Source: a virus
Virus record (IMG/VR): IMGVR_UViG_3300017991_000013
Location: 1 to 64,000 of that record
Strand: one strand, 5' to 3'
DNA length: 64,000 bases
The position numbers were made by a program, and so were the translations under genes. The notes beneath the pieces were generated by a model. The model was not told the DNA's origin and made no database searches. It saw nothing but the letters and a program-made list of their open reading frames with translations. Of the stretch, positions 1 to 64,000 are shown piece by piece. How positions within the stretch are numbered: position 1 is the stretch's first letter; each line of letters begins with the position of its first letter.

Positions 1-1
1 G

Positions 2-94
2 CTCGCCGCGGAGTTGAAGGATCGGACCTTCAAGTCAGAGGAGGAGTTTCAAGAGTGGGCGACCGAGCGATACCCGGAGGCCGCCTCCTCGTAG
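2..94 (+). CDS. 3' end of an unidentified upstream gene (partial)
   Basis: The frame is open from the window edge and closes with TAG at 92-94. About 30 residues remain; they are charged and helical-looking, with the segment EEEFQEWATERYPEAASS at the end. The start lies outside the window, so no function can be given. The stop overlaps the GTG start of the next gene (TAGTG), the tight coupling seen throughout this block, which supports this frame as the real one. Confidence 0.6.
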   Translation, partial: LAAELKDRTFKSEEEFQEWATERYPEAASS

Positions 95-267
95 TGCCGC
101 CGTCGGCTCGCTGTTGGGTCAACGGCGTCTCGTTCTTCGCCAAGCGGCGCACCACTTACCGCTCGTGGCGATGCAAGACCAACCAGCACGGCGTCGAGTT
201 CTACGTCGTGAGAGCAGACGACGGGCGCGAGGTTACCGTGCTCGCGTCATCCGCGAGGTTTGAATGA
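94..267 (+). CDS. Small hypothetical protein, 57 aa
   Basis: Not recognised. The GTG at 94 overlaps the preceding stop and has a GGAGG at 76-80 as ribosome binding site, so it is preferred over an earlier GTG at 55. The protein is basic, with a central KRR/RSWRCK patch, and ends in ASSARFE. It overlaps the next gene by ATGA at 264-267, so it is probably translated with the downstream DNA ligase. Too short to assign by eye. Confidence 0.55.
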   Translation: MPPSARCWVNGVSFFAKRRTTYRSWRCKTNQHGVEFYVVRADDGREVTVLASSARFE

Positions 268-1175
268 GTAAACGCTGGCCGCTCAACATCATCCAGAAGA
301 TTCCCAAGCCCCGCAAGTACAACGGCCGCGCTCTCGGCGAGGTGATCCGCGACATCAAGCTCGACGGCATGCGGGTCATCGTCTCGCCGACGGGCGCTTA
401 CTCGACGCGGGTCTCCGACGTCACGGGCGAGTACGAGCGCGTGGTCGGGTGGAACCCGATGGAGCGGGTGCCCGGCGGCATCCCCGAGGGCGCGGCGTAC
501 GACGGGGAACTCTGGGTACCCGGCGGCCACGCGTCGTCGATCAGTACCCTGCTCGCCGAGGGCCGCGGCAACGAGCTGGCCTTCGAGCCGTGGACGGTGC
601 TGTGGTGGCAGGGCAAGGACCTCCGCCGTCAGTCGACCATCGAGCGGCGGCGCCTGCTCCGCAGCGAGGCGTGGCCGACCACGATGTTCGAGATCGACAC
701 CACGCACCACGTGGACGTGGAGCAGGACCTCGCCGACGCCGAGCAACACAACTACGAGGGCTGGGTCTACAAAGAACCCGGCGGCTGGTGGGGCGAGGGC
801 TGGTGGAAGATCAAGGTCACCAAGACCGTGGACTGCGTGGTGACCGGCGTACAGCGCGGGCGCGTGGGGCAACACCGAGACCGCGTGGGCGCGCTGCACG
901 TCTCTGTCCGCAAGGGCGACGAGTGGATCGAGGTAGCCAAGATCGGATCGTTCACGATGGCGGTCCGTGAAGAGTTGACACAGGTGTTCCGCGGGGTGCT
1001 CACGGGGCTGGAGCCCGGGTTGTCGGTTTACTTCCCGGGGCCCCAGCCCGGCGTCGCGGTGTGCGAGGTCGAGTACGACTGCCTCGCCGCCAACGGGCGC
1101 TTGCGCTTCCCGCGGTTCAAGAGGTGGCGGCACGACAAGAAGGAGGACGAGTGTCCTTATGACCAGCTCGCTTGA
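264..1175 (+). CDS. ATP-dependent DNA ligase, 303 aa
   Basis: Joins nicked DNA using ATP, in phage replication or repair in the cytoplasm. The nucleotidyltransferase signature K-L-D-G-M-R (motif I) is at residues 32-37, with K32 as the adenylated lysine. Motif III appears as YDGELW near residue 91, motif IV as EGWVYKEP, and motif V as WWKIKV around residue 186. A C-terminal OB-fold-like part follows, with VGALHVSVRKGDEW. At 303 aa it is close to minimal T7-type ligases. The ATG overlaps the previous stop. A second, altered ligase-like domain occurs in the 895-aa protein at 18475. Family assignment is strong; substrate preference is not visible. Confidence 0.9.
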   Translation: MSKRWPLNIIQKIPKPRKYNGRALGEVIRDIKLDGMRVIVSPTGAYSTRVSDVTGEYERVVGWNPMERVPGGIPEGAAYDGELWVPGGHASSISTLLAEGRGNELAFEPWTVLWWQGKDLRRQSTIERRRLLRSEAWPTTMFEIDTTHHVDVEQDLADAEQHNYEGWVYKEPGGWWGEGWWKIKVTKTVDCVVTGVQRGRVGQHRDRVGALHVSVRKGDEWIEVAKIGSFTMAVREELTQVFRGVLTGLEPGLSVYFPGPQPGVAVCEVEYDCLAANGRLRFPRFKRWRHDKKEDECPYDQLA

Positions 1176-1467
1176 GTCGGTCACGTGCCCTCAGTGCGGG
1201 GCGCCCTCGGTACACATGACCACGTCCACTGGGACGGCGGTCCTCGTGTGTCCGAGCTGCGAACTCGTGGTGAAGGGTGAGAAGGTGGAACGCGCCCGCG
1301 AACTGTTCAAGGCGCGGAGGAAACTAGTGAAGGCACTGTGGAGTTTGCGCGACGACTTTGAGAACTCGAAGTTCGAGGTCCTCGAGTTCAAGCGGCAGCG
1401 AGACAACGTGGCCCTGCACCTCGGATGGATCGACACCGAGCTAGAAGAGGAGGTGGTCGTTGGTTGA
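1159..1467 (+). CDS. Zinc-ribbon plus coiled-coil small protein, 102 aa
   Basis: Function unknown. Residues 10-33 carry two CxxC knuckles (CPQC, CPSC), a zinc-ribbon pattern. The rest is charged and helical, rich in K, R, E and L, compatible with a coiled coil, and ends in a run of E and V. It starts with ATG inside the ligase 3' end (17-nt overlap) and is followed by another overlapping gene. A nucleic-acid-binding or adaptor role would fit a zinc ribbon, but nothing specific shows it. Confidence 0.6.
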   Translation: MTSSLESVTCPQCGAPSVHMTTSTGTAVLVCPSCELVVKGEKVERARELFKARRKLVKALWSLRDDFENSKFEVLEFKRQRDNVALHLGWIDTELEEEVVVG

Positions 1468-1666
1468 ACTGCTGGCCGCGCTCAACACGATCGGAAACTA
1501 CGCGCTCTCCGTTGACCACCACGGAGAGGGGAACGACGGTATCACCCTGTTCCTCTGGAGGGGAGGGCGATCCTACATCGCCTGGAAGGGGCAGGGTCAA
1601 CCAATGGAGGAGCTGGCGGGATTATGTCTGGAGGAAATGAGAGAGAAGGAAGTCGTGACAGCATGA
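1460..1666 (+). CDS. Hypothetical protein, 68 aa
   Basis: Not recognised. It uses a TTG start preceded by GAGGAGGTGG inside the end of the zinc-ribbon gene. The protein is mixed alpha/beta in appearance (GNYALSVDHHGEGNDGITLF then WRGGRSYIAWKG) and ends with an acidic helix. Its stop overlaps the ATG of the sigma-like gene (ATGA at 1663-1666). The TTG start is inferred from the binding-site spacing. Confidence 0.5.
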   Translation: MVELLAALNTIGNYALSVDHHGEGNDGITLFLWRGGRSYIAWKGQGQPMEELAGLCLEEMREKEVVTA

Positions 1667-2220
1667 CAGCCAAGCTCGTGGAAGACTACTACTCGACCGC
1701 GATCCGCTTTGCGAAGTCGGCCCTCAAGAACGTGGACCGGCAGACGCGAGAGGAGTGCGCGGCGTACTCGGTCTTCGGGTTAATGCGAGCGGCGGAAACG
1801 TTCGACCCCGACATGCAGGTATCCTTCGAGACCTACATGTACCCGTGGGCGGTGGGCTACGCGAAGAACGCGCTGGTCCATTACCGCAGCGGGGTTCGCA
1901 CCATCCCGCTAGACACCGCGGTGCACGACCGCCCGACTCACCCCGACGGTGAGTTCGACGCGTGCGAGGCGGTGTCGCGAGTGCTGGAAAAGCTCGACCC
2001 CAACAGCGCGCGGTTCTTGCGCGAGTACTTCTTTCAGGGCAGGACGCTGGAGGAGATCGCGGAGGGCTGCGGCTACTCGGTTCCCTACGCCGGGCGCTGT
2101 GTCAAGGCGGCGCTGGTCGAGGCGCGGAAGGTGCTGGGGCTCGACCCCAACCTGCCGTTCGTCGGCCGCGGTTACAATCGTCGGCGGCGTCAGCCCACGG
2201 GAGGACACGTCGATGGCTAG
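1663..2220 (+). CDS. Sigma-70-family-like transcription factor, 185 aa
   Basis: Probably redirects host RNA polymerase to phage promoters. Residues about 35-75 resemble sigma region 2: a GLMRAAETFDP...VSFETYMYPWAV pattern like the GLIRA..FDP...FSTYA stretch of bacterial sigma factors. The C-terminal third has a region-4-like helix-turn-helix (EIAEGCGYSVPYAGRCVKAA) after LREYFFQGRTL. The ATG at 1663 overlaps the preceding stop and has a purine-rich site at 1641-1652. An in-frame ATG at 1624 would add 13 residues but starts inside the upstream gene. Whether it is a full sigma or a remnant regulator is uncertain. Confidence 0.72.
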   Translation: MTAKLVEDYYSTAIRFAKSALKNVDRQTREECAAYSVFGLMRAAETFDPDMQVSFETYMYPWAVGYAKNALVHYRSGVRTIPLDTAVHDRPTHPDGEFDACEAVSRVLEKLDPNSARFLREYFFQGRTLEEIAEGCGYSVPYAGRCVKAALVEARKVLGLDPNLPFVGRGYNRRRRQPTGGHVDG

Positions 2221-2506
2221 GGAAAGGTTGGGAGTCTTCACGATCCGCGAGGTGGCGGTGGCGCTCGGGCTCGACCCGGGCAAGGTCGTGACCTTCGGTT
2301 ACGAGCCGCCTTCCCTCACCGGCGAACACGGTGAGCGGGTCGTGGCGCTCGGCATGGACCTGCCGGAGCCGCCGCGCAAGGTGACCAAGGCTCGCTGTCT
2401 CGACTGCAAACCCGAGCACGAGTTCGAAGAACCTGGAGAGGGGCCAGCAGAGTGGTCGTGCCCGAAGTGCGGCGGCACCAACATCGAGGTAGACGATGGG
2501 TCCTAG
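2213..2506 (+). CDS. Small zinc-ribbon protein, 97 aa
   Basis: Function unknown. An N-terminal alpha/beta part (FTIREVAVALGLDPGKVV) precedes a C-terminal four-cysteine zinc knuckle: CLDC near residue 63 and CPKC near residue 86. The GGAGG at 2200-2204 and ATG at 2213 set the start. It overlaps both neighbours by a few bases, as expected for translational coupling. The first segment could be a short winged-helix or HTH, but this is only a visual impression. Confidence 0.55.
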   Translation: MARERLGVFTIREVAVALGLDPGKVVTFGYEPPSLTGEHGERVVALGMDLPEPPRKVTKARCLDCKPEHEFEEPGEGPAEWSCPKCGGTNIEVDDGS

Positions 2507-3173
2507 ACCGAAGCGCGTGATGATCCACGGCCTCCAGCGAAGCGGCACGAACTTCGTGCAGTTCTTGCTGGAGCGCAACTTCCATGTACAGACGACCCCG
2601 ATGCGGGCCGCCGGGAAGCACGGACCTTGGTGTGCGCCCGACCCGTGGGAGCGGCTCGACGCCGTGGTCGTGATCTCCAAGCCACCGTACGCGTGGATGG
2701 TCTCGCTGTTCGAGCAGGTCGGGCTGAACCGCAGGTACGAGGGCGGCAAGACCTTCTCGGACTTCTTGCGCCGACCCTGCTCGGCCCCGCTCCGCGAGGG
2801 CCCGTGGCAGGCGGCGTCGCCCGCGTGGCTGTACAACGCGGCGTACAACAACTGGCTAGCCATCGGTCGGCTCAAGTGGAACGTGGCGTACGTCAGGTAC
2901 GAAGACCTGCTCGACCCCGCGAACATCGGCAAGGAGTTGTCGCGGCTCAAGTTCGAGCTGGGCTTGTCGACCGAAGAGGGGAGCGAGTGGGTGTACCCGC
3001 ACTCCTACATGGGGACCACGGGTCAGCAGCGGGAGGGCGAGGAGGAGAAGCAGCGGGCGAGCGTCGAGCGGTTCCAGAACGCGCTCTCGTTCTTCGGGGA
3101 AGACGACCTGCCCTTCGTCAACACGCAGCTGGAGCGACGAGTGATGGAGGGTCTCGGGTATGAGTATGCCTGA
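2496..3173 (+). CDS. Sulfotransferase-like protein, 225 aa
   Basis: Likely transfers sulfate from PAPS to a hydroxyl or amino acceptor. The N-terminus carries the PAPS 5'-phosphosulfate loop pattern HGLQRSGTNFVQFLLE at residues 11-26. A central hydrophobic strand, DAVVVISKPPYAWMVSLFEQ, matches the 3'-phosphate region (strand then S/K-P) of this family, and YVRYEDLLDP follows, the usual R-Y-E-D-L motif. The C-terminus is less typical. It lies in the accessory block rather than beside glycosyltransferases, so the acceptor is unknown; a glycan made by the phage transferases is possible. Family call fairly confident, substrate not. Confidence 0.75.
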   Translation: MGPRPKRVMIHGLQRSGTNFVQFLLERNFHVQTTPMRAAGKHGPWCAPDPWERLDAVVVISKPPYAWMVSLFEQVGLNRRYEGGKTFSDFLRRPCSAPLREGPWQAASPAWLYNAAYNNWLAIGRLKWNVAYVRYEDLLDPANIGKELSRLKFELGLSTEEGSEWVYPHSYMGTTGQQREGEEEKQRASVERFQNALSFFGEDDLPFVNTQLERRVMEGLGYEYA

Positions 3174-3303
3174 CCCGACCGACATGATGTGGTACTCGAT
3201 CTTCGCGGGGATGATCGTCGGGATCGGGTACGCCATTTACTTCTTGCTGTTTCAGAAGGAGCACCCGCGGGACCGACACCCGTGGGACAAGCTGGGAGAC
3301 TGA
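3160..3303 (+). CDS. Single-span membrane microprotein, 47 aa
   Basis: Not recognised. The protein begins with a short polar stretch, has one hydrophobic segment (IFAGMIVGIGYAIYFLLF, about residues 14-31) and ends in a charged tail rich in H, R, D and K, so it should sit in the inner membrane. It starts with ATG overlapping the end of the sulfotransferase-like gene by 14 nt; a second ATG two codons later is equally possible. TGA is at 3301-3303. Confidence 0.55.
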   Translation: MSMPDPTDMMWYSIFAGMIVGIGYAIYFLLFQKEHPRDRHPWDKLGD

Positions 3304-3306
3304 ACG

Positions 3307-3528
3307 ATGGTGACCCACGCGTTGGTACCCGAGTCGGTGCACGCCGACCGCGAGCACCCCGCCAAGATCGTCGACCCGCTCTACGGAACCTTCGAGGTGC
3401 TGCACACCGAGGAGGGCTTGGTGATCCGACGGGTCGGTCTACCGCCGCACGTCGTGGTGCGCGGCGAAGACAAGAGCGAGGTCTGGTTGAGTGAGGGCGC
3501 GGTCATCAAGGAGATCGTGCTGAGGTAG
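3307..3528 (+). CDS. Hypothetical protein, 73 aa
   Basis: Not recognised. It is rich in V, E and R with alternating hydrophobic residues (FEVLHTEEGLVIRRVGLPPHVVV), suggesting a small all-beta domain. It starts at ATG 3307, three bases after the preceding stop. The binding site would be the GGGAGAC at 3294-3300. It sits in a run of short genes with no recognisable partners. Confidence 0.5.
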   Translation: MVTHALVPESVHADREHPAKIVDPLYGTFEVLHTEEGLVIRRVGLPPHVVVRGEDKSEVWLSEGAVIKEIVLR

Positions 3529-3540
3529 GGGGACAACGAG

Positions 3541-4065
3541 ATGCCGATAGACGAAGAAGCACTGAAGCAGGCGGTGGACAAGGCGTTCGCGCCCGAGCAG
3601 AAGGAAGCCGTCGAGCACTTCATGCGGCGAGCGAGCGAGGTGACCGACGTCATCGTCAAGGCCCTCAACGAGTTCGGCGAGGCGGAGCACGCGGCGGACC
3701 GGCGGCTCTCGGACACGCAGCTGTTCGCGGGGATCGCGCAGTCCTTCGTGGTTCTCATGCGCGAGCAGCCGCACTTCAAGGAGAGCGCGATGTCGTCGGT
3801 GCTCACGCACCTCGCGACCGTGCCCTTTCAGCGGGCGCTCGGCGAGGCCGACAAGGTGATCGGGGCCATCGGCGGCAACCGCCGCCACGTGATGGTCGCG
3901 CTGGCTGTGGTGCTCGACGCCTACATCATGGACAACGACCGGACGATGAACCCCGGGGAGCAAGAGAACTGCGAGTGCCCCGCTTGTCAGTTCGAGCGGG
4001 CCATGCAGAAGCACGCAGACAAACAGGAGGACAGCAATGGCGAAGCAGAAGCAGGAGACGTGTAG
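3541..4065 (+). CDS. Hypothetical mostly helical protein, 174 aa
   Basis: Not recognised. The sequence is largely alpha-helical by composition, with an acidic N-terminus, several amphipathic helices and a C-terminal CECPAC cluster around residue 145 that could bind metal. ATG at 3541 follows GGGGGACAACGAG. It overlaps the next gene by 29 nt. Length and composition do not point to a known family. Confidence 0.55.
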   Translation: MPIDEEALKQAVDKAFAPEQKEAVEHFMRRASEVTDVIVKALNEFGEAEHAADRRLSDTQLFAGIAQSFVVLMREQPHFKESAMSSVLTHLATVPFQRALGEADKVIGAIGGNRRHVMVALAVVLDAYIMDNDRTMNPGEQENCECPACQFERAMQKHADKQEDSNGEAEAGDV

Positions 4066-4264
4066 TTTCTGGCGAGAGCAGGAAGACGAGCGACGCGGTC
4101 GGTTGGTCGAGATGTGTAGCGTGACCTTCCGCCCGACGCGTTGCGACGCCTTCGTCAAGTACTGCACGTGCCCCGACGAGCGAGAGGCGGAGCTACGTGG
4201 TAGAGCGAGAGGTACAGAAGCGGCTCAAGAGAGCGCTGGAGAAGCTGGGCTGTCTAGTAACTAA
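4037..4264 (+). CDS. Small cysteine-containing protein, 75 aa
   Basis: Not recognised. The ATG lies inside the preceding gene after ACAGGAGGACAGCA, a good binding site. Five cysteines occur in the first 50 residues (CSF, CSV, CDAF, CTC). The last third, rich in A, G, E and R, overlaps the VRR-NUC gene by 68 nt and looks like overlap-constrained sequence. The gene may simply run into its neighbour. Confidence 0.45.
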   Translation: MAKQKQETCSFWREQEDERRGRLVEMCSVTFRPTRCDAFVKYCTCPDEREAELRGRARGTEAAQESAGEAGLSSN

Positions 4265-4547
4265 GACGCACGGCAACGTATACCAGAGCGGGGTGCCCGA
4301 CCTCATCGTGGTCGGGCGACTCCGCGTGCTATTGATCGAGGTCAAGGGACCGCAGACTCCCCTCAAGGGAGCGCAGGTCGGGTTCATCAAACGCGCAGAA
4401 CTGCTTCGCTGTCCCGCGGTCGCGGTCTTCCGCGGCTGGGACAACGGGTGGACCTATACCCCGTGCTCGGGATCGAGCGCCGTGCTCGCCGGGGACTGGG
4501 ACGAGTTGGAGGAAACGATGCGCGCCATCGTGGCGGGAGAGGAGTAA
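4197..4547 (+). CDS. VRR-NUC domain nuclease, 116 aa
   Basis: A PD-(D/E)xK-fold endonuclease of the VRR-NUC type; known members act on branched or structured DNA. The core is visible: the G-V-P-D motif with D35, the E-V-K pair with E48 and K50, and Q60 downstream, in the usual order and spacing. Free-standing phage VRR-NUC proteins are about this length. It starts with GTG at 4197. A role in resolving replication intermediates or trimming concatemers before packaging is plausible but inferred. Confidence 0.85.
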   Translation: MVEREVQKRLKRALEKLGCLVTKTHGNVYQSGVPDLIVVGRLRVLLIEVKGPQTPLKGAQVGFIKRAELLRCPAVAVFRGWDNGWTYTPCSGSSAVLAGDWDELEETMRAIVAGEE

Positions 4548-4555
4548 GACAGCAG

Positions 4556-4786
4556 ATGGAGTACACGAAGAAGTACGACCAGTCGTGGGCGGGCGGTGGC
4601 TGGACGAACCGAACGTGGAAGTTCGGTCGCCTCAACATCAGGACCCGCAACGGGAAGAGTGATCTGTGGGGCCGCTTCGGTGGCGGCTGGAACTGGAAGG
4701 TCGGAGTGCAGGTCGGCGGACGGACGGTCATCTTCAATCTGCTGACGTTCTCGCTCTCCGTCTCGTGGGAGAAGAAGGATGGGTAA
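4556..4786 (+). CDS. Conserved-looking small beta protein, 76 aa
   Basis: Function unknown. The protein is rich in W, G and R with the pattern KFGRLNIRTRNGKSDLWGRF then GWNWKVGVQVGG, typical of a small all-beta protein; similar W/G/R-rich small proteins occur in other phage early regions. The ATG at 4556, after AGGAGTAAGACAGCAG, is chosen over an earlier in-frame start at 4448 that would lie within the VRR-NUC gene. It overlaps the next gene by 8 nt. Confidence 0.55.
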   Translation: MEYTKKYDQSWAGGGWTNRTWKFGRLNIRTRNGKSDLWGRFGGGWNWKVGVQVGGRTVIFNLLTFSLSVSWEKKDG

Positions 4787-4982
4787 CCCGATCGAGAAGT
4801 GTGAGTGCGACAGCCCGATGGTGCCGCGATTCGCGGAGCACCAGCTGGACGCGGTGCGCGTGGTCGAGTGGAACTGCCCGCGCTGCGAGCGATCGGTGCC
4901 CGCGGCGGCGGTGATGCCCTTCGACGCGGCGCTGAACCTCGTGACGCAGGTGGCCCTGCAACTGCGTGACGCGAAGACTTAA
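4779..4982 (+). CDS. Small zinc-finger-like protein, 67 aa
   Basis: Function unknown. Cysteines at C8 and C10 (KCECD) and a CPRC pair near residue 33 could form a zinc site. The C-terminal half is a hydrophobic/amphipathic helix (DAALNLVTQVALQL). ATG at 4779 overlaps the previous gene, with GAGAAGAAGG upstream, and the 3' end overlaps the methyltransferase by 17 nt. Confidence 0.5.
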   Translation: MGNPIEKCECDSPMVPRFAEHQLDAVRVVEWNCPRCERSVPAAAVMPFDAALNLVTQVALQLRDAKT

Positions 4983-5454
4983 CCTCGCCTGCGGGCGAGA
5001 CCTCCGCGAGGGCTGGGTGAACGTGGACCTGCGAGGGAAGCCAGACGTGCGGTGCAACGTGGAGCGCCTGCCCTTCGCGGACGCGGTCTTCGACGAGGTC
5101 CACGGGCACCACGTGGTCGAACACTTCACCCCGCACTGGGCGCGGGTCGTGATCGCGGAGGTCTATCGGGTGTTGAAGATCGGCGGGCTGCTGGTGCTGG
5201 AGCTTCCCGACCTGCACGCCATCGCTCGGCGCGTGTTGAAGGAGAACGTCCCGAGCGATTACGTGTTGGCCGGGCTCTATGGACTGCGGACCTTCGGCGC
5301 CTACAAGGGGCGCGAGTCGGTCCACAAGTTCGGGTACACCTTCGAGAGCCTGCGGCTGGTGCTGAACGGGCAGAGCTTCGTCGACGTGAAGCGGGTCGCC
5401 GCGACACGCCACGTTCGATGGCGCGACATGAGAGTGGAGGCGAGGAAACAATGA
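4966..5454 (+). CDS. SAM-dependent methyltransferase, class I, 162 aa
   Basis: Transfers a methyl group from S-adenosylmethionine to an unknown acceptor. The start RRLNLACGRDLREGWVNVDL corresponds to motif I (hNhACG...) and the acidic end of strand 2. VERLPFADAVFDEVHGHHVVEHF is the motif II-III stretch, and YRVLKIGGLLVLELPD is the post-motif L-K-x-G-G typical of the Methyltransf_11 type. The GTG at 4966 sits inside the preceding gene. Small-molecule or glycan methylation is more typical of this subtype than DNA methylation; no DPPY-like motif is seen. Confidence 0.82.
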   Translation: MTRRLNLACGRDLREGWVNVDLRGKPDVRCNVERLPFADAVFDEVHGHHVVEHFTPHWARVVIAEVYRVLKIGGLLVLELPDLHAIARRVLKENVPSDYVLAGLYGLRTFGAYKGRESVHKFGYTFESLRLVLNGQSFVDVKRVAATRHVRWRDMRVEARKQ

Positions 5455-5879
5455 GCGACGAAGAGAAGCACGAGCACGACGACAAGCCGAAGACCATCGC
5501 GAGGGCGGTGGAGGAAGCGGAGAAGGAGAACGCGGAGGAGGAAGAGCAGCGCCGGCCCGACATGATCCGCGTGAGTCTCGGGCGCTTCCGTTTGCCGGAG
5601 AGCCTGCTCCGCACCGCACCGCGCGGTGTGCAGGAGATGTTCGACCTACTGAGGCCCATCGTCCTCAAGGTCGACATCACTCTCAGAGACGGTTCTCCCT
5701 TGTTGGAATACACCGCGATGTCCGATCACTTCGCGCCCGTCGTCCCGGGGATCGACCCGCCGCTGTACCGCGTCGGTGTCGGTGGCGAGCCCGACGAGGA
5801 GGCCGAGGTCAAGGAGGGCGAGGAGCGCCCGATGAAACCCGTACTCAAGGTGACCCGCCTCGGGTACACCAAGACCTAG
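5451..5879 (+). CDS. Hypothetical acidic protein, 142 aa
   Basis: Not recognised. The first 35 residues are extremely acidic and lysine-rich (predicted disordered). A compact middle (RVSLGRFRLPESLLRTAP) follows, then a beta-like part, and the C-terminus is again acidic before KVTRLGYTKT. ATG at 5451 overlaps the preceding TGA, with GGAGGCGAGGAAAC upstream. The mixed disordered/ordered layout might suit a binding adaptor, but no family is evident. Confidence 0.5.
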   Translation: MSDEEKHEHDDKPKTIARAVEEAEKENAEEEEQRRPDMIRVSLGRFRLPESLLRTAPRGVQEMFDLLRPIVLKVDITLRDGSPLLEYTAMSDHFAPVVPGIDPPLYRVGVGGEPDEEAEVKEGEERPMKPVLKVTRLGYTKT

Positions 5880-5892
5880 AGAGGAGAACAGC

Positions 5893-6960
5893 ATGAAGCT
5901 CAAGTGCGGACACTGTGGGAAGACGGAGCACGAGTTGAGTGCTGGCGAGCGGCTCGTCTTCGAGGACATCGCCAGCATCTCGACCCCGCTCTGCCCGCTG
6001 TGCTGGACCGGGTGGGCGAGCGCGTTCCACCCCGAGAAGCTCAAGGCCAAGGAGAAGGAGGCCGAGCACAGCGACCTGCTCAAGAAGGCCGACCGCGAGA
6101 TGCGGTTCGCCAAGCACTACGGCGCGGGACCGAAGCGGCTGACCGAGGTCTTCGGCCTGGTCCGCGAGCAGGTCGGCGAGACCATCAAGGCGTTCCACGA
6201 AGCGGGGAAGACCTTCGAGCAGTTCAGGGCTGCGTTCCCCGAGCTGGCGCGGTACGCCAAGGAGCAGACCGAGAAGTGGGAGGCCAAGGAGAAGCGAGCG
6301 GCCAAGAAGGTCTGCGACGCGTTCGGCGTCCCGCCCGCCGTGGTCGGCGGCAACAAGCGACCGATCTCGGCTGGCGGCGTCGAGGGGATCAGGTCCAAGC
6401 TGCGAGAGGTCGAGCGCGGCGCGAGCGAGTCGGGGTACGTGCGCAAGGTCGGCGCGTACAACAAGACGGCGAAGCGAGAACCCGAGCGCGGCGACATGCG
6501 CCACGACTTCGACGGGTCCAGCTTCTCGCCGTCGGATCACAAGCACGGAGCCGACGTCGACTACTCGAAGAGTCCCTCGTGGGACGGGCTCGACTTCGCA
6601 CCGTCGGTGCAGCACGTGACCTGCAAGCACTGCGGGGTCAGCCGCCTCAACACGCAAGAGAAGTGCGCGTGCATCGAGTCGGCGTGGGCGGCGTGCTTCA
6701 ACCCCGCGGTGCAGACCCACGTGGAGTTCGACGACCAGCACGACGCGACGCGACTGATCGCTCGGCTCGGTAAGGGGTTGGTGTGCTCGTCGGTGTCGAA
6801 CCACCTGCTGATGCAGGAGCGGGAGAACCTGCCACGGGTGATGGATTACGCTGCGCGTGAGGTGAAGGCGAGGATGGCCGAAGCCCTCCTCGACCCTCCG
6901 CGCCCGAAGAAGGAGGAGAAGGATGGTAAGGAGGTTGATGATCGTGGCAGTCGTCTTTAG
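5893..6960 (+). CDS. Hypothetical zinc-binding protein, 355 aa
   Basis: Function unknown. The N-terminus has CGHC (residues 5-8) and CPLC (near residue 34), a zinc-ribbon arrangement. The middle is highly charged and rich in K, E, A and R, with likely long helices. A second possible zinc cluster, CKHC...CAC, lies near residues 242-257. A helical C-terminus follows. SD sequence GAGAGGAGAACAGC precedes the ATG. It overlaps the following lipoprotein gene by 38 nt. Two metal knuckles framing a coiled region suggest a nucleic-acid or scaffold role, but nothing more can be said. Confidence 0.55.
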   Translation: MKLKCGHCGKTEHELSAGERLVFEDIASISTPLCPLCWTGWASAFHPEKLKAKEKEAEHSDLLKKADREMRFAKHYGAGPKRLTEVFGLVREQVGETIKAFHEAGKTFEQFRAAFPELARYAKEQTEKWEAKEKRAAKKVCDAFGVPPAVVGGNKRPISAGGVEGIRSKLREVERGASESGYVRKVGAYNKTAKREPERGDMRHDFDGSSFSPSDHKHGADVDYSKSPSWDGLDFAPSVQHVTCKHCGVSRLNTQEKCACIESAWAACFNPAVQTHVEFDDQHDATRLIARLGKGLVCSSVSNHLLMQERENLPRVMDYAAREVKARMAEALLDPPRPKKEEKDGKEVDDRGSRL

Positions 6961-7369
6961 TGCGCTCGCGGGCTGCAAGCCCTCGATGAACGTGCAGCGG
7001 TCGGGGCTGCGGTGCGTGGGCGACACCGGCGTGACCGTGTTGCTGGACGAGCTGCCGGAGGAGAAGGTCGCGGAGGCGCGCAAGGACGTCAAGGACATCG
7101 GCGCCGCGCTGCTCAAGTTCTTGGAGACCGGGGACGTGGCGGCGCTCACGATGTCCGAGCTACGCGCCGAGCTGGAGAAGCTGGTCCCCGTGAAGTACAA
7201 GGGTTACTTCGACGCCGTGCTCTCGGCGGCGAGCACCCAACACGTGGACGTCGAGAAGATCGGGCCGAACAACGTGAAGCGTGTACGCGCTGCGATCCTC
7301 GGGTGCCTCGAGGGCGAGCAGCGGTACGACGTTGCAGACCGCCCGGTCGAAGAGGACGACGGTGGCTGA
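6923..7369 (+). CDS. Predicted lipoprotein, 148 aa
   Basis: The first 18 residues form a lipoprotein signal: basic MVRR, a hydrophobic run, then the lipobox L-A-G-C with the cleavage/lipidation cysteine at C18. The mature part is mixed, with a charged helical centre (EEKVAEARKDVKDIGAALLK), and ends in an acidic tail. This is compatible with a protein exported to the cell envelope. It lies far from the tail and lysis genes, so superinfection exclusion or envelope modification are only guesses. ATG at 6923 after GAAGGAGGAGAAGG is an excellent start. Confidence 0.6.
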   Translation: MVRRLMIVAVVFSALAGCKPSMNVQRSGLRCVGDTGVTVLLDELPEEKVAEARKDVKDIGAALLKFLETGDVAALTMSELRAELEKLVPVKYKGYFDAVLSAASTQHVDVEKIGPNNVKRVRAAILGCLEGEQRYDVADRPVEEDDGG

Positions 7370-7763
7370 CCGAGCCACGCTGCTGCGCGCGGTGCTCATT
7401 CGTATCGGTGAGCACCGCGCGGTAGCGGAGCAGGTCCAGCGCGCTATCGAGACGACGCGCCGACTGCTCCGCGACACGGGCGTCACCGACAACTCGGTGC
7501 GCTCGACCATCGGTGCGCTGGACGCCGCACAGAAGAAGGCCGACGAGCTATACGGCAACCTGATCTCGGCGGGTTGCGTGCTGTACAGTTACGTGGAGGT
7601 GTGCGTTGACGACGACGGAAGAGGAAGTCAAGCGGGCGATAGCGGAGGCGGAGAAGGCGGAGGCGGCGAGGAAGTCCGACGCCGAGAGCACTGGCTCGAC
7701 ACCGCCGGAGGGGAAGTTGACGGCGGAGGAACTGAGGGAGCTGGGCCTCCTCGACCTGCGTGA
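7362..7763 (+). CDS. Hypothetical helical protein with long 3' overlap
   Basis: Not recognised. The GTG at 7362 sits within the preceding stop region (GGTGGCTGA). The first about 80 residues look like a genuine helical protein (ATLLRAVLIRIGEHRAVAEQ). From about residue 83 onward the translation becomes glycine/aspartate-rich and overlaps the next gene by 158 nt, where the other frame looks like the real protein. The true product may therefore have an overlap-derived tail. Confidence 0.45.
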   Translation: MADRATLLRAVLIRIGEHRAVAEQVQRAIETTRRLLRDTGVTDNSVRSTIGALDAAQKKADELYGNLISAGCVLYSYVEVCVDDDGRGSQAGDSGGGEGGGGEEVRRREHWLDTAGGEVDGGGTEGAGPPRPA

Positions 7764-8037
7764 CCCCGTCACCCCGAAGGAGGCCGCGAAGCTCTTCGAC
7801 TCCAAGTCGCCGACGCAGGCCGAGCGCCTGCTCGCACACCGCAAGCAGTTGGAGGAACGCGAGGCCATGCTCGCCAAGTTCAAGGGCAAGGGCACGCTCA
7901 AGATCGGGGACGAGGAGATCGACCTCGAGATGGCCGAGCGGATCAGACAGCACAACGCGGGGCGCGGCGTCGGCAACACGGAGAAGAAGCAACTCCGTTG
8001 GCTCCGCGACTACCTGCGACGGGCGGGCGCGGAGTGA
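7606..8037 (+). CDS. Hypothetical charged helical protein, 143 aa
   Basis: Not recognised. The first half is an acidic/lysine-rich helix, followed by a segment LLDLRDPVTPKEAAKLFDS that resembles a short helix-turn-helix, then a basic tail (KKQLRWLRDYLRRAG). Its start is TTG at 7606 with GGAGGT at 7595-7600. The long overlap with the preceding frame is unusual in this block. A DNA-binding role is possible from the basic C-terminus but not shown. Confidence 0.5.
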   Translation: MTTTEEEVKRAIAEAEKAEAARKSDAESTGSTPPEGKLTAEELRELGLLDLRDPVTPKEAAKLFDSKSPTQAERLLAHRKQLEEREAMLAKFKGKGTLKIGDEEIDLEMAERIRQHNAGRGVGNTEKKQLRWLRDYLRRAGAE

Positions 8038-8231
8038 CCGAGCACAACCAGCGCGCCCTGCGCGGACGGATGGAGAAGGCCGGCTGCCCCTCTTGCAACG
8101 ACCTGCAACCGCAGGAGGGGCAGCTGGTCCCGCTCTGCCGACGGGGTGACCTCGCCCTCATGATGGAAGCCTGCGCTTCCCGGAGGACGCGGTCACGCAA
8201 GCGGCGGAGGAGAAGGGCCAAGCTAAGATAG
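8034..8231 (+). CDS. Small basic zinc-knuckle protein, 65 aa
   Basis: Function unknown. One CPSC knuckle lies near residue 17, with two more cysteines downstream, and the C-terminus is strongly basic (RTRSRKRRRRRAKLR), a probable nucleic-acid-binding tail. GTG at 8034 overlaps the preceding TGA (GTGA). Confidence 0.5.
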   Translation: MTEHNQRALRGRMEKAGCPSCNDLQPQEGQLVPLCRRGDLALMMEACASRRTRSRKRRRRRAKLR

Positions 8232-8241
8232 GAGGAAAAGC

Positions 8242-8817
8242 ATGGTCAACTACAAGTTCCGCAAGAAGCCCGTGGTGATCGAGGCGTTCCAGATGACGCT
8301 GGAGCGGCGGTGGGACAACAGCGAGTGGCCGAACTGGCTGCACGCCGCGTGGCAGCAGGAGCCCGGCGAGGGCGGGGTGTGGATCGACCCCGACGCCCCG
8401 GTGGCCGAGGGCCGCGAGTCCGCCGACAAGCTGGTGTGCGGCACGCTCGAAGGTGTGCACCGCATCGACTTCGGGGACTACATCATCTGCGGGATCAAGG
8501 GCGAAATCTACCCGTGCAAGCCCGACATCTTCGAGGCGACGTACGAGCCAGTGGTCGACGACCGCGCCCCGCTCCGCGAGACCAAGCGGCGGCAGCGGGT
8601 GATCGCAGCCATGAAGCGGGTCGTCAAGGAGCACGGCCGCATGAAACTCGTGGGCGAGTCGTCGTACACGCCGTCGGGCGACATCCAGGTAACGGTGCGC
8701 TTCGAGTTCGACGAACCCGCGAAGGCCATAGACCTGATCATGGCCGCGGTGGAAGAGCCGGTCGACCTGCACGCGCCGGACTGTCAGTGCGCCGACTGCC
8801 TCGGGTGGCGGCCGTGA
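8242..8817 (+). CDS. Conserved phage protein with KPVVIEA...GDYII...YPCKPDIF motif, 191 aa
   Basis: The N-terminal 100 residues match a small protein often seen in phage and prophage accessory regions, beginning YKFRKKPVVIEAFQ and ending GDYIICGIKGEIYPCKPDIF; its function is not established. A C-terminal extension (about residues 110-191) contains a CQCADC cluster and an alpha/beta stretch unlike the usual short form. ATG at 8242 after GGAGGAAAAGC is a clear start. The extension may be a second domain. Confidence 0.65.
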   Translation: MVNYKFRKKPVVIEAFQMTLERRWDNSEWPNWLHAAWQQEPGEGGVWIDPDAPVAEGRESADKLVCGTLEGVHRIDFGDYIICGIKGEIYPCKPDIFEATYEPVVDDRAPLRETKRRQRVIAAMKRVVKEHGRMKLVGESSYTPSGDIQVTVRFEFDEPAKAIDLIMAAVEEPVDLHAPDCQCADCLGWRP

Positions 8818-9272
8818 CCGTCAAGCTCGAAGACGGCTACGTCATGATCGACGTCGCCGATCTGTTCCAGCGCCTGTCGGTCGAGCAGAAGACCGAGCTG
8901 GCCCAGCACCTCGCGTGCGACGAGGCGGTGCTGGGCTTCGTGGCGGACCAGCTGCTCGACGGCTGGACCGAGGCGGGCTGGCACGGGTACAAGCACACCG
9001 GGGACGCCGAGCCCACGACCGCGCTCGACAAGGCGCGGCGGCGGATCGCGCTGGGCGCGAGCGAGACCGCCAACAAGGTGATCGACGAGCTACAGCGGTC
9101 GATCAAGAACACCGACGAGGACGTCGAGCGTTACCGCAAGTGGGCCTTCGCGATGTACCACGCGTGGCCCACGCACCACGTTAGGGAGCGGCCGGAGCTA
9201 CCCGACCCGATCCAGACCGCGAGGATCGTGGACCGAGGTCAGCCGAGCCTGCACCCGGAGGGCGGGTCGTGA
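8814..9272 (+). CDS. Hypothetical helical protein, 152 aa
   Basis: Not recognised. GTG at 8814 overlaps the preceding stop. The sequence is largely helical, with hydrophobic heptads (LFQRLSVEQKTELAQHL) and several tryptophans and histidines in the centre and end (WHGYKHTG, YHAWPTHHV). No catalytic motif stands out. Confidence 0.5.
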   Translation: MTVKLEDGYVMIDVADLFQRLSVEQKTELAQHLACDEAVLGFVADQLLDGWTEAGWHGYKHTGDAEPTTALDKARRRIALGASETANKVIDELQRSIKNTDEDVERYRKWAFAMYHAWPTHHVRERPELPDPIQTARIVDRGQPSLHPEGGS

Positions 9273-9622
9273 GGGTCATCGTAACGGGCGATCGGAACTG
9301 GGACGACCCGGTCACGATTCAGAACGAGCTGGCCAAGCTGCCGCCCGACTCCACCGTGGTGCACGGCGACTGCCGCGGCGCCGACCGCTGGGCGGGGCGC
9401 CTCGCCAGAGAGCTGGGCCTCACGGTCGTCGCGTGGCCGGCGGAGTGGAAGAAGCACGGAAGGAAGGCTGGCCCGATCCGCAACCAAGAGATGGTGGACT
9501 CGGGCGCCGACCTCGTGCTCGCGTTCCACCCCGACCTCGGTCGGAGCAAGGGGACGAGGGACTGCGTGCGCCGAGCGCAGCGAGCCCGCATTCAGGTGAG
9601 GGTGATCGATGGAACCGACTAA
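9269..9622 (+). CDS. SLOG/YspA-family protein (DUF2493-like), 117 aa
   Basis: A small Rossmann-like protein of the SLOG superfamily, known as putative nucleotide or nucleotide-derivative sensors and processors. Visible signatures are the N-terminal VIVTGDRNWDD, the G-D-C-R-G-A-D box near residues 35-41, and AGPIRNQEMVDSGADLVLAF in the second half, the hallmark order of YspA-type proteins. GTG at 9269. Such genes are common in phage accessory clusters; a role in sensing host nucleotide signals is a family-level suggestion only. Confidence 0.85.
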   Translation: MRVIVTGDRNWDDPVTIQNELAKLPPDSTVVHGDCRGADRWAGRLARELGLTVVAWPAEWKKHGRKAGPIRNQEMVDSGADLVLAFHPDLGRSKGTRDCVRRAQRARIQVRVIDGTD

Positions 9623-9857
9623 GTTCGACGAGCAGAACACGGTGCTGCACGCCCCGCCCGGGGTGGGCGAGGACGAGTGCAGCCAGCTGCCCGTGTACCA
9701 CGGCAGCGGCCTCATCATCTCGTGCTGGCGCCTGGGCTTCTGGGAGCGCGTGCGCCTGCTGTTCACGCGGCGGGTGTGGCTGCTGGTGCACGGCGACGTC
9801 CACCCGATGGTGTCGCTGACGCCGGTCTACCCCTTCGAGGCTAAGTCAGATGGGTAA
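9609..9857 (+). CDS. Conserved-looking small phage protein, 82 aa
   Basis: Function unknown. It starts at ATG 9609 within the SLOG gene's end. A segment with CSQLPVYHGSGLIISCWRL and WERVRLLFTRRVWLLVHG looks like a small alpha/beta protein common in phage early regions; one hydrophobic amphipathic stretch could be membrane-associated. It overlaps the next ATG by 8 nt. Confidence 0.5.
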   Translation: MEPTKFDEQNTVLHAPPGVGEDECSQLPVYHGSGLIISCWRLGFWERVRLLFTRRVWLLVHGDVHPMVSLTPVYPFEAKSDG

Positions 9858-10179
9858 GCGTACGTGTAAGGAGTGCGAGCGACTGCGCGACGAGATCAGG
9901 GAGACCGCGCGGTGGCTGGACGGGCAGGGAGTAGGAGCGGACCTCGTGGCGAGGGAACTCCGCAGAGCGATAGGGGAGGGCGATGGCCAAGAAGCACACG
10001 CGAAAACAGACCCGCGCCATGAAGCGGCGCAAGGAGAAGCGGCGAAAGACACGTGCCGAGTACTTGAAGAAGGGCTAGAGAAGTGCAAGGGGTGCGGGTT
10101 CCACCGCCGACTGGTGGCGGGCTCCCCGCTGTGCCAGCGGTGCCACGAGCACCGCTACCCCTTCGGGAGGGGCAGATGA
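9850..10179 (+). CDS. Zinc-knuckle protein, 109 aa
   Basis: Function unknown. An N-terminal CKEC (residues 6-9) is followed by a charged helix, and a C-terminal zinc-ribbon pattern CKGC...CQRC is followed by histidines. The middle (about residues 45-75) overlaps a second small ORF in another frame (9983-10078), so part of this frame may be dual-coding. ATG at 9850 overlaps the previous TAA (ATGGGTAA). Confidence 0.5.
   Translation: MGKRTCKECERLRDEIRETARWLDGQGVGADLVARELRRAIGEGDGQEAHAKTDPRHEAAQGEAAKDTCRVLEEGLEKCKGCGFHRRLVAGSPLCQRCHEHRYPFGRGR
9983..10078 (+). CDS. Candidate overlapping highly basic peptide, 31 aa
   Basis: Within the 9850-10179 gene, another frame opens with ATG at 9983 after GGGGAGGGCG and closes with TAG at 10076. 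The product is 31 residues, more than half of them K or R, with no proline. It could be a genuine DNA/RNA-binding micropeptide or a by-product of the overlapping frame. The good ribosome binding site is the only support. Confidence 0.25.
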   Translation: MAKKHTRKQTRAMKRRKEKRRKTRAEYLKKG

Positions 10180-10460
10180 AGGCCGGCGACCTGATCGTCA
10201 CGTTCGAGAAGGGATACTTCCCGTTGCCCGAGCACGGCTGGGCGGGCACCGTGCCCGACGCCCTGCGGATGCTGGCGAACTACTTGGAGGACGAGACGGT
10301 CCCCGAGGCGCGGCCCGTCGATCCCGGTGCCGACAAGTGGCAGACGTTCCTCGAGGTGACCGAGCAGGGTCGCCGCTTCGTGGGGAGCGTCGAGGTGCAG
10401 GCGTTGACCGAGGACAGCGACGGCAAGCAGAACTGGGTCAAGAGGGAGGTCATCAAGTGA
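10176..10460 (+). CDS. Hypothetical protein, 94 aa
   Basis: Not recognised. ATG at 10176 has GGGAGGGGC just upstream and overlaps the preceding TGA. The sequence looks alpha/beta, with MKAGDLIVTFEKGYF, a helical stretch and a C-terminal strand-rich part (FVGSVEVQALTED). Its TGA overlaps the next GTG (GTGA). Confidence 0.5.
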   Translation: MKAGDLIVTFEKGYFPLPEHGWAGTVPDALRMLANYLEDETVPEARPVDPGADKWQTFLEVTEQGRRFVGSVEVQALTEDSDGKQNWVKREVIK

Positions 10461-10921
10461 CCGAGCCGCCGCGAGGTGGTTGGGCGAACTACAAGGAACG
10501 GATGCTCACGTTCGCGCGGGAGCTAGACCGGAGGTACGGTATGAGCCAGGAAAAGAAAACGGTGTGCGTGGACCTCGACGGTGTCCTCGCGAGCTACGAC
10601 GGCTGGAAGGGGCCGACGGTCATCGGCGAGCCGCTCAGCGGCGCGGTGGACTTCGTCAGGGAGCTGGCCGAGAAGTTCGAGGTGGTGGTGCACACGACCC
10701 GCGCCAACACCGACGAGGGCAGGGCGGCCATCGAGGCGTGGCTCCAGGAGCACGGCTTCACCGGGGTCAGCGACCTCGTGGGCAAGCCGATGGCGGTGGC
10801 CTACGTGGACGACCGCTCGGTGAGGTGCGTCCCGCAGGAACTGCTGCCCGAGTTCAGGACCAAGGCGTTCAGCACCGCGCTCAAGCGGGTGCAGTGGCTG
10901 GCGCTGCCGCGACCGCGGTGA
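10457..10921 (+). CDS. HAD-superfamily phosphatase-like protein, 154 aa
   Basis: A small haloacid-dehalogenase-fold hydrolase, likely a phosphatase or nucleotidase. Motif I is V-D-L-D-G-V-L with D39 (nucleophile) and D41. Motif II is VHTTRAN (T near residue 77), and motif IV is the acidic pair in YVDDRS. The GTG at 10457 overlaps the previous stop and adds a helical N-terminus. An ATG at 10541 with a strong GGAGGT at 10530-10535 would give a shorter product starting just before motif I; both starts may be used. The substrate is not evident. Confidence 0.8.
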   Translation: MTEPPRGGWANYKERMLTFARELDRRYGMSQEKKTVCVDLDGVLASYDGWKGPTVIGEPLSGAVDFVRELAEKFEVVVHTTRANTDEGRAAIEAWLQEHGFTGVSDLVGKPMAVAYVDDRSVRCVPQELLPEFRTKAFSTALKRVQWLALPRPR

Positions 10922-11070
10922 CGTTTCAGCGGGCGGTCTTCCGCCTCGCCGTGCGGTGGGAGCGGTTCAAGCGGGTGGTGCTCTACGAGGTGGCGGGCTT
11001 CGTCTACCTCGTCGCGGTGGTACTCTATTACTGGGGGAGGTGGCTGTGCCAAAAGATAAGCCAAGCTTAG
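10918..11070 (+). CDS. Single-span membrane microprotein, 50 aa
   Basis: Not recognised. A basic N-terminus (FRLAVRWERFKRVV) leads into one hydrophobic span (YEVAGFVYLVAVVLYYWG), giving a predicted N-in inner-membrane peptide. GTG at 10918 overlaps the preceding TGA (GTGA). It is adjacent to another small membrane/lipoprotein gene. Confidence 0.5.
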   Translation: MTFQRAVFRLAVRWERFKRVVLYEVAGFVYLVAVVLYYWGRWLCQKISQA

Positions 11071-11222
11071 TCACGAGGCTGGGTCGAACGCTGCTCGCCA
11101 TCGTGGCGTGCGTCGTGATCCTCGGCGGCGCGGTAAGCTGCACATACGTGGACTACCTCGCGTACGCGGAGCGGTACCCGCACGCGGCGTGGTGGAGCTA
11201 CTTCTTTCGAGGGAGGGAGTGA
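11046..11222 (+). CDS. Small membrane protein or lipoprotein, 58 aa
   Basis: The N-terminus is basic, followed by a hydrophobic run, LLAIVACVVILGGAVSC, whose end (G-A-V-S-C) resembles a lipobox. It could therefore be a lipoprotein with a short mature tail, or simply a single-span protein. GTG at 11046 lies inside the preceding gene after GGGGGAGGTGGC. The stop overlaps the next ATG (TGATG). Confidence 0.5.
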   Translation: MPKDKPSLVTRLGRTLLAIVACVVILGGAVSCTYVDYLAYAERYPHAAWWSYFFRGRE

Positions 11223-11797
11223 TGATCGAGCAACACTACTACAAGGTCGAGGGGCCCTACTTTCCGAAGCGGGAAGACTCGCACATGGGGATGTGGGGCG
11301 TGCAGGTCTCGCTGAACGCGGCCATGGTGCGCGCGGCCTACTCGCACCGACTGAAAGACGAGCACGTCCTGCGCTTCCGCGAACTCATCAACGAGGAGTT
11401 GAAGCGGTACATTCCGCACCCGAGCGAACCGGGGCTCGCGGACTTCTCGATGTCGTCGGGCCGCGCGCCGATCCTGTTCTGCGGCGAGGGCATGTCGGCG
11501 AACAATCAGGCGCGCCTGCTGGTGCACTCGCTCTCCGTGGCGGGGAACGCCTGCGGGGTCGACCTCGAGCACAACGCGTACGTGGGCAGCATGGAGCAGA
11601 AGCAGGAGTGGCAGGACGTGAAGTACCTGCCGCACAACATGGATGGCCCGCACCAGGCGCTCGCGGTGATCCGCGCGTGGCAGGTGTGGTACACCTACGC
11701 GCTGCACCTGCTCCAGGAAGAGGGCGCCCTGCCCGAGCCCGAGATGGGCTACCTCGACGAGAACGGAGAACTGACGACGTGGGGAGGTGGAGGGTGA
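11222..11797 (+). CDS. Hypothetical protein, 191 aa
   Basis: Not recognised. ATG at 11222 overlaps the previous stop, with GAGGGAGGGAG upstream. The protein has a helical N-terminal half (AAMVRAAYSHRLKDEHVLRF) and a compact second half with several W, H and Y residues. It ends in an acidic and glycine-rich tail. The length and lack of low complexity suggest an enzyme or structural domain, but no catalytic signature is visible. Confidence 0.5.
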   Translation: MIEQHYYKVEGPYFPKREDSHMGMWGVQVSLNAAMVRAAYSHRLKDEHVLRFRELINEELKRYIPHPSEPGLADFSMSSGRAPILFCGEGMSANNQARLLVHSLSVAGNACGVDLEHNAYVGSMEQKQEWQDVKYLPHNMDGPHQALAVIRAWQVWYTYALHLLQEEGALPEPEMGYLDENGELTTWGGGG

Positions 11798-12009
11798 TCG
11801 ACGTGCAGAGCACGATGAAGATCGAGGAGGTCGAGGGCGTCGAGGACAACAAGGTCGGCGACCGCAAGTTCATGTTCGTGGAGTCACACCGCACCATAGG
11901 CGGCTTCGTGATCCTCAAGAGCGTGGACCCGAAGTTCCGCGTGACCGTGAGGACCCGCGACCTCAAGGCGGCGCTGGAGAACTCGGAGAACGTGAACCGT
12001 CATGGGTAA
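11794..12009 (+). CDS. Hypothetical protein, 71 aa
   Basis: Not recognised. GTG at 11794 overlaps the preceding TGA (GTGA), with GGGGAGGTGGAGG upstream. Alternating hydrophobic residues (GGFVILKSVDPKFRVTV) suggest a small beta domain. The 3' end overlaps the next ATG by 8 nt. Confidence 0.45.
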   Translation: MIDVQSTMKIEEVEGVEDNKVGDRKFMFVESHRTIGGFVILKSVDPKFRVTVRTRDLKAALENSENVNRHG

Positions 12010-12190
12010 GCCGCGCGTAACGATCGACCGCATCGTGGTGCCCGTTCCGAGCGACGTAGACACAGAGGTCCTACGTCGCAAGCTCGTGATCGAGCTACAG
12101 GTCTGTATCGCGCAGGAGGCGAGCCGGGTCGTGAAGCCCGCTGACCTCGACGCGCTGGTCTATGTCCTGCCCGGGAAGGGGAAGGGGTGA
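12002..12190 (+). CDS. Hypothetical protein, 62 aa
   Basis: Not recognised. ATG at 12002. Short, with an initial strand-like VTIDRIVVPVP, a helical middle and a basic/glycine end (LPGKGKG). It overlaps both neighbours by a few bases, typical of this block. Confidence 0.45.
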   Translation: MGKPRVTIDRIVVPVPSDVDTEVLRRKLVIELQVCIAQEASRVVKPADLDALVYVLPGKGKG

Positions 12191-12363
12191 TGCGGAAGCT
12201 CTACGAGGAGTGGCTGGAGCTGGTCACGAGGGCAGAGGTGCGCGACACGCTGGCGGTCGGTGGTGCGGTCGGCCTGCTCCAGCGGTTCGAGGCGTGGCTG
12301 GAGGAAGAGGGCTGGCTGCGTGAGGGCGACCGCGCGAAGGAGGAGAACGATGGACCTGCGTGA
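12190..12363 (+). CDS. Hypothetical acidic helical protein, 57 aa
   Basis: The ATG at 12190 shares a base with the preceding TGA (TGATG), and the frame closes with TGA at 12361. The peptide is helical and acidic, with two tryptophan-containing amphipathic segments (YEEWLELVTRAEV and FEAWLEEEGWL). It overlaps the next gene by 14 nt. No function can be proposed. Confidence 0.45.
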   Translation: MRKLYEEWLELVTRAEVRDTLAVGGAVGLLQRFEAWLEEEGWLREGDRAKEENDGPA

Positions 12364-12661
12364 AGAGATGGCGCGGAAGCTGCTCGCGGTCTTCGAGGGT
12401 CCGCCGACCGACGAGGAGCGGGTGCTCCCCGAGGACTGGCAGGGCTACCTGCCCGCGGTCGACGCGGTGCTAGAACTGCTCCCCGCGGGGAGCAACGCAG
12501 AGGTGTACCTGCGTGCGAAGCTCCGCGAGATGGAGCAGACCTGCAAGAACCTAGAGGCGGACCTGCAATCGGAGGCGACCGCTCGGCGGGCAGCGGAACA
12601 GCGGGCGCTCGACCTGCAGGGCGACGTGAACCTGCTGCGTGGATCGGCGGGGCTGACGTGA
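12350..12661 (+). CDS. Hypothetical protein with coiled-coil C-terminus, 103 aa
   Basis: Not recognised. ATG at 12350 has GAAGGAGGAGAACG just upstream, which decides the start over a GTG at 12260. Residues about 60-95 show a heptad-like pattern with E, K, R, A and L (coiled coil). No catalytic residues are evident. Confidence 0.5.
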   Translation: MDLREEMARKLLAVFEGPPTDEERVLPEDWQGYLPAVDAVLELLPAGSNAEVYLRAKLREMEQTCKNLEADLQSEATARRAAEQRALDLQGDVNLLRGSAGLT

Positions 12662-12849
12662 GCGACACGCTGCCGCAGCACCTCTGCAACCGGGCGACCT
12701 CGAGGTCGGAGTACTGCTCGCGGTGTGTGCACGGGCGCCCGCACACCTACGCCCGCTGCAACTCTCGGCGGTCGTGCGCCGCTCGCCACGTGTCCTGCGC
12801 GTGCGTGGCCACCGTTCGCAACTACAAGGAGCTGGGCCGTGGCAAGTAA
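12658..12849 (+). CDS. Small cysteine-rich protein, 63 aa
   Basis: Function unknown. Seven cysteines occur in about 45 residues, with H and R residues between (CSRC, CNSRRSC, CAC), consistent with a compact zinc-binding module. It starts with GTG overlapping the previous TGA and overlaps the next GTG by 11 nt. Confidence 0.5.
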   Translation: MSDTLPQHLCNRATSRSEYCSRCVHGRPHTYARCNSRRSCAARHVSCACVATVRNYKELGRGK

Positions 12850-13048
12850 GCCCCTATATGTCGCGACCCTGCCCGAGATCGCGCCGGTCGAGGTGGACCC
12901 GAACGACGAGGACACCCTGCGGCAGCTGACCCGCGGCCTGCTGCTGGAGGATGGCCACGCACGGAACGTCGTACGACGGGTGTTGGCCAACCTACGATGC
13001 GCGGCGTACAACGAGCAGGCAACTCGTGGTCTAGGAGAATCCGAATAA
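12839..13048 (+). CDS. Hypothetical protein, 69 aa, last gene of the early block
   Basis: Not recognised. GTG at 12839 overlaps the cysteine-rich gene, with AAGGAGCTGG upstream. The C-terminal half is a basic helix (LLLEDGHARNVVRRVLANL). Its TAA at 13046-13048 is embedded in the palindrome ATAACGTTAT that opens the regulatory gap before the packaging genes. Confidence 0.5.
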   Translation: MASKPLYVATLPEIAPVEVDPNDEDTLRQLTRGLLLEDGHARNVVRRVLANLRCAAYNEQATRGLGESE

Positions 13049-13059
13049 CGTTATGACTT

Positions 13060-13106
13060 TGTAACAGTCTACAGGTTACATTGCTATACCCAAGTATTAT
13101 AATACT
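13060..13106 (+). promoter_or_regulatory. Promoter with operator-like inverted repeat ahead of the packaging genes
   Basis: A sigma70-type promoter reads GTTACA (13075-13080, 4 of 6 matches to the -35 consensus), then a 17-nt spacer, then TATAAT (13098-13103, perfect -10). The -10 lies inside a perfect 14-bp palindrome, AGTATTATAATACT (13093-13106). The -35 is the right arm of TGTAAC-N9-GTTACA (13060-13080), which could be an operator. It is the only clear AT-rich interruption between the accessory block and the terminase genes, so it likely drives the late packaging/head operon. Protein binding is inferred. Confidence 0.6.
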
Positions 13107-13142
13107 ACTGGAGAGAAGTGTTTCCCAAAATCCGAAAGAAAA

Positions 13143-13177
13143 GCCTGATTTTTGAGTTCGCCTAGACTCAAAAAGGC
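13143..13177 (+). terminator. Stem-loop in the leader upstream of TerS
   Basis: TTTTTGAGT (13149-13157) pairs perfectly with ACTCAAAAA (13166-13174) around an 8-nt loop, and GCC/GGC (13143-13145 and 13175-13177) can extend it past a 3-nt bulge. It lies in the transcribed leader between the promoter and TerS. There is no separate U-run, so it may be an attenuator, an RNase processing or stability element, or a weak bidirectional terminator. Confidence 0.4.
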
Positions 13178-13226
13178 GTGTGATCGAGAGACGTGATCAC
13201 GTTCTGCGAGCGAGGGACCGCGTTCA

Positions 13227-13841
13227 TTGGCCAAGCTCCCCGAACCGAACCTGGTGCAGTACTGCACCTTCGTCAACCCCGACACGCAGGTCGCGTGCCG
13301 CAAGGTGGCGACGGAAGGGTACACTCGTTGCTGGGAGCACGGCGGCGGCAACTCCGCGTTCCGACGACCGTTGAACCCCGACGTCGCACCCGGCAAGGCG
13401 GACACGGTCAAGAAGCGTCGGGCGTCGCGCTACTCAGCGGCGTTCAAGAGCGAGACCCTGCGGACGCGGTTCGAGGAACTCCTCAATAACCCCGCCATGC
13501 TCGACCTGCGGGAAGAGCTGGCCCTCCAGCACATGATGATGGAGTCGGTGGCCGCGAAGGTGAAGGCCATCGACCTCGAGAAGATTCCGGCGGAAGCCAT
13601 CGCCCTAGTCAACCAGACCGTGGGCGAGATCAGTAAGACAACCGAAACGATAGCGAAGCTCGAAGGCAAGCTCCAGACGATCATCCGCATCGAAGACCTA
13701 CGCTCGTGGACCGACGAGGTGCTCAACATCGTCGTCAAGTACATTGACGACCCTGCGAAACTGGAGTCGCTTGCCATTGATCTTAACAACGCGAGAGTCC
13801 CCGCTTCTACCGGGAGGCGTCGAGAGCCGAGCCAGGACTGA
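13227..13841 (+). CDS. Terminase small subunit, 204 aa
   Basis: DNA-recognition subunit of the packaging motor. The N-terminus has the cysteine/histidine pattern C-x(9)-C-x(10)-C-x2-HGG (YCTFV...CRK...RCWEHGG, residues 13-40), which is seen in many phage TerS proteins. The remainder is helical, with a likely oligomerisation region (residues 85-160). It lies immediately upstream of TerL. It starts with TTG, the first start after an in-frame TGA at 13194, with a weak GAGGGA site. The end overlaps a possible longer form of TerL but not its preferred ATG. Confidence 0.72.
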   Translation: MAKLPEPNLVQYCTFVNPDTQVACRKVATEGYTRCWEHGGGNSAFRRPLNPDVAPGKADTVKKRRASRYSAAFKSETLRTRFEELLNNPAMLDLREELALQHMMMESVAAKVKAIDLEKIPAEAIALVNQTVGEISKTTETIAKLEGKLQTIIRIEDLRSWTDEVLNIVVKYIDDPAKLESLAIDLNNARVPASTGRRREPSQD

Positions 13842-13872
13842 GGCGTTCGACCAACTGGTAGAGGGATTGCGG

Positions 13873-15237
13873 ATGCGGGCCGACCCCGTTCGGCACCGCT
13901 GTGTCGCCAACGTCAACGACTTCGTTGAGTTCGTGGCGCGGGACGAAGAGGGGAACCGACTCAAGCAGGCGGGGCTGCACCGTCGCTTCCAAGCACACGC
14001 CAACAAGTATCGGTTCGCCGCGTTCGGCATGCCGCGCGAGCACGGCAAGACCTCACAGATCGTGGCGCGGATCGCGCACCGCATCGGGTGCAACCCCGAG
14101 AAGCGGTTCAAGCTGCTGTGCGCTGGAGACACCGCCGCGAAGAAACGCGTCAAGGCAATCATCCGTCTCATGCGGACGCCCGACTACCGACGCGTCTTCC
14201 CCGACATCCACATCGAGTCGAAGGGCGACACGGAACTGCTCGTGCGCCGCGAGAGCGGGAGCGTCGATCCCACGCTAGAGGGCTACGGCATCATGTCGTC
14301 GGTCACGGGCGGTCGGTGCGACGAGCTGTATCCCGACGACGTCGTCGACGCGAAGCAGATGAAGTCCAAGGTGTACCGCGAGTCGGTCAAGGAGCGGTTC
14401 TGGGACGACTGGATGAACCTGCTTACGCCGAACGGTCGCGTCGTCTACACCTACACGCCGTGGCACGTCAGTGATCTCAGTGCGGAGATCGAGGGCAAGC
14501 CGACGTGGCACGTGCTCAAGGTACCGGTGGAGCTGGACGCGGAGGGGCGGCCGCTCTCGGTGTGGGACGAGCGCTGGCCGACGCTCGCACTAGAGGAACG
14601 CGCCTCGGTCGTCGGCTCGTCGAGCTTCGCCCGCGGCTTCCGTCTGCTGCCCGTCAGTGACGAAGACATCGTCATCAAGGAAGAGTGGTGGACGTTCTAC
14701 GACCAGCTTCCCGAACGCGGCTCGCGACTGCTCGGCGTCGACCTCGCCATCAGTCAGAAGAACAGCGCGTGCTACCGCGTGTTCGTCTACGTGCTGGTCC
14801 ACGAGGGGATCGCCTACATCGTGGACGCGATCCGCGGCCGCTGGTCCTTCCCCGAACAGAAGAAGCGGCTCAAGGAATTCGGCAACCAGCACGGCGTGAC
14901 GCGCGCCTTCGTGGAGTCGGTCGCCTATCAGCAGGCGATGGCCGACGCCCTCAAGGAGGAGAGCGACGTCCGCTTCGGCGTGCAGTCCGTCTTCACCTCG
15001 ACCGACAAGTACACGAGGGCGAGTGAGCTGGCGGTGTACGTCGAGAACGCGCGCGTCCGTTTCCCCGCGGACCCCGCTCGACCCGGGCACCCGCTGCCGC
15101 GACTGCAGTGGCTGTACGACGAGATGAACGACTTCCCCTTCGGTGACTTCGACGACGGGATCGACGCTACCGGGTTCGCCGTGCTCGGTGCTTTCGGCTC
15201 TGCGAAGAACGAGCCACGAGTGAGGATGATCGCATGA
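13873..15237 (+). CDS. terL: Terminase large subunit (packaging ATPase-nuclease), 454 aa
   Basis: Motor that translocates and cuts concatemeric phage DNA into the prohead. From the chosen start, the Walker-A-like P-R-E-H-G-K-T lies near residue 55 and the acidic Walker B region is YPDDVVDAK near residue 155. The RNase-H-like nuclease half shows its acidic residues in LLGVDLAISQ, in AFVESVAYQQ and in DFDDGIDATGFAV near the C-terminus. ATG at 13873 with GAGGGA six bases upstream is preferred; the same frame extends upstream to a TTG at 13744, which would overlap TerS by 98 nt. It is followed by the portal with a 4-nt overlap. Confidence 0.92.
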   Translation: MRADPVRHRCVANVNDFVEFVARDEEGNRLKQAGLHRRFQAHANKYRFAAFGMPREHGKTSQIVARIAHRIGCNPEKRFKLLCAGDTAAKKRVKAIIRLMRTPDYRRVFPDIHIESKGDTELLVRRESGSVDPTLEGYGIMSSVTGGRCDELYPDDVVDAKQMKSKVYRESVKERFWDDWMNLLTPNGRVVYTYTPWHVSDLSAEIEGKPTWHVLKVPVELDAEGRPLSVWDERWPTLALEERASVVGSSSFARGFRLLPVSDEDIVIKEEWWTFYDQLPERGSRLLGVDLAISQKNSACYRVFVYVLVHEGIAYIVDAIRGRWSFPEQKKRLKEFGNQHGVTRAFVESVAYQQAMADALKEESDVRFGVQSVFTSTDKYTRASELAVYVENARVRFPADPARPGHPLPRLQWLYDEMNDFPFGDFDDGIDATGFAVLGAFGSAKNEPRVRMIA

Positions 15238-16532
15238 TTCAGTTACTGAAGCCGCTGCGACGCTTGTTCAAGGCGGACCCCGTCGGCCCGACGCCCCAGC
15301 AACCCGGGCGCGGTGGCGGAACGCGCGCGGTCACCGAGCAGGAGGCAGAGGCCGGCGGCAGCGTAGTCAACCAAGCGGTGTACACGAACCACGTCTGGGT
15401 CTACGCGTGTGCCAATCAGATCGCGTGGCGCCTCGCCGCTCTCCCGCCGAGGGTGATGCGGGAGAACGTCGCCGACCCCGACGCCGAGGACGTGCAGGTC
15501 TACGACTCGTGGGTCAACCGACTCATCACTCGGCCGAACGAAGAGGACTCGTGGTACGACGTGGTCGAGGCGACGCTGGAGTTCCTCGAACTGAACGGCG
15601 ACTCCTACTGGGAACTCGTCGGCGCGAACCCCGACCAGAAGGTGCCGCCGGTCAAGCTCTACGTTCTGCGGTCCGACCGCATGACGGTGATCCCGCACCC
15701 CGAGCGAAGGGTCGAGCGATACGAGTACTCGACGGGCAAGGGTGAGCCGACGCGCCTCGCCCCGTGGGAAGTGTTCCACGTCAAGTACTTCAACCCGATG
15801 TCAGAGCAGACGGGCCTCTCGCCGATCCAGCCAGCGTCGACCAACATCACGTTGGACTTCTACGCGATGGCGACGCAGTCTGACTTCTTCCGCAACGGCG
15901 CGCGGTTCGACGGCTACCTCAAGACGCCGACCACGCTGGGCGACGACACCTTCAAGCGGGTCAAGAGCGAGTGGAAGCAGCGGTACTCGGGCGTCGGTCG
16001 CGGGTTCAAGACGCCGCTCCTCGAGGGCGACGTCGACTACAAGCAGCTGTCCGCCACGCCCAAGGAGGCGGGGTTCAACGAGACACGCGCCGCGAACCGC
16101 GAGGACATCCTCGCCTCGCACGGCGTGCCGCCCGTGGTCGTCGGCATCCTCGACGGGTCGAGCTACGCGAACGCGTTCGCCCAGATGGCTGAGTTCTGGC
16201 AGGGCACGCTCGTCCCGAAGAACACCAAGTTCTACGAGAAGCTGAACCGCCTCGTCAAGTTCTACTCGCCCGACCTCTACGTCGAGCCCGACTACAGCGA
16301 GGTCCAGCACTTCCTCGAAGAGCGGGAGGTCGTCGTCGAGGAACGCAAGCTCGCCATCGAGGAGGCGAAGCTCGGGGCGCTCACGATCAACGAGTACCGC
16401 CAGCGGGTACACGGGCTCGACCCGGTGCCGTGGGGCAACACCTTCTTCATCAACGCGAGTCAGGTGCCGGTGGACGCCGTGGACATGGAGAAGATCGAAC
16501 GCGAGATGGAAGAGCGGGCACTAGAGGGCTAG
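15234..16532 (+). CDS. Portal protein, HK97 family, 432 aa
   Basis: Dodecameric ring at the special capsid vertex through which DNA enters and leaves. The sequence shows the family order: N-terminal VYTNHVWVYACANQIAWRLAALP, then W.NRLITRPNEEDSW, the LNGDSYWEL strand, the D-R-M-T-V-I-P segment, VFHVKYFNP with LSPIQPA, then DILASHGVPPVVVG and a long helical C-terminus with EREVVVEERKLAIEEAKLGALT. Length is typical. ATG at 15234 overlaps the TerL stop. The order TerL-portal-head morphogenesis protein is canonical. Confidence 0.92.
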   Translation: MIQLLKPLRRLFKADPVGPTPQQPGRGGGTRAVTEQEAEAGGSVVNQAVYTNHVWVYACANQIAWRLAALPPRVMRENVADPDAEDVQVYDSWVNRLITRPNEEDSWYDVVEATLEFLELNGDSYWELVGANPDQKVPPVKLYVLRSDRMTVIPHPERRVERYEYSTGKGEPTRLAPWEVFHVKYFNPMSEQTGLSPIQPASTNITLDFYAMATQSDFFRNGARFDGYLKTPTTLGDDTFKRVKSEWKQRYSGVGRGFKTPLLEGDVDYKQLSATPKEAGFNETRAANREDILASHGVPPVVVGILDGSSYANAFAQMAEFWQGTLVPKNTKFYEKLNRLVKFYSPDLYVEPDYSEVQHFLEEREVVVEERKLAIEEAKLGALTINEYRQRVHGLDPVPWGNTFFINASQVPVDAVDMEKIEREMEERALEG

Positions 16533-16535
16533 CAG

Positions 16536-18473
16536 TTGGCCAAGACGAAGACGCCGAGCCGAGCGACCCTGCTGCAAGAGTACCGCGACCAGCGGGCTCG
16601 GTTGCAGCACGAGGTCAAGCTCCGTGCGTGGGAGAAGGCCATCGAGCGTTCTGCCAAGCTCGCGTTGACGCGTCAGTACCGCGACCTCGAACGCAGCGGC
16701 CTGCTCCGTCGGTACTTCGACAAGGAGGGCCCGACGGCGAGGGCGCAACGGAAGGCCGCGCAGCCGTTCGAGCCCAACGAGGTGCGGTACCTCATCAAGG
16801 TGCTGGAGCGTAGCTTCCCGCGAGGGATCGCGCAGGACCTCGCCCTCTACAAGAAGAAGTTCGACGACATCGAGGACTTCCTCGACGACAAGGAGTCGTA
16901 CCTCGAGGCGTCGGGCAAACAGCTCACCTCGGCGTTCGAGGAGGCGGGGCAGTCGGCGCTGGATCAGGTCGAGGGCGGGCTACGCTTCGACGTGCTCAAC
17001 CGCGACGCGGTCGCCGCCGCCAAGAACATCCCGCTGCAGTACGCCAAGCGGGTGAGCGCGGGAACGAAGGCGATGGTTCGCCGCGGGCTGGCGCAGGCGC
17101 TCAAGAACGGCGAGGGCCTCGACCAGGTGACCGAACGAATGCGCCGCATCTTCCAGGTCCCGAAGGACCAGACGTGGAGGGCGCAGCGGATCGCTCGGAC
17201 CGAGACCAACAAGGTGGTGAACCTCGGGACGCTGCAGGGCTACCAGCAGTCCAACGTGGTGCGGTCGAAGCGCTGGCTCGCGGGGTTCAACGCCCGCGAC
17301 GCGCACGCCGCCGCTCGCGGCCAGACGGTCCCGCTCAACGAGCCCTTCATCGTGGGCGGCGAGCCGCTGATGTACCCGGGCGACCCGTCCGGCTCTGCGG
17401 GCAACATCATCAACTGCCGCTGTACGATGACGCCGGTCGTGGATCGCCGAGCGTCGCGGACACCTCGCACCGAGCAGGCGTTCTCGGAAGCCAACGAGAA
17501 GGTCGCCCAGCAGTTGATCAAGGAGAACCCGGTCAAGTTCAGCGGCGCCACGGTCCGCGCTTACAACAAGGCGATGGACGCGCTCGCGGCGGGGAAGTAC
17601 AAGGGGTCCCTCTTCCGCGGGGCGAGCAACAAGATGCGGAAGAACTACGAGGCGGGGCTCGACAAGAAGCTGATCTCGGAGCTGGGCCTCTCGAAGAAGG
17701 AGGCGAAGAAGTTCCGCGAGTACTTCCAGAGCGACGTGCTCGGTGACTGGTACGGGTCGTCCGACGGGGAGGGCGCGGCGGCCATGAAGGACTGGGCGCG
17801 GCGCCGCTTCAAGCGGTCGAAGGTCTACTACCACGGACGCGTGCTCAAGAAGTCATCGTCCATCGCGGTAGACGCGGACGAGTTGTACTCGAACCTCGCG
17901 GACGAGATGGAAGACTTCGCGGATCGTTTCCTCGAAGCGTCGGCGCAGGCGAACCTGCGTACCGCGAAGAAGGCCACCGACGCCATGCTCGACTACACCT
18001 ACGCGCACCAGCAGCAACTCATGGAGCGGGCGAAGGTGGGAACGATGTCGGCGTACCGCGGGGTAGGGAACAACTTCTTCACCAAGCGCGGGCTACGGAC
18101 TCCGAAGACCGGGGCGGTGGCTCGCGTCGGGGAGAACAACCTCTCCTCGTGGTCGACCGCGCTCGACGAGGCCGAGGGCTTCGGCGACGTCATCATGCGA
18201 CGAGAGGTTGCGCCGCGCGAGGTGTTCATGGACGCGGGCAGCGGGAACGCCTACACGAAGCGGGCGGGCGACACCTTCCTGCACGAGCGCGAGCTGGTGA
18301 CGCTGACCGACGGGCCGCGCCGCCTGCAGGTCGCGGACGTGGACTTCTTCGAGACGCGCAAGGCTTCTGGACCCAGTCTCAAGGCGCTCAACACCGAGCT
18401 GGCCGAGAGAGATAAGGTGGACTTCGTTATGCCCCTCACCCAATCTGAGGCAGACTACTTGAGGAAGCGGTGA
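16536..18473 (+). CDS. Head morphogenesis protein (SPP1 gp7-like) fused to an ADP-ribosyltransferase, 645 aa
   Basis: Residues about 1-300 are a phage minor head protein: RAQRIARTETNKVVNLGTL near residue 219, a RDAH histidine, then YPGDPSGSAGNIINCRC near residue 285, the C-terminal signature of gp7-like proteins. Residues about 480-620 look like an R-S-E ADP-ribosyltransferase: R508 in AYRG, the S-S-W-S-T stretch at 537-541, and E584-R-E586 in LHERELVTL, the ExE pair. Known members of that fold transfer ADP-ribose from NAD+. A middle helical linker joins the two. The start is TTG at 16536, directly after the portal gene. A capsid-carried, possibly injected, effector is the inference. Confidence 0.82.
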   Translation: MAKTKTPSRATLLQEYRDQRARLQHEVKLRAWEKAIERSAKLALTRQYRDLERSGLLRRYFDKEGPTARAQRKAAQPFEPNEVRYLIKVLERSFPRGIAQDLALYKKKFDDIEDFLDDKESYLEASGKQLTSAFEEAGQSALDQVEGGLRFDVLNRDAVAAAKNIPLQYAKRVSAGTKAMVRRGLAQALKNGEGLDQVTERMRRIFQVPKDQTWRAQRIARTETNKVVNLGTLQGYQQSNVVRSKRWLAGFNARDAHAAARGQTVPLNEPFIVGGEPLMYPGDPSGSAGNIINCRCTMTPVVDRRASRTPRTEQAFSEANEKVAQQLIKENPVKFSGATVRAYNKAMDALAAGKYKGSLFRGASNKMRKNYEAGLDKKLISELGLSKKEAKKFREYFQSDVLGDWYGSSDGEGAAAMKDWARRRFKRSKVYYHGRVLKKSSSIAVDADELYSNLADEMEDFADRFLEASAQANLRTAKKATDAMLDYTYAHQQQLMERAKVGTMSAYRGVGNNFFTKRGLRTPKTGAVARVGENNLSSWSTALDEAEGFGDVIMRREVAPREVFMDAGSGNAYTKRAGDTFLHERELVTLTDGPRRLQVADVDFFETRKASGPSLKALNTELAERDKVDFVMPLTQSEADYLRKR

Positions 18474-18474
18474 C

Positions 18475-21162
18475 ATGAAGCTCGAAGACCTGACCGCCTC
18501 GAACGTCGCGGACCTACCGACCGACGAGATCGTGTCCCTCCATCACCGCACCCACCAGCTGTGGAACCGGATGCGGTCGCCGGAGCAACGGCAGCTGTTG
18601 ACCGACGCACACCGCTGGCTGGTCGAACAGATGGAGGCACGCGGGATCAAGCACACCTCCCCGCTCGGTAAGAAGGCACCCGGCTACTACGAGTCGATGA
18701 TGGTGCTGCGGCGCGACGGCGTCGTGCAGATGGGTGCCCTGATCGAGCGCGTCCCGATGGGGCGGGTGCTCGACCTCGGCGCGGGGATCGGGACCGCGGC
18801 TCGCGTGCTGGCGAACAGCGGGCGAGAGGTCGTGTGCCTCGACCAGTCGCGGGAGGCGGTGCTCCGCTGCGGGGAGCTGGGGCTGGAGGCGGTGCAGGAC
18901 GACGCGCTGGAATACCTCGCGCGGCAAGACGACGACTCCTTCGACTGCGTCTACTCGCTCCACTTCTTGGAGCACCACGAGGCGCCGGACGCCGTGCTCG
19001 AAGAGTGCGCTCGGGTCGCCAAGCAGTGCACGCTCCACGTGGTGCCGCTGGGCGAGCGGGGCGACGAGAGCCACAAGCAGAAGTGGAAGAGCATGGTCGA
19101 CTTCTCCGCGGCGATCCGCTCGGTGCCCTACGCCAAGAGTTACAAGTCCCTCGTGGACGAGACCCTGCTGGTCGAGGTGCACAAGGACCTGCCGGACTTC
19201 ATGGAGCGGCTGGGCGACGCGACCGTGGTCAAGAACTTCGTGTCGGTCGTCGGCGGTACCGCCACGCGCTACGACCCGATGTCAGACCTCGACGTGTTGA
19301 TCCGCCAGTCGTCAAGGGACGAGGCGCTCGAACTCGTCGTGCGGAACCAGCTCACCCAAGAGGCGCAGGACAAGCTGCACTTCATCTATCACGCCTCGGG
19401 ACCGCACGGAGACAGCGTGCCGCTCTACGACCTCGTGCTGCGGCCGGCGGATCGTCTCGCGCTGGAGCGCGTGGACAAGGCGTTCGCGCCGATCACTCGC
19501 TTCCAGCCCGCCAAGCCCGGGCCGAGCTTCCTCATCGTCGACAAGGACGCCGACGACGTGAAGGCGCTGCTCGGCGCGTGGGCCGGCAAGCCGCTGGGCA
19601 AGGACCGAGAGATCGCGGTCGAGCGGAAGTACAACGGCTGGCGCGGCGTCGTGCAGTTCGATGGCAAGCGCGGGTCGGTGTTCTTCGAGGGCAACAAGCG
19701 CGAACGCATCCAGCAGTTCCCCGACCTGCTCGCGGACCTCAAGGCTATCGGCGAACCGATGATCCTCGACGTGGACTTCGGCGCGGTCGGCACCGACGGC
19801 AAGCCGCTCCCGCGGATCGCCCTCAGTCAGTTCGCGTCGTTCAACAAGAAGTTCGGTCTCAAGTTCGACACGCCCGCGGGTCCCGCCACGCTCAAGGTCA
19901 CGGGGTTCGATGTGCCCTACTTCAAGGAGGACCTGAGCGGCAAGCCCTACCACGAGCGCCGCGCCATTCTCAAGAAGGTGCTGACGTCGTCGGACCTGCG
20001 CGTGCTCGCACCGAGCGAGGGACGCGTGGTCAAGAACCCCGACGCCTTCGTGGCCGCGGTCAAGACGATGGCCGCGAGACCCGGGAGCGAGGGCGTCGTG
20101 GTGAAGAAGGTCAACGCGTCTTACCCCGCCGGCGGCTCGACGTCCGACTGGATGAAGGCCAAGAACGCCGCGGGTCTGAACATGGAAGTCATGCGCGTCA
20201 AGAAGGCGGGCGACGCCTACTCGCACACCGTCGGGCTGAAGGCCGAGGGCGGTGACCTGGTCGAGGTCGGCGGCACGATGAACCACGGGACCCGGTTCGC
20301 TCCGGGCGCGGTGGTCAAGGTCGACGTCGAGGAACTCATCCCGCTGTGGAGCGCGAAGCAGAACCGGTGGGAGGCGAGCATCGTCGTCGGCATCATCCGA
20401 GACCGCACCGAAGCGAAGAGCGCGGACTCGATGGGCACCGCGATCAAGAAGGCCGAGGGCGCGAACGTCTTGCAAGCGGGCCCGCCGATGCGGAAGCTCC
20501 TGCGCGAAGCGAAGCTGGTCAAGCAACGCGAGGAGGCGGACGACGACGAGGGCGGCTCGGGCGCGGAGGGTAACCTCGACTTCAAGGTCGGCGACTCGGG
20601 GAGCGGCGTGCTCCAGCTCCACGAGATGGGTCTCTCGGAAGAGGAAGCGAAGGAAGGGAAGAGCGGGACGTGGTCTGCCCACACCGACTTCCGACTGCGG
20701 CGCGGCGACGACGACTACTGGGAGGGCGGCGAGTTCTTCACTCCGGGCAACAACCACAAGAAGTCGAAGCTCCTCCAAGACGGCGCCCGCATCCTCATGA
20801 ACTTCAAGGTGCCGAAGAAGGAGGGCCGCTCCGGCAAGGGTCCCTTCGTCGTGCACGGTCCGCTCGGCTGGCTCAAGGTCGGCGCGCAGGGACCGAAGCT
20901 CTTGTCACCGGGGACGCCGGGCGCGTACCCCGAGACGTGGTCCCGCATTACCAAGCTCGCCTCGATCAAGTGGAAGGCTGGCACGCAGGACGAACACTAC
21001 AAGGAGTTCATGTTCGAGTTCGACGGGGACCTCAAGGGTCGTAGTGGGCGCTGGGTATTCGCGTTCGCCCCGTTGGGAGACAGCCGCAAGTGGATTGCGT
21101 TCCGACCCGCCGAGCAACGGATGGACGCGGAACGCAAGAAGGGCGAGCTGGTGGAATTCTAG
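18475..21162 (+). CDS. Methyltransferase / nucleotidyltransferase / ligase-like fusion protein, 895 aa
   Basis: Residues about 90-215 are a class I SAM methyltransferase (VLDLGAGIGTAARVL at 98, FDCVYSLHFLEHHE). Residues about 250-345 resemble a Pol-beta-type nucleotidyltransferase: G260-G-T followed by S-D271-L-D273. Residues about 350-640 resemble an ATP-dependent ligase: K385-Y-N-G-W-R replaces the usual KxDGxR, LDVDFG stands for motif III, E539-G-V-V-V-K is motif IV and DWMKAKN is motif V. The C-terminal part has SAHTDFRLRR and EGGEFFTPG, weakly like a LigD 3'-phosphoesterase. It lies between the minor head protein and the protease. Whether the N-for-D change destroys ligase activity is unknown. 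Confidence 0.75.
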   Translation: MKLEDLTASNVADLPTDEIVSLHHRTHQLWNRMRSPEQRQLLTDAHRWLVEQMEARGIKHTSPLGKKAPGYYESMMVLRRDGVVQMGALIERVPMGRVLDLGAGIGTAARVLANSGREVVCLDQSREAVLRCGELGLEAVQDDALEYLARQDDDSFDCVYSLHFLEHHEAPDAVLEECARVAKQCTLHVVPLGERGDESHKQKWKSMVDFSAAIRSVPYAKSYKSLVDETLLVEVHKDLPDFMERLGDATVVKNFVSVVGGTATRYDPMSDLDVLIRQSSRDEALELVVRNQLTQEAQDKLHFIYHASGPHGDSVPLYDLVLRPADRLALERVDKAFAPITRFQPAKPGPSFLIVDKDADDVKALLGAWAGKPLGKDREIAVERKYNGWRGVVQFDGKRGSVFFEGNKRERIQQFPDLLADLKAIGEPMILDVDFGAVGTDGKPLPRIALSQFASFNKKFGLKFDTPAGPATLKVTGFDVPYFKEDLSGKPYHERRAILKKVLTSSDLRVLAPSEGRVVKNPDAFVAAVKTMAARPGSEGVVVKKVNASYPAGGSTSDWMKAKNAAGLNMEVMRVKKAGDAYSHTVGLKAEGGDLVEVGGTMNHGTRFAPGAVVKVDVEELIPLWSAKQNRWEASIVVGIIRDRTEAKSADSMGTAIKKAEGANVLQAGPPMRKLLREAKLVKQREEADDDEGGSGAEGNLDFKVGDSGSGVLQLHEMGLSEEEAKEGKSGTWSAHTDFRLRRGDDDYWEGGEFFTPGNNHKKSKLLQDGARILMNFKVPKKEGRSGKGPFVVHGPLGWLKVGAQGPKLLSPGTPGAYPETWSRITKLASIKWKAGTQDEHYKEFMFEFDGDLKGRSGRWVFAFAPLGDSRKWIAFRPAEQRMDAERKKGELVEF

Positions 21163-21208
21163 TCGTGGGGCGTAGGGCGCACCTCACCGAGACAGGAGGA
21201 CGAGGAGG

Positions 21209-21583
21209 GTGAAGTTCAGACAGTTCTTAACCAAGAACGAGGAGAAGCGGCTGGTGTACGGGATCGTGTACGAGCCCTACTCCGTGGACACTCAGGGAGA
21301 CTACGCCTCCGACGACGAGATCGAGAAGGCCTGCCACAAGTTCATGGAGAACTGGCAGAAGGTCGGGCTCATGCACCAGCGAGACATGCCCGACATCAAG
21401 GTCGTCGAGTGCTACGTCGCCCCGACCAACTTCCGCCTCAACGGGGAAGAGATCAAGAAGGGGTCGTGGGTGCTCGCGGTGAAGGTCTACAACGACACGA
21501 TCTGGGAGATGGTCAAGAAGGGAGAGCTGACGGGGTTCTCTCTCCAGGGCTACGGTAGAGAGAAAGAAAAGGATAAGGAGTAA
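21209..21583 (+). CDS. Prohead protease, XkdF-like, 124 aa
   Basis: Maturation protease that cleaves scaffold and capsid delta regions. It matches the short phage serine protease of the XkdF type: GIVYEPYSVDTQGDY, then GLMHQRD with H56, a strand pair VVECYVAPTNF, GSWVLAVKVYND, and the end LTGFSLQGYG, where S111 is the likely nucleophile in GFS-x-x-G. GTG at 21209 follows GAGGACGAGGAGG. Its position just before the acidic scaffold-like gene and major capsid protein supports the role. Confidence 0.78.
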   Translation: MKFRQFLTKNEEKRLVYGIVYEPYSVDTQGDYASDDEIEKACHKFMENWQKVGLMHQRDMPDIKVVECYVAPTNFRLNGEEIKKGSWVLAVKVYNDTIWEMVKKGELTGFSLQGYGREKEKDKE

Positions 21584-21589
21584 GTGCCC

Positions 21590-22153
21590 ATGCGGGAACT
21601 GAAGGACATGGACGTGCGAGAGGTTCACTTCGTGGACTCGCCGGCCAACAAGCGTAAGTTCCTTCTCGTCAAGTCCGCCGACGGCGGAGAGGACGAGGAG
21701 AACAAGGACCCCGAAGAGAAGGTCGAGGAAACCAAGGTCGAGGAGACCGAGGAGTCCAAGACCGAAGAGGGCGAGGAGAAGTCGGAGGACAAGGTCGAGG
21801 AGACCGAGAAGGCCGACGAGACCGAGACCTCAGAAGAGAAGAAGGACGAGGAGGCCGAGAAGGGAGCCGAGACCAAGGCGGACATGAAGCAGGTCCGCGA
21901 GGTGCTCACCTCGATCAAGGGCGCCGTGGACAAGGCGCTCGGGATGCTGGCGTCCGCCGGCACGGGCTACGGCCCGCCCCCGAAGTCCGAGTCCTCGGAA
22001 GCCCCGACCGACAAGGTCGAGGAGACCACCGAGGAGAAGAAGTCCGACTCCGGTGAGGAGGACGAGGTCGACGAGGAGCTGGTCAAGGCTCTGGAGAAGG
22101 CGGAGTCCCAGTACTCCGACGCGTCGGCAGAGGAACTCAAGAAGGCGCTGTAA
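21590..22153 (+). CDS. Acidic scaffold-like head assembly protein, 187 aa
   Basis: The first 25 residues (DVREVHFVDSPANKRKFLLV) match the conserved start of proteins encoded after XkdF-type proteases (V..VDxPAN..KFLLVK). The rest is a very acidic, E/K/T-repetitive, probably disordered or coiled region, as expected for a scaffold. ATG at 21590 is chosen over a GTG at 21584 because AAGGAG sits at the correct distance. It probably templates capsid assembly and is degraded by the protease upstream. Confidence 0.68.
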   Translation: MRELKDMDVREVHFVDSPANKRKFLLVKSADGGEDEENKDPEEKVEETKVEETEESKTEEGEEKSEDKVEETEKADETETSEEKKDEEAEKGAETKADMKQVREVLTSIKGAVDKALGMLASAGTGYGPPPKSESSEAPTDKVEETTEEKKSDSGEEDEVDEELVKALEKAESQYSDASAEELKKAL

Positions 22154-22202
22154 GGATTACAGCTCCTCGCAACCTGCAGTAACGTAGAAGGAGAAACACG
22201 GA

Positions 22203-23450
22203 ATGACGAAGAAGGAATTCTTGGAGCGGCTGGCCGCGCTCGAAAAGAAGGGCGGCGAGTTCACCACGCTCATGGACGACGTCCGCGCGACGCTGTCCAA
22301 GCGCAAGACCGGCTACACCGAGGGCGGCATGACTCCGAGTGAGGAAATCCTTCTCACCAAGTCCGCCGACCCCGAGGTGCTCAAGGCCCAGGAACAGAAC
22401 GACGACCTGTACCTTCTCTCGAAGGTCATGGGCGTCAGCCCCAAGGCGACTCAGCTGTACCGCAAGTACATGGGCGGCGAGCTGGGCAAGGCGATGGCCG
22501 CCGCGACCGCAGGGTCCGGCGCGGAGTGGGTGCCGACCGGGTTCAGCAACAAGCTGATCGACCTGGTGCGGCTCCAGCTCAAGGTCGCGGCTCTCTTCAC
22601 CGAGATTCCGCAGCCGACCAACCCCTACAAGGTGCCGGTCGTCGCGAGCGACGCCACCGCGTACCTGATCGCGGAGTCCACCAGCGACACGGCGGACAAG
22701 ATCACCGCGTCGACCCCGGGCACCACCGACCTCACCCTCACCGCGAAGAAGCTCGCCGCGCGCGTGCTCTTCTCGGAAGAGGTGAGCGAGGACAGCATCA
22801 TCCCGGTGCTCCCGTTCGTGAAGACGAACGTGGCGCGGGCGCTGGGCGACGGGCTCGAAACCGCCATCATCAATGGCGACACGAACGCCACGCACATGGA
22901 CTCCGACGTGACCAACGCGAAGGATGTCCGCAAGGCCTACGAGGGACTGCGCTACCTGGCCCTCAACATCAGCGGAGTGCAGGTCGACTGCTCGACCTTC
23001 AACCTGACGAACGTCAGGGCGATCCGCAAGGCCATGGGGAAGTACGGCGTCGACCCGAGCAAGCTCGCGTGGATCGCCGGCCCCAAGGTCTGGAACAAGA
23101 TGCTCGGTCTCGACGAGGTCACCACGGTCGAGAAGTACGGGCCGAAGGCAACCATCCTCACGGGTGAGCTGGGCAAGCTCGACGGTATCTCCATCATCGT
23201 CAGCGAGCACGCTCGCGAGGACCTGAACAACGCCGGCGTCTACGACGGCACCACGACCACCGACGCGGTCCTGCTCCTGGTCAACCGCGACAGCTTCATG
23301 CTCGGTGATCGGCGGAAGATCACCACGAAGACGCAGGAGGACATCGAGACCGACCAGATGATCCTGGTCAGCACCCAGCGCAAGTCGTTCAAGCGGGTGT
23401 ACGCCACGACCCAGCCGTTCGTGGCCTGCGGCTACAACATCACCGCGTAG
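22203..23450 (+). CDS. Major capsid protein, HK97 fold, 415 aa
   Basis: Main shell subunit. A helical N-terminal 100 residues (likely the delta/scaffold-like part) lead to AGSGAEWVPTGFSNKLIDLVRLQ, then an E-loop-like stretch, NPYKVPVVASDATAYLIAES, and LTAKKLAARVLFSEEVSEDS, a typical HK97-type order (P-domain strands and spine helix). FVKTNVARALGDGLETAIINGD follows, and the A-domain end is DGISIIVSEH. ATG at 22203 follows AGAAGGAGAAACACGGA, a strong binding site suited to high expression. It is followed by a GC-rich hairpin and the first glycosyltransferase. Confidence 0.88.
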   Translation: MTKKEFLERLAALEKKGGEFTTLMDDVRATLSKRKTGYTEGGMTPSEEILLTKSADPEVLKAQEQNDDLYLLSKVMGVSPKATQLYRKYMGGELGKAMAAATAGSGAEWVPTGFSNKLIDLVRLQLKVAALFTEIPQPTNPYKVPVVASDATAYLIAESTSDTADKITASTPGTTDLTLTAKKLAARVLFSEEVSEDSIIPVLPFVKTNVARALGDGLETAIINGDTNATHMDSDVTNAKDVRKAYEGLRYLALNISGVQVDCSTFNLTNVRAIRKAMGKYGVDPSKLAWIAGPKVWNKMLGLDEVTTVEKYGPKATILTGELGKLDGISIIVSEHAREDLNNAGVYDGTTTTDAVLLLVNRDSFMLGDRRKITTKTQEDIETDQMILVSTQRKSFKRVYATTQPFVACGYNITA

Positions 23451-23470
23451 CCGAAGTTGAAGTCCGGGGA

Positions 23471-23497
23471 GGGGCTCACCACCCGTCGGTGGGCCCC
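23471..23497 (+). terminator. GC-rich stem-loop after the major capsid gene
   Basis: GGGGCTCACC (23471-23480) pairs with GGTGGGCCCC (23488-23497), ten pairs with one G-U, around a 7-nt loop. It sits in the 72-nt gap between the capsid gene and the first glycosyltransferase. There is no U-run, so it is more likely an RNA 3'-end stabiliser or partial, Rho-type stop that lets capsid mRNA outnumber the downstream genes. Confidence 0.45.
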
Positions 23498-23522
23498 GAC
23501 CCACTTCCCCGCTGGAGCGAAC

Positions 23523-24128
23523 ATGCTGGTTGGTTGCGTCATCTATTACGAGGACTGTCTTGACCTCTTGGAGAGGTGCTTCACCTCTCTACGAGCCCGG
23601 GTCGATAGACTCGTGGCCGTGGATGGGGCATACGAGAGCTTCCCGCACGACCTACCGTGGTCGAGCGAAGCGCACCTCCAAGTGGCCAAGCGATACGCGG
23701 ACGTTCTCTGGTCGACCGGCGTACCGTGGGCCGACGAGATCGAGAAGCGGAACTCGTACCTGGAGCACTGCGATCCGGGCGACTGGGTGCTGGTGCTCGA
23801 CGCCGACGAAGAGCTGCACGGCAGACTGCCGGTGCTCGACGAGGCGCAGGTCGGTTACAACGTCACACTCCATCAGGACTGGCTGCAACCCAGACCTGTG
23901 TTCAGGTTCTTCCGCATGTCGGAAGGGCTGCACTATCGCGGAGCGCACAACGCCCTGTTCGATGCCGAGGGTCGGCTGCTGAACCACGAGGTCACCGAGA
24001 CCTTGCCGAACCTCAACATCGAGCACCACGCGTGGAAACGCCCCGCGGAACGAGTGAGCGCGAAGGGCATCTACGTGAGGGCCCTCGCGGAACGAGAGCG
24101 CGCGTTTCGAGAGGAGTACAAGCTGTGA
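23523..24128 (+). CDS. Glycosyltransferase, GT-A/family 2-like, 201 aa
   Basis: Transfers a sugar from a nucleotide donor. The N-terminal VGCVIYYEDCLDLLERCFTS is like the first strand-helix of GT2 enzymes. VDRLVAVDGAYESF is the second strand, and the metal/nucleotide motif is VLVLDADEELHG near residue 96, followed by a short acceptor part with LHYRGAHNAL. At 201 aa it is a minimal catalytic domain. ATG at 23523 with GGAGCGAAC upstream is preferred to a TTG at 23457. It lies directly after the capsid gene, which suggests a capsid-related acceptor (inference). Confidence 0.78.
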   Translation: MLVGCVIYYEDCLDLLERCFTSLRARVDRLVAVDGAYESFPHDLPWSSEAHLQVAKRYADVLWSTGVPWADEIEKRNSYLEHCDPGDWVLVLDADEELHGRLPVLDEAQVGYNVTLHQDWLQPRPVFRFFRMSEGLHYRGAHNALFDAEGRLLNHEVTETLPNLNIEHHAWKRPAERVSAKGIYVRALAERERAFREEYKL

Positions 24129-26554
24129 AGTGGATCGAAGAATTGTCGGGCAAGACCTACAAGTCTGGCGACTACGAGATTCAAGGCGGGAAGGCCGAGC
24201 GGGTCTCTGACGAGGAGGCGTTGCGTCTGCTCTCTGACTTCCCGGGTCGGTTCAGACTCACGAAGGAAGACGCGGGTCTGGCAAAGCAGGCGGCGGCACT
24301 CGTGGGAGGTGTGCCGCACGCGCCGGCCGAACCGATTCACCTGATCGAGAAGGTGGACATCATCATCCCGATCATCGGGCCGCTGGAGCCCCTGTTCCAG
24401 CTGTTGGACTCGATACCCGCGGTCATGCGACACAACGTGGTCGTGGTCAACAACAGCGGGCAAAGCTCGAAGGGTGTTCGGGCTGAGTTCCCCGAGGTCC
24501 GCTTCTTGGACAACGAGTGTAACCTCGGGTGGATCGGTGGGCTCCAGCAGGGCTTGCGGCACTGCGCGAACCCCTACGTCGTCTTCATGAACTCGGACCT
24601 CGCCCTGCCCGAGAAGGCCGACGAGATGTTCCACGACATGGTCTCGACGCTGGAGACGAACGAGAAGGCGGCGACCGTGTCCTCGCTGCGATGGGAAGGC
24701 GGCACCGACTCGACGATGAAGGAGGCCGCCAAGAAGATTCGGGAGCTGGGCAAGTTCGTGAACCTCAAGCCCTCGACCGAACCCGCGATCGTGCAGCAGA
24801 TCAACGACGAGATTCAGAAGGCGGTCGGCAAGCGGCGGGTCTTCGAGACGAAGAAGGACGTCGTGCTCTTCTGCGTCATGCTCAAGCGGGCGGCGTACGA
24901 GGAGGTCGGCGGCTTCAACGAAATCTACGGGCTCGGCTACGTGGACGACGCAGACCTGACGCGCCGCCTGCGGAACAAGGGCTGGCGGCACTTCGTGCTG
25001 GCGAGCTGGGCGATCAACCACTTCAACAACACCTACGGCTTCAAGGACGTGCTCGGCAAGGGGTTCTGGGCCTACCACAAGAAGAACCGCGAGGTCTACA
25101 ACCACTACTGGGACTCGATCCCGCAACTGCCGGTGCTCTACGTTACCTGGAACCGACTCGACTACACGAAGAAGACGCTGCCGCCGCTGCTCAAGGACCC
25201 CGACGTCTGGCTCGTCGTCGCCATCGACAACGCGTCGACGGACGGCACGCAGGAGTACCTGCGGAAGATGGAGCGCGAGTACCCCGACAAGCTGCGGGTC
25301 GTGTTGAACGAACACAACCAGCGGGTCGCCGGAGCCATGAACCAGTTCTTCGACATGGTCGAGCCGATGCGGTACTGGGCCAAGGTCGACAACGACACGC
25401 TCTTGAAGAAGGGCGACCTCAAGAAGTTGCTGGACCTCTTGAAGCAGAACAGCGCCGACCTGCTCCAAGCCCAGAACCAAACCTTCCGAGCGGAGAACAA
25501 CCTCGTGGTCAAGGGACACCTCGGCGGCACCGCGCTCGTCGGGAAGACATTCAAGCAGCGGGTACCCGTAACAAATCAGGTCCTCGGCTGGACTCAGTTC
25601 CAGCGGGGAGGCGAGGGCCGGAACCTCAAGAAGCTGGTCACCAATCTCGTGTCCGTCGAACTGCTCGACCACGACGAGGAAGGCAACAAGATCGACGACG
25701 AGAAGTACCCGCGCTACAACAAGCTGATCTCGATGGCCCGCGGCTACGAGAGCACGCCGTTGAACCGAGTCGCGGTCGCGGTACCGAAGGGTCGGCCGAA
25801 GCTCTTGCACGTCATGTGCGCGTACAACGAAGAGCACCGCTACCTCGAGGCGGTCATCCGCGACACGAGGGAGCACGCCGACAGGGTGATCGTGATCGAC
25901 GACGCGAGCAACGACAAGACCGCCGACGTGGCGCGGTCGCTGGGCGCGGAGGTTGTCCGCAACGAGAAGAACCTCTCGGGACAGAGCGAGACCGCGCTGC
26001 GGTCGAAGATGTGGGAGGTCGTGCGCGGCGTTCGACCCGAGTGGGTGCTGACCCTCGACGCCGACGAGCTGTTCGAGCCCGGGTCGTGGGAGACGCTGGA
26101 GAAGCTGATGGCGGGGTCGCCCGAGGAGTTCGCGGCGTACCGCTTCTACATTCTCCACATGTGGAAGGACACGCAGCACGTTCGCGTCGACAAGGCGTGG
26201 GGCGGCTACAACAACATCCGGCTGGTGCGCTACTCTGACCGAGCGGGGCAGGCCGAGAAGAACAAGCGGTGGCACTCGGGCGGCGTTCCGCTGGAGTACC
26301 AAGGGCAAGCGATCCTTGCCAAGCCGAAGATTCTTCACCTCGGCTTCGTGCGAGAGCGGGACCGCGTCGAGAAGTACCTCAAGCACATGCAGCGCGGCGG
26401 GGCCGAGGGCGATGGGATCGACGTCGAACATCTAATCTCAATCCTCGACGACAACCCGGAACTCCACGAGTGGACTCGCGGACTCCCCCAGCGGGTCGAA
26501 CCGGTCGGCCCTCGCCGCGCCATTCAACTAAACTGGGAGCCGAGCAATGGCTAG
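24125..26554 (+). CDS. Triple-domain glycosyltransferase, 809 aa
   Basis: Contains three GT-A-like domains in a row. Domain 1 (about residues 75-325): VDIIIPIIGPLEPLFQLL, NSGQ, NLGWIGGLQQGL and the D-x-D-like MNSDLALPEK. Domain 2 (about 335-540): LPVLYVTWNRLDYTKKTLP, IDNASTDGTQEY, KVDNDTLL. Domain 3 (about 555-800): LLHVMCAYNEEHRYLEAV, IDDASNDKTADVARSLGA, LTLDADELFEPGSWE. An N-terminal 70-residue part is of unknown function. GTG at 24125 overlaps the preceding gene by 4 nt and the 3' end overlaps the connector by 8 nt, so it is embedded in the head operon. Probably builds an oligosaccharide. Confidence 0.82.
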   Translation: MKWIEELSGKTYKSGDYEIQGGKAERVSDEEALRLLSDFPGRFRLTKEDAGLAKQAAALVGGVPHAPAEPIHLIEKVDIIIPIIGPLEPLFQLLDSIPAVMRHNVVVVNNSGQSSKGVRAEFPEVRFLDNECNLGWIGGLQQGLRHCANPYVVFMNSDLALPEKADEMFHDMVSTLETNEKAATVSSLRWEGGTDSTMKEAAKKIRELGKFVNLKPSTEPAIVQQINDEIQKAVGKRRVFETKKDVVLFCVMLKRAAYEEVGGFNEIYGLGYVDDADLTRRLRNKGWRHFVLASWAINHFNNTYGFKDVLGKGFWAYHKKNREVYNHYWDSIPQLPVLYVTWNRLDYTKKTLPPLLKDPDVWLVVAIDNASTDGTQEYLRKMEREYPDKLRVVLNEHNQRVAGAMNQFFDMVEPMRYWAKVDNDTLLKKGDLKKLLDLLKQNSADLLQAQNQTFRAENNLVVKGHLGGTALVGKTFKQRVPVTNQVLGWTQFQRGGEGRNLKKLVTNLVSVELLDHDEEGNKIDDEKYPRYNKLISMARGYESTPLNRVAVAVPKGRPKLLHVMCAYNEEHRYLEAVIRDTREHADRVIVIDDASNDKTADVARSLGAEVVRNEKNLSGQSETALRSKMWEVVRGVRPEWVLTLDADELFEPGSWETLEKLMAGSPEEFAAYRFYILHMWKDTQHVRVDKAWGGYNNIRLVRYSDRAGQAEKNKRWHSGGVPLEYQGQAILAKPKILHLGFVRERDRVEKYLKHMQRGGAEGDGIDVEHLISILDDNPELHEWTRGLPQRVEPVGPRRAIQLNWEPSNG

Positions 26555-27146
26555 CACGACAGAGGTCGAGTACGTTCAGGACTACCTCGGTATAGCGCAC
26601 GGTACCGACGACACGCTGATCGGTCGGTTCATCGACGCGGTCAAGCCCGCCATCGTGAACATCTGCGGGCTGGACGTGTTCGATGTGAAGGCGGACTGGA
26701 CCGAGGAGTACTCGAACGACTCGTACCTGCGCGACGAGCTACAGCTCCGCCACGTCCCCGTGGTTTCGATCACGTCGGTGAAGCAGACGGTGGACCGCGA
26801 CTGGGACACGTGCGAGGCCGAAGACCCCGACGACTACACCTTCGATCCACAGACGGGTATCCTGCAACTGATCGGGATCAAGTTCATCCGCGGGTACCAG
26901 TGCATCCAGGTGATCTACGAGGGCGGCTCGGAAGAGATCGACGACGACGTGTTGATGGCGATGTCCATGTCGGTCGCGTTGCTCTACAACAGGGCGAAGT
27001 CCCACGCCGACGGGATAAAGTCGGAGCGGCTCGGTGAGTACTCCGTCACCTACGGAGATAGCGCGGGACAGCAGAAGGGGCTGGACGCGCTCGTGCCCGA
27101 GACCGCTCGCGCGTTCCTCATGAAGTACACGGCGGGTCGAGTATGA
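26547..27146 (+). CDS. Head-tail connector (gp6-like adaptor), 199 aa
   Basis: Adaptor that docks beneath the portal. The helical pattern TEVEYVQDYLGIAHGTDDTLIGRF...VKPAIVNICG, followed by VPVVSITSVKQTVD and a beta segment ending IQVIYEGGSEEIDDDVLMAMSMSVALLYNRA, fits the phage gp6/DNA-packaging adaptor family. ATG overlaps the triple glycosyltransferase end. It is followed by closure and gp10-like genes in the expected neck order. Confidence 0.78.
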   Translation: MASTTEVEYVQDYLGIAHGTDDTLIGRFIDAVKPAIVNICGLDVFDVKADWTEEYSNDSYLRDELQLRHVPVVSITSVKQTVDRDWDTCEAEDPDDYTFDPQTGILQLIGIKFIRGYQCIQVIYEGGSEEIDDDVLMAMSMSVALLYNRAKSHADGIKSERLGEYSVTYGDSAGQQKGLDALVPETARAFLMKYTAGRV

Positions 27147-27484
27147 GCTTCCTCGGAATGCTGGAGTCCACCGGGGAGCTGCGGCACCCGGAGAACACCT
27201 ACAACGCTCGCCGCGAGGTCGTGCGCGGCTGGAGCGACCCGACTACGATCCGCCTGTCGTTCCAGCCCAAGAGCGGGCAGGGCACGACGCAGGAGGACGA
27301 GGGCGTGGTGCAGGAGATCGACGCGATGTGCTTCTGCGAGGCGAGCGTCGACGTGCGACCCGAGGATGGCGACGGCAACCGCGACAAGCTGACGGTCGAC
27401 GGCGTCGACTACTACGTCTACAAGGTCGAGGACATCACGAACCGCGCACGGATCAAGCGGTTCAGTGTGAAGAGGTTCACCTAA
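27143..27484 (+). CDS. Head closure/head-tail joining protein, 113 aa
   Basis: Short beta-rich protein of the size and position of the closure/stopper protein that follows the adaptor in HK97-like phages. ELRHPENTYNARREVVRGW, VVQEIDAMCFCEASVDVRPEDG and DGVDYYVYKVED match its general beta-barrel style. ATG at 27143 overlaps the preceding TGA by 4 nt. The assignment rests mostly on gene order and size. Confidence 0.62.
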   Translation: MSFLGMLESTGELRHPENTYNARREVVRGWSDPTTIRLSFQPKSGQGTTQEDEGVVQEIDAMCFCEASVDVRPEDGDGNRDKLTVDGVDYYVYKVEDITNRARIKRFSVKRFT

Positions 27485-28009
27485 GTGGGGATGCCCAAGC
27501 GCGACGCTCAGGGACGCTTCGTCGCGGGCTCGGGCTCGAAGGGCAAGAAGGGGAAGCGGATCAAGGACACCTTCTCGCAGATGTTGAAGCAGATCGAGAA
27601 GCAGGTACCGAACGAGGTGCGGGAAGCGATGGAGATGGTGGCCCGCAAAGCGGAAGAGCAGGCCAAGCTCAACATTCCCGTGGAGAAGGGAACCGCGCGG
27701 CAGAGCATCACGGTCAAGGAGAAGCTCCGCAAGAACGTGTACATCTACTACCTCGGGACGAACGTGACCAGCAAGGACGGCTACCCCTACCCGGTCGTCT
27801 TGGAGTTCGGGTCCAAGTGGGTGACCGTCGGGACGCCGCGTAGTCCGCTCAAGTCGTGGCCCGCGAAGCAAGAGAGGGGCGGCGGCTGGGACATCATGCC
27901 GTGGCTGCGACCCGCGATCCGCTCGGTGCAGAGGCTGATGGAGAAGTCGCTGGCGAAGGCCATCGGGAAGTCGGCGGGTAGGTTCAAGGTGAGGGAGCGA
28001 AGAGGGTGA
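27485..28009 (+). CDS. HK97 gp10-like neck/tail-completion protein, 174 aa
   Basis: The region MVARKAEEQAKLNIPVEKGTARQSI and YPYPVVLEFGSKW, with a C-terminal MPWLRPAIRSVQRLMEKSL, matches the gp10-like family (N-x-P-V-x-x-G, YP..lEFG, Pwl.PA). The basic N-terminus carries KRDAQGRFVAGSGSKG. GTG at 27485 directly after the previous stop. It sits between the closure protein and the next glycosyltransferase. Confidence 0.75.
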   Translation: MGMPKRDAQGRFVAGSGSKGKKGKRIKDTFSQMLKQIEKQVPNEVREAMEMVARKAEEQAKLNIPVEKGTARQSITVKEKLRKNVYIYYLGTNVTSKDGYPYPVVLEFGSKWVTVGTPRSPLKSWPAKQERGGGWDIMPWLRPAIRSVQRLMEKSLAKAIGKSAGRFKVRERRG

Positions 28010-28674
28010 AGACCGCGATCGGCATCCTGACCCACGCTCGGCCCGAGAAGTTCCAACGGGCCCTGTGGTCAGCGATCTACCAAGAGCCGGACGCGATCTA
28101 CGTCTGCTTCGCGGGACAGCGTTATGAACTGACCGAGAAGCTGAACGAGAGCTTCGAGGAGATCGAGGGCTACGGACCATGGATCGGGAGGTCGCGAGCG
28201 TCGATAGCGAACCACGCGTTCCGCGACGGGTGCCACGCACTGATCGAGCTGGACGACGACGATGTGATGTTGAACGGCGCGTACGAGAGGATGAAGGGTG
28301 CGCTCGGTCGGGTCGACGTGGTCTACGGTGACTTCGTGGTGCACACCGACCACGAGCAGAAGACCATCGAGAAGCCGGAGTACGAGCGCGGCCTCTTCAA
28401 GAGCGGGTGTCACAGCAACGGGGTGCGCGGCTACACGATAGCGGCGTACCTGCGAGCGGGGAAGCACAACAAGTTCCTCAAGCTGTGTTCCGACTTCGAC
28501 CTCTTCCTGCGCTTCGACATGGACGAGGACACTGAGCTGCTTCGTGTACCCGACGGTCCGCTCGCGGTGGTCGGGGTCGAGGGCGACAACCTATCGGTCG
28601 AGCAGTGGCCCGAACAGATGTCGGTGGGCCAAGCACTGGTCCGGGCATATTACCCGGAGGAGGTCAAGGCGTGA
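28006..28674 (+). CDS. Glycosyltransferase, family 2-like, 222 aa
   Basis: The start TAIGILTHARPEKFQRALWSAIYQ is a GT-A first strand-helix. ALIELDDDDVMLNGAYERM near residue 85 is the metal-binding D-D-D motif, and the 200-250-residue length is that of a bare catalytic domain. GTG at 28006 overlaps the preceding stop by 4 nt. It is followed by an epimerase that could supply its sugar donor. Confidence 0.78.
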   Translation: MKTAIGILTHARPEKFQRALWSAIYQEPDAIYVCFAGQRYELTEKLNESFEEIEGYGPWIGRSRASIANHAFRDGCHALIELDDDDVMLNGAYERMKGALGRVDVVYGDFVVHTDHEQKTIEKPEYERGLFKSGCHSNGVRGYTIAAYLRAGKHNKFLKLCSDFDLFLRFDMDEDTELLRVPDGPLAVVGVEGDNLSVEQWPEQMSVGQALVRAYYPEEVKA

Positions 28675-29672
28675 GGGTACTGGTCACCGGGGGCTGCGGG
28701 TTCATCGGCTCGCACATTGCGAACGGTCTCGCCAAGCGCGGGCACACCGTGGTCGCGTACGACAACATGTCGGGCGGCTCGATGGACAACGTGGACACGC
28801 ACAGTGTCCGAGTGGTCGTGGGCGACTGCGCCGACGTCGAGAACATGGACCAGATAGCGAACCGCTTCCGACCCGAGGTCGTGTACCACCTCGCGGCGAA
28901 CGCGAGGGAGGGCGCGTCGTTCTTCGATCCGCGCCGAGTGGTCAAGGATAACCTCTTCGGCTTCACGACGGTGCTGGAGCGGTGCCTCGCCGCGAACGGC
29001 GTCAAGAAGGTCGTGATGTTTTCGAGCATGGCGATCTACGGGATCGGGTCACCGCCCTTCAACGAGGACGACGACCCGAAGCCGTGTGATGTCTACGGCG
29101 TAGCGAAGGCCGCGATGGAGCAGACCCTGCGGTGCATGGCAGGGGCGCACGGGTTCGAGTGGACGATCATCCGACCGCACAACGTCTTCGGTCCCGGGCA
29201 GCGGCTCGACGACCCCTACCGCAATGTCGTCGGCATCTTCACCAACCGAGCCATGCGCGGCGAGCCGATCTACATGTATGGCGAGGGGCACGAGCGTGCG
29301 TTCTCCTACATCGACGACTCCCTGACCATGTACCTGCGAGCGGTCGACGACGACAAGTTCGACGGGCGCGTGGTGAACGTGGGCGGCGAGGAAGTGGTCA
29401 CGATCCGCGAGCTGGCCATCGAGGTGCTCAAGAACTTCCCGCTGTCTCGCTCGAAGATCAAGGTCCTGCCACCGCGGTACGGCGAGGTCAAGCACGCGTA
29501 CTGCGAGCACCCCGTCGCGAGGTCACTGGGCTTCGAGCCGATGACCCCGCTGGCCGAGGGCGTGCGCCGCTACTGCGAGTGGGCGAAGCGGCAGGGCAAG
29601 AAGGACTGGCGGTACGAGGGCCTCGCAATCGAGAGCGACCTCATGCCCGAGACGTGGCGTGAGAAAAAGTAG
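28671..29672 (+). CDS. NAD-dependent sugar epimerase/dehydratase (extended SDR), 333 aa
   Basis: Converts a nucleotide sugar, for example UDP-glucose/galactose-type. The Rossmann G-x-x-G-x-x-G is VTGGCGFIGSHIANGL at residues 5-20, with D31 for NAD. The catalytic residues are S in MFSSMAIYG and Y-x3-K in YGVAKAAMEQ near residue 142, with the R-P-H-N-V-F-G-P substrate loop near residue 167. Length is typical of GalE-like enzymes. GTG at 28671 after CGGAGGAGG. It is placed among glycosyltransferases inside the neck region. Confidence 0.85.
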   Translation: MRVLVTGGCGFIGSHIANGLAKRGHTVVAYDNMSGGSMDNVDTHSVRVVVGDCADVENMDQIANRFRPEVVYHLAANAREGASFFDPRRVVKDNLFGFTTVLERCLAANGVKKVVMFSSMAIYGIGSPPFNEDDDPKPCDVYGVAKAAMEQTLRCMAGAHGFEWTIIRPHNVFGPGQRLDDPYRNVVGIFTNRAMRGEPIYMYGEGHERAFSYIDDSLTMYLRAVDDDKFDGRVVNVGGEEVVTIRELAIEVLKNFPLSRSKIKVLPPRYGEVKHAYCEHPVARSLGFEPMTPLAEGVRRYCEWAKRQGKKDWRYEGLAIESDLMPETWREKK

Positions 29673-29693
29673 ACCACGCGTAGGAGGTGAAGG

Positions 29694-29966
29694 ATGAAGT
29701 TGGACATCAAGGAGATTCTCTTCGGGCTGTTCCGCAGTCGCAAGTTCCGCACCGTGGTGCTGGGCTTCGTGGTTGCGCTGGCGGTCAAGAAGGGATGGCT
29801 CGGTGAGATGTCGCCGGAGTCCCAAGCGGACCTGCTCAACATGCTGGTCCTCGGGGTTGGCGCACTCGTCGGTGCCACCGCGCTCGAAGACAGCGCGGAG
29901 AAGCTGGGCTCGGGCGTAGGCAAGGGCTCGTTGCCAGCACCGAAGGAAAAGGGCAAGGGCAAGTAG
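29694..29966 (+). CDS. Small membrane protein, holin candidate, 90 aa
   Basis: Two hydrophobic segments are visible: VVLGFVVALAVKKGWL (about residues 21-36) and LLNMLVLGVGALVGATAL (about 46-63), with an amphipathic N-terminus and a highly charged K/G-rich C-terminal tail. This is a class II holin-like topology and size. It opens a cluster of four small membrane proteins between the neck and tail genes. No endolysin is recognised next to it, so the holin call is tentative. ATG at 29694 after GGAGGTGAAGG. Confidence 0.45.
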   Translation: MKLDIKEILFGLFRSRKFRTVVLGFVVALAVKKGWLGEMSPESQADLLNMLVLGVGALVGATALEDSAEKLGSGVGKGSLPAPKEKGKGK

Positions 29967-29978
29967 AGGAGACCGAGC

Positions 29979-30200
29979 GTGGCGATCTTCTTAGTTGTCG
30001 TCAAGCTCGTGACCCTGCTGTTGGGCGCGTGGCTGGACCCGGACGCGAGGCGGAAGCGGGAGAAGCTCAAGGGGGCGCGCTCACTCCTTCGGGACTTCGA
30101 CCGCTACGCCGAAGCGGTCTTGAGTGAAGATGGGGAGGCGGTCGATGCCGTTCTGGAAGACCTGGATCGGAAGTATCGTTCTCGCGCTGGCTCTCGGTAG
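29979..30200 (+). CDS. Small membrane-anchored protein, 73 aa
   Basis: A hydrophobic N-terminal span (IFLVVVKLVTLLLGAWL) is followed by a highly charged helical region. This could be an anchored periplasmic or cytoplasmic accessory of the lysis cluster. The start is GTG at 29979 after GAGGAGACCGAGC. The 3' end overlaps the following lipoprotein gene by 56 nt. Confidence 0.5.
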   Translation: MAIFLVVVKLVTLLLGAWLDPDARRKREKLKGARSLLRDFDRYAEAVLSEDGEAVDAVLEDLDRKYRSRAGSR

Positions 30201-30522
30201 CGTCGCTGGTTGCAAGCGTCGCGTGGTCTACGTCGAGGGGAAGCGGACCCATTGGCTTGAGTCGGGCCAGCCCGCGCCTTACAGCGGCTACCTGGTCGAG
30301 AAGGGCAAGCTCTTGACCCTGCTCAAGAGGGCGCGGGAGAACGTCGGCACAGAGGCGCCCGCTGAGAAGACAACGCCCGCGGTCAAGAGAGAAGAGACGG
30401 TCGCGGAAACAACGTCGCCTGTGAGCGATCCAGGCGCGACTAAGAGCACGCCATGGGTGGCGTACGGGGTGATCGGCGCACTGATCGTCGGTCTGTTCCT
30501 CTGGAACCGCAAGAAGGGGTGA
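30145..30522 (+). CDS. Unimolecular-spanin-like lipoprotein, 125 aa
   Basis: The N-terminus is a lipoprotein signal with the lipobox V-A-G-C and lipidation at C23 (outer membrane). A periplasmic charged region of about 80 residues follows, and a C-terminal hydrophobic span (WVAYGVIGALIVGLFLW, about residues 104-120) ends in NRKKG. A lipid anchor at one end and an inner-membrane span at the other, at about 125 aa, is the layout of u-spanins such as phage T1 gp11, which fuse inner and outer membranes in the last lysis step. ATG at 30145 after GATGGGGAGGCGG is preferred to one at 30124. Confidence 0.6.
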   Translation: MPFWKTWIGSIVLALALGSVAGCKRRVVYVEGKRTHWLESGQPAPYSGYLVEKGKLLTLLKRARENVGTEAPAEKTTPAVKREETVAETTSPVSDPGATKSTPWVAYGVIGALIVGLFLWNRKKG

Positions 30523-30526
30523 CACC

Positions 30527-30856
30527 TTGCCAGAAGACACGCGAGATACGAAACCTCTCGACGCGGTGCCAGAGAAGCCGCCGGGCTTCGATAAGCTACC
30601 CGTGGAAGACCAGACGGTTATTCGACAGTTTCAGAGTAACCCCGATCCTGTGATTGGGCTGGCGTACGTCATGACGAAGGTGGCGCAGGTCTCTGCTCAC
30701 CAGACCACGGTCGGGTTGGAGTGCGCGGACCGACACAAGGTGGTGGATGCGAAGCTCAGAGGCTTCGAGAGACTCAAGTGGATCGGCGCTGGGGTGCTGC
30801 TGGTACTGAGTGCCATCAAGGCGTGGGTGCTGACCAAGGTGCTTGGCGCACCGTAG
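30527..30856 (+). CDS. Membrane protein with C-terminal span, 109 aa
   Basis: The N-terminal three quarters are polar and helical; the end carries one hydrophobic span (WIGAGVLLVLSAIKAWVLTKVL). The TTG start at 30527 follows the u-spanin-like gene. It may be a lysis accessory or another envelope protein; no family is recognised. Confidence 0.5.
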   Translation: MPEDTRDTKPLDAVPEKPPGFDKLPVEDQTVIRQFQSNPDPVIGLAYVMTKVAQVSAHQTTVGLECADRHKVVDAKLRGFERLKWIGAGVLLVLSAIKAWVLTKVLGAP

Positions 30857-30866
30857 GGAGAGAACG

Positions 30867-31094
30867 ATGTCGATCAAGGAGCTGGATAGCCCCATCGAGT
30901 TACCCGGGCGGACGATCTCGAAATTCCGCGTGAACTTCAACTCCATCAGTATCTGTTCGCTGGAAGCTGACGGGGTGACCGAGGTGGGGCATGACCCGCT
31001 CGACCTGAAGGAAGAAGACCTAGAAGCGGATGACGCGTTGCGGGTCGAGCTGGAACGCGTGGCAGCGGCGCACCTTCAAACGCTGACGGAGTGA
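30867..31094 (+). CDS. Hypothetical protein, 75 aa
   Basis: Not recognised. ATG at 30867 after GTAGGGAGAGAACG. The protein begins with SIKELDSPIELPGRTIS, then a hydrophobic-polar mix with two cysteines, and ends in an acidic helix (DLEADDALRVELERVAAAH). It lies between the membrane cluster and virion genes, so it may be structural. Confidence 0.45.
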   Translation: MSIKELDSPIELPGRTISKFRVNFNSISICSLEADGVTEVGHDPLDLKEEDLEADDALRVELERVAAAHLQTLTE

Positions 31095-31098
31095 CGAG

Positions 31099-31632
31099 AT
31101 GGCTGACACACCGAGAAACATAACCGACCTGCTCGCACTGCTCGCGGACAACGTCGGGCAAGACATCTCGCCGCAGGACCTGCGAGACTTCCTCGTCAGC
31201 GTGCTGGGCGAGTACGCGCAGATATATGTCCACGACGGGGCGACCGCGCAGTCGGGCATCACCACGACCCCGGTGAAGATGACCGGGTGGGCAACCGACG
31301 GGGACGACGAGGGGAACCTCGACGCCGACGCAGCCAGCGATCGCATCAACGTCGACGAGACGATGGACGTGGAGGTCATCTTTCAGTGCTCGTTCTCGGG
31401 CTCTGCGAACACGACCTTCGAGTTCCACGCGTACGTCAGCGGTGAGCAGACGCAGGGGGCGTGCAAGCGGAAGCTCGGCGCGGGTGGCGACGTGGGTAGC
31501 TGTAGCTTCACCTGCCTCCTCAAGGGCTTGACCAACACCGACGCCATCGAGGTCTATGTGGAGTCGGACAACGGTGGTGGAGCTTCCATGACCCCGGTGC
31601 ACGCGCAGTTGGTGGTAAAGAGGGTTCGCTAG
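31099..31632 (+). CDS. Putative virion surface protein with C1q/jelly-roll-like domain, 177 aa
   Basis: A helical N-terminus (ITDLLALLADNVGQDISPQDLRDFLVSVLG) probably docks on the particle. The rest is beta-rich (IYVHDGATAQSGITTTPVKM, then FQCSFSGSANTTFEFHAYVSG), resembling small beta-sandwich domains at phage surfaces. ATG at 31099, adjacent to the large beta protein downstream. A structural role is likely; the exact part (decoration or fibre) is not visible. Confidence 0.5.
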   Translation: MADTPRNITDLLALLADNVGQDISPQDLRDFLVSVLGEYAQIYVHDGATAQSGITTTPVKMTGWATDGDDEGNLDADAASDRINVDETMDVEVIFQCSFSGSANTTFEFHAYVSGEQTQGACKRKLGAGGDVGSCSFTCLLKGLTNTDAIEVYVESDNGGGASMTPVHAQLVVKRVR

Positions 31633-33870
31633 ATGGCTGATCGGTTCTACGTAGGCGGCGGGGCGTTCGACGAGGGGTTCGACCTCGGGTTCCTCCTGTT
31701 CGCGCTCTGGGACGACACCGCGAACTGGTCCACCTCCTCTGGTGGAGCGGGCGGCGCCAGCGTGCCCGGGTCCGGGGACGTCGCGATCTTCGACGCGAAC
31801 AGCGGGAGCTGTCTCTGCGATGTCAAGCCGAACGTGCAGAAGCTCGACCTGCAGTCGGGCTACGATCACAAGCTCGACTTCGATACCTACGGCGCGACGA
31901 TCGGGAGCGGAGGGTGCGTGGTCGCCGACGGCGAGCTGGACATGGGTTCGGCGAAGGTCGACATCAACGCGACGTCTGCGGGCACCGGGTTCTTCCAGAG
32001 CGGCGGCGAGGTCACGCTGACCAGCGATACCTGCGAGGTCAACGGGGACTTCGAGCGCAGTGCGGGCACGTTGAACCACAACAGTGGTACCGTGTTCATG
32101 CTTCGCGTCGTTGCGGCAGACCGAGACCTCGATGTCAACGGGGCCACGCTCTACAACGTCTCCATCACCTACGGGGCCTACGGCATCGACCTAGACAGCG
32201 ACATGACCATCGATACCGGAGGCTTGCTCAAGCTGAACGACCTCCGCGACCTCGCGGGCGCGAACACCATCACGCTGCTCGGGGACATGGAGACCAGCGA
32301 GACGAGCGCCAACTACGGGACGCGAGCAACGGTCCACGTCGTGGGAACGGGCGCGCAAGAGATCAAGGGCACGTCGGTCACAGGTAACCGCATCTTCCCC
32401 ATCAGCGGTCTCATCGTCGACAAGCCCAGCGGGACTCTGACCTTCACCAACAAGATCAAGTTCCAGAGCAACACCCTCGTGATCGAGTACATCCGAGGCG
32501 ACTGCGACTGGACGGGGTGCACGAACTTCCACCTCGACGGACACCACTCTACGATCAAGTGCACCGCAGACTGGACGATCGAGCCCACGCAGTTTGAGAT
32601 TCACACGGACGCGTTCAACTTCTACATCTCCACGGGCATCCTCACGCTGGCGAGCGGGTGCACCTTGCAGGGCAGCGCCTACGGGAACCTCGTGAGCAGT
32701 GCCGGCGGCGAGGTGCACCTCCAAGGCGACGCGAACTTCAACAGCGACATCACCGAGTACCCGTCCACCGCGAAGTTCGTGGCCAACGGCACCGGAGCAC
32801 AGACGGTGCAGGGAACCGGGCAGGTCACCAAGCTGGTCATCGACAAGCCCTCTGGAACCCTCACCCTCGGGAGCATCGCCATCGGTGGGGACACCTCGGT
32901 TCGACCGCAGTTCGAGTACATCCAAGGCGACGTGGACACCACGGGCAGCACGATCGAGATTGGTGACGGTGCGTACGACAGCCATCGGATCAAGACCCGC
33001 GATCTCGAACTGAATAACCTGACCATTAACCCACAGGGTTCCTACAACTTCGACGCGGATGGTCCGTGCATCGTAAAGGGAAAGCTGCTCGTAAGCTCAG
33101 TCTACAACTTCGGGCAGATCAACGGCGGCTACATCGATGTGCACGGAGACTTTGAGTTCAACGATACGAGCACCGTCGGCAGCGATTGCCCCGTCAACCT
33201 CGTGGGCGATGGTGCGCAGTCGCTCCTCTGTGACGGCGGAGACCTCGGCGGCGTAGAACTGACCATCGACAAGCCGAGCGGCACCGTTTCTCTCGGCGAG
33301 AACTTCGCGCCGACTGGCTGGACGGCCGACCTGACAGTCACTCGCGGCGAGCTAGACACCGCTGGTTACGACGTGGTCATGGCGGGGCGTACGTTCACCC
33401 TCGGGGCTTATGGAAAGTTCCGCGCCAAGGGTGACGAGACCTTTACCATCGGGACGGTCGACTGTCAGACGGGGTCCACGGTAGAGTTCTACGACGCGGC
33501 GGCGACCGCGGTGGTAACGAACTTCACGAAGACCTACTATAACCTCGAACTCGGGGCGAGCAAGACGCATCAGGTTGCCTCGGGGGTGGGGAACGGCATC
33601 GTGGTCAACGGTGTCCTCAAGAGTCTCGGCACCAGCGGGACCCGAGCGGTGCTCCGTTCGACGACGCCCGCGACTCAGTGGGAGCTGGACTTGCAGGGAA
33701 CGAGCTGGCTCTACGACGCGGCGGACATCCAAGACGGGGACGCCTCCGCAGGGAACGACGTCTACTGCGTGGGTTCGCTCGACAGCGGGAACAACACGGC
33801 GGACTTCATCTTCTCCATCACCCCGTCGGCCAGCGGTTACCGCCCCGGCGTGAGGAGGCACAATGTTTAA
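31633..33870 (+). CDS. Large beta-helix-like virion protein, 745 aa
   Basis: Almost entirely beta-rich, with G, S, T, D and N turns and an internal recurring unit. Examples are LIVDKPSGTLTFTNKI, LVIDKPSGTLTLGSIA and LTIDKPSGTVSLGENF, at about 265, 410 and 545 residues, each following an A-Q-x-x-x-G segment. This points to a parallel beta-helix or repeated-sandwich adhesin, such as a tail spike, fibre or head fibre. ATG at 31633 directly after the previous stop. It could contact host polysaccharide, but no catalytic residues stand out. Confidence 0.6.
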   Translation: MADRFYVGGGAFDEGFDLGFLLFALWDDTANWSTSSGGAGGASVPGSGDVAIFDANSGSCLCDVKPNVQKLDLQSGYDHKLDFDTYGATIGSGGCVVADGELDMGSAKVDINATSAGTGFFQSGGEVTLTSDTCEVNGDFERSAGTLNHNSGTVFMLRVVAADRDLDVNGATLYNVSITYGAYGIDLDSDMTIDTGGLLKLNDLRDLAGANTITLLGDMETSETSANYGTRATVHVVGTGAQEIKGTSVTGNRIFPISGLIVDKPSGTLTFTNKIKFQSNTLVIEYIRGDCDWTGCTNFHLDGHHSTIKCTADWTIEPTQFEIHTDAFNFYISTGILTLASGCTLQGSAYGNLVSSAGGEVHLQGDANFNSDITEYPSTAKFVANGTGAQTVQGTGQVTKLVIDKPSGTLTLGSIAIGGDTSVRPQFEYIQGDVDTTGSTIEIGDGAYDSHRIKTRDLELNNLTINPQGSYNFDADGPCIVKGKLLVSSVYNFGQINGGYIDVHGDFEFNDTSTVGSDCPVNLVGDGAQSLLCDGGDLGGVELTIDKPSGTVSLGENFAPTGWTADLTVTRGELDTAGYDVVMAGRTFTLGAYGKFRAKGDETFTIGTVDCQTGSTVEFYDAAATAVVTNFTKTYYNLELGASKTHQVASGVGNGIVVNGVLKSLGTSGTRAVLRSTTPATQWELDLQGTSWLYDAADIQDGDASAGNDVYCVGSLDSGNNTADFIFSITPSASGYRPGVRRHNV

Positions 33871-35710
33871 GAACGTAGCGGGCCAGCTGGTCACGGTCTT
33901 CGCGTGGGATACCGCGGCCGACGCGCCCAAGACCGGGGACGCCGCGAACATCACGGCGTACCTCAGCAAGGACGGCGGCGCTGCGGCGGCGACCAACGAT
34001 GTCAACCCGACCGAGCTGGACGCGACGAACATGAAGGGCGCGTATCAGTTCACCATGACGCAAGCCGAGACGAACTGCGACCTGCTCGACCTTGTTCCGG
34101 TGAGCGCCACGGCGGACGTCGTGATCGAGATGGTGTCCATCTACACCATCCCGCTCGACGACTACAAGGCAGACGTCAGCGGACTCGCGACCTCGGCCGC
34201 GCTCTCGGCTCACGACGCCAAGCTCGACACGGTGGACGGGGTGGTCGATGCGATCAAGGTCAAGACCGACGATCTGAACTTCAACTCCGACGTGACCAAG
34301 CTCTTGCTCGTGGACATCCGCGACGTGAATGACGCCGCGGTCACGGGCGTCAACGACTTCAAGGCGGACGTCAGTAACCTCGACGTCGCGGTCTCGACCC
34401 GCTCTGACTTCGACGCCTCGTCGGACACGGTCGACGTGGATCGGGTTGACGGCACCTCGTTGCAGGGGAAGGTCGGACGCAACCTCGACTTCTTCTTCCA
34501 GAACTCCGGCGGCGACACGACCAAGGAGGTCGACGACGTCGGCGGCGGCGGTGGCACCGACTGGACCAGCGGCGAGAAGGAGAACATTCGGCAGGCGCTC
34601 GGGGTCACCGGTACCAAGAGCGCGACGAGCGGCGGCAACCTCGACGCGGTCAAGGCGGACACCGACGCGTACCTCGACGCCTCTGTCTCGACACGGGCGC
34701 TGGAGGCTGGCGGCAACCTCGCGGCGGTCAAGGGCAAGACCGACCAGATGGCGTTCACCGGGTCCGACATCCACGCGACCCTCGTGGGCGAAGAGGTCGA
34801 CATCGGCAAGGTCAAGGGCGTCGGCGTCACAGACATCAACGACTTCAAGGCCGACGTGTCGGGGCTCTCGACCTTCAACCACAACACCGACGAGGTCGAT
34901 CTCGGCGAGGTCAAGGGCGTGGCGGTCACCGGGGTCGACGACTTCAAGGCCGACGTGTCCGCGCTCGCACTGCAGGCGACCCTCTCCACGGTCAACACCA
35001 AGTGCACCACGATCCAAACGAAGACCGACCAGCTCAACTTCTCGGGCGCCAACGTGCAAGCTCGCGTGGCAGACAAGGGCGTGCTCAACGACCCGAGCGC
35101 GTCGGACATCGACACCGAGCTATCGAGCAACCACGGCAGCGGAAGCTGGGAGGGCGAGGTCGCCACGAGCGTGGACCTCAACGACAACGCGAACAACAAG
35201 GACATCGTGGCGGAGGCGCTCAAGGAACGCGACGTCAGTGGCGTGAGCGGAGTCAGCGGCTCGATCTACAAGGACCTCAAGGATGTGATCGACGCCAACC
35301 AGGTCGACCTCGACTACATCATCACCGTGGTCGACGCGATCAAGGTCAAGACCGACCAGATGAACTTCTCGGGGACCGACATCAAGGCCACGCTCGACGG
35401 AGAAGAGGTCGACGTCGGAGCGGTCAACGGGGTATCGGTCACCGGTCCCGACGACTTCAAGGCCGACGTCTCGGCGCTGGCCACCGCGGCAGCGGTCGCG
35501 ACCCTGCAGTCCGACGTCACCATCGTGCAAGAGCTTCGGCAGAACCGCTTGGAGTTCGACATCACCAGCTCGCCGACGAAGGCCTACATCTGGAACACCG
35601 CGGGCTCGGCGCGCAAGTGGGAGTGCACGCTGACCGACAAGGATGGCGCGGACGTGACGACGCTGACTCGCGGACCCATCAACGCGACGGCTTGGAGCTT
35701 GGTGCCCTAG
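33863..35710 (+). CDS. Repeat-rich fibrous virion protein, 615 aa
   Basis: The N-terminal 100 residues have a compact beta domain. After that a 10-12-residue motif, DDFKADVSGL or NDFKADVSNL, recurs at least five times (residues about 95, 165, 325, 357 and 530), alternating with a VDAIKVKTDQMNFSG/DLNFNS unit. Such short, charged heptad-like repeats suggest a trimeric coiled/fibrous shaft. The ATG overlaps the preceding stop. A tail or head fibre is likely; host contact is inferred. Confidence 0.6.
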   Translation: MFKNVAGQLVTVFAWDTAADAPKTGDAANITAYLSKDGGAAAATNDVNPTELDATNMKGAYQFTMTQAETNCDLLDLVPVSATADVVIEMVSIYTIPLDDYKADVSGLATSAALSAHDAKLDTVDGVVDAIKVKTDDLNFNSDVTKLLLVDIRDVNDAAVTGVNDFKADVSNLDVAVSTRSDFDASSDTVDVDRVDGTSLQGKVGRNLDFFFQNSGGDTTKEVDDVGGGGGTDWTSGEKENIRQALGVTGTKSATSGGNLDAVKADTDAYLDASVSTRALEAGGNLAAVKGKTDQMAFTGSDIHATLVGEEVDIGKVKGVGVTDINDFKADVSGLSTFNHNTDEVDLGEVKGVAVTGVDDFKADVSALALQATLSTVNTKCTTIQTKTDQLNFSGANVQARVADKGVLNDPSASDIDTELSSNHGSGSWEGEVATSVDLNDNANNKDIVAEALKERDVSGVSGVSGSIYKDLKDVIDANQVDLDYIITVVDAIKVKTDQMNFSGTDIKATLDGEEVDVGAVNGVSVTGPDDFKADVSALATAAAVATLQSDVTIVQELRQNRLEFDITSSPTKAYIWNTAGSARKWECTLTDKDGADVTTLTRGPINATAWSLVP

Positions 35711-36478
35711 ATGTACACGCGAGCGATTCTCGGTTCGTGGCAGATCACGGGGTCTGCGTTATACCCCGACACGCCCACGGACTTCGTAGGGACCGACGAC
35801 GAGAACGGGGACAGCATCTCGTTCTCGGCGAACGTGGGCGAGACGACCGACACGCTGCGCGTGTGGTACAAGCCCGAAGACAACGAGGCGTGGTCGGCCT
35901 ACGTGGACGTGACGCCGCCGGTAACTCCCTCGTTGGTTCGGTCTGGGCAGATCACGGGGCTCGACACGGGCCAGCGCTACATGCTGATGGCGATGGCCTA
36001 CTACGAGGGCTTCAACAGCATCCCGACGATGCCCATCTTCGTCTGGTGCACGGAGGGACTAAGGGTGCGACAAGAGATCAGGTCCGCCATCGCGGCGAGG
36101 CTGCTCACGTCGAGCGAGTTGGTCACTGACCTCGGCGGCGAGCACATCTACTACATCCGTCCGCCGCAGGGCGCGAACTACCCTTGCGTCACCTACTTCG
36201 TGGTCGACGACGACCCGAACCTTCGGTGGGACACCTACGGGTACATCGACCTGCTGGTGCAGATGGACGTGCACGCGGAGGGCGGCGAAGCTGCGACGGC
36301 GATCGACGGCATCGTTGACATCCTCGACAACCTATTCACACAGTGGCGTCTAGACTCGACGCACTGGAAGGGCTTGAACATGTGGAGAACGGGAGGGCGC
36401 ATAGCATTTAGAGCGGAGGAACAGAAGGAGCAACGCCCACTGAGTTGGGTAATCAGAGTGGTCCGCAAGGACCTGTAA
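35711..36478 (+). CDS. Fibronectin-III-like domain fused to a tail-terminator-like domain, 255 aa
   Basis: Residues 1-115 are beta-rich with an FN3-like pattern (DTLRVWYKPEDNEAWSAYVD, GLDTGQRYMLMAMAYYEGF). Residues about 118-255 look like the tail-terminator/tail-completion (DUF3168-like) domain: RSAIAARLL, GANYPCVTYFVVDDDPNLRW, YIDLLVQMDVHAEGGEAATAI. The gene directly precedes the tail tube gene, as expected for the terminator. An N-terminal surface domain on a terminator is uncommon. Confidence 0.62.
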   Translation: MYTRAILGSWQITGSALYPDTPTDFVGTDDENGDSISFSANVGETTDTLRVWYKPEDNEAWSAYVDVTPPVTPSLVRSGQITGLDTGQRYMLMAMAYYEGFNSIPTMPIFVWCTEGLRVRQEIRSAIAARLLTSSELVTDLGGEHIYYIRPPQGANYPCVTYFVVDDDPNLRWDTYGYIDLLVQMDVHAEGGEAATAIDGIVDILDNLFTQWRLDSTHWKGLNMWRTGGRIAFRAEEQKEQRPLSWVIRVVRKDL

Positions 36479-36493
36479 CGAGGAGGAAAGGGA

Positions 36494-37018
36494 ATGCCGA
36501 ACATTACTGGTGGCGACCTCAGCAAGATTCTTGCGGGGCCGTGCGAGATTTTCCTCGGGACGCCCGAGGCCAGCATCGGTCACACGCAGGACGGGGTGGA
36601 GTTCAATTACGAGCCGGACATCCGCGAGCGCAACGTGGACGCCTACGGCTCGACGCCGGTGGAGCTGTTGCTCATCGGTGAGAACATCGAGGTGACCACG
36701 CGGATCACGCAGTGGGAACTGGCCAAGCTCAAGAAGGCCATGCCGGCGGGGCTGCAGGGCTCGAACTACTTGGGGCTCGGGCGCACCGCGGGCTTCCACC
36801 TCGCGGAGAACGAGGCGGTACTGATGCGGATTCACCCGCTGGAGCAGGGAGCCGTCACCGACTACGACGTCTACCTGTGGCGCACGGTGTCCAACGCACC
36901 GGTAGCCATCGCCTTCAACAACGAAGGGGACCGGGTCTTCGAGGTCACCTTCAAGGCCATGCCGGACGAGTCGCGTCAGGAAGGTCAGCTCCTCGGCAAG
37001 ATCGGTTCGCCGAGCTAA
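36494..37018 (+). CDS. Major tail tube protein, 174 aa
   Basis: Main subunit of the non-contractile tail tube. The pattern fits the tail tube fold: a short N-terminal part, CEIFLGTPEASIGHTQDGVEF, VDAYGSTPVELLLIGENIEVTTRIT, then HPLEQGAVTDYDVYLW and a final strand VFEVTFKAMPDE. SD sequence GAGGAGGAAAGGGA precedes ATG. It lies between the tail terminator and the tail assembly chaperone, the expected position. Confidence 0.8.
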   Translation: MPNITGGDLSKILAGPCEIFLGTPEASIGHTQDGVEFNYEPDIRERNVDAYGSTPVELLLIGENIEVTTRITQWELAKLKKAMPAGLQGSNYLGLGRTAGFHLAENEAVLMRIHPLEQGAVTDYDVYLWRTVSNAPVAIAFNNEGDRVFEVTFKAMPDESRQEGQLLGKIGSPS

Positions 37019-37057
37019 CAGTAGGAAACGAAACCCTGGAGCGCGGAGGGAAGTAGC

Positions 37058-37492
37058 ATGACAGAGGAAAGGGCCAGTCTGCCCAGGACCAAAGACCTCG
37101 ACACGGTGTTGGGGAAGGTATCCGTGGGACGCCCGAGACTCAAGACCTTAACGGTCGTGGCTCGGGCATTGCAAGACGCCGACCTGGACATCTCGTTGTT
37201 GACCAAGGGCGGGGAGAAGAAGGAAGAGGGTGACGAGAGCAACGAGCCGAGCGCGGTCGACAAGCAGCTCGGCATCACCCTCGCCCTGAAAATCCCCGAG
37301 GTGCTGCCGTCGGTCTTCACCACGCTGGTGAAGAAGGACGACAAGCCCCTCACCGAGGAAGAAGCCGAGGAGCTAGAGATCGAGGACGCGATCAACATCG
37401 TGACCACGGTGGTGGAGCTTCTGGACAAGGAAGCCATCCGCCGTTTACGAGAGCAGCTCCAGCGGCTACTGAGTCGCGGCAACGCGGCCTAG
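37058..37492 (+). CDS. Tail assembly chaperone, short (G-like) product, 144 aa
   Basis: Chaperone that binds the tape measure during tail polymerisation. It is helical and acidic, lies between tail tube and tape measure, and ends at TAG 37490-37492. An open frame without a start continues immediately after the stop in the -1 frame, as expected for the G/GT frameshift arrangement of lambda-like phages. ATG at 37058. Confidence 0.78.
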   Translation: MTEERASLPRTKDLDTVLGKVSVGRPRLKTLTVVARALQDADLDISLLTKGGEKKEEGDESNEPSAVDKQLGITLALKIPEVLPSVFTTLVKKDDKPLTEEEAEELEIEDAINIVTTVVELLDKEAIRRLREQLQRLLSRGNAA

Positions 37493-37815
37493 ACCCTTGG
37501 TGGTTCCAGCGCCTCGTTGACCTGTTCGGTGAAGAGTACGGCTGGACGAGGGACGACACGCTCGACCTCTTTCCAAGGGAGGCCGAGATTCTCTCGACCA
37601 TCATCGACGGCCGTCGCGCTGGAGAGAAGCTGGAGCGGTTAACAGAGGCAGACTGGCCCAACCTCAAGAAGAGCGTTCGCAGCCAGATCAAGCGGAAGCT
37701 CAAGGAACGCATGGCGACGGCTCGACCCTTCCACCGGCCGAAGTACTCGGCGGAGGTCGAGGCGCGCATGAAGGAAATCCGAGAGAAGCAGAAGAGGGAG
37801 CGGGATGCCCGGTAA
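37492..37815 (+). CDS. Tail assembly chaperone -1 frameshift extension (GT-like)
   Basis: Reading from 37492 in the -1 frame relative to the short chaperone gives about 107 open codons to TAA at 37813-37815, with a coherent sequence: DPWWFQRLVDLFGEEYGWTR early and a basic helical end. There is no start codon in the first about 70 codons, so translation must enter by frameshift from the upstream gene. No canonical X-XXY-YYZ slippery heptamer is evident near the junction. The end overlaps the tape measure start. Confidence 0.7.
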   Translation, partial: DPWWFQRLVDLFGEEYGWTRDDTLDLFPREAEILSTIIDGRRAGEKLERLTEADWPNLKKSVRSQIKRKLKERMATARPFHRPKYSAEVEARMKEIREKQKRERDAR

Positions 37816-40800
37816 CGAAGTAGCAGGGATTTGGGGCGAGCTAGGCGCGGATGTCAATCCGCTGCTCCGTGCTGTCAGCAAGGGCGTCCAAGCCCTCGGT
37901 GTATTCGGTAAGGCGTTGCAGAAGACCCAGCGCGGTCTCGGTACGCTGGGCAAGGCTGTCGCCAAGACGGGTGCCGCTGTCGAGTCTACCGGTCGAGCTA
38001 TCGGGAACGTCGGTCGCAAGGTCCGCAACACCGGGGCAGTCATCACCGCGACCATGACCGGGATCATCGTGACCACGACCAAGATGGCCGCGACCTTCGA
38101 GGAACGCTTCGCCGAGATCGAGACCCTGCTCGGCGGTGTCTCCAGCGTTCAGATCGCGGGGATGCGGAAAGACATCTTGGCGCTGTCGGCGGACTTCGGC
38201 AAGTCGACCAACGAGATGGCGCTCGGCTTGTACGCGACGGTGTCGGCAGGTGTCGACGCCGCGGAGTCCATCGAGTTCTTGGCGAAGGCGACGAAGGCGG
38301 CTATCGGTGGAGTCGCGTCTACCAACGAGGCGGTGTTGCTCGGGACCGGGGTCATCAAGGCCTACGGTCTACAGTGGAAGGACGCGACCCGTGTCTTCGA
38401 CCTCGCGTTCCAGACGGTCAAGCTAGGTCAGACAACCTTCGCGGAACTCGCGCACTCCGTTGGGCGGGTAACGCCTATCGCAAAGGCCGCGAACATCCAG
38501 CTCGAAGAGATGTTCGGTGCGTTCGCTACGCTGACCGGCGTGACGGGTGACACCGCAGAGGTGGCGACCCAGCTACGCGCGATCCTCAACGCGGTGGTCG
38601 GGCAGAGCAAGGAAGCGACCGAGGCGGCAGCGGCACTGGGGTTGGAGTTCAACGCGGCGGCACTGGGGTCGAAGGGTCTCGGCAAGTTCCTCAAGGAACT
38701 CGCGGACTTCATGAAGGACGACGCCGCCATCGCGGCCCGCATGAACAAGATGATGAAGGGCACGGGGAAGATCAGCAAGGAGACGGGAGAACAGATACTC
38801 CTGTTGAACGACCTGCTGGGCAAGACCTTCCTCGAACGCATGGCGGTACTGATCCCGAACCAGCGAGCCATCGCCGCGGCGCTCGCGCTCTCCAACGAGC
38901 AGGCCGCGACCTTCGCCAAGAAGACCAAGGAGATGAACAAGGCGGCGGGGTCGTCGGAGGCGGCCTTCAAGAAGATGTCGAGTACCTTCTTGTTCGGCTT
39001 CCGGCAGATGGTCCAGCAGATGAAGGTCTTCGGGATTCAGATCGGTGAAATCTTCCTGCCGCACATGACGAAGCTGGTCAACGCGATTAAGAAGGTCGTG
39101 ATCCGAATGCGGGACTGGGTCAAGGCCAACCGCGAAGCCATCGACACGGAGATATGGCGCTTCGTCACTCTGTGGACCACGCGGCTCAACATCTTCCTGC
39201 GGCTCTTGAAGACCCACATCATCCCGGTCCTCAAGGAGTGGGCGGAGAAGATCGGTTGGGTCAAGCTCTCGTTACTCGCGATCCTCGGACCGATCATGTT
39301 ACTCGCAGGGCTCGCGCTCACCATCGCGGCTCCCTTCATCGTGGCGTTCGGGAAGATCATCGTGGTAGTCGGGGGACTCATCTCCAAGCTCTGGTTGCTG
39401 GCGCCGATCTTCCTCGTCATCGGGAAGATCATCGCAGACGCGTGGAAGGAGGTGAGCGGTAGCACGCTGACCTTCCAAGACGTGATAAAGGGCGTCGTCG
39501 ACACGTTCTTGCTGGTCCGCAAGAAGATCAAGGACGCGGTGCAGTTCATCGCGGACTGGATATTCAAGCAGTGGTTGCGAGTGAAGCACCGAGTCATCCC
39601 GATAATCAAGGACCTCGTCAAGCAAGCGGCGAGCGCGTGGGCGTGGCTGGAGGGAAGGACCAAGGAGGTCTGGGCTGCGATTTCCCTCTGGCTCAATACC
39701 ACGGGGATGGACATCTGGAACACGGTCTCCGAGTGGTTCCAGAAGATCGCGGACTTCGTCATCTCGACCTCGGTGTGGTGGTTCAACGCGATGAAGCCGA
39801 AGTGGCTGGCGATCCTCGCGCTGGCGAAGCAGGTGTGGTCGTCGGTCTGGACCATCATCCAGAAGTTCTCTCGCGTTATCGGAGAACACATCCGCGAGGT
39901 GTGGACCGGGCTCTCGGAGTTCTGGGCCGAGAACGGGGACGACATCCTCGAAGTTCTCAGCATGTTCTGGGAAGCGGCCAAGCGTGGGTTCGAGCAGATG
40001 CAACGCAACATCGCTACCGCTATCCACTGGATCATCTCGGTGTGGCGCCTGATAGAACCCGCGGTCATGTTCATCATCGACATCATGCTGTCACTGTGGC
40101 GGCACACGATGCGGATATGGCGAGCCATCGCTCGCGTGATCGGTGACGCGATGATGATCGTCGTGTCCATCATCCGCGGAGACTGGCAGAAGGTCGGTCG
40201 GTTCATCATCGACTTCCTCGTGTCGCTGATGTCGCTGTTCCGCAAGATGTTCTTCCCGAAGGAACTGATCGCGGACATCATGCGAGCCACCGTTCGGTTC
40301 ATCATCGACGGGTGGAAGCGTATCTTCGAGTTCGTCGGGATGATCTTGCAGAAACTCTGGAACCTCGTCTGGAACACCTTGAAGAAGATGGCCAACACCA
40401 TCTGGACTCTGATCTTCCCGCACAAGATCATCGCGAGTGCACTGCTCAAGGGCTTCAACCTAATCAAGGGCATGTGGGACCGAATCCTCAACTACACGAA
40501 CAAGATTTGGTCCAAGGTTCGAGACAAGGTCACCAACACGCTGATGTTCTGGAAGAAGGGTTCGCCGAGAGTCACCGACGTGCTGGGCAAGTCATTGACC
40601 ATGATCGGCGACCAGCTCTCGGCCTTCCAAGAGACCGTGGACATCTCGGCGACGCGGACCTTCACGACCGAGGCCGCGCTCGCTGGTGCCGGCGCCGCGG
40701 GTGCCGAAGCCGGTGGACCCTCGACCGTCAACATCAACATCAAGCAGCCCGTGGACCGCTCGGTAGTTCGCAACGCGATCATACCAGAGGTGACCACGGC

Positions 40801-40840
40801 TGGGAGACGCGGGCGTACCCAGTTGGGTAGAGAAGGATAG
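37805..40840 (+). CDS. Tail tape measure protein, 1011 aa
   Basis: Sets tail length and is ejected at infection. The N-terminal third has the TP901-type tape measure region: VSSVQIAGMRKDILALSADF, GLYATVSAGVDAAESIEFL, AKATKAAIGGVASTNEAVL, then TPIAKAANIQLEEMFGAFA. Strongly hydrophobic segments near residues 490-550 (LSLLAILGPIMLLAGLAL, IIVVVGGLISKLWLLAPIF) are membrane-like, followed by long helical, tryptophan-rich stretches. ATG at 37805 overlaps the frameshift ORF. The length suggests a tail of ordinary siphovirus size. Confidence 0.9.
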   Translation: MPGNEVAGIWGELGADVNPLLRAVSKGVQALGVFGKALQKTQRGLGTLGKAVAKTGAAVESTGRAIGNVGRKVRNTGAVITATMTGIIVTTTKMAATFEERFAEIETLLGGVSSVQIAGMRKDILALSADFGKSTNEMALGLYATVSAGVDAAESIEFLAKATKAAIGGVASTNEAVLLGTGVIKAYGLQWKDATRVFDLAFQTVKLGQTTFAELAHSVGRVTPIAKAANIQLEEMFGAFATLTGVTGDTAEVATQLRAILNAVVGQSKEATEAAAALGLEFNAAALGSKGLGKFLKELADFMKDDAAIAARMNKMMKGTGKISKETGEQILLLNDLLGKTFLERMAVLIPNQRAIAAALALSNEQAATFAKKTKEMNKAAGSSEAAFKKMSSTFLFGFRQMVQQMKVFGIQIGEIFLPHMTKLVNAIKKVVIRMRDWVKANREAIDTEIWRFVTLWTTRLNIFLRLLKTHIIPVLKEWAEKIGWVKLSLLAILGPIMLLAGLALTIAAPFIVAFGKIIVVVGGLISKLWLLAPIFLVIGKIIADAWKEVSGSTLTFQDVIKGVVDTFLLVRKKIKDAVQFIADWIFKQWLRVKHRVIPIIKDLVKQAASAWAWLEGRTKEVWAAISLWLNTTGMDIWNTVSEWFQKIADFVISTSVWWFNAMKPKWLAILALAKQVWSSVWTIIQKFSRVIGEHIREVWTGLSEFWAENGDDILEVLSMFWEAAKRGFEQMQRNIATAIHWIISVWRLIEPAVMFIIDIMLSLWRHTMRIWRAIARVIGDAMMIVVSIIRGDWQKVGRFIIDFLVSLMSLFRKMFFPKELIADIMRATVRFIIDGWKRIFEFVGMILQKLWNLVWNTLKKMANTIWTLIFPHKIIASALLKGFNLIKGMWDRILNYTNKIWSKVRDKVTNTLMFWKKGSPRVTDVLGKSLTMIGDQLSAFQETVDISATRTFTTEAALAGAGAAGAEAGGPSTVNINIKQPVDRSVVRNAIIPEVTTAGRRGRTQLGREG

Positions 40841-40843
40841 GGG

Positions 40844-41227
40844 ATGGCGAGTACGACGATCACGTTGCAGAAGGGCGCGGGCACACCGGTCTCGTTGCCA
40901 GGTCCCTCTCCCGATTACGCGGGGCGCTCTGACCTGCACCAAGCACTCGGCCGAACGATGGACGGAACGGTTTTCGTGTATGACCACGGGGTCACCACGT
41001 ACCCGGTGCGCCCGGTACTGATCGGACTCTCGGACGCGCAGAAGTCATCGCTGGAGACCTTCTTCCGAACCGAGGTCGAGGGCATGCTGTACACCTTCAC
41101 CTACACCGACACGAACGGGGCGAACTTCACCGCGCGCTTCATCGAGGACAACCTATCCTTCGAGAAGAAGTCCAAGAACAACTGGGACGTTGCGCTTCCG
41201 ATGGAACTCAACTCCGTGGTGGGGTGA
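40844..41227 (+). CDS. Minor tail protein (distal-tail-like), 127 aa
   Basis: A beta-rich protein of a size and position typical for the first tail-tip component after the tape measure: TTITLQKGAGTPVSLPGPSP, GTVFVYDHGVTTYPVRPVLIG, and a final strand set LYTFTYTDTNGANFTARFIE. ATG at 40844 after GAAGGATAGGGG. It probably joins the tube to the larger tip protein that follows; the assignment is by context and composition. Confidence 0.6.
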   Translation: MASTTITLQKGAGTPVSLPGPSPDYAGRSDLHQALGRTMDGTVFVYDHGVTTYPVRPVLIGLSDAQKSSLETFFRTEVEGMLYTFTYTDTNGANFTARFIEDNLSFEKKSKNNWDVALPMELNSVVG

Positions 41228-41230
41228 CCC

Positions 41231-44200
41231 TTGCGCTCGCTGACCGGACCAACTAACACCGAGAAGAACTCGACCTCGACCAAGCCGCGCCTCGTGGTGA
41301 GGGTCGACTGGCCCTCGCCCATCGGTACGAAGTACTACTCCGAGCAGGCGCTAACGATCTCGGGCGGCGTGGTCACCGAAGCCCGCCTCGTGTCCACCGG
41401 CGTGGTCGACATGCCCCTCAATCCCGACCAAGCTAACTCGCTCAACGTGATCTCGGACTTCTCGTTCGTCCTGCGAGACGAGGACGCGGTGATCCGCGAG
41501 TATGTCCAAGAGGTGCAGACCGAGAAGTCACCGGTCTACATCTACCAGCACTTCGTGGGCAACGCGGTGGCGGACCTCACGCTCCTCATGAAGGGCATGT
41601 TGTCGTCGCCGATCTCGAAGGACACGTCGAGAGCTACGATGCGGTTCGACGTAGAAGACGTCGTCGCTCTCTTCGAGAAGAACATCGGGACCATTGCGAA
41701 CCAGAGCGACTTCCCCGACGTCTGGCGCGAGGACGAGGGCAAGATGTTGCCCATCGCCTACGGCAAGGTGCCGCGCGTTCAGTCGGTGTGCATCCAGCGA
41801 GGCTACACGACGGTGCTCGCGGAAGACATCGACGCTACGCAAGACTCGTTCCACGTCAAGAACGGCGAGCACTTCCCGCAGGGCGAGAACATAAACATCC
41901 GCGTCGGGACCGAAGAGATGCGCGGTTCGTTCGACGGGGTGAAGTTCACCGCGATCCAGCGACCGCGACGCGTTCACGAAGCACAGACCACGCACCGCTG
42001 CGGCGGCGCTCGAAGGCTACGCGACTTCCGACTACCCGTGGACTTCCCCACCGACAACGAGTTGAAGGGCTATCGGGTTCGGCTCTTCATCTTCGGGTTC
42101 TCGGTGCGGCGTACCATCATCGCGTACGACGCGAGGCTCGGCGTCATCAAGGTCGACCGACCCTTCTACAAGGAACTCAACCCCTTCATCGGCGAGCGCG
42201 TGCCTCGCGGCGCCACCTACTACATCGAGACGCCGACCTCGAAGCACTCGCGCGGCGAGATCGTGGAACACGTCCTGCCCTCGGGGATCGTCTACGCCTG
42301 CAACGACGCACCCTCGCGTTCCATCACCAACATCGAGGTGCGGGCGCAGTTCAAGATCGCGGCAGCTACCTCCGACGAGGTGAAGCAGGAGGAGACCGAG
42401 AATCGGTTCACGCCGATCAATCCGTCGGACTACGTCGTCAAGCTGAACGACACCTCGTGGGGTCTTGGACACGGGATCACCACCATTCGGTTCAAGCGGC
42501 CGCTCGACCTGATCGAACCGAACATCGTCGAGGATGGACTCTGGGTAACCTTCAAGGCCACCGTCGATGGGTCGAACAACTTAATCGAAGACCCGGACAA
42601 GGTGACCTATGACCTGCTCACGCGACACGCTGGGGTCTCGGCGAGTGACCTAGACCTCGCGAGCTTCAACGCGGTCAACCCGCTGGTCAATCACCTCGAC
42701 ATGGCGTTCGCTCTCCACGAGACCAAGAACGGTCTCGACGTCGCGGCGGACCTAGCGTTTCAGTCGAGGTCCGTGCTGGTCTGGGAAGCGGGCAAGGGCT
42801 ATCTCCGCTACCTGACCAACTCGCCCGCTGCGGCGGCGACCTCGACCGTGGACCAAGACGACATCCAGCTCACGACGCCGCGTCTCAGTCTCACCCCGGT
42901 GGAACAGCTGTTCACCTCGGTCTATGCGAGGTACACCGATGACGACGACACCAAGTTCGTGGTGGTCGAAGACACGTCGGCTATCTCGGCGTATGGTCGA
43001 ATCCAGAAGCGTGTCGAACTGTGGGCGTACCAGACTCGAAGCTCGGCCGCAGAGATCGCAGCGTTCTGGCTCAAGCGGTGGGCGTTCGTCTACGAGTGGT
43101 TGCAGGTCCGCACCTTCCTCACCCGCTTAGAGGTGCAACGCCTCGACACGGTCGAGATGGATGCGGGCGACGTGGTGCCGAGCGGGGTTAAGGGTATCGT
43201 CGAGCACGTCAAGCAGTCTCCCGGGTCAGGGACCTCTGGGCAGATGGACCTCATCGAGTTGGAGGTCCGCCTACCTCGCGGCCCCGGGTGCGACACCTCC
43301 CTTTGCGAGATTTGTCAGGCGACCTGCGAGACAGGGCAGGAGACCTGCGTAGCGTGCGAGACCGGGGAAGCCTGCGCGTATTGCGACTCGTGTCAAGACT
43401 TCCACGAGCTGTCGGGTGGCTGCGGCGTGGTCACCGAGTCCGCGGGCGACGGCGACTGCACTTACTCAGAGGGATCGCCCTGCACTTCGCAGTGGGGTTG
43501 CGGGGTCACCGAGCAAGGTGACGGGGACATCTGTCAAGACTGGGAACAGAACCACTGCACCGACACGTGCATGATCTCGTGCGAGCCTTGGCGCGAGACC
43601 GGCTGGGACGACTCCATCGACTACTGCCCGACCGACACCGGTATCTGCGACTCGATCATGTGCTCGGTCGACGACGTCTTCCACGACACCGAAGACGATC
43701 CCAACTGTGGCGAGACTTGGTGCGGGCTGACCGAGACCAACTGCGCCGACTCGGTGCAGGCTGAGGGTTGCGGCTGGCTCTGCGAGTCGGTCGAGACCAA
43801 CGACGAGGAGTGGTACGACGATAAGCTCAACGTCGGGTTCGAGCAGCCGACGCAGGTGACCGACGGTGACCGCGAGTCAGACCTCTCGTACCCGTTCTAC
43901 ATCTGGGCACAGACCGACTCGCTCGGCGTGCGCGGCCGTCCAACCAAGGGCGCACCGCTAGAGGTCTTCAACCGCAACATCGAGTGGCACCACTCCGAGG
44001 TTCCGGAGGACAACGGGCTCTACGTGACCGACAACATCGTGGGCACCGACCTCGGGTTGAGTTACCTCGAGGGCCAGATCTTCCCGACGTGGGAGACCGA
44101 CGAGGCCTACATCACCGACGTGTCGCAGGCTTCACCTTCTGCTGCACAGAAGAAGGGCGACACGACCAAGGTGGCTCGCTCGAACCACGAGCACGGGTTC

Positions 44201-45652
44201 GATGGGTCTGCCTTCGCGGGGACCAACATCACGTGGTCGGGCGGTCAGTTCAACGCGACCGGTGGCGGTGGTTCACCGGGGTCAGACATTCAGAACGTCA
44301 AGACCGCGAACGCCGCGGGGTCCAACAGCGAGTACGCTCGCGACGATCACGAGCACGCCTTCGTTCGACGGACCGCCGGCAACAGTGGGACGCCGCACTA
44401 CTCGGGGATCGAGGCCACCGGTACAGGGACCGACGAGTGGGGCGTGATCTGGGAAGACGACGAGGCCTACATCACCGACGTGACTCAAGCCTCGCCGTCG
44501 GCGGCAGAGAAGAAGGGCGACCGCTCCGCGGTGGCGCGGGCCAACCACGAACACGGGTTCGACGGTACCGCGTTCGCTGGCGAGGGGCTCGGCTGGGCGA
44601 CCGACGCCTTCAACGCCGACTGGGAAGCTACGCTCGGGAACATCGCCTCGGTCAGCGACACGACGGGCGCGGTGGGGTCGAGCACGAAGGTGGCTCGCGC
44701 CGATCACAAGCACCTCTTCAACGGCGCCGCCTTCGCGGGGACCAACATCACCTGGAGCGGCGGGCAGTTCAACGCCTCGGGCGGTGGCGGTACACCGGGG
44801 TCCGACATCCAGAACGTGAAGACCTCGAACGCCGCGGGCTCGAACTCCGAGTATGCTCGCGACGATCACGAGCACGCCTTCGTTCGCCGCACGTCGGGCA
44901 ACAGCGACTCCGCGCACTACTCTGGCTTGGAGGCCACCGGTAGCGGGAGCGACGAGTGGGGTGTGATCTGGGGAGACTCCGGCGGCGAGGTGACCGACGT
45001 TCTCACTGGGTCGCCCTCGACGAAAGAGGGCACGACCAACAAGGTCGCCCGCATCGACCACGAGCACGGGTTCGACGGGACGAACTTCGCGGGCTTCACG
45101 ATCAAGTGGTACTACGGTGCGTTCGAGGTGGACGCCACTACGTTCCTCTCTAACTACGCGCCGCGAGACGTGGACACCTATGGCGGCGCTGCGGGCATCG
45201 GGACCGACGCGAGTAAGAGCGATCACAAGCACGGGTTCGACGGGACGAACTTCGCGGGCAACAACATCACGTGGTCGAGCAATCAGTTCCACGTCTCCGA
45301 CGGCGCGGGTCTCTCCCCCTCGACCGAGGTTCCCCTCGACGTCGACGGCACCAGCGGGGCGGCGGGCTCAGGTACGCCTTATTCAAGAGAGGATCACGAA
45401 CACGGGTTCGACGGTACCAGCTTCGCGGGCTCGAACATCTCGTGGAGCGGTGGGCAGTTCAACGCGACCAACACCACCTACACCGCGGGCGACGGGCTCG
45501 ACCTATCGGGCACCGAGTTCAGCGTGAAGCTCGCAGCCTCGAACCCGGGGCTGGAGTTCGTGGGCACGGGTACCGACGAGCTGGACGTGAAGCTCAAGGG
45601 CAGCGGCGGTCTAGCGAAGGACAGCAGCGGGCTCTACGTCGTGTGGGAGTAG
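41231..45652 (+). CDS. Large tail tip/adsorption protein with cysteine-rich and HxH-repeat regions, 1473 aa
   Basis: The N-terminal about 650 residues form the tail-tip part (beta-rich, e.g. LVVRVDWPSPIGTKYYSEQA, IYQHFVGNAVADLTLLMKG), similar in size to baseplate hub or tip attachment proteins. Residues 687-851 hold 25 cysteines in about 165 residues, interrupted by acidic spacers. Residues about 960-1420 contain eight HxH motifs (NHEHGF, DHEHAF, DHKHLF) in recurring G-F-D-G-x-x-F-A-G units. The C-terminus ends in a smooth beta tail. The start is TTG at 41231. It precedes a tail fibre gene and the radical SAM/SPASM gene. Confidence 0.75.
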   Translation: MRSLTGPTNTEKNSTSTKPRLVVRVDWPSPIGTKYYSEQALTISGGVVTEARLVSTGVVDMPLNPDQANSLNVISDFSFVLRDEDAVIREYVQEVQTEKSPVYIYQHFVGNAVADLTLLMKGMLSSPISKDTSRATMRFDVEDVVALFEKNIGTIANQSDFPDVWREDEGKMLPIAYGKVPRVQSVCIQRGYTTVLAEDIDATQDSFHVKNGEHFPQGENINIRVGTEEMRGSFDGVKFTAIQRPRRVHEAQTTHRCGGARRLRDFRLPVDFPTDNELKGYRVRLFIFGFSVRRTIIAYDARLGVIKVDRPFYKELNPFIGERVPRGATYYIETPTSKHSRGEIVEHVLPSGIVYACNDAPSRSITNIEVRAQFKIAAATSDEVKQEETENRFTPINPSDYVVKLNDTSWGLGHGITTIRFKRPLDLIEPNIVEDGLWVTFKATVDGSNNLIEDPDKVTYDLLTRHAGVSASDLDLASFNAVNPLVNHLDMAFALHETKNGLDVAADLAFQSRSVLVWEAGKGYLRYLTNSPAAAATSTVDQDDIQLTTPRLSLTPVEQLFTSVYARYTDDDDTKFVVVEDTSAISAYGRIQKRVELWAYQTRSSAAEIAAFWLKRWAFVYEWLQVRTFLTRLEVQRLDTVEMDAGDVVPSGVKGIVEHVKQSPGSGTSGQMDLIELEVRLPRGPGCDTSLCEICQATCETGQETCVACETGEACAYCDSCQDFHELSGGCGVVTESAGDGDCTYSEGSPCTSQWGCGVTEQGDGDICQDWEQNHCTDTCMISCEPWRETGWDDSIDYCPTDTGICDSIMCSVDDVFHDTEDDPNCGETWCGLTETNCADSVQAEGCGWLCESVETNDEEWYDDKLNVGFEQPTQVTDGDRESDLSYPFYIWAQTDSLGVRGRPTKGAPLEVFNRNIEWHHSEVPEDNGLYVTDNIVGTDLGLSYLEGQIFPTWETDEAYITDVSQASPSAAQKKGDTTKVARSNHEHGFDGSAFAGTNITWSGGQFNATGGGGSPGSDIQNVKTANAAGSNSEYARDDHEHAFVRRTAGNSGTPHYSGIEATGTGTDEWGVIWEDDEAYITDVTQASPSAAEKKGDRSAVARANHEHGFDGTAFAGEGLGWATDAFNADWEATLGNIASVSDTTGAVGSSTKVARADHKHLFNGAAFAGTNITWSGGQFNASGGGGTPGSDIQNVKTSNAAGSNSEYARDDHEHAFVRRTSGNSDSAHYSGLEATGSGSDEWGVIWGDSGGEVTDVLTGSPSTKEGTTNKVARIDHEHGFDGTNFAGFTIKWYYGAFEVDATTFLSNYAPRDVDTYGGAAGIGTDASKSDHKHGFDGTNFAGNNITWSSNQFHVSDGAGLSPSTEVPLDVDGTSGAAGSGTPYSREDHEHGFDGTSFAGSNISWSGGQFNATNTTYTAGDGLDLSGTEFSVKLAASNPGLEFVGTGTDELDVKLKGSGGLAKDSSGLYVVWE
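44100..45460 (+). repeat. Degenerate tandem repeats inside the tail-tip gene
   Basis: DNA and protein repeat units encode a [ND]H[EK]H-[GAL]F followed by G-x-x-F-A-G-x-x-[IL]-x-W and a glycine-rich spacer. Two units, at about 44160-44450 and 44690-44950, are near identical over roughly 260 bp, including the segment encoding SDIQNVKT[AS]NAAGSNSEYARDD. GAGGCCTACATCACCGACGTG occurs at 44102 and 44462. Recent internal duplication is the simplest explanation. Confidence 0.75.
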
Positions 45653-45655
45653 GTC

Positions 45656-46708
45656 GTGGCTTGGTCGGACTTCGCTTCGCTGGTGGCCGGCACCAGCCAG
45701 ATGCAGCTCTCCCACTTCAACGACATTCGGTCGGCGTTGATCGAGCGGTGCGACTGGGTCGGTGACTCGACACAGAAGACCGCGGCGCAGGCTCTCTCTA
45801 CTACCAACCCCTTCAACACCACGTGGCTGATCGCGGCGCGTGACATCTGTCAGGCGCTGTGCACGCAGTACAACCGCCCCGGCTTAGCGTACGCCTCTGG
45901 GTCTGCGCACGGATTCTGGTCCGTGGTCAGCATGAAGAACTATCTGCACTCCACCTATGGTGAACCGGGCGGCATGGGGTACATCGCTCCGAACTACAAC
46001 TGGATTCTTCGCCCGACACGAAAGGGCACCTTGACCACCGGCAAGGACATGCCGGCCGCGACGTACCATCCCTACCTCGAACACATCATGGGGTTGTACT
46101 ACGTCATCAACGACATCCTTCGTTGGATACCGACGACGCACGTCTACACCGGACCGATCCGGATGAAGTCCGCCAGCAAGGCGAGCTTCTTTCAGTCAAC
46201 GCCCGCCATCGCTTGGACCGCGATGAAGGCCGCGACCCCAGCACTAAGTGGATTTGTCTCTACCGCGAACTTCGCGTCGTGCTCTATCTCTGGCGGGTCT
46301 AGTTTCAACGGTGGTGACCAGCGCGGCATCTTCTACAAGAAGGTCAGCAACGCGTGGCTCGTCGCGCCTTCGGGGTTCGACGCGGTGAAGTTCTTGTTCA
46401 AGACAGGCGTGGGCGTTTCCTTCCTCGGACCCTACAAGATGCTGGCGAACATCACCGCCACCGCGTCCGGAGCGTATACCACAGGTAGCGCGTTCAAGTC
46501 TTCGTTCTCAATGGGTGCAGCGAACACCTATCTTGAGTTCGACGCGGACAACCCCGGGAACTGGCCGGTCACAACCGGAACGATTCCGATGCTGATCTAT
46601 AACCCCACCTATGACACAACGCAGACCGCGAACTTCGACGAGTCCGCCGGGACCGATGCGGCGAACTTGGGCTTTACCTTGAAACCGACCACGAGTTACG
46701 GAACCTGA
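45656..46708 (+). CDS. Tail fibre-like protein, 350 aa
   Basis: The N-terminus (MAWSDFASLVAGTSQMQLSH and FNDIRSALIERC) is helical, like the attachment domain of phage fibres. The rest is beta-rich with many S, T, G, N, Y and W residues and no enzyme motif. GTG at 45656, four bases after the stop of the tail-tip gene, and before the SPASM enzyme. A receptor-binding role is likely from position; similarity is not strong enough to name a family. Confidence 0.55.
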   Translation: MAWSDFASLVAGTSQMQLSHFNDIRSALIERCDWVGDSTQKTAAQALSTTNPFNTTWLIAARDICQALCTQYNRPGLAYASGSAHGFWSVVSMKNYLHSTYGEPGGMGYIAPNYNWILRPTRKGTLTTGKDMPAATYHPYLEHIMGLYYVINDILRWIPTTHVYTGPIRMKSASKASFFQSTPAIAWTAMKAATPALSGFVSTANFASCSISGGSSFNGGDQRGIFYKKVSNAWLVAPSGFDAVKFLFKTGVGVSFLGPYKMLANITATASGAYTTGSAFKSSFSMGAANTYLEFDADNPGNWPVTTGTIPMLIYNPTYDTTQTANFDESAGTDAANLGFTLKPTTSYGT

Positions 46709-46720
46709 AAGGAGGAACAC

Positions 46721-47812
46721 ATGCCACGGCCGGGCGCGCGGTCGATGGTACTGAACATCAGCCATCGATGTAACCTGAGGTGCAAGTACTGCTTCGTCGA
46801 CCTCGAGAACGAGATGATGTCGAAGGAGGTCGTCAAGAAGGCGGCGAAGGTAATTCCCTGGCGAGACCCGCGAAAGGGTCCCGAGTTCATCTCGTTCTTC
46901 GGCGGGGAGCCGCTTACCAACTTCAAGCTGATCGAGTACGTGGCGCAGCTCTTCCCGAGAGCTACGCTTCACGTCACGACCAACGGGACACTGATCGACC
47001 CCGCGATGATCCGTCTGTTCCAGACGCGGAAGTTCACCTTCATCGTTTCGCTCGACGGCGACAAGGAAACCCACGACGCGAACCGAGTCTACGCTGACGG
47101 TCGCGGCTCGTGGGAGGACGTCGTCAAGGGCTTGGTCAAGCTCCGCGACGCCAAGCTCACGGGGCGGGTCACCCTCCGCGGGACCTACACCATAGACAAC
47201 CCGAACCTCTCGTCGCGGGTCCTCGCGCTCAACGAGGTAGCCGACGAGGGTCTGGCGCACGCCTGCGCCGTCGAGCCCGCCGACGACCGCACCGACGAGT
47301 ACACCGCCGAGCACTGGAAGGAGTTCGCGGACCAGTATCAGCAAGCGGTCGACTGGTGCGTGGAGCGACTCTTCCGAGGGAAGCGTGCTCGCTGGCGGAT
47401 CATGGAGAAGTTCTACGCTCGCGTGAAGACACACCAGCTCCACGCCGCCACCTGCGGCGGAGCCATCGGTGTCTTCACGATCAACCCCGGCGGGGAAATC
47501 TTCGCGTGCCACCGAGAGGGCGACACGCAGGTCGGGCACGTGGACACGGGGCTAGAGCAGGAGCGCCTCGACCAGTGGGCCTGCAACCGCCACGTCAACG
47601 CCAAGCTGGACTGCCGCTTCTGCGGCGCGGCGTTGATCTGCGGCGGACCCTGCCGCTACTCGTCGCTCCGCAACTGCGGCTCGCAGAACGAACCCTTCCT
47701 CGTGGACTGCCGCGTGCGCGGCGTCACCGCACTCAACGCCTACCGCCTAGCTGCGAACAAGCACTGGGACAGCGTGTTGACGCCATGGCTGAGAGACGCC
47801 AAGCGGCGATAG
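46721..47812 (+). CDS. Radical SAM enzyme with SPASM domain, 363 aa
   Basis: Uses a [4Fe-4S] cluster and SAM to modify a peptide or protein. The cluster motif C17-N-L-R-C21-K-Y-C24 is intact, followed by FISFFGGEPLTNF (the GGEP SAM loop) and VTTNGTLIDP. The C-terminal half has the SPASM spacing: C245, G-E-I-F-A-C263, then C298-x2-C301-x5-C307-x3-C311 and C330. SPASM members include anaerobic sulfatase maturases and RiPP peptide maturases. A strong AAAGGAGGAAC precedes ATG. It sits just after the cysteine-rich tail protein and a fibre gene and before a glycosyltransferase. No separate precursor peptide is seen. Confidence 0.9.
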   Translation: MPRPGARSMVLNISHRCNLRCKYCFVDLENEMMSKEVVKKAAKVIPWRDPRKGPEFISFFGGEPLTNFKLIEYVAQLFPRATLHVTTNGTLIDPAMIRLFQTRKFTFIVSLDGDKETHDANRVYADGRGSWEDVVKGLVKLRDAKLTGRVTLRGTYTIDNPNLSSRVLALNEVADEGLAHACAVEPADDRTDEYTAEHWKEFADQYQQAVDWCVERLFRGKRARWRIMEKFYARVKTHQLHAATCGGAIGVFTINPGGEIFACHREGDTQVGHVDTGLEQERLDQWACNRHVNAKLDCRFCGAALICGGPCRYSSLRNCGSQNEPFLVDCRVRGVTALNAYRLAANKHWDSVLTPWLRDAKRR

Positions 47813-49497
47813 TCAGGGAAGCGGGCGGCCTCGGAGACGCGACCCAGTGTCTCAGCGTCTGCCGCGCCTACAAGGCGGCGGGCTACGAGGTGACCTACTT
47901 CATCCTGGACTGGTACGAGAACTACGTTCGCCACTCGCCGGACGTCGACCGGGTGGTGGGCGTAGGGTTCCGTGAGCGGCGAGGCCGCGACCAGATGCTC
48001 GACCCGAAACGCTTCCCCTACCTGCTCTCCACGGGGATCGAGTTCGACGAGGTCGTAGACCTCTGGTGCCCGGTCAACTACTACGAGCGGGTCTGCCCCG
48101 GCCCCGTGGACAAGGATCGCATGGAGCTTTGGTTCCGCGCGGCCTCCGTTCCCTTCGCGGGGCTCGGGCGCTTGCAGTTCTCGGCCGAGGAGGAGAAGCT
48201 GGTCGAGGGGACCGTGCGCGGCCTGCTCGACTGGAAGACCGCCGACGACTACGTGATCGTGGTGCCCTACGCCACGGGGCGGGATCGTAGCTGGCCGCCG
48301 TCGCGGTGGCGCAAGGTGATCGACGGGTTGCGGGCGCGGCGCCAGAACGTCATCACATTCGTCGACAAGCCCAGCTTGAAGCGGCAGTTCCCGTTCCCTC
48401 AACTGGGCAAGGTGCCCTTCTGGGTAGTCGCCGCCGTGGTGAAGCGAGCCAAGCTGGTGCTGTCGGTAGACACCGGGCCGCTGCACATGGCGGGAATGAT
48501 GGGCGTGCCAACGATCGGGCTGTTCGGGTGCACCGACGGAGAGCTGACCTGCAACCCCTACCCGCGAGCACACTGGATTCAAGGTCGGGTCTGCGGGCCC
48601 TGCTACTACACGGTGCGTCGCGGCTGGTCTCCGAGGTGCCGCAAGGTCGGGTGCCGCTCCATGCTCCAGATCAAACCGCAGCAGGTACTCGACTACGTGG
48701 ACCGCGTGCTCAAGAACCTGCCAGCAGAACGACGAGCGGTGGACCGCAGCGGACTCGCGGTCTGCACGATCGCGTACAACGAGCCAACCCTAATGCGGCG
48801 GTGGCTGGAGTACTACTACGACAAGGCAGACGAACTCGTGGTCGTGTACGGACGGGTCTCGAAGTATCCGCGCGTGGAGAACGACGTCACCCCAAACATC
48901 GTGTCTCAGTTCCCCGATCCCGAGCACAAGATACAGCTCGTCGCTCGAAAGGTCTGGGACAGCAAGGCGGCCATGCAGAACGCGTGGCTCGACCGCTCCC
49001 GCTGCGGCGTGATCGCGTACCCCGACATCGACGAGTACATCGACGACGTCGAGGCTATCCGCGAGGTGTTCGAGAGGGGCGGCGTTTCCTCCGCGACGCT
49101 GCCGTTCCAGCACTACTACCGCGACACCGATCACGTCGTAGTGGGCGGGCGGTTCGACACGCAGGTAATGCGCGTGATCCGCAGGCAACACGGGTTCCGC
49201 TTTCGCGGCAGGTTCGACAGGTACGAGGGGCCCGGCGGCGCGTACCACAAGGCCAACTCTACCCCGCTGTCCGTGATCGTCCATCACTACGGGTACGCCA
49301 AGCCGCTGTCAGAGATGCGGGCCAAGCACGTCTTTTACTGCGCCCGCGATAACGGGGTGCACCGCGATAACCCAAACTGGTTCGCCGACGAGTACCCCAA
49401 CGAGCCCGGGGAAAAGACGCGCGTGGTGCCGGTCGGAACGTGGTGTCCGTTGCCGCCGTTCCGCGTGTGCAAGGAGAATATAAAGAAGCTGGTTTAA
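47785..49497 (+). CDS. Two-domain glycosyltransferase (GT9-like plus GT2-like), 570 aa
   Basis: Residues about 1-310 resemble heptosyltransferase/GT9 enzymes: IVREAGGLGDATQCLSVCRA, IVVPYATGRDRSWPPSRW, and LVLSVDTGPLHMAGMMGVPT with VDTG-x-H. Residues about 320-560 resemble a GT-A domain: LAVCTIAYNEPTLMRRWLEY and an acidic metal motif, AYPDIDEYIDDVE. The ATG at 47785 overlaps the end of the SPASM gene. A conserved-looking cysteine set (VCGPCYY, RCRKVGC) sits between the two. Probably adds sugars to a phage or host envelope glycan. Confidence 0.78.
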   Translation: MAERRQAAIVREAGGLGDATQCLSVCRAYKAAGYEVTYFILDWYENYVRHSPDVDRVVGVGFRERRGRDQMLDPKRFPYLLSTGIEFDEVVDLWCPVNYYERVCPGPVDKDRMELWFRAASVPFAGLGRLQFSAEEEKLVEGTVRGLLDWKTADDYVIVVPYATGRDRSWPPSRWRKVIDGLRARRQNVITFVDKPSLKRQFPFPQLGKVPFWVVAAVVKRAKLVLSVDTGPLHMAGMMGVPTIGLFGCTDGELTCNPYPRAHWIQGRVCGPCYYTVRRGWSPRCRKVGCRSMLQIKPQQVLDYVDRVLKNLPAERRAVDRSGLAVCTIAYNEPTLMRRWLEYYYDKADELVVVYGRVSKYPRVENDVTPNIVSQFPDPEHKIQLVARKVWDSKAAMQNAWLDRSRCGVIAYPDIDEYIDDVEAIREVFERGGVSSATLPFQHYYRDTDHVVVGGRFDTQVMRVIRRQHGFRFRGRFDRYEGPGGAYHKANSTPLSVIVHHYGYAKPLSEMRAKHVFYCARDNGVHRDNPNWFADEYPNEPGEKTRVVPVGTWCPLPPFRVCKENIKKLV

Positions 49498-49511
49498 TTT
49501 CAGCCGCTTAG

Positions 49512-49521
49512 GTATTATAAG
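49512..49521 (+). promoter_or_regulatory. Promoter-like GTATTATAA element before the replication genes
   Basis: GTATTATAAG shares the 8-nt core TATTATAA with the promoter before TerS. It lies in the 75-nt gap between the glycosyltransferase gene and the SNF2 gene, where a new transcript is expected. A -35 candidate is weak (TTTAAT, 49493-49498, 17-nt spacer). Good as a motif match, only suggestive as a promoter. Confidence 0.4.
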
Positions 49522-49572
49522 ATGATAGAGGGGATGACCCTCCAACAGTAGAACAGCAGAGAGGAGGAAACC

Positions 49573-51393
49573 ATGGCAACCGGACAGCATACGTTGACAG
49601 CCCGCATTGAGGTCACGCTAGGAACGGCAGACCGCTTGGCCATCGTGGTCAAGTCTGGCCCGCTGTTTACCGACACGGTCGACCTCATAAAGGGGTTCCC
49701 CGAGCGGAAGTGGTCCGCTCAAGACTATGAGTGGCGCGTGCCGCTCACCGAGAACAACGTCGCCTATCTCCGCTCGTACTTCCTCGAAGAGGAAATGGAG
49801 ATCGACGACGAGGCTCGGGTGGCCATATCCTATATTGAAAAGACCCGAGAGTTCGAGGAGAAGAAGGCGCGGCGTCGTTGGGAGTACCTCTTCAACGACA
49901 AGGTCCACGAGGTGCCGCACAAGTTTCACACCGAACCCTATCGTCACCAGACCGTCGCGCTCGATTCCATGCACAACGCAGAGTACTTCGCCCTCCTCAT
50001 GGAGATGGGCACCGGCAAGACGAAGGTCGTGCTGGACGAGGCGCTGTGGTGTGCGCGTGAAAGCGACGACCCCTACCGCGTACTGATCGTGGCACCCAAG
50101 TCCCTGCTGCTGAACTGGCGTGCCGAGATCGGAAAGCACCTGCCCGAAGACTTCCCCACGTGGGTGGGTCGGCTGCGTACCGGGGTGAAGGGCTTGGAGT
50201 TACTGCTGGACGGCGTCCGCTCGAAGGCTCGCCTCCAGTTCTACCTCGTGAACTACGAGCGGATACGCTCCATTCTCGAACCGCTCAAGAAGTTCAACTT
50301 CGATCTGTGCGTCCTCGACGAGTCCACGCGGATCAAGAACCCCAACGCGAAGCGGACGAAGGCCACGCACGAGTTGGGGCAGGCGTGCAAGCGTCGAGCG
50401 GTCCTCACGGGAACGCCGGTCACGAACAACGTGTACGACCTCTTCTCGCAGTTTCAGTTTCTCCAGCCCGGCAGCCTCGGGTTCAACTCGTACTACGCGT
50501 ACAAGAACCACTACTCGATCATCGAGCGGTGGAAGGCCGGAGAGCGTGGCGGGCAACGCGAGAAACTGCACGGCTTCAAGAACCTCGACGAGCTAAAGCG
50601 ACGGCTCTCTCGCTGTTCCTTCGTGGTCAAGAAGGCCCAGTGTCTCGACCTGCCTGACAAGACCTACACCACGCGGGCCGTTGAGATGACGCCGAAGCAG
50701 GCCGAGCTGTACAAAGAGATGGAGCAGTGGTTGATCGCGGCCCTCAACAAGGAGTTCCAGGACGCGAGCAAGACGAGCCACGCGGCGGCGACCATCGTCA
50801 AACTGCTGCGGCTCGCCCAGATCACCTGCGGCTTCCTCAAGAGTCTCGACGGAACCGTGACCCCGATCCCCGGCGGCAACCCGAAGCTCGACGAGCTGGT
50901 CTCCATTCTGGAGAATGACGTCGACCCCGACCACAAGGTGCTGGTCTGGGCGCGGTTCCGGCAGGACATCAAGGTCATCGAAGAGGCGCTGGCGAAGTAC
51001 AACCCCGTGGTGCTGCACGGCGGGATCAAGGCCGAGCAGCGTTTCGAGAACGCCGAACGCTTCAACAACGACCCGAGCGTGAGAGTACTTATCGGTGAGC
51101 CGTCAACCGGCGGCCTGGGTCTGAACCTCGTGGGTTCGGCCGAGCACCCCTGCACGACGACCGTCTACTACTCCAACGACTTCTCGTTGGAGAAGCGGTT
51201 GCAGTCAGAGGATCGGTGCCACCGGTCAGGGATGCACACGAAGAGTGCGGTAACCTATATCGACCTCGTGTGCGAGGATACCATCGACGAGAGAATCGCC
51301 ATGATCCTTCAGTCCAAGAAGTCACTGAGCGAGGCGGTGAAGGACCTCTCGACGATCAAGGAACTGCTGCTGGGAAAGCGGCGGACACAGTAG
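49573..51393 (+). CDS. SNF2-family helicase/ATPase with HARP-like N-terminus, 606 aa
   Basis: ATP-driven DNA translocase. The N-terminal FTDTVDLIKGFPERKWSAQD and YEWRVPLTENN resemble the HARP fork-binding domain of SMARCAL1-type annealing helicases. The motor shows Walker A EMGTGKTK (residues 144-151), the D249-E-S-T motif II in LCVLDESTRIKN, and motif III AVLTGTPVTNN. The C-lobe has HKVLVWARFRQDIKVIEEAL, GEPSTGGLGLNL and EDRCHRSG (motif VI). ATG after GAGAGGAGGAAACC. Fork regression or annealing at stalled replication is the likely job. Confidence 0.88.
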   Translation: MATGQHTLTARIEVTLGTADRLAIVVKSGPLFTDTVDLIKGFPERKWSAQDYEWRVPLTENNVAYLRSYFLEEEMEIDDEARVAISYIEKTREFEEKKARRRWEYLFNDKVHEVPHKFHTEPYRHQTVALDSMHNAEYFALLMEMGTGKTKVVLDEALWCARESDDPYRVLIVAPKSLLLNWRAEIGKHLPEDFPTWVGRLRTGVKGLELLLDGVRSKARLQFYLVNYERIRSILEPLKKFNFDLCVLDESTRIKNPNAKRTKATHELGQACKRRAVLTGTPVTNNVYDLFSQFQFLQPGSLGFNSYYAYKNHYSIIERWKAGERGGQREKLHGFKNLDELKRRLSRCSFVVKKAQCLDLPDKTYTTRAVEMTPKQAELYKEMEQWLIAALNKEFQDASKTSHAAATIVKLLRLAQITCGFLKSLDGTVTPIPGGNPKLDELVSILENDVDPDHKVLVWARFRQDIKVIEEALAKYNPVVLHGGIKAEQRFENAERFNNDPSVRVLIGEPSTGGLGLNLVGSAEHPCTTTVYYSNDFSLEKRLQSEDRCHRSGMHTKSAVTYIDLVCEDTIDERIAMILQSKKSLSEAVKDLSTIKELLLGKRRTQ

Positions 51394-51405
51394 AAGGAGT
51401 ACATC

Positions 51406-51837
51406 ATGCCTAAGGTCTGGGTAGTGAAGGCAGCGCACCACAACTTCAACGACGCTACACGGTTCGGTGATCTGTGTTACATCTTCACCGACAACAGCGA
51501 CCACCGAGACAATCCGGAGGGCGTAGCTCCACCCACGAAGGTATCGCCCTTCCAGATAGACAAGGTCTCCCTCGCGGTCCGGCAGTTGATCGCCGACGGC
51601 TTCGTGTCCGCCGACGACTTCCTGTTAATGAGCGGACCGGCGAGCATGATCGCCGCGACGTACGCGGAGTGGCTCTGGGCACTGGGAGAGGTGAAGGTCC
51701 TGCTCTTCCACGCCCGAGCGGGGGAGTACGTTCTGAGGACCGTGAGAGGACACGGGGATGGACAACTCGACAGCAGGTACGAAGCAAACGCTGATGGAGC
51801 TAATGAAGGAGGGCATGGCGCTCACGCTAACCGCTGA
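51406..51837 (+). CDS. Hypothetical phage protein, 143 aa
   Basis: Function unknown. A compact alpha/beta first two thirds (VWVVKAAHHNFNDATRFGDL; FLLMSGPASMIAATYAEWLW) and a low-complexity last 30 residues that overlap the next gene by 80 nt. ATG at 51406 after GAAGGAGTACATC. A small conserved phage protein that often sits in replication modules would fit this pattern; no motif is diagnostic. Confidence 0.5.
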   Translation: MPKVWVVKAAHHNFNDATRFGDLCYIFTDNSDHRDNPEGVAPPTKVSPFQIDKVSLAVRQLIADGFVSADDFLLMSGPASMIAATYAEWLWALGEVKVLLFHARAGEYVLRTVRGHGDGQLDSRYEANADGANEGGHGAHANR

Positions 51838-52285
51838 CGGTTTGTCAGAGGCGGTGGGCAAGGAAGACGAGACAGCGGGCAAGGTCGCGGAACTAGCGAA
51901 CCTGCTGCTCGTCATCCGGACCGCCAAGGAGTCACTCGACTCCGTGATCAAGGAACTCAACAAGAGCAAGCAGCACATCCAGCGCCGGTTCGTGGCGAGG
52001 ATGGAAGCGGAGAAGCTGGACCAGTGCGTGACGGCTGGCCACAAGTTCACGCTCAAGGCGAAGGGCTACTTCTCGTTGCCGCCGAAGAACCAGGCGATGG
52101 AACGCGCGGCCGTGATCAAGGCCCTCCGAGAAGACCCGCAGACCGCACCGCTCGTATACGACGACGTGGTCTCGCGGACACTGAACGCCTACTGCGCGGA
52201 GCAGCTGGAGAAGGGAGGTGAGATTCCAGACGGTATCCGTTCGTACATCGAGACAGCGGTTTCCATTCGACAGGTCAACGATTAA
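51758..52285 (+). CDS. Hypothetical helical protein, 175 aa
   Basis: Function unknown. Acidic N-terminal helices (KVAELANLLLVIRTAKESLD), then a basic segment (KSKQHIQRRFVARMEAEK), then a beta-helical second half (GHKFTLKAKGYFSLPPKNQAM). This resembles small phage replication/recombination accessory proteins encoded with SSB-like genes. ATG at 51758. Confidence 0.5.
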   Translation: MDNSTAGTKQTLMELMKEGMALTLTADGLSEAVGKEDETAGKVAELANLLLVIRTAKESLDSVIKELNKSKQHIQRRFVARMEAEKLDQCVTAGHKFTLKAKGYFSLPPKNQAMERAAVIKALREDPQTAPLVYDDVVSRTLNAYCAEQLEKGGEIPDGIRSYIETAVSIRQVND

Positions 52286-52299
52286 AGGAGCAACGCACG

Positions 52300-53070
52300 A
52301 TGGGCAAAGAGAAGAAGGAACTAGCGAAGACGGAGGGCGGTGCGCTGGCACCGCGACCCGATTACATCGGGGAGGGCAACGAGGGCATGGAGCAGATGCG
52401 TCCGCAGGACCTCGTCCTGCCGCGGATCAAGCTCCTGCAGGCACTGAGCCCCGAGGTCGCCGAGGGCGACATGAAAGCGGGGACCATGGTCAACACCCTC
52501 ACGGGTGAGGTCGTGGTGGAGAAGGACGAGACCATCGAGTTCGTCCCGGTTCAGCACTACCTGGAGTGGATCGAGTGGGCCCCGCGTTCCTCGAACCAGG
52601 GAATCATCGACCGCTCGCGGGACGCGCAGTCCGAGCTGGCCATGCGCTCGGCCGCCGGAGAGAGCGTCGAGGTAGACGGCCGCAAGAAGTTCGTGGTCAC
52701 CGAGTACCACAACTTCGTGGTCGCGGTGCCCTCGCTGGGGCTCGACGTTGCGGGGCTGATCGTGCTGTCCTGCAACCGCTCGTCGCACAAGCGCGGCAAG
52801 CAGCTACTCAGCTTGGCCCGCTTCCGCGGCAAGTGCCCGCTGTTCGCCGGGCGCTACAAGCTGTCGTCGACCCAGGAGACGAACAAGAACAACGAGTCCT
52901 ACTACAACTACGTCATCAAGAACGCTGGCTGGGCGACCGAGGAAGAGTTCGCCGCGCTCAAGCAGGTCCACGAGAGCTTGCAGCAGGTCACGGTGTCCAC
53001 CGAGCAGGAGGACGAGCCGGACGCTGCCGGTCCCTCGGGCGACAAGCCCAGCGGTGACGGTGACTTCTAG
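52300..53070 (+). CDS. SSB-like / phage DNA-binding protein, 256 aa
   Basis: Central beta-rich domain: PRIKLLQALSPEVAEGDMKAG, ETIEFVPVQHYLEWIEWAP, FVVAVPSLGLDVAGLIVLSC. A Lys/Arg-containing strand (SHKRGKQLLSLARFRGK) and an acidic disordered tail ending SGDGDF follow; the acidic tip with a final aromatic is like phage and bacterial single-strand DNA-binding proteins. It lies with helicase and primase genes. Assignment to SSB is from layout rather than a clear fold match. Confidence 0.55.
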   Translation: MGKEKKELAKTEGGALAPRPDYIGEGNEGMEQMRPQDLVLPRIKLLQALSPEVAEGDMKAGTMVNTLTGEVVVEKDETIEFVPVQHYLEWIEWAPRSSNQGIIDRSRDAQSELAMRSAAGESVEVDGRKKFVVTEYHNFVVAVPSLGLDVAGLIVLSCNRSSHKRGKQLLSLARFRGKCPLFAGRYKLSSTQETNKNNESYYNYVIKNAGWATEEEFAALKQVHESLQQVTVSTEQEDEPDAAGPSGDKPSGDGDF

Positions 53071-53178
53071 CCTCAACCTGTTGACGCGAGATTAGATACC
53101 TCGGGACCGCGGGGGTTCGCTGGGCGCTGGTACTAAGGGCGGGGAAGCCCAGCCGTCGGCAGACATCGGGAGTAGAGA

Positions 53179-53556
53179 GTGCCACGAAAGCACGAGCGCG
53201 ACTTAACCAAGAAACCTACGACGTGTGCCCTCGGCGGCTGCGAGAACCGCGGCCCCGAGAAGTGCCCGTTGTGTAAGCACTACACGCCGTCTCGTGGTTC
53301 GCGTTACTACTACTGCGCGAGGTACACCGCCAGCAGGGTCACCTGCGACAAGGATCACGACGAGTGTCAGACGTGCACTTACTACGAGGGCGGCGAGGGC
53401 TTCGGCTCTGGCCGTCCGAACTTCTCGGGTGTCGATTGGCAGGACCCAGAAGAGCGGGCCGCGTACATGAGGAAGTACATGCGCGAGTACCGCAAGCGCA
53501 AACGAGTGGAGCGCGAGAAGAAGCGTGCCGAGGAGGGAGCGACCGATGAAAAGTAG
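53179..53556 (+). CDS. Cysteine-rich zinc-binding protein with basic tail, 125 aa
   Basis: Nine cysteines occur in residues 16-71 with CxxC pairs (CPLC, CQTC) and nearby histidines, consistent with two zinc sites. The C-terminal 50 residues are basic and helical (YMRKYMREYRKRKRVEREK), probably nucleic-acid binding. The start is GTG at 53179 after GGGAGTAGAGA. It ends where the long inverted-repeat region begins. Confidence 0.55.
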   Translation: MPRKHERDLTKKPTTCALGGCENRGPEKCPLCKHYTPSRGSRYYYCARYTASRVTCDKDHDECQTCTYYEGGEGFGSGRPNFSGVDWQDPEERAAYMRKYMREYRKRKRVEREKKRAEEGATDEK

Positions 53557-53602
53557 TCGGGCGCGGGCACGTTTCTTCGCGGGTTCCAGCGAGCGTTCTG
53601 TT

Positions 53603-53839
53603 AAAATATATGCAACCTCTCCCCACATGGGCTCGCCCTTAGTTCTAAGGAAGGGGCGAAAGTCGAGTGTTAAAATAAAGGCTATCTGTCCCCGCTCTCT
53701 GATTCTCAGATTGACCTCAAAATCTGAGCGAGGTATGAGAGCGATAGGGGGTACAGATAGCCTTTATTTTTACAGGGTGCCCATCGGCGTTCTCAGAGTC
53801 GAGGTTTCAGAGATACGGGGGAGAGGTTGCATATATTTT
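53603..53839. repeat. Outer 22-nt inverted repeat pair
   Basis: AAAATATATGCAACCTCTCCCC at 53603-53624 is an exact reverse complement of 53818-53839. The two arms are 193 nt apart and enclose the inner 18-nt pair. Both arms share with the inner ones a TTAAAATA start and a C-run at the far end, so the two repeats are related elements in a nested head-to-head arrangement. Confidence 0.85.
53672..53770. repeat. Inner 18-nt inverted repeat pair with central hairpin
   Basis: AAAATAAAGGCTATCTGT (53672-53689) is the exact reverse complement of 53753-53770, extended imperfectly through CCCC and GCTCTC. In the centre CTCAGATT (53705-53712) pairs with AATCTGAG (53721-53728). As RNA this would form a long branched hairpin; as DNA it would be a cruciform-prone locus. 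Confidence 0.85.
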
Positions 53840-54047
53840 TACGGGTATCGCTCTCAGATCGCCCTGGCACTTTCAGAGGGGTATCAATCAGATATTTCGA
53901 GAAGTCGCGCCAGGATCAATCGAGCGAGCGGCAATCATGCGGGTAAAACGAAAAGAATGCGGGAATCTGCCAGGAGCGCGTGATTCTGCCCAGAGAGCGA
54001 CCGAGAACACGCGGCCGCAGAGAACTCAGGAAACGAGGAGGACCAGC

Positions 54048-54176
54048 ATGGAAAGACGACGCAAACGTCAACGAGTGAAAGGACGTCCTCCCCGAAAGGC
54101 GACTAGAGCGGCTCCTGGAGGGCACGGCATTTTCATTCGTCGACGTCGATGCCCTGTACACGACGTAACCAACTGA
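54048..54176 (+). CDS. Small very basic peptide, 42 aa
   Basis: ATG at 54048 is preceded by GAGGAGGACCAGC (a strong binding site) and followed by a 42-codon frame to TGA at 54174-54176. The peptide has 15 arginine/lysine residues and a few hydrophobics, so it would bind nucleic acid. It is the only gene-like object between the inverted-repeat region and the primase; coding status is uncertain. Confidence 0.42.
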   Translation: MERRRKRQRVKGRPPRKATRAAPGGHGIFIRRRRCPVHDVTN

Positions 54177-54253
54177 GAGATTTCCAGCAAACCTAGGGCG
54201 GCGTCTTTTCACTCGTGAGGGTTTCCGTCCTGTTTTCCTAGAGCCGAGGAAGC

Positions 54254-57088
54254 ATGAGTTCTCCCAAGGACCTAGATGTACGCAAGCTGCTCGATCACTT
54301 CGGGATCGAGTACGAGGAACGTGGCGACGGCGAGCTACGTGTGCTGTGCGCGTTCCACGCGGACGAGAACCCGTCGTGTCAGATCAACGTAGAGAAGAAG
54401 GCGTTCTTCTGTTACACCTGCGAGGCGAAGGGCGACGTCATCAACTACATCGCTGGCCGCATGAACACGACGCGGCCGACGATAATCAAGGAGCTAGAAC
54501 TAGAGGGCTGGGTCGGTCGGTTCATCTCGCAGAAGATGGTCGAGAAGTGGCACCAAGCTCTGCTCAAGACACAGCCCTACCTCGAGGCACTCAAGAAGAA
54601 GGGCATCAGTAAAGAGACCATCGACCGCTACTCGCTCGGCGTCAACCGACAGCGGATCACGATCCCGATCTACGACGACGCCAAGAACATCGTCAATGTA
54701 CGGCAGTACTCACCGAACCCGAAGGACGCTCGCCACAAGGTAATCAACTACAAGGGCTTCGGTGGTCGGCGGCTCTACCCGTACGAGGCTTTGGCGGACC
54801 AGGAAATCTGGATCACCGAGGGCGAGTTGAAGGCCCTGCTGTTGCGCGAGCGTGGGTTCAACGCCATGTGTGCGACGGGTGGAGCTGGCACGTGGGCGAT
54901 GGAGTGGAACGATCTCTTCGCCAAGAAGGACGTCGTCCTCTGCTACGACATCGACGACGCGGGGATCAAGGGCGCGAACCGAGTGGCGCGGTGTCTATAC
55001 CCGACCGCCAAGTCCGTGACCCTCGTGGTGCTGCCGATAGACCGCAAGGAGTTCCCGAAGGGCGACGTAACCGACTGGCTCGTCGACCTCAATCACACCG
55101 CCGAAGACCTGCGCGAACTACAGGGCAACTCGCAGCAGTGGTCGCCCGCACTCTTCCGCCGAGAGAACGAGGAGGAAGAGGACGAAGAGGTGACCCCGGT
55201 TCACCTGTCCCAGTCGTCGCTGGCGAAGTGGCATGGCAAGCGGGTCGAGACCGAGGCGCTGGTCTCCGCGAAGGACACCGCGCCCTACATCATCCCCGCC
55301 GAGATCGAGGTCGTGTGCCAGCGGGACAGCGGCAACATCTGTCTGGTCTGCCCCGTGGCTGGGTTCGAACCCGGGGAGACCTTGAAGATCGGTCCGACGA
55401 ATCCAGTGGTCCTCGAACTCGTCGGCATCTCAACCGACCAGCAGGAGCGAGCCATGAAGAAGGCCGCCGGCGTTCCGCGTTCCTGCTCGCAGTGTATCTT
55501 CAAGGCCAAGAAGTCGATGAACATCGAAGAGCTTCGACTGATCCCACAACTCAAGATCGCCACGCAGGAAACAGACCACGTGGTGCGGCGAGCGTTCTAC
55601 GTCGGCCACGGGATCGAGACCAACACCGCGTACATGCTTCGCTCCAAGGTGATCCCCGAACCACAGTCGCAGTACGCGACGTTGCTGACCTACGAGGCGG
55701 AAGCGTCGGTGGACTCGTTGTCGACCTTCAAGCTGACCCGCGAACTCAAGACGAAGCTCAAGCTGTTCCAGCCAAAGGAGTGGACGCTCACAGGGTTGCG
55801 GGTCAAGCTCGACCAAATCTACGAGGACCTCGAAGCGAACGTGACCCACATCTACATGCGGCGAGACCTCCACGTGTTCTACGATCTCGTCTACCACTCG
55901 GTCCTCTACATCCGGTTCCAAGGTCAGCCGATCAAGGGCTGGGTCGAGGGGCTCGTGGTGGGCGACAGCGGGCAGGGAAAGTCCGAGGCCATCAAGCACC
56001 TCATGAACCACTACGGCCTCGGTGAGAAGATCGACGCGAAGGGCGCGAGCGTAGCGGGACTGCTCGGCGGGCTGCAAGAGACAGCCAAGCGGTGGTTCGT
56101 GTCGTGGGGTGTCATCACCCTCAACGACCGACGACTCGTGGTGCTCGAAGAAATCAAGGGCATGCACCAAGAGGTCATCGCCAAGCTAACCGACATGCGG
56201 TCCAGCGGGATCGCAGAGGTGAGCAAGGTAGAGAAGGCAAAGACGAACGCCCGCACTCGACTCGTCTGGATCAGTAACCCGAGGTCCGACGATCAGGTGA
56301 TGTCGTACAACTTCGGGATCACCGCGGTCCGCGAACTGATCGGTTCGCTCGAAGACGTACGCCGCTTCGACATGGCCATCATGTTGGCCAGCGGTGAGGT
56401 CGACCGCAAGGTCCTCAACCTCCGAACGGGTGATCGACCCACGGCAGAGCACACGTACACCCACGAGTTGTGTCAATCGCTGGTGCTGTGGACGTGGAGC
56501 CGGAAGCTCGAAGACGTGCAGCTTACCGAGGAGGCGGAGGAACTGCTGCTCAAGGAATCGAGCCGCATGGGGAAGGAGTACTCCGCCACGATCCCGCTCG
56601 TGGAAGCGGCGGACCAGCGGCTCAAGCTGTTGCGGCTCTCGGCAGCGTGCGCGGCGCGGACCTTCTCCACGGAGGACGGGCAGACATTGCTGGTTCGGAA
56701 GTGCCACGTCGAGTACGTGGTGGAGTTCCTCGACCGAATCTACGACAGCCCCGCCATGGGTTACCGAGACTACTCGAAGAACCTCGCGGGCGAGAAGCAA
56801 CTGCGGGACGCCGATCAGGTCGAGGCGATCCTCAACGAGTTGCCGCACCAGAAGGACGCGATCCAATCCATGCTCGAAGCACCGGGCATGACCGCGACCG
56901 ACATGATGGACTGGGCGGAGATGGACAAGGATACCGCGCGAGAGTTTATCGGCGGCTTGGTCCGCAAGAACGCGTTGAAGCGTGGCCGTCGGTACTACGT
57001 GAAGACGCCGGCGTTCATCGCCATGCTCCGACGAATCTCTAACAACGGGGAACTATCCAACGAGGCCCCAGCGGAGGTAGAGTTCTAA
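54254..57088 (+). CDS. Toprim primase fused to MCM-like AAA+ helicase, 944 aa
   Basis: Replicative primase-helicase. The CHC2-type zinc site is C32, H35, C53, C56. The Toprim catalytic residues are E189-G-E191 in WITEGELKAL and D232-I-D-D in CYDIDDAG. The middle has an OB-like region with cysteine pairs (VVCQRDSGNICLVCPV; CSQC). The motor is AAA+/MCM-like: Walker A GDSGQGKSE at 570-578, Walker B LVVLEEIKG near 630, sensor TRLVWISNPR, and EDVRRFDMAIML with the arginine finger. The C-terminus is a winged-helix-like ATDMMDWAEMDKD...VRKNAL. ATG at 54254. Confidence 0.85.
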   Translation: MSSPKDLDVRKLLDHFGIEYEERGDGELRVLCAFHADENPSCQINVEKKAFFCYTCEAKGDVINYIAGRMNTTRPTIIKELELEGWVGRFISQKMVEKWHQALLKTQPYLEALKKKGISKETIDRYSLGVNRQRITIPIYDDAKNIVNVRQYSPNPKDARHKVINYKGFGGRRLYPYEALADQEIWITEGELKALLLRERGFNAMCATGGAGTWAMEWNDLFAKKDVVLCYDIDDAGIKGANRVARCLYPTAKSVTLVVLPIDRKEFPKGDVTDWLVDLNHTAEDLRELQGNSQQWSPALFRRENEEEEDEEVTPVHLSQSSLAKWHGKRVETEALVSAKDTAPYIIPAEIEVVCQRDSGNICLVCPVAGFEPGETLKIGPTNPVVLELVGISTDQQERAMKKAAGVPRSCSQCIFKAKKSMNIEELRLIPQLKIATQETDHVVRRAFYVGHGIETNTAYMLRSKVIPEPQSQYATLLTYEAEASVDSLSTFKLTRELKTKLKLFQPKEWTLTGLRVKLDQIYEDLEANVTHIYMRRDLHVFYDLVYHSVLYIRFQGQPIKGWVEGLVVGDSGQGKSEAIKHLMNHYGLGEKIDAKGASVAGLLGGLQETAKRWFVSWGVITLNDRRLVVLEEIKGMHQEVIAKLTDMRSSGIAEVSKVEKAKTNARTRLVWISNPRSDDQVMSYNFGITAVRELIGSLEDVRRFDMAIMLASGEVDRKVLNLRTGDRPTAEHTYTHELCQSLVLWTWSRKLEDVQLTEEAEELLLKESSRMGKEYSATIPLVEAADQRLKLLRLSAACAARTFSTEDGQTLLVRKCHVEYVVEFLDRIYDSPAMGYRDYSKNLAGEKQLRDADQVEAILNELPHQKDAIQSMLEAPGMTATDMMDWAEMDKDTAREFIGGLVRKNALKRGRRYYVKTPAFIAMLRRISNNGELSNEAPAEVEF

Positions 57089-58134
57089 TGAAGGTCGCAC
57101 ACCTCAACGATGACTTCTTCCACAAGGTGTGGGCGAACGGCGCGATCCCCTCGCGGACGCGGCGGTTGTTCCCCGAACAGCAGGTGCTTCGGTTCTCCGA
57201 GATCGAGAACTCCGACGAGCCGCTGTATTGCACCGAGTTCCCCTACCTCTGCGAGGCGACGGAAGCTCGCGTGCTCAAGGTCGTAGAGTTTCTGCGAGCC
57301 TACCGCGGGGTGACCGTCGTGACCTTCTGCCAAGACGCCCTGCCACCGTGGCACGACAAGAAGAAGGGCGCGCTGGTCTTCGACAAGGTGCTGGCTCTCA
57401 GTCCGAAGAACCACCCGAGCCTCACCAACATCGTGGGCCCGTGGTATCGCGTGCCACCGCAGTTCGAGTACTGCGAGCGGTACTACGAGAACCGCGACAT
57501 CGACCTGCTCTACCTCGGTCGATGCGAGAACCGCAAGAACCCGCGGTGGGTAGCGGAGGCCCTGCTCAACGTTCACCTCAACGACGGGTCGACCTTCATG
57601 AAGTTGGCCCAGAGGTCGCTGGCGGGTGCGAAGATGTACGAGTACTCCGACCTCTTCGGGTTGCCGCTGGAGAAGGACACGACGAGAGGGCGCGTCGAGG
57701 AACTGCTCGGCCGCTCGAAGTTCCTGCTCTCCCCGACCAACTGGGGAGTGGGCGAGTACGACGGGTTAGAGAACGCGGTGCTGGAGGCGATCGTCTGCGG
57801 GTGCGCCCCGATCCTTCACCCGCATTGGTGCACCGGGGTCTACGAAGATTACCCGCTCCAGCTTCGGTCGATCCAAGAGGCGAAGGAGTTCGAGGTGCCC
57901 GACGAGGCTGCGTACAGAGACGCGCTCGACTTCATGGCCGACGTGCCGGAGCCGATGCACTCGACCCGCCCGCCCGGGGTGCTGCGGGAGAAGCTGGACC
58001 AAGCGGTGGACGACGTGTACTTTGATCGAGGGGCGAGGCAACAGAGGTGCGACGACTACGTGGCGTGGGTCAAGACGGGCGAGTACAAGCGCCGTCGCCG
58101 CGCGGGTGACTGGGAGATACCGGATGTCGGGTAA
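57088..58134 (+). CDS. Glycosyltransferase, GT-B type, 348 aa
   Basis: Transfers a sugar from a nucleotide donor. The C-terminal lobe shows the retaining GT4-like signature FLLSPTNWGVGEYDGLENAV and LEAIVCGCAPILHP (E-x7-E region, near residues 211-250), preceded by IDLLYLGRCENRKNPRWVAEAL, a typical donor-binding strand. The N-terminal lobe starts HLNDDFFHKVWANGAI. ATG overlaps the primase stop (TAATG). It sits among replication genes rather than tail genes, so a DNA-base acceptor is a remote option and a glycan acceptor the usual one. Confidence 0.7.
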   Translation: MKVAHLNDDFFHKVWANGAIPSRTRRLFPEQQVLRFSEIENSDEPLYCTEFPYLCEATEARVLKVVEFLRAYRGVTVVTFCQDALPPWHDKKKGALVFDKVLALSPKNHPSLTNIVGPWYRVPPQFEYCERYYENRDIDLLYLGRCENRKNPRWVAEALLNVHLNDGSTFMKLAQRSLAGAKMYEYSDLFGLPLEKDTTRGRVEELLGRSKFLLSPTNWGVGEYDGLENAVLEAIVCGCAPILHPHWCTGVYEDYPLQLRSIQEAKEFEVPDEAAYRDALDFMADVPEPMHSTRPPGVLREKLDQAVDDVYFDRGARQQRCDDYVAWVKTGEYKRRRRAGDWEIPDVG

Positions 58135-59038
58135 GCGGATCGCGGTACTGGGGATGTCGTTCCCCGCTCGGGTGGTCGGGCGAGAGCTAGAACTCGAAGG
58201 CCACGAGGTGATCTACTACGGGGACGACCGAGGCACTGGTCAGTTCAAGCGACACGGTCCGCGATACCTCTGGCTCTGCAACGACGTGCGACTCTTCTTT
58301 GGACCCTACGTGAAGCTGATCCCTCAGCGGGTCGAGGTCAAGTGGTGGAACGGTCACGAGGTCACGACGCGCCACACGCTCGAAGAGGTCTACGCCTACA
58401 ACGTGAAGACCCGCGGGCGTCAACGACCGCACGCGCCCTGCGAGGGACAGACGAACTTCCTGTCGGTGCTCGGTGGCTGGAACCTACTGGACAGCAGACT
58501 CAAGCCGCGCAAGTCAAAGGGCTTTGCCATCGCCATCTTCCCCACGGAGATTGGCTGGCGCGTGGTCAACGAGGGCAAGAAGGCGGAGGCGGTCGACGGC
58601 ATCGTGACCTCGCTCCACTATCAGGTCTTCGGGAAGCTGACGCAGTACTACCGCGCCGACTTCCCGAGGGTGGGGACACGACCGATCAAGGTCTACTATC
58701 ACTACGCGAGAGAGCACACGCCCGACATGGGCTTGCCGCTGCTCAACGCGAACATGCTGGTGTACTCGGGTCGAGAAGAGGACCCGTGGTTTCGCTGGAG
58801 CTACGACGGCGAGGTCTACATCTTGGAGAGCCGAGAGAGGTTGCCCGGCAACTGGGACCTCGTGGAGAGTTCGGTCTCCAAGATACTCGACGCGACGAGC
58901 GACCTGTACTACCCCGAGGGTGTCTTCCCCGTCGGTCGGTGGGCAGAGGGCAAAGAGGACCTGCTGGTCCACGAGGTGATCGAGAGGAGAGAGAAGTATG
59001 TCGAGCAGGTGGAACGAGGCCTGGGCTTACCAGCGTAG
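58124..59038 (+). CDS. Rossmann-fold oxidoreductase-like protein, 304 aa
   Basis: The start KRIAVLGMSFPARVVGRELE and LEGHEVIYYGDD has the beta-alpha-beta dinucleotide-binding pattern, though with a substituted glycine motif (G-M-S-F-P-A). FLSVLGGWNLLDS and IAIFPTEIGWRVVNEGKK follow, and the end is helical. It could be a UDP-sugar mutase or amino-oxidase relative working with the glycosyltransferase upstream. The altered loop makes cofactor use uncertain. ATG at 58124 with GGGAGATACCGG upstream. Confidence 0.5.
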   Translation: MSGKRIAVLGMSFPARVVGRELELEGHEVIYYGDDRGTGQFKRHGPRYLWLCNDVRLFFGPYVKLIPQRVEVKWWNGHEVTTRHTLEEVYAYNVKTRGRQRPHAPCEGQTNFLSVLGGWNLLDSRLKPRKSKGFAIAIFPTEIGWRVVNEGKKAEAVDGIVTSLHYQVFGKLTQYYRADFPRVGTRPIKVYYHYAREHTPDMGLPLLNANMLVYSGREEDPWFRWSYDGEVYILESRERLPGNWDLVESSVSKILDATSDLYYPEGVFPVGRWAEGKEDLLVHEVIERREKYVEQVERGLGLPA

Positions 59039-59843
59039 GTTCATGCAGTCGGAGGTCGAGCGGATCGGCCGACTGCCGCTGAACGAAGCGCACCGACGAC
59101 TCTGCTTGCACCTCACCTCTGAGGTCGCGGAGCTACTCGACTGCGTGGACTGGAAACTGCACGCGAGGGAGAAGCCGCCCGACCACTACGCGGTGATCGA
59201 AGAGTGCGTGGACGTCTGGAAGTTTCTGATGGACGTGCTCTACATCCACAACGTCACCGACGACGAGTTCCTCGATGTCTTCGAGCAGAAGTCTGTCGTG
59301 GTCGAGAACCGCATGGCCATCGAGCGCCTCAAGAAGTTGTACGACGGGAGCTTTCAGACCCCGTTGTTCATCTCGGACCTCGACGGCGTGCTCGCGGACC
59401 GCGACGAGTCGATGCTCGCCTATGTCAACGATCGGTTCGTGCGCGACTTCAAGTCGGTCGACGAGATGCGACAGACCATCTCGGCCAACGAGTACCACGA
59501 GATGAAGGACGACTGGTACGAGAGCGGCGGGTTCGAGAAGGTCGAGGTGATCGAAGAGCAGGCCGCGATCTTCCGCGAGGCCCCGGGCTTGCGAATGATC
59601 TGTACCTCGCGGGACGTAGACCGCTACCCGCAGTTAGCGTACCAGACAATCGAGTGGGTGAAGACCCACTTCGGCAACGCGATCACCGGCGTGGTGTTCG
59701 CGAAGGAGAAGGACAAGGCGTTGTGGTGGGTGCCGCGAGAGGGCACCGTGGCAGTGGACGACGAGGAAGACCTCTCGCGTGTCTGCACCTATTACCGCAG
59801 CTGGACAGAGGAGGTACTACATGCCACCGAACAGCAAGGTTGA
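58998..59843 (+). CDS. dUTPase/MazG-like NTP-pyrophosphatase fused to a HAD phosphatase, 281 aa
   Basis: Residues 1-110 are an all-alpha NTP pyrophosphatase: LTSEVAELLD (E..E) and HYAVIEECVDVWKFLMDVLY (E-E-x-x-D), the pattern of dimeric dUTPases and MazG-like enzymes that hydrolyse (d)NTP to (d)NMP. Residues about 122-275 are a HAD phosphatase: D127-L-D129-G-V, a motif II-like T in MICTSRDV, and VAVDDEEDLSR. Together they could convert dUTP or another NTP to nucleoside plus phosphate. ATG overlaps the preceding gene by 41 nt. Confidence 0.75.
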   Translation: MSSRWNEAWAYQRRFMQSEVERIGRLPLNEAHRRLCLHLTSEVAELLDCVDWKLHAREKPPDHYAVIEECVDVWKFLMDVLYIHNVTDDEFLDVFEQKSVVVENRMAIERLKKLYDGSFQTPLFISDLDGVLADRDESMLAYVNDRFVRDFKSVDEMRQTISANEYHEMKDDWYESGGFEKVEVIEEQAAIFREAPGLRMICTSRDVDRYPQLAYQTIEWVKTHFGNAITGVVFAKEKDKALWWVPREGTVAVDDEEDLSRVCTYYRSWTEEVLHATEQQG

Positions 59844-60747
59844 GAAGTTCGTGTCGCCCTTCGTGGGGCGGCGGGGTCAAGCGCCGATCACACGGGTCCG
59901 CCCGTTGGAGTCGGCGCTCACGGTCAAGGTGCTCGCGGGTCCGTCACCCGAGCAGGTCGCTGCGAAGTTCGGACCGACGCACGCGGCTCACGCGCTCGCC
60001 GTGCCCGAGCCGAGCGCCGAGGTCTTGAAGGACCTCAAGCTCTTGTTCCAGGGCAAGGGTCTCTGGCAGATGCTGGAGATGTTGGAGTTCGACCTGTTGA
60101 TCGAAGGGTGCTCGCGTATCTTCACGCACCAGTTGGTCCGCACGAGGATCGGCGTCACCTTCTCGCAGCAGGGAACGGGCGACGGCGACTGCCGCCACAT
60201 GGACCTCGTGATGCCGAGCGCGTACCCGGGTCCCGCGCAACAGCGAGCCATCGCGGCGGCGCTGAACTCGAAGCTCGCGTACGTCGACCTGGTCGATGGC
60301 TACCACGTGCCGGAGCAGGACGCGCGCTACCTTCTGCCGCACTGCCTCGGCACCTTCATCTACATGCACGCGAACCTCGCTTGCCTCAGCGGGCTCTACA
60401 AGAAGCGGACGTGCGTGATGACCCAGGCGTGGGAGACCCACCTCTTCGCGGAGAAGCTCAAGGCCGCGCTGGTCAAGCACAGCCCGTGGACCGCCGCGCT
60501 CTTCGGCAACCCCTGCGAGTCGGGCAACTGCTGGTACCAGAACGCGAAGGACACGCCGTTCGCGGTCAGCCACCTGTGGCGGCCGGATGAGGATCACGAC
60601 GGGTTCGAGTGGAACCCGGCGTCCTTCTTCTATGGCGACCACGAGGAGTGCTCGACGTCTTACCCGGTCGACGTGCAGTACTACAAGGCCGACGACCCCT
60701 GCTCGAAGAGGGAGTGGCAGACGCTCTGGGATGAGTATACTGCTTGA
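59821..60747 (+). CDS. thyX: Divergent FAD-dependent thymidylate synthase (ThyX-like), 308 aa
   Basis: Probably makes dTMP from dUMP using FAD and folate. THQLVRTRIGVTFSQQGTGDGD aligns with the ThyX signature region, but R-T-R replaces the usual R-H-R. DARYLLPHCLGTFIYMHANLACLSGLYKKR matches the second motif, followed by CVMTQAWETHLFAEKL. The N-terminal 90 residues and the insert after residue 250 are extra. ATG at 59821 with GAGGAGGTACTAC. Next to dUTPase-like and kinase genes, it fits a thymidylate pathway; the missing H leaves activity or product open. Confidence 0.78.
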   Translation: MPPNSKVEKFVSPFVGRRGQAPITRVRPLESALTVKVLAGPSPEQVAAKFGPTHAAHALAVPEPSAEVLKDLKLLFQGKGLWQMLEMLEFDLLIEGCSRIFTHQLVRTRIGVTFSQQGTGDGDCRHMDLVMPSAYPGPAQQRAIAAALNSKLAYVDLVDGYHVPEQDARYLLPHCLGTFIYMHANLACLSGLYKKRTCVMTQAWETHLFAEKLKAALVKHSPWTAALFGNPCESGNCWYQNAKDTPFAVSHLWRPDEDHDGFEWNPASFFYGDHEECSTSYPVDVQYYKADDPCSKREWQTLWDEYTA

Positions 60748-61666
60748 GGGACCAGACAGGTCGGGGAAGACTACCCTAGCAGAGAAGCTGGTGGGGAGGG
60801 GATGGCGTTCGGTTACGCCCCTCCCCACCGCGCGTGCGCGTGCTCACGCCTTCGCGGTGTACATGGGTCAGTCGCGAAAGCCGCACGCGGTGATCGACCG
60901 AGGGTGGGTAACGGAGGTCGTGTACTCTAGGGCGCTGAGTCGCGAGCCCGCCCTCGGTTACCACCACCAGTGGTGCCTCTCGTTGGAGGCGGCTACCCAC
61001 GGGTTGGTCACTCACTTCCTCGACCCGACCCTCGCGGTGCTCGAACGCCGCTGGGTAGAACAGCCGAACGTAACGCGAGAGCAGTGGTTGAGGGTGATCG
61101 ACGAGTACCGCAAGTGGCTGGACGAGGAGGCGTGGTTCTGGCACGGCTACCTGCACCAAGTGGTCAAGGTGACCGAGCCCGACCTCAGCGACATGTCCGA
61201 GAGCGCCGAGGCAATGGAGGCTGTTTCGGAAGAGGCGCACCTGCGCGAGTCTTGGGGCGCGCCCGTTCCGAAGCTGCTTCTAGTGGGAGAGCGTCCGAAC
61301 CCCAACAAGGTGTGCGCGAACGCGAACTACGTTAGGCCGCTCATGCCGCGCAACGCTGGGGAGGGCGGGGCTTACCTCTTTCGAGCGTTGGGGTCAGTGG
61401 GCCTCTGCCCTCACGAGGTCCACCTCTGCAACGCCTACCGCTCAGATAGCCAGCCCGAGAAGGTGCGACACCTGTGGGAGAAGCTGATGCGGCCGCCGAT
61501 CGTCACGCTCGGCAAGGTAGCCGACGAGGCGTTGCTGGACCGAGACCTACCGCACGGCGCGGTAGATCACCCGCAGTACAAGCGCCGCTTCGAGTCGGGG
61601 CTGGAAGAACTCTACGGACTGGAGATAATGGATGCTGGTAACCTCAATCGAACAACTTCCAACTGA
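60731..61666 (+). CDS. Deoxynucleotide (thymidylate-type) kinase fused to a uracil-DNA-glycosylase-like domain, 311 aa
   Basis: Residues 1-165 are a P-loop kinase: LLEGPDRSGKTTLAEKLVGR (residues 4-23), an RGW substrate motif, VIDRGWVTEVVYSRAL, and a lid-like REQWLRVIDEYRKW. Residues about 178-311 resemble the uracil-DNA glycosylase fold: KLLLVGERPNPNKVCAN, GGAYLFRALGSVGL, VHLCNAYR, PPIVTLGKVADEALL, and a DHPQY end. ATG overlaps the ThyX stop. Such a fusion could phosphorylate a nucleotide and act on the same base in DNA; it lies directly before the polymerase. Confidence 0.72.
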   Translation: MSILLEGPDRSGKTTLAEKLVGRGWRSVTPLPTARARAHAFAVYMGQSRKPHAVIDRGWVTEVVYSRALSREPALGYHHQWCLSLEAATHGLVTHFLDPTLAVLERRWVEQPNVTREQWLRVIDEYRKWLDEEAWFWHGYLHQVVKVTEPDLSDMSESAEAMEAVSEEAHLRESWGAPVPKLLLVGERPNPNKVCANANYVRPLMPRNAGEGGAYLFRALGSVGLCPHEVHLCNAYRSDSQPEKVRHLWEKLMRPPIVTLGKVADEALLDRDLPHGAVDHPQYKRRFESGLEELYGLEIMDAGNLNRTTSN

Positions 61667-63587
61667 CCTGCCAGAGTTCGTGCTCGACGTTGAGACCACG
61701 TCGTTCGACGACAAGCTCCCAGCCTTCAACCCGTGGGAGGGCTGCCGGATCGCAGGGATCGCGCTCGGCACACTCGAAGGTGACCACACGTGGTACATCC
61801 CCTATCGCCACCACTCGGGCGCTCAGAACGCGAGCGAAGAGAACCTGCCCCTCGAACCGGTACAGCGCTGGCTCCGCGACCTCTTCAAGAAGGCGGAGCG
61901 ATACGTCAACCACAACATCAAGTTCGACCAGCGGTTCATCCACTTCGAGGGCGCCGACGTGTTCGCGCCGAAGCGCAACGAGTGTACGATGGCGCTGGCG
62001 CGGCTGGTGCACAACGACCTGCCGCAGTACTCGCTGGAGTTCCTCGGTCAGAAGTATTGCGGCGAGGGCAAGGCACCGCTGGCCATCAAGGCCTACTTGA
62101 AGTCGATCAAGTCCAAGGACTTCGGGCGGGTGCCGCCGCGAGTGATGGGCAAGTACGCCGAGCAGGACGCGCGGCTCACCGCACTGCTGCGGCTCAAGCT
62201 CTTGGAGAAGCTGCCGTCGTGCTCGCTACCGATGTGGGACATCGAGTGCGCGGCGACCACCGAGCTGTTGCGGAACGAGATCGAGGGTGTTCGCCTCGAC
62301 GTGACGCTGATGAAGACCACGCAGCTTCGTATCCTGCGGCGGCTGCTCGAACTTAACTCAGCCATCAACGAGATAGCCGGACGAGAGATCGACCCGGGCA
62401 AGGAGTCGGAACTGACGGCGTTCCTCATCGGCGACCTCGGCATCGAGCCCAAGGCGTACACCGCCACGGGCCTGCCGCAGTGGAACAAGATGGCGTTCGT
62501 TCAGATGGAACACCCCGTCGGTCCGCTGCTCGCGGAGTACACCACGCTGATCCATCACATGCACACCTTCTTAGAGGGCTGGCTCAAGCGGACGCACGAG
62601 GGATTCCTTCACCCAGACTGGCGGCAAGCGGGCACCAAGACCGGGCGACTGTCCAGCAAGAACCCGAACATGCAGAACATCCCGCCGGAGGCTGAGGTCT
62701 ACCTGCTGCCCTACAACGACGACGACGTAATCATCACCTTCGATTACTCGCAGATCGAGTACCGCATCTTCGGGCACTACACGCAAGAGCCCGCGATCAT
62801 GGACGCGTACCTCAAGAACAAGGACACCGACTTCCATGGGATGCTCGCCGACATCTTGGGCGTCGAGCGGCAGTTTGCGAAGTCCCTCAACTTCGCCTTC
62901 ATCTATGGGATGGGCGAGAAGAAACTGCTGGACTCGTTGGCGGGGTTGCTGTCCATTCGAGCGGACGACGAGAACCTTAAGGAAAAGCTCCGCGCGTATA
63001 CGTACGCCTCGACCCTCAAGATCGCGGAACGCGCCAAGCAGTTAGACCTCTCCGACTTCTTGCAGATCGCCAAGAACATCTACAACGAGTACCACAAGAA
63101 GTTTCCGTCGATCAAGAAGTTCTCACGGGCGGTCTATGGCGCGGGGCGTCGACGCGGCTGGGTACGCAACCTGCTGGGCAGGGTCTACCAGGTTCCGAGG
63201 GTCGCCCCGCACAAGGCTGTGAACTGGCTGATCCAAGGGTCAGCGGCCGACGTCTTCAAGGAGCGCCTGTTCGTGGGCACCCTGCCAGACGTGCGGGCGA
63301 AGTTCGGTGCGCGGATGATCGCGAACGTTCACGACGAGATAGCGTTCTCGGTACCGCGTGAAGCGGCGGTCGAGTTCTACGACTACGCGGAACGGTCGCT
63401 GGAGGATTTTGAGTTGCGGATTCCGCTCTACGTTTCGGGCAAGGCTTCCGGGGCTTCTTGGGGACACTCGGTAAAGGTGAACGGTTCTGAGGAAATCGAG
63501 GTCGCCGTGAAGAAGTCACGGGAGATCGACGGCCCCACGGTCTTCGAGCTGGAGAAGGGCGTGACGAACATCGCAGCGGTATCATAA
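61632..63587 (+). CDS. polA: Family A DNA polymerase with 3'-5' exonuclease, 651 aa
   Basis: Replicative polymerase. The exonuclease is intact: FVLDVETTS (D-x-E), VNHNIKFDQRF and the YAEQDARLT (Y-x3-D) motifs. Polymerase motif A is ITFDYSQIEYRI near residue 373. Motif B is R-x3-K-x3-F-x3-Y-G in RQFAKSLNFAFIYG, with Phe at the E. coli F762 position and Ala after it. Motif C is ANVHDEIAF near residue 562. At 651 aa it is T7-like in size, without the thioredoxin-binding loop being obvious. ATG at 61632 overlaps the preceding gene by 35 nt. Confidence 0.93.
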   Translation: MLVTSIEQLPTDLPEFVLDVETTSFDDKLPAFNPWEGCRIAGIALGTLEGDHTWYIPYRHHSGAQNASEENLPLEPVQRWLRDLFKKAERYVNHNIKFDQRFIHFEGADVFAPKRNECTMALARLVHNDLPQYSLEFLGQKYCGEGKAPLAIKAYLKSIKSKDFGRVPPRVMGKYAEQDARLTALLRLKLLEKLPSCSLPMWDIECAATTELLRNEIEGVRLDVTLMKTTQLRILRRLLELNSAINEIAGREIDPGKESELTAFLIGDLGIEPKAYTATGLPQWNKMAFVQMEHPVGPLLAEYTTLIHHMHTFLEGWLKRTHEGFLHPDWRQAGTKTGRLSSKNPNMQNIPPEAEVYLLPYNDDDVIITFDYSQIEYRIFGHYTQEPAIMDAYLKNKDTDFHGMLADILGVERQFAKSLNFAFIYGMGEKKLLDSLAGLLSIRADDENLKEKLRAYTYASTLKIAERAKQLDLSDFLQIAKNIYNEYHKKFPSIKKFSRAVYGAGRRRGWVRNLLGRVYQVPRVAPHKAVNWLIQGSAADVFKERLFVGTLPDVRAKFGARMIANVHDEIAFSVPREAAVEFYDYAERSLEDFELRIPLYVSGKASGASWGHSVKVNGSEEIEVAVKKSREIDGPTVFELEKGVTNIAAVS

Positions 63588-64000
63588 TGAATAGCGCAGG
63601 CGACCCCGTTCCGCCGCAATGCCGCAGAAGCACGCGAGTACATCGTTCCTGAAAGTGCCGCTAGGATGCCGAATTCGGCTACTCTACCAGGATGGAATAC
63701 TTCAAAATCGCCCTAAGTCTCACGCTTTCAATGACTTAGGGAGCGAAAATAAAGTTTACTTTGGGGGCTCCATCGATTAGGATAGAGGTGTACCACAGAT
63801 CGAAGAGCCAAGAACGAAGGCGAACCGAGGGCGCCCGCACCAAGACCCTCGACCGCGGGACGGAGGGACGGCCCCGCAGCTCCGACCGGTTCGAGTCCGG
63901 CGAGCCCAAGGCGAACCCTCCCAGCCCGTTAGTCGCGCCTTGACAATTCGAGCCGCAGGAGCCACCCCAGCGGAGGGTAATACTCGGCGCAACGTCGAGA
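63588..64000. other. Non-coding tail of the window
   Basis: No convincing gene. A 9-bp stem-loop (63711-63741) and a copy of AAAATAAAG (63746-63754), the same 9 nt that starts the inner repeat near 53672, lie here. A short reading frame at 63587-63652 and one at 63761-63943 have poor composition. A T-arm-like GGTTCGAGTCC at 63888-63898 has no complete tRNA cloverleaf around it. Nothing else is recognised. Confidence 0.5.
63711..63741 (+). terminator. Stem-loop after the polymerase gene
   Basis: CCCTAAGTC (63711-63719) pairs perfectly with GACTTAGGG (63733-63741) around a 13-nt loop. It is not followed by a U-run on the + strand (AGCGAAAATAAAG follows). It lies about 125 nt after the polymerase stop and could end or process the replication transcript, or act as a regulatory site for genes beyond the window. 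Confidence 0.45.

Follow-up and report, generated by a model that had tools for sequence, protein, structure and literature searches.

Organization of the tail gene region

The 64,000-nt stretch of DNA analyzed in this work (hereafter the window) comes from a virus record of 69,916 bases and belongs to the genome of a tailed phage, as terminase, portal, major head protein, tape measure and tail terminator genes are all present. The features of the tail region considered here are the following (related loci are given by their L numbers):

37805..40840, plus strand: tail length tape measure protein (phrog_991, E 1e-55, and other matches)
40844..41227, plus strand: small tail gene separating the tape measure gene from that of the hub (tblastn; L030 and L033 have homologues in the equivalent position)
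41231..43288, plus strand: putative tail hub/tip domain (aa 1-686) of the proposed substrate protein (homologues in L030, L033, L035, L038, L109 and L110)
43289..43783, plus strand: Cys-rich segment (aa 687-851, 25 Cys; from composition), proposed substrate of the enzyme
44078..45652, plus strand: C-terminal, fibre-like repeats of the same tail ORF (units 'ARxDHEHGFDG...NITWSGGQFNA'; self-matches)
45656..46708, plus strand: 350-aa protein between substrate and enzyme, GTG start (no family match)
46721..47812, plus strand: radical SAM/SPASM enzyme of 363 aa, proposed tail maturase (ten cluster cysteines present, no N-terminal extension)
47785..49497, plus strand: GT9-type and second glycosyltransferase domain in one ORF, overlapping the 3' end and stop codon of the enzyme gene (third cassette gene in this clade)

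The whole tail ORF (41231-45652, plus strand) codes for a protein of 1473 amino acids with 28 cysteines. The first-pass annotation of this DNA had counted 25 of them within about 165 residues, and our recount gives the same number at residues 687-851, where the Cys content of the remaining plus-strand ORFs of the window (1.08%) predicts only 1.8 (P of at least 25 about 4e-21). The segment is also strongly acidic (D+E 24%, K+R 1%), and this is the sole ORF of the window having at least 9 cysteines in any 100 residues. The same annotation had placed the enzyme two genes after the tail-tip protein and had seen no separate precursor peptide gene. Indeed, a single gene (45656-46708) lies between the two, no other Cys-dense ORF exists in the window, and the segment is in frame within the 1473-aa ORF; the short, separate precursor peptide with a leader by which RiPP systems are defined is lacking in the window system.

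The tail ORF follows the tape measure gene and its homologues occupy the equivalent place, as expected for a hub/tip protein, and it is on this position that the putative function of residues 1-686 is based. The exact role as a hub is only putative, since the ORF gave no profile match and its AF2 model was poor (pLDDT 48.7) and too weak for a structure search. A distant, Cys-free homologue of the hub (L114/L115) carries a Thr/Ser linker that replaces the Cys segment, and no enzyme was found in the 28- and 32-kb contigs that harbor it.

Elsewhere in the window, a multi-domain glycosyltransferase, a glycosyltransferase-like gene and a nucleotide-sugar epimerase are found among the structural genes (23657-26554, 28006-28674 and 28605-29672). 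An SNF2-type helicase (49573-51393) directly follows the cassette, and a similar helicase lies close to a radical SAM gene in a Methylococcaceae contig (L006).

The radical SAM/SPASM enzyme

An intact radical SAM motif and the SPASM spacing had been reported at 46721-47812, and both can be assigned to individual residues. The CX3CX2C motif corresponds to C17, C21 and C24, with GGEP at 61-64, and the SPASM region comprises C245, G258-X4-C263, C298-X2-C301-X5-C307-X3-C311 and then C330. The ten cluster cysteines are invariant across 17 phage enzymes. The protein belongs to the radical SAM superfamily (PF04055, 63.1 bits versus a cut-off of 29.5) and, by the pattern C-X(9-15)-G-X4-C ... C-X2-C-X5-C-X3-C ... 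C, to the SPASM subfamily.

The best NCBIfam profile is that of the PapB ranthipeptide maturase (NF047865, E 1e-56), although the score of 192.6 bits is below the cut-off of 340. The next matches, all below their own cut-offs, include the SCIFF maturase (TIGR03974, 136.9 bits, cut-off 425), QhpD (TIGR03906, 134.6 bits, cut-off 453) and the nif11-type maturase, and the anaerobic sulfatase maturase also remains under its threshold (TIGR03942, 74.5 bits, cut-off 349). The best PDB chain by sequence is CteB (5WGG, E 1.5e-34). CteB is also the closest fold (TM 0.81 by query length) to the model of the enzyme, which was built on the alignment of the 17 phage sequences (pLDDT 88) and has the anaerobic sulfatase maturase as its next fold. 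PapB joins Cys to Asp/Glu in CXnD/E motifs with n of 0-6 (PMC9413430), QhpD forms Cys-Asp/Glu thioethers within a protein subunit (PMC7876137), and CteB links Cys to Thr (PMC8326336). Judging from its sequence, the enzyme is most likely to work as a thioether-forming maturase, yet it falls outside every named family; this likeness is based on the best profile (PapB), the best fold (CteB) and the known chemistry of PapB and QhpD.

The window enzyme begins only 16 residues ahead of the CX3CX2C motif and is devoid of the N-terminal domain of about 80 aa shared by most of its relatives. When a RiPP recognition element (RRE), fused to the enzyme or nearby, was looked for, this domain was seen to contain 'F.YD.NSM' in L029-L031, L033 and L038 and gave no Pfam match.

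Co-occurrence of the enzyme and Cys-rich proteins

Single-protein searches revealed no close kin of the whole tail protein, the terminase, the epimerase or pieces of the tail protein (E up to 10), and the radical SAM enzyme used in the same way in viral contigs gave no close kin and one 23% match. Relatives were found only via profile queries and DNA patterns of the Cys repeats.

The enzyme profile retrieved 80 viral loci, 63 without duplicates. An ORF with at least 12 Cys per 100 residues, within 5 kb and on the same strand, accompanies the enzyme in 70 of the 80 (53 of the 63 distinct ones) and in 2 of 24 cellular loci, one of which is a prophage. Under a stricter rule, the Cys ORF was present at 62 of the 80 viral enzyme loci versus 0 of 45 control viral loci; the controls were loci whose match to the Cys pattern was spurious, chosen because the tape-measure alignment was too poor to serve as a neutral query. 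Among the ten enzyme loci devoid of a dense Cys ORF, L029 begins after it and L032 has a shorter Cys segment; in the others (L040, L053, L054, L070, L075, L076, L079 and L096) none was present within 5 kb of the enzyme. In the clade of the window enzyme, the Cys segment is present in every contig that reaches it, and the nearest relatives (L030, L033, L034/L038 and L035) share the order tape measure, small gene, hub with Cys segment, mostly one more gene, and enzyme. Phage phAss-1 encodes a PapB-like enzyme with no Cys-rich ORF within 15 kb, and it may represent an exception to the pairing, outside the clade of the window. Matches labelled gut 'Bacteriophage sp.' were left out as evidence on phages, as they look like cellular SCIFF-type maturases (L003, with no Cys-rich ORF).

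The relationship also holds when the Cys repeat is the query. The DNA pattern for CETGCETxxCE gave 11 genuine records, with the enzyme in 9, and that for five C[EQ]xx units gave 15, with the enzyme in 13; for the latter only long ORFs of mixed composition were kept, since 44 of its 80 matches were devoid of an in-frame ORF (antisense or wrong-frame low-complexity DNA) and several were short and odd. In the four genuine records without the enzyme, the contig stops before the Cys ORF is complete, so that 22 records are informative: where the contig runs past the Cys ORF, the enzyme is present in 22 of 22, versus 1 of 25 control records (Fisher P 1.6e-12), a count that probably includes a few close kin and in which the genuineness of the Cys ORFs was judged by eye. 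No enzyme was found beside three dubious short Cys ORFs (L176, L187 and L216).

The first-pass annotation had proposed that the pairing should be abandoned if the enzyme occurred in relatives lacking a Cys-rich tail protein; searched for in both directions, the pairing was not refuted. That many unrelated phages pair a Cys-packed tail protein with a cross-link-forming enzyme suggests that part of the tail is chemically stapled during assembly.

Residue conservation and the proposed tail maturation

The near-identical phages L030 and L142 have hubs that are 97.5% identical. In their Cys region all the cysteines (54 of 54) and 98% of Glu are kept, whereas the figure for Thr, Ser, Val and Ala is 38-72%, and the Cys codons show 11 silent changes and 0 amino-acid-changing ones. 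In the comparison of L030 with L038, 62 of 64 Cys, 80% of Glu and 16% of Ala are maintained. Hence Cys and Glu behave as a constrained pair against a background of varying residues, in keeping with Cys-Glu/Asp thioethers; that the other positions change faster would fit a surface meeting a varying receptor.

The relatives have acidic residues at fixed offsets from Cys (+1, +5 and -3; z 3-11). The window segment is the least regular one, having no 4-residue period and a best Asp/Glu placement, at +4, that is not significant (z 1.7). This irregularity and the absence of the N-terminal domain from its enzyme make the window an outlying member. Many repeat units carry Gln in place of Glu, and other phage groups possess Cys repeats devoid of acidic residues (CSGSCTGGC, CTCNCNY), so that a Cys-Glu chemistry cannot apply to every group.

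On the whole, we consider it quite probable that the phage encodes a cassette for tail maturation, in which a segment of the tail would be stapled by Cys-to-Glu/Asp thioethers in the manner of ranthipeptides and of QhpD; the modification itself, the Cys-Glu/Asp partners and a role in receptor contact are what we infer. According to this proposal, the ribosome would make a tail hub/tip protein in which one in-frame segment abounds in Cys and Asp/Glu, and the neighbouring radical SAM/SPASM enzyme would act on the segment inside the infected cell. The 5'-deoxyadenosyl radical would remove hydrogen from a carbon of a side chain, with the beta or gamma carbon of Glu/Asp as the likeliest site, as in PapB and QhpD, and the thiolate of a nearby Cys would be joined there as a thioether, with a change of -2 Da per link and many links per chain. 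The outcome would be a stapled, reduction-resistant rod or scaffold at the tip of the tail, one that would tolerate rapid change at the remaining positions and would plausibly be a receptor-contacting part. The host would have to provide a reducing cytosol and Fe-S assembly.

A different chemistry acting on the same segment, such as thioethers to the alpha carbon (as in sactipeptides), links to Thr, Ser or Asn as in SCIFF or NxxcA, or epimerisation/oxidation, is the less likely choice, though a serious one. SCIFF and sactipeptide maturase profiles score well too, the closest fold is that of an enzyme, CteB, in which Cys is linked to Thr (PMC8326336), Thr and Ser are plentiful in the segments, and the CSG/CTG-repeat phage groups have no acidic residues at all; nevertheless, PapB is the best profile, and Glu is kept almost like Cys while Thr and Ser change freely.

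Tail types, fused genes and glycosyltransferases

The window enzyme and ten other phage enzymes form one group of 11 (support 87), the Cys proteins of which belong to different tails. They are siphophage hubs in the window, L030, L033 and L038; a gpI-like protein located after baseplate J in L031 (as also in L184, outside the group); and a protein located between PAAR and baseplate J in L127/L141. As the tail proteins of the group share the Cys segments only, it is the segment that the enzyme follows. Moreover, the Cys segment and the radical SAM/SPASM enzyme are embedded in one ORF in two loci (L037:9668-11158 and L043:5567-7066). In L081 the Cys repeats are followed by a Peptidase_S74 tail-fibre chaperone domain at the end of the ORF, and in L080 they lie at the end of a YqbQ-like tail protein. 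The link between enzyme and segment, previously drawn from adjacency, is thus supported at the sequence level by the two-way co-occurrence, the fused ORFs and the purifying selection on Cys and Glu.

Further observations concern the variety of these systems. The fused ORFs of L037 and L043 adjoin two further Cys-rich ORFs of the tail region. ORFs with CTCNCNY-type repeats lie near a radical SAM gene in L081, L089, L090 and L099, and these proteins probably represent another class of Cys-repeat tail proteins with a different chemistry. In large gut-type viral contigs (L056, L058, L086, L092, L105 and similar ones), a different SPASM subtype is paired with CSG/CTG-repeat proteins, which are 200-480 aa long, contain as many as 92 Cys and are free of acidic residues. 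An additional radical SAM-like gene (L141:3482-4606, G007) lies between a Cys-rich protein of 131 Cys and the main enzyme, and several radical SAM genes also occur in L192 (G024) and L144 (G030). In L031, an intein-like insert (PF14890, residues 75-426) splits the baseplate J protein (539-3676). Lastly, a prophage-like region of the cultured Neglectibacter timonensis SN17 (L018:8358-9041) carries a 31-Cys protein beside a radical SAM enzyme, which makes this strain a possible laboratory model.

A GT9-type (heptosyltransferase-like) gene directly follows the enzyme in ten loci of the clade of the window (the window, L029, L030, L031, L033, L038, L128, L130, L260 and L261), in both siphophage and contractile contexts, and is absent in the other clades; its product may add a sugar to the same tail segment in a second tailoring step. 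This neighbour, with the other glycosyltransferases and the nucleotide-sugar epimerase among the structural genes, would also be in agreement with the idea that the SPASM enzyme acts elsewhere, for instance on a sugar for the adjoining glycosyltransferases, and that the Cys segment is simply a domain of the usual kind, held by disulfides or metal. Extracellular Cys-rich domains are, in fact, often disulfide-bonded. However, we regard this explanation as improbable. The glycosyltransferase is missing from 16 of the 20 tested records that keep the enzyme and the Cys ORF, so that it is not the constant partner, and a modification of glycans by the enzyme ranks low; the constant partner is the Cys ORF, with 22 of 22 records from the Cys side, the enzyme is fused to the Cys segment in two loci, and its closest enzymes are peptide maturases. 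There is similarly little chance that the segment is the precursor of a phage-borne RiPP or bacteriocin moron, fused to or beside tail genes, released by proteolysis and not included in the virion: the enzyme family is that of RiPP maturases and the Cys-rich ORF is a separate protein of 200-450 aa in several phage groups, but the window and its relatives carry the segment in frame in a hub protein of some 1000-1500 aa in which no separate core is obvious, in the window it sits between hub and fibre repeats, and no transporter or protease gene was noticed beside it in the loci listed.

Thioether stapling of the tail segment might be part of something broader, and we give even chances to the existence of a widespread, previously unrecognised pathway, in which mobile cassettes of a SPASM enzyme and a Cys segment (with a GT9-type gene in one clade) would spread among siphophage and contractile tails that are unrelated to each other and would staple the tip by tens of thioethers, forming a rigid, reduction-proof scaffold for varying receptor-contact residues. 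If this were true, enzyme-built thioether scaffolds in phage tails would be a new form of virion maturation and would offer a rich natural supply of cross-linking enzymes whose substrates are long and multi-site, and they would account for a set of uncharacterised Cys-rich phage proteins.

Comparison with known systems

The known targets of radical SAM/SPASM maturases are peptide natural products and a few cellular enzymes, whereas the constant partner here is a structural protein of the tail, across many phage groups and no fewer than three tail architectures. No system joining radical SAM enzymes and phage tails, ranthipeptides and phages, or Cys-repeat maturases and phages was found reported in the open literature (subscription papers and preprints being outside this scope).

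Virion parts can be cross-linked covalently, as in the HK97 capsid chainmail, which is held by autocatalytic isopeptide bonds. The proposed tail maturation shares with it the covalent stabilisation of a part of the virion, but would rely on enzyme-made thioethers in the tail instead of isopeptides in the capsid.

Among the enzymes, the PapA/PapB system (freyrasin, NF047865) has, as here, a SPASM enzyme of the same build and a substrate rich in Cys and Asp/Glu, with multiple links per chain reported for PapA (PMC9413430); PapA is a small peptide natural product, whereas our segment belongs to a large tail protein. QhpC/QhpD of quinohemoprotein amine dehydrogenase likewise combines a SPASM enzyme with Cys-Asp/Glu thioethers in a structural subunit of a larger protein (PMC7876137), but with three links, in a subunit of a cytochrome-bound enzyme having a leader peptide, in comparison with the tens of Cys in a phage tail protein. 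The SCIFF maturase CteB (PDB 5WGG/5WHY), the closest solved structure by both sequence and fold, acts on a short Cys peptide and has the N-terminal domain that the window enzyme lacks. The CXXX-repeat (TIGR04115) and Cys-every-fifth CefB (NF038107) maturases are also SPASM enzymes paired with regularly spaced Cys peptides; the window enzyme scores about 76 versus their cut-offs of 350 and 600, and no open-access paper was found tying either family to phage tails. The chemistry class of the enzyme is a known one, while the class of substrate and the form of virion maturation are apparently new.

Follow-up and report, generated by a model that had tools for sequence, protein, structure and literature searches.

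The stretch of viral DNA analyzed here (the window, 64,000 nucleotides) carries, in a gene-free interval upstream of a primase-helicase gene, four copies of the motif TGTTAAAATAnAnGCA arranged as mirror-nested pairs. Judging from sequence comparisons, this element may well be a replication origin or the core of one, bound by an initiator and serving replication in both directions. Its main rival is a divergent regulatory hub, and both readings may hold.

Four inward-facing sites beside a primase-helicase gene

The four sites lie two per strand, all pointing inward at one exact common centre (53599+, 53668+, 53774- and 53843-; Table 1), and are concentric, with the same 69-nt spacing from A to B and from B' to A'. 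Four matches in 64 kb compare with none expected from 100 shuffles, and no copy was found outside the array in the whole virus record (G000). The record comprises 69,916 bases and, because it has a 123-bp exact terminal repeat, represents a closed genome of 69.8 kb. The original prediction had described two nested exact inverted pairs of 22 and 18 nt; both are present, as copies of this one motif, and the observation is correct and stronger than first stated. The outer pair extends over 25 nt with a single mismatch and 22 exact positions (53600-53624/53818-53842), and the inner pair over 32 nt, 88% complementary with an exact core of 18 (53668-53699/53743-53774). Five positions distinguish arm A from arm B, and since every one of these differences is matched in the opposite arm (5/5), the partner of A is A' and that of B is B'. 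The heads depart from this pattern: they read TGTTAAAATA / GTTAAAATA on the left side of both pairs and TGTAAAAATA (or CGTAAAAATA) / GTAAAAATA on the right, so that the same T.T mismatch recurs in the two stems.

Table 1. Coordinates of the features (window numbering unless a locus is named)
Feature	Position	Strand	Remark
125-aa Cys-rich protein, basic tail	53179..53556	+	candidate DNA-binding partner
Gene-free stretch with the element	53557..54047	.	lowest-GC 500-bp bin; overlying ORF non-coding by GC3
Site A, TGTTAAAATATATGCAACCTCTCCCC, outer left arm	53599..53624	+	
Site B, TGTTAAAATAAAGGCTATCTGTCCCC..., inner left arm	53668..53699	+	
Centre, small hairpin (CTCAGATT...AATCTGAG)	53700..53742	.	
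Site B', inner right arm	53743..53774	-	mirrors B
Site A', outer right arm	53818..53843	-	mirrors A
Five TYTCAGA iterons	53704, 53791, 53805, 53852, 53871 (span 53704..53878)	+	forward only
Possible 42-aa Arg-rich ORF, strong ribosome-binding site	54048..54176	+	read from sequence
Primase-helicase	54254..57088	+	DnaG zinc ribbon, Toprim, MCM helicase, predicted C-terminal winged helix
Type II hammerheads, locus L110	1558-1626, 1947-2019, 2393-2459, 2812-2880, 3104-3177, 3568-3648, 6359-6424		

The surrounding composition was also as predicted. A 152-aa open reading frame overlying the element has a GC3 of 0.52, below the 0.79-0.91 of adjacent genes, and is therefore not coding; once it is discounted, the interval is indeed the longest gene-free stretch of the window. 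The bin at 53501-54000 has the lowest GC (0.524), and the element itself has 0.47 vs 0.63 for the window, an AT richness without one clear AT tract. Iteron-like copies had been proposed as well, and TYTCAGA occurs five times forward and never in reverse, far above the shuffle mean of 0.15. An extended -10 reading of TGTTAAAAT was dropped because the corresponding sites in the related genome G002 read TGTTCAACT. Further downstream, a weaker imperfect inverted repeat (54052-54085/54202-54235; 34 nt, 76%), with a score equal to the shuffle maximum, encloses the possible 42-aa frame.

Pfam detected DnaG zinc ribbon, Toprim and MCM domains in the neighboring primase-helicase. In its AlphaFold2 model (pLDDT 83), residues 309-844 match MCM structures (6mii, Z 28.5, rmsd 6.6, 457 aligned), and a winged helix is assigned to residues 866-917 from three helices and two strands in the predicted secondary structure. 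In the model, a primase of bacterial type is thus joined to an MCM helicase and a C-terminal winged helix, and this combination of a bacterial primase with an archaeal/eukaryotic-type helicase is itself worth study. On the other side of the element, the Cys-rich protein has homologues in 6/40 related genomes, plus the related locus L266, and is a possible DNA-binding partner. It is kept in close relatives bearing the TGTT motif.

Array and inverted repeats in related viruses

The same array was recovered in L266, which was found by a search with the Cys-rich protein and whose primase is 52% identical to that of the window. Its four sites (4251+, 4326+, 4426- and 4502-) are concentric within 1 nt and lie at the start of the helicase operon, at the divergent junction of the terminase side and an SNF2 helicase. 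Three sites are kept in G002 and two in G003. The offset between sites is 69/69 nt in the window, 75/76 in L266 and 65 in a further array, and the inner inverted pair spans 107 bp in the window, 101 in L266, 107 in G003 and 104 in G002. The loops of the four arrays are unrelated, aligning at most about 2 standard deviations above shuffles. In G000, in G002 (a complete genome) and, as far as their 20-kb pieces reach, in L266 and G003, sites are confined to the element; two scans for exact motifs returned either nothing or one chance match within a gene. What is conserved among these arrays is the motif, with its inward orientation and geometry; their place within the replication region shifts from genome to genome. 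Relatives keeping the primase and lacking the arms had been named as evidence against the original prediction. On this point the outcome is mixed: the nearest relatives do lack arms at that place, but have the array elsewhere in their genomes.

Relatives of the primase-helicase occur in phages of Microbacterium, Arthrobacter, Bacillus and others, and at the DNA level the window had no match among isolated phages. In Krampus, Sparcetus, Youna2 and BSP7, the primase or the small gene before it is preceded by a gene-free gap of 310-500 bp; these gaps contain inverted repeats of unrelated sequence, directly adjoining the primase in Krampus, Youna2 and BSP7. Long inverted repeats immediately upstream of this gene thus occur in isolated phages of Microbacterium and Bacillus. 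The gap of Wollypog holds opposed short motifs without a long repeat. In five Krampusvirus genomes, 3/116 element positions vary, none of them in the arms, as against 53/585 outside. The genome paper on cluster EF, in its available part, describes other repeats and nothing at this site.

We further collected 80 IMG/VR relatives by alignment search and defined a long inverted repeat by a score of at least 20 and a loop of at least 30. Such repeats were present in 11/15 family genomes read whole or nearly whole, five of which had been chosen for an already seen repeat, and in 6/9 of the family genomes chosen by similarity, vs 0/81 random viral loci and 0/6 reference phages. Scores of at least 16 within 5 kb of the primase were reached in 19/80 relatives vs 3/81 random loci, and most relatives thus have no strong repeat near the primase. 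One repeat, upstream of the L263 primase, lies over genes and was left uncounted. Element GC was below contig GC in the window and in 12/13 relatives' elements, the exception (G007) being equal. Two elements were found in G001, two near-identical ones in G012 and several in G005, where a region of small genes (L098 8031-13956) holds five long inverted repeats whose arms are related in several cases. In G006, an inverted repeat with 75-nt arms and an AT-rich loop carries eight consecutive TAC/GTA triplets (L119 15120-15439). DnaA-trio-like runs stand out in G006 only and are weak in G005, and were dropped as a general feature.

A possible replication origin and known replicons

An origin would explain the confinement of the sites to a single locus, their fixed geometry, the mirror symmetry amid co-directional genes and the position in the replication region. 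The sites, their single locus, the conserved motif and geometry, the intergenic position and the little strand bias of the arms come from computation; origin activity, melting and the identity of the binder we infer. As in iteron-type origins, several motif copies, here four putative initiator sites, lie at one locus. Two pairs of the 16-bp site would face inward across a fixed centre of about 100 bp, with an initiator bound to both half-arrays; the simplest candidate is the primase-MCM protein, acting via its predicted C-terminal winged helix. The mirror symmetry would then load two helicase complexes in opposite orientation, the AT-richer centre would melt, perhaps aided by hairpin extrusion, and synthesis would be started both ways by the fused primase.

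Cumulative GC skew, suggested in the original prediction as a check, was assessed in 12 genomes as the distance between the element and the minimum of the detrended GC walk, and gave a divided answer. This distance is 56 bp in G002 (P 0.002), 785 bp in G008 (P 0.033) and 1.5 kb in G001; in the window's genome it is 10.9 kb, which counts against an origin. Overall, the genomes agree unevenly, and gene direction is a partial confounder. Also against an origin is MW202657, which has the closest primase relative among isolated or deposited phages and a gap of about 115 bp before the primase with no repeat there; the multiple copies in G001, G012 and G005 are likewise beyond what a single origin explains.

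Among known systems, the closest analogue is the stem-loop origin of plasmid pRN1 (PMC4234260). This replicon encodes a primase-helicase-winged-helix protein and depends on a nearby stem-loop origin that is essential, conserved in structure and not in sequence, and functional when moved (PMC4234260). The window similarly has such a gene, with its winged helix taken from the model, beside the element. In contrast, pRN1 combines an archaeo-eukaryotic primase with an SF3 helicase and has one stem-loop of about 100 nt without iterons, whereas the window has a DnaG zinc ribbon, Toprim and MCM, and four inverted sites. Since its primase and helicase types fall outside the pRN1 definition, the element would work like the pRN1 origin without being a member of that group. 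In satellite phage P4, the alpha protein, a Toprim-type primase-helicase, acts at ori/crr, and its C-terminal winged helix recognizes origin repeats; a mirror-nested concentric layout is not described there (PMC4234260). The likeness to P4 is in the Toprim-type primase and in the primase-helicase with a C-terminal winged helix, predicted in our case. The P4 helicase belongs to SF3, that of the window protein to MCM. SaPI pri-rep origins pair a helicase initiator and a primase, as separate proteins, at an iteron origin. Opposed initiator sites around an AT-rich centre are found in the long palindrome of HSV-1 oriL, although virus and proteins are unrelated. Finally, a primase recognizes the ssiA/ssiB inverted repeats of RSF1010 once the origin has melted (PMC4234260), but these are short separate stem-loops in a system with a dedicated iteron protein, RepC.

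That these elements represent a class of phage origin, in which two opposed complexes of a bacterial-type primase-MCM fusion load onto mirror-nested site pairs, with an inverted-site logic resembling that of eukaryotic MCM double-hexamer loading, is a speculative proposal that we consider rather unlikely. If the element is an origin, opposed loading of MCM-type helicases could be studied on a defined cis-site with primase and MCM in one polypeptide, and cultured relatives are available (Krampusvirus on Microbacterium foliorum). As a further rule, origins in uncultivated phages of the family could then be sought by a conserved geometry rather than by sequence.

Regulatory, mobile-element and RNA readings

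The original prediction had left open an origin, a regulatory hub or a structured RNA; the comparative data fit the first two. For control of divergent transcription, a phage regulator would occupy the four sites between outward promoters on both sides, without a replication role, the mirror layout being one promoter-operator cassette used twice. The outer arms of L266 indeed contain mirrored outward TTTACA-17-TATAAT promoters (11/12 matches), G003 has one strong outer-arm promoter directed at its helicase, and both arrays sit between divergent terminase and replication operons. These promoters fit regulation too, and the several elements of G005 would suit operators. However, a search of the window region yielded no sigma-70-type promoter, the mirror symmetry persists there although the flanking genes read in the same direction on both sides, and sites at a single locus are unusual for a regulator. 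We regard regulation without replication as somewhat unlikely. Iteron replicons are known to have autoregulated origins, and initiator sites controlling the replication operon are common in phage and plasmid origins. Such a double function, in which initiator sites also govern transcription of the replication operon, would accommodate the sites and promoters that share one element in L266; sequence alone cannot separate it from either pure reading, and we hold it improbable.

The near-identical pair in G012, the two copies with common arms in G001 and the varying position of the element among genomes bring to mind a MITE-like mobile hairpin inserting at varied places. Against this, no target duplication was seen by eye at the G001 and G012 copies, the element is single in the window's genome, G002, G003 and L266, and site geometry is fixed while loops diverged, making mobility the most improbable of the readings.

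A large structured RNA acting via the nested hairpin would account for very strong folding (z-scores of -10.7 on the plus and -13.2 on the minus strand). A selected RNA fold should give more G.U pairs than A.C mismatches. L266 alone leans in this direction (7 to 1), but the 32 other arms have 29 G.T and 29 A.C, and adding L266 gives 36 and 30. The arm mismatches thus show little strand preference, which favours a DNA element over an RNA. In addition, the element has no match among Rfam families, and the two copies in G001 have common arms and loops in opposite orientation. A structured RNA is thus disfavoured and, on these comparisons, very improbable.

No hammerhead ribozymes were found in the Krampus and Sparcetus loci or in L266. 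Past the window, seven type II hammerheads (Rfam RF02276) precede successive small genes in L110 (G000:C1:63001-69916), most of them followed by a AGGAGGACAGC-like ribosome-binding site, and two further look-alikes lie at about 4271 and 5093 of that locus. Type II hammerheads also occur in relatives, with three in G001 and one in G002.
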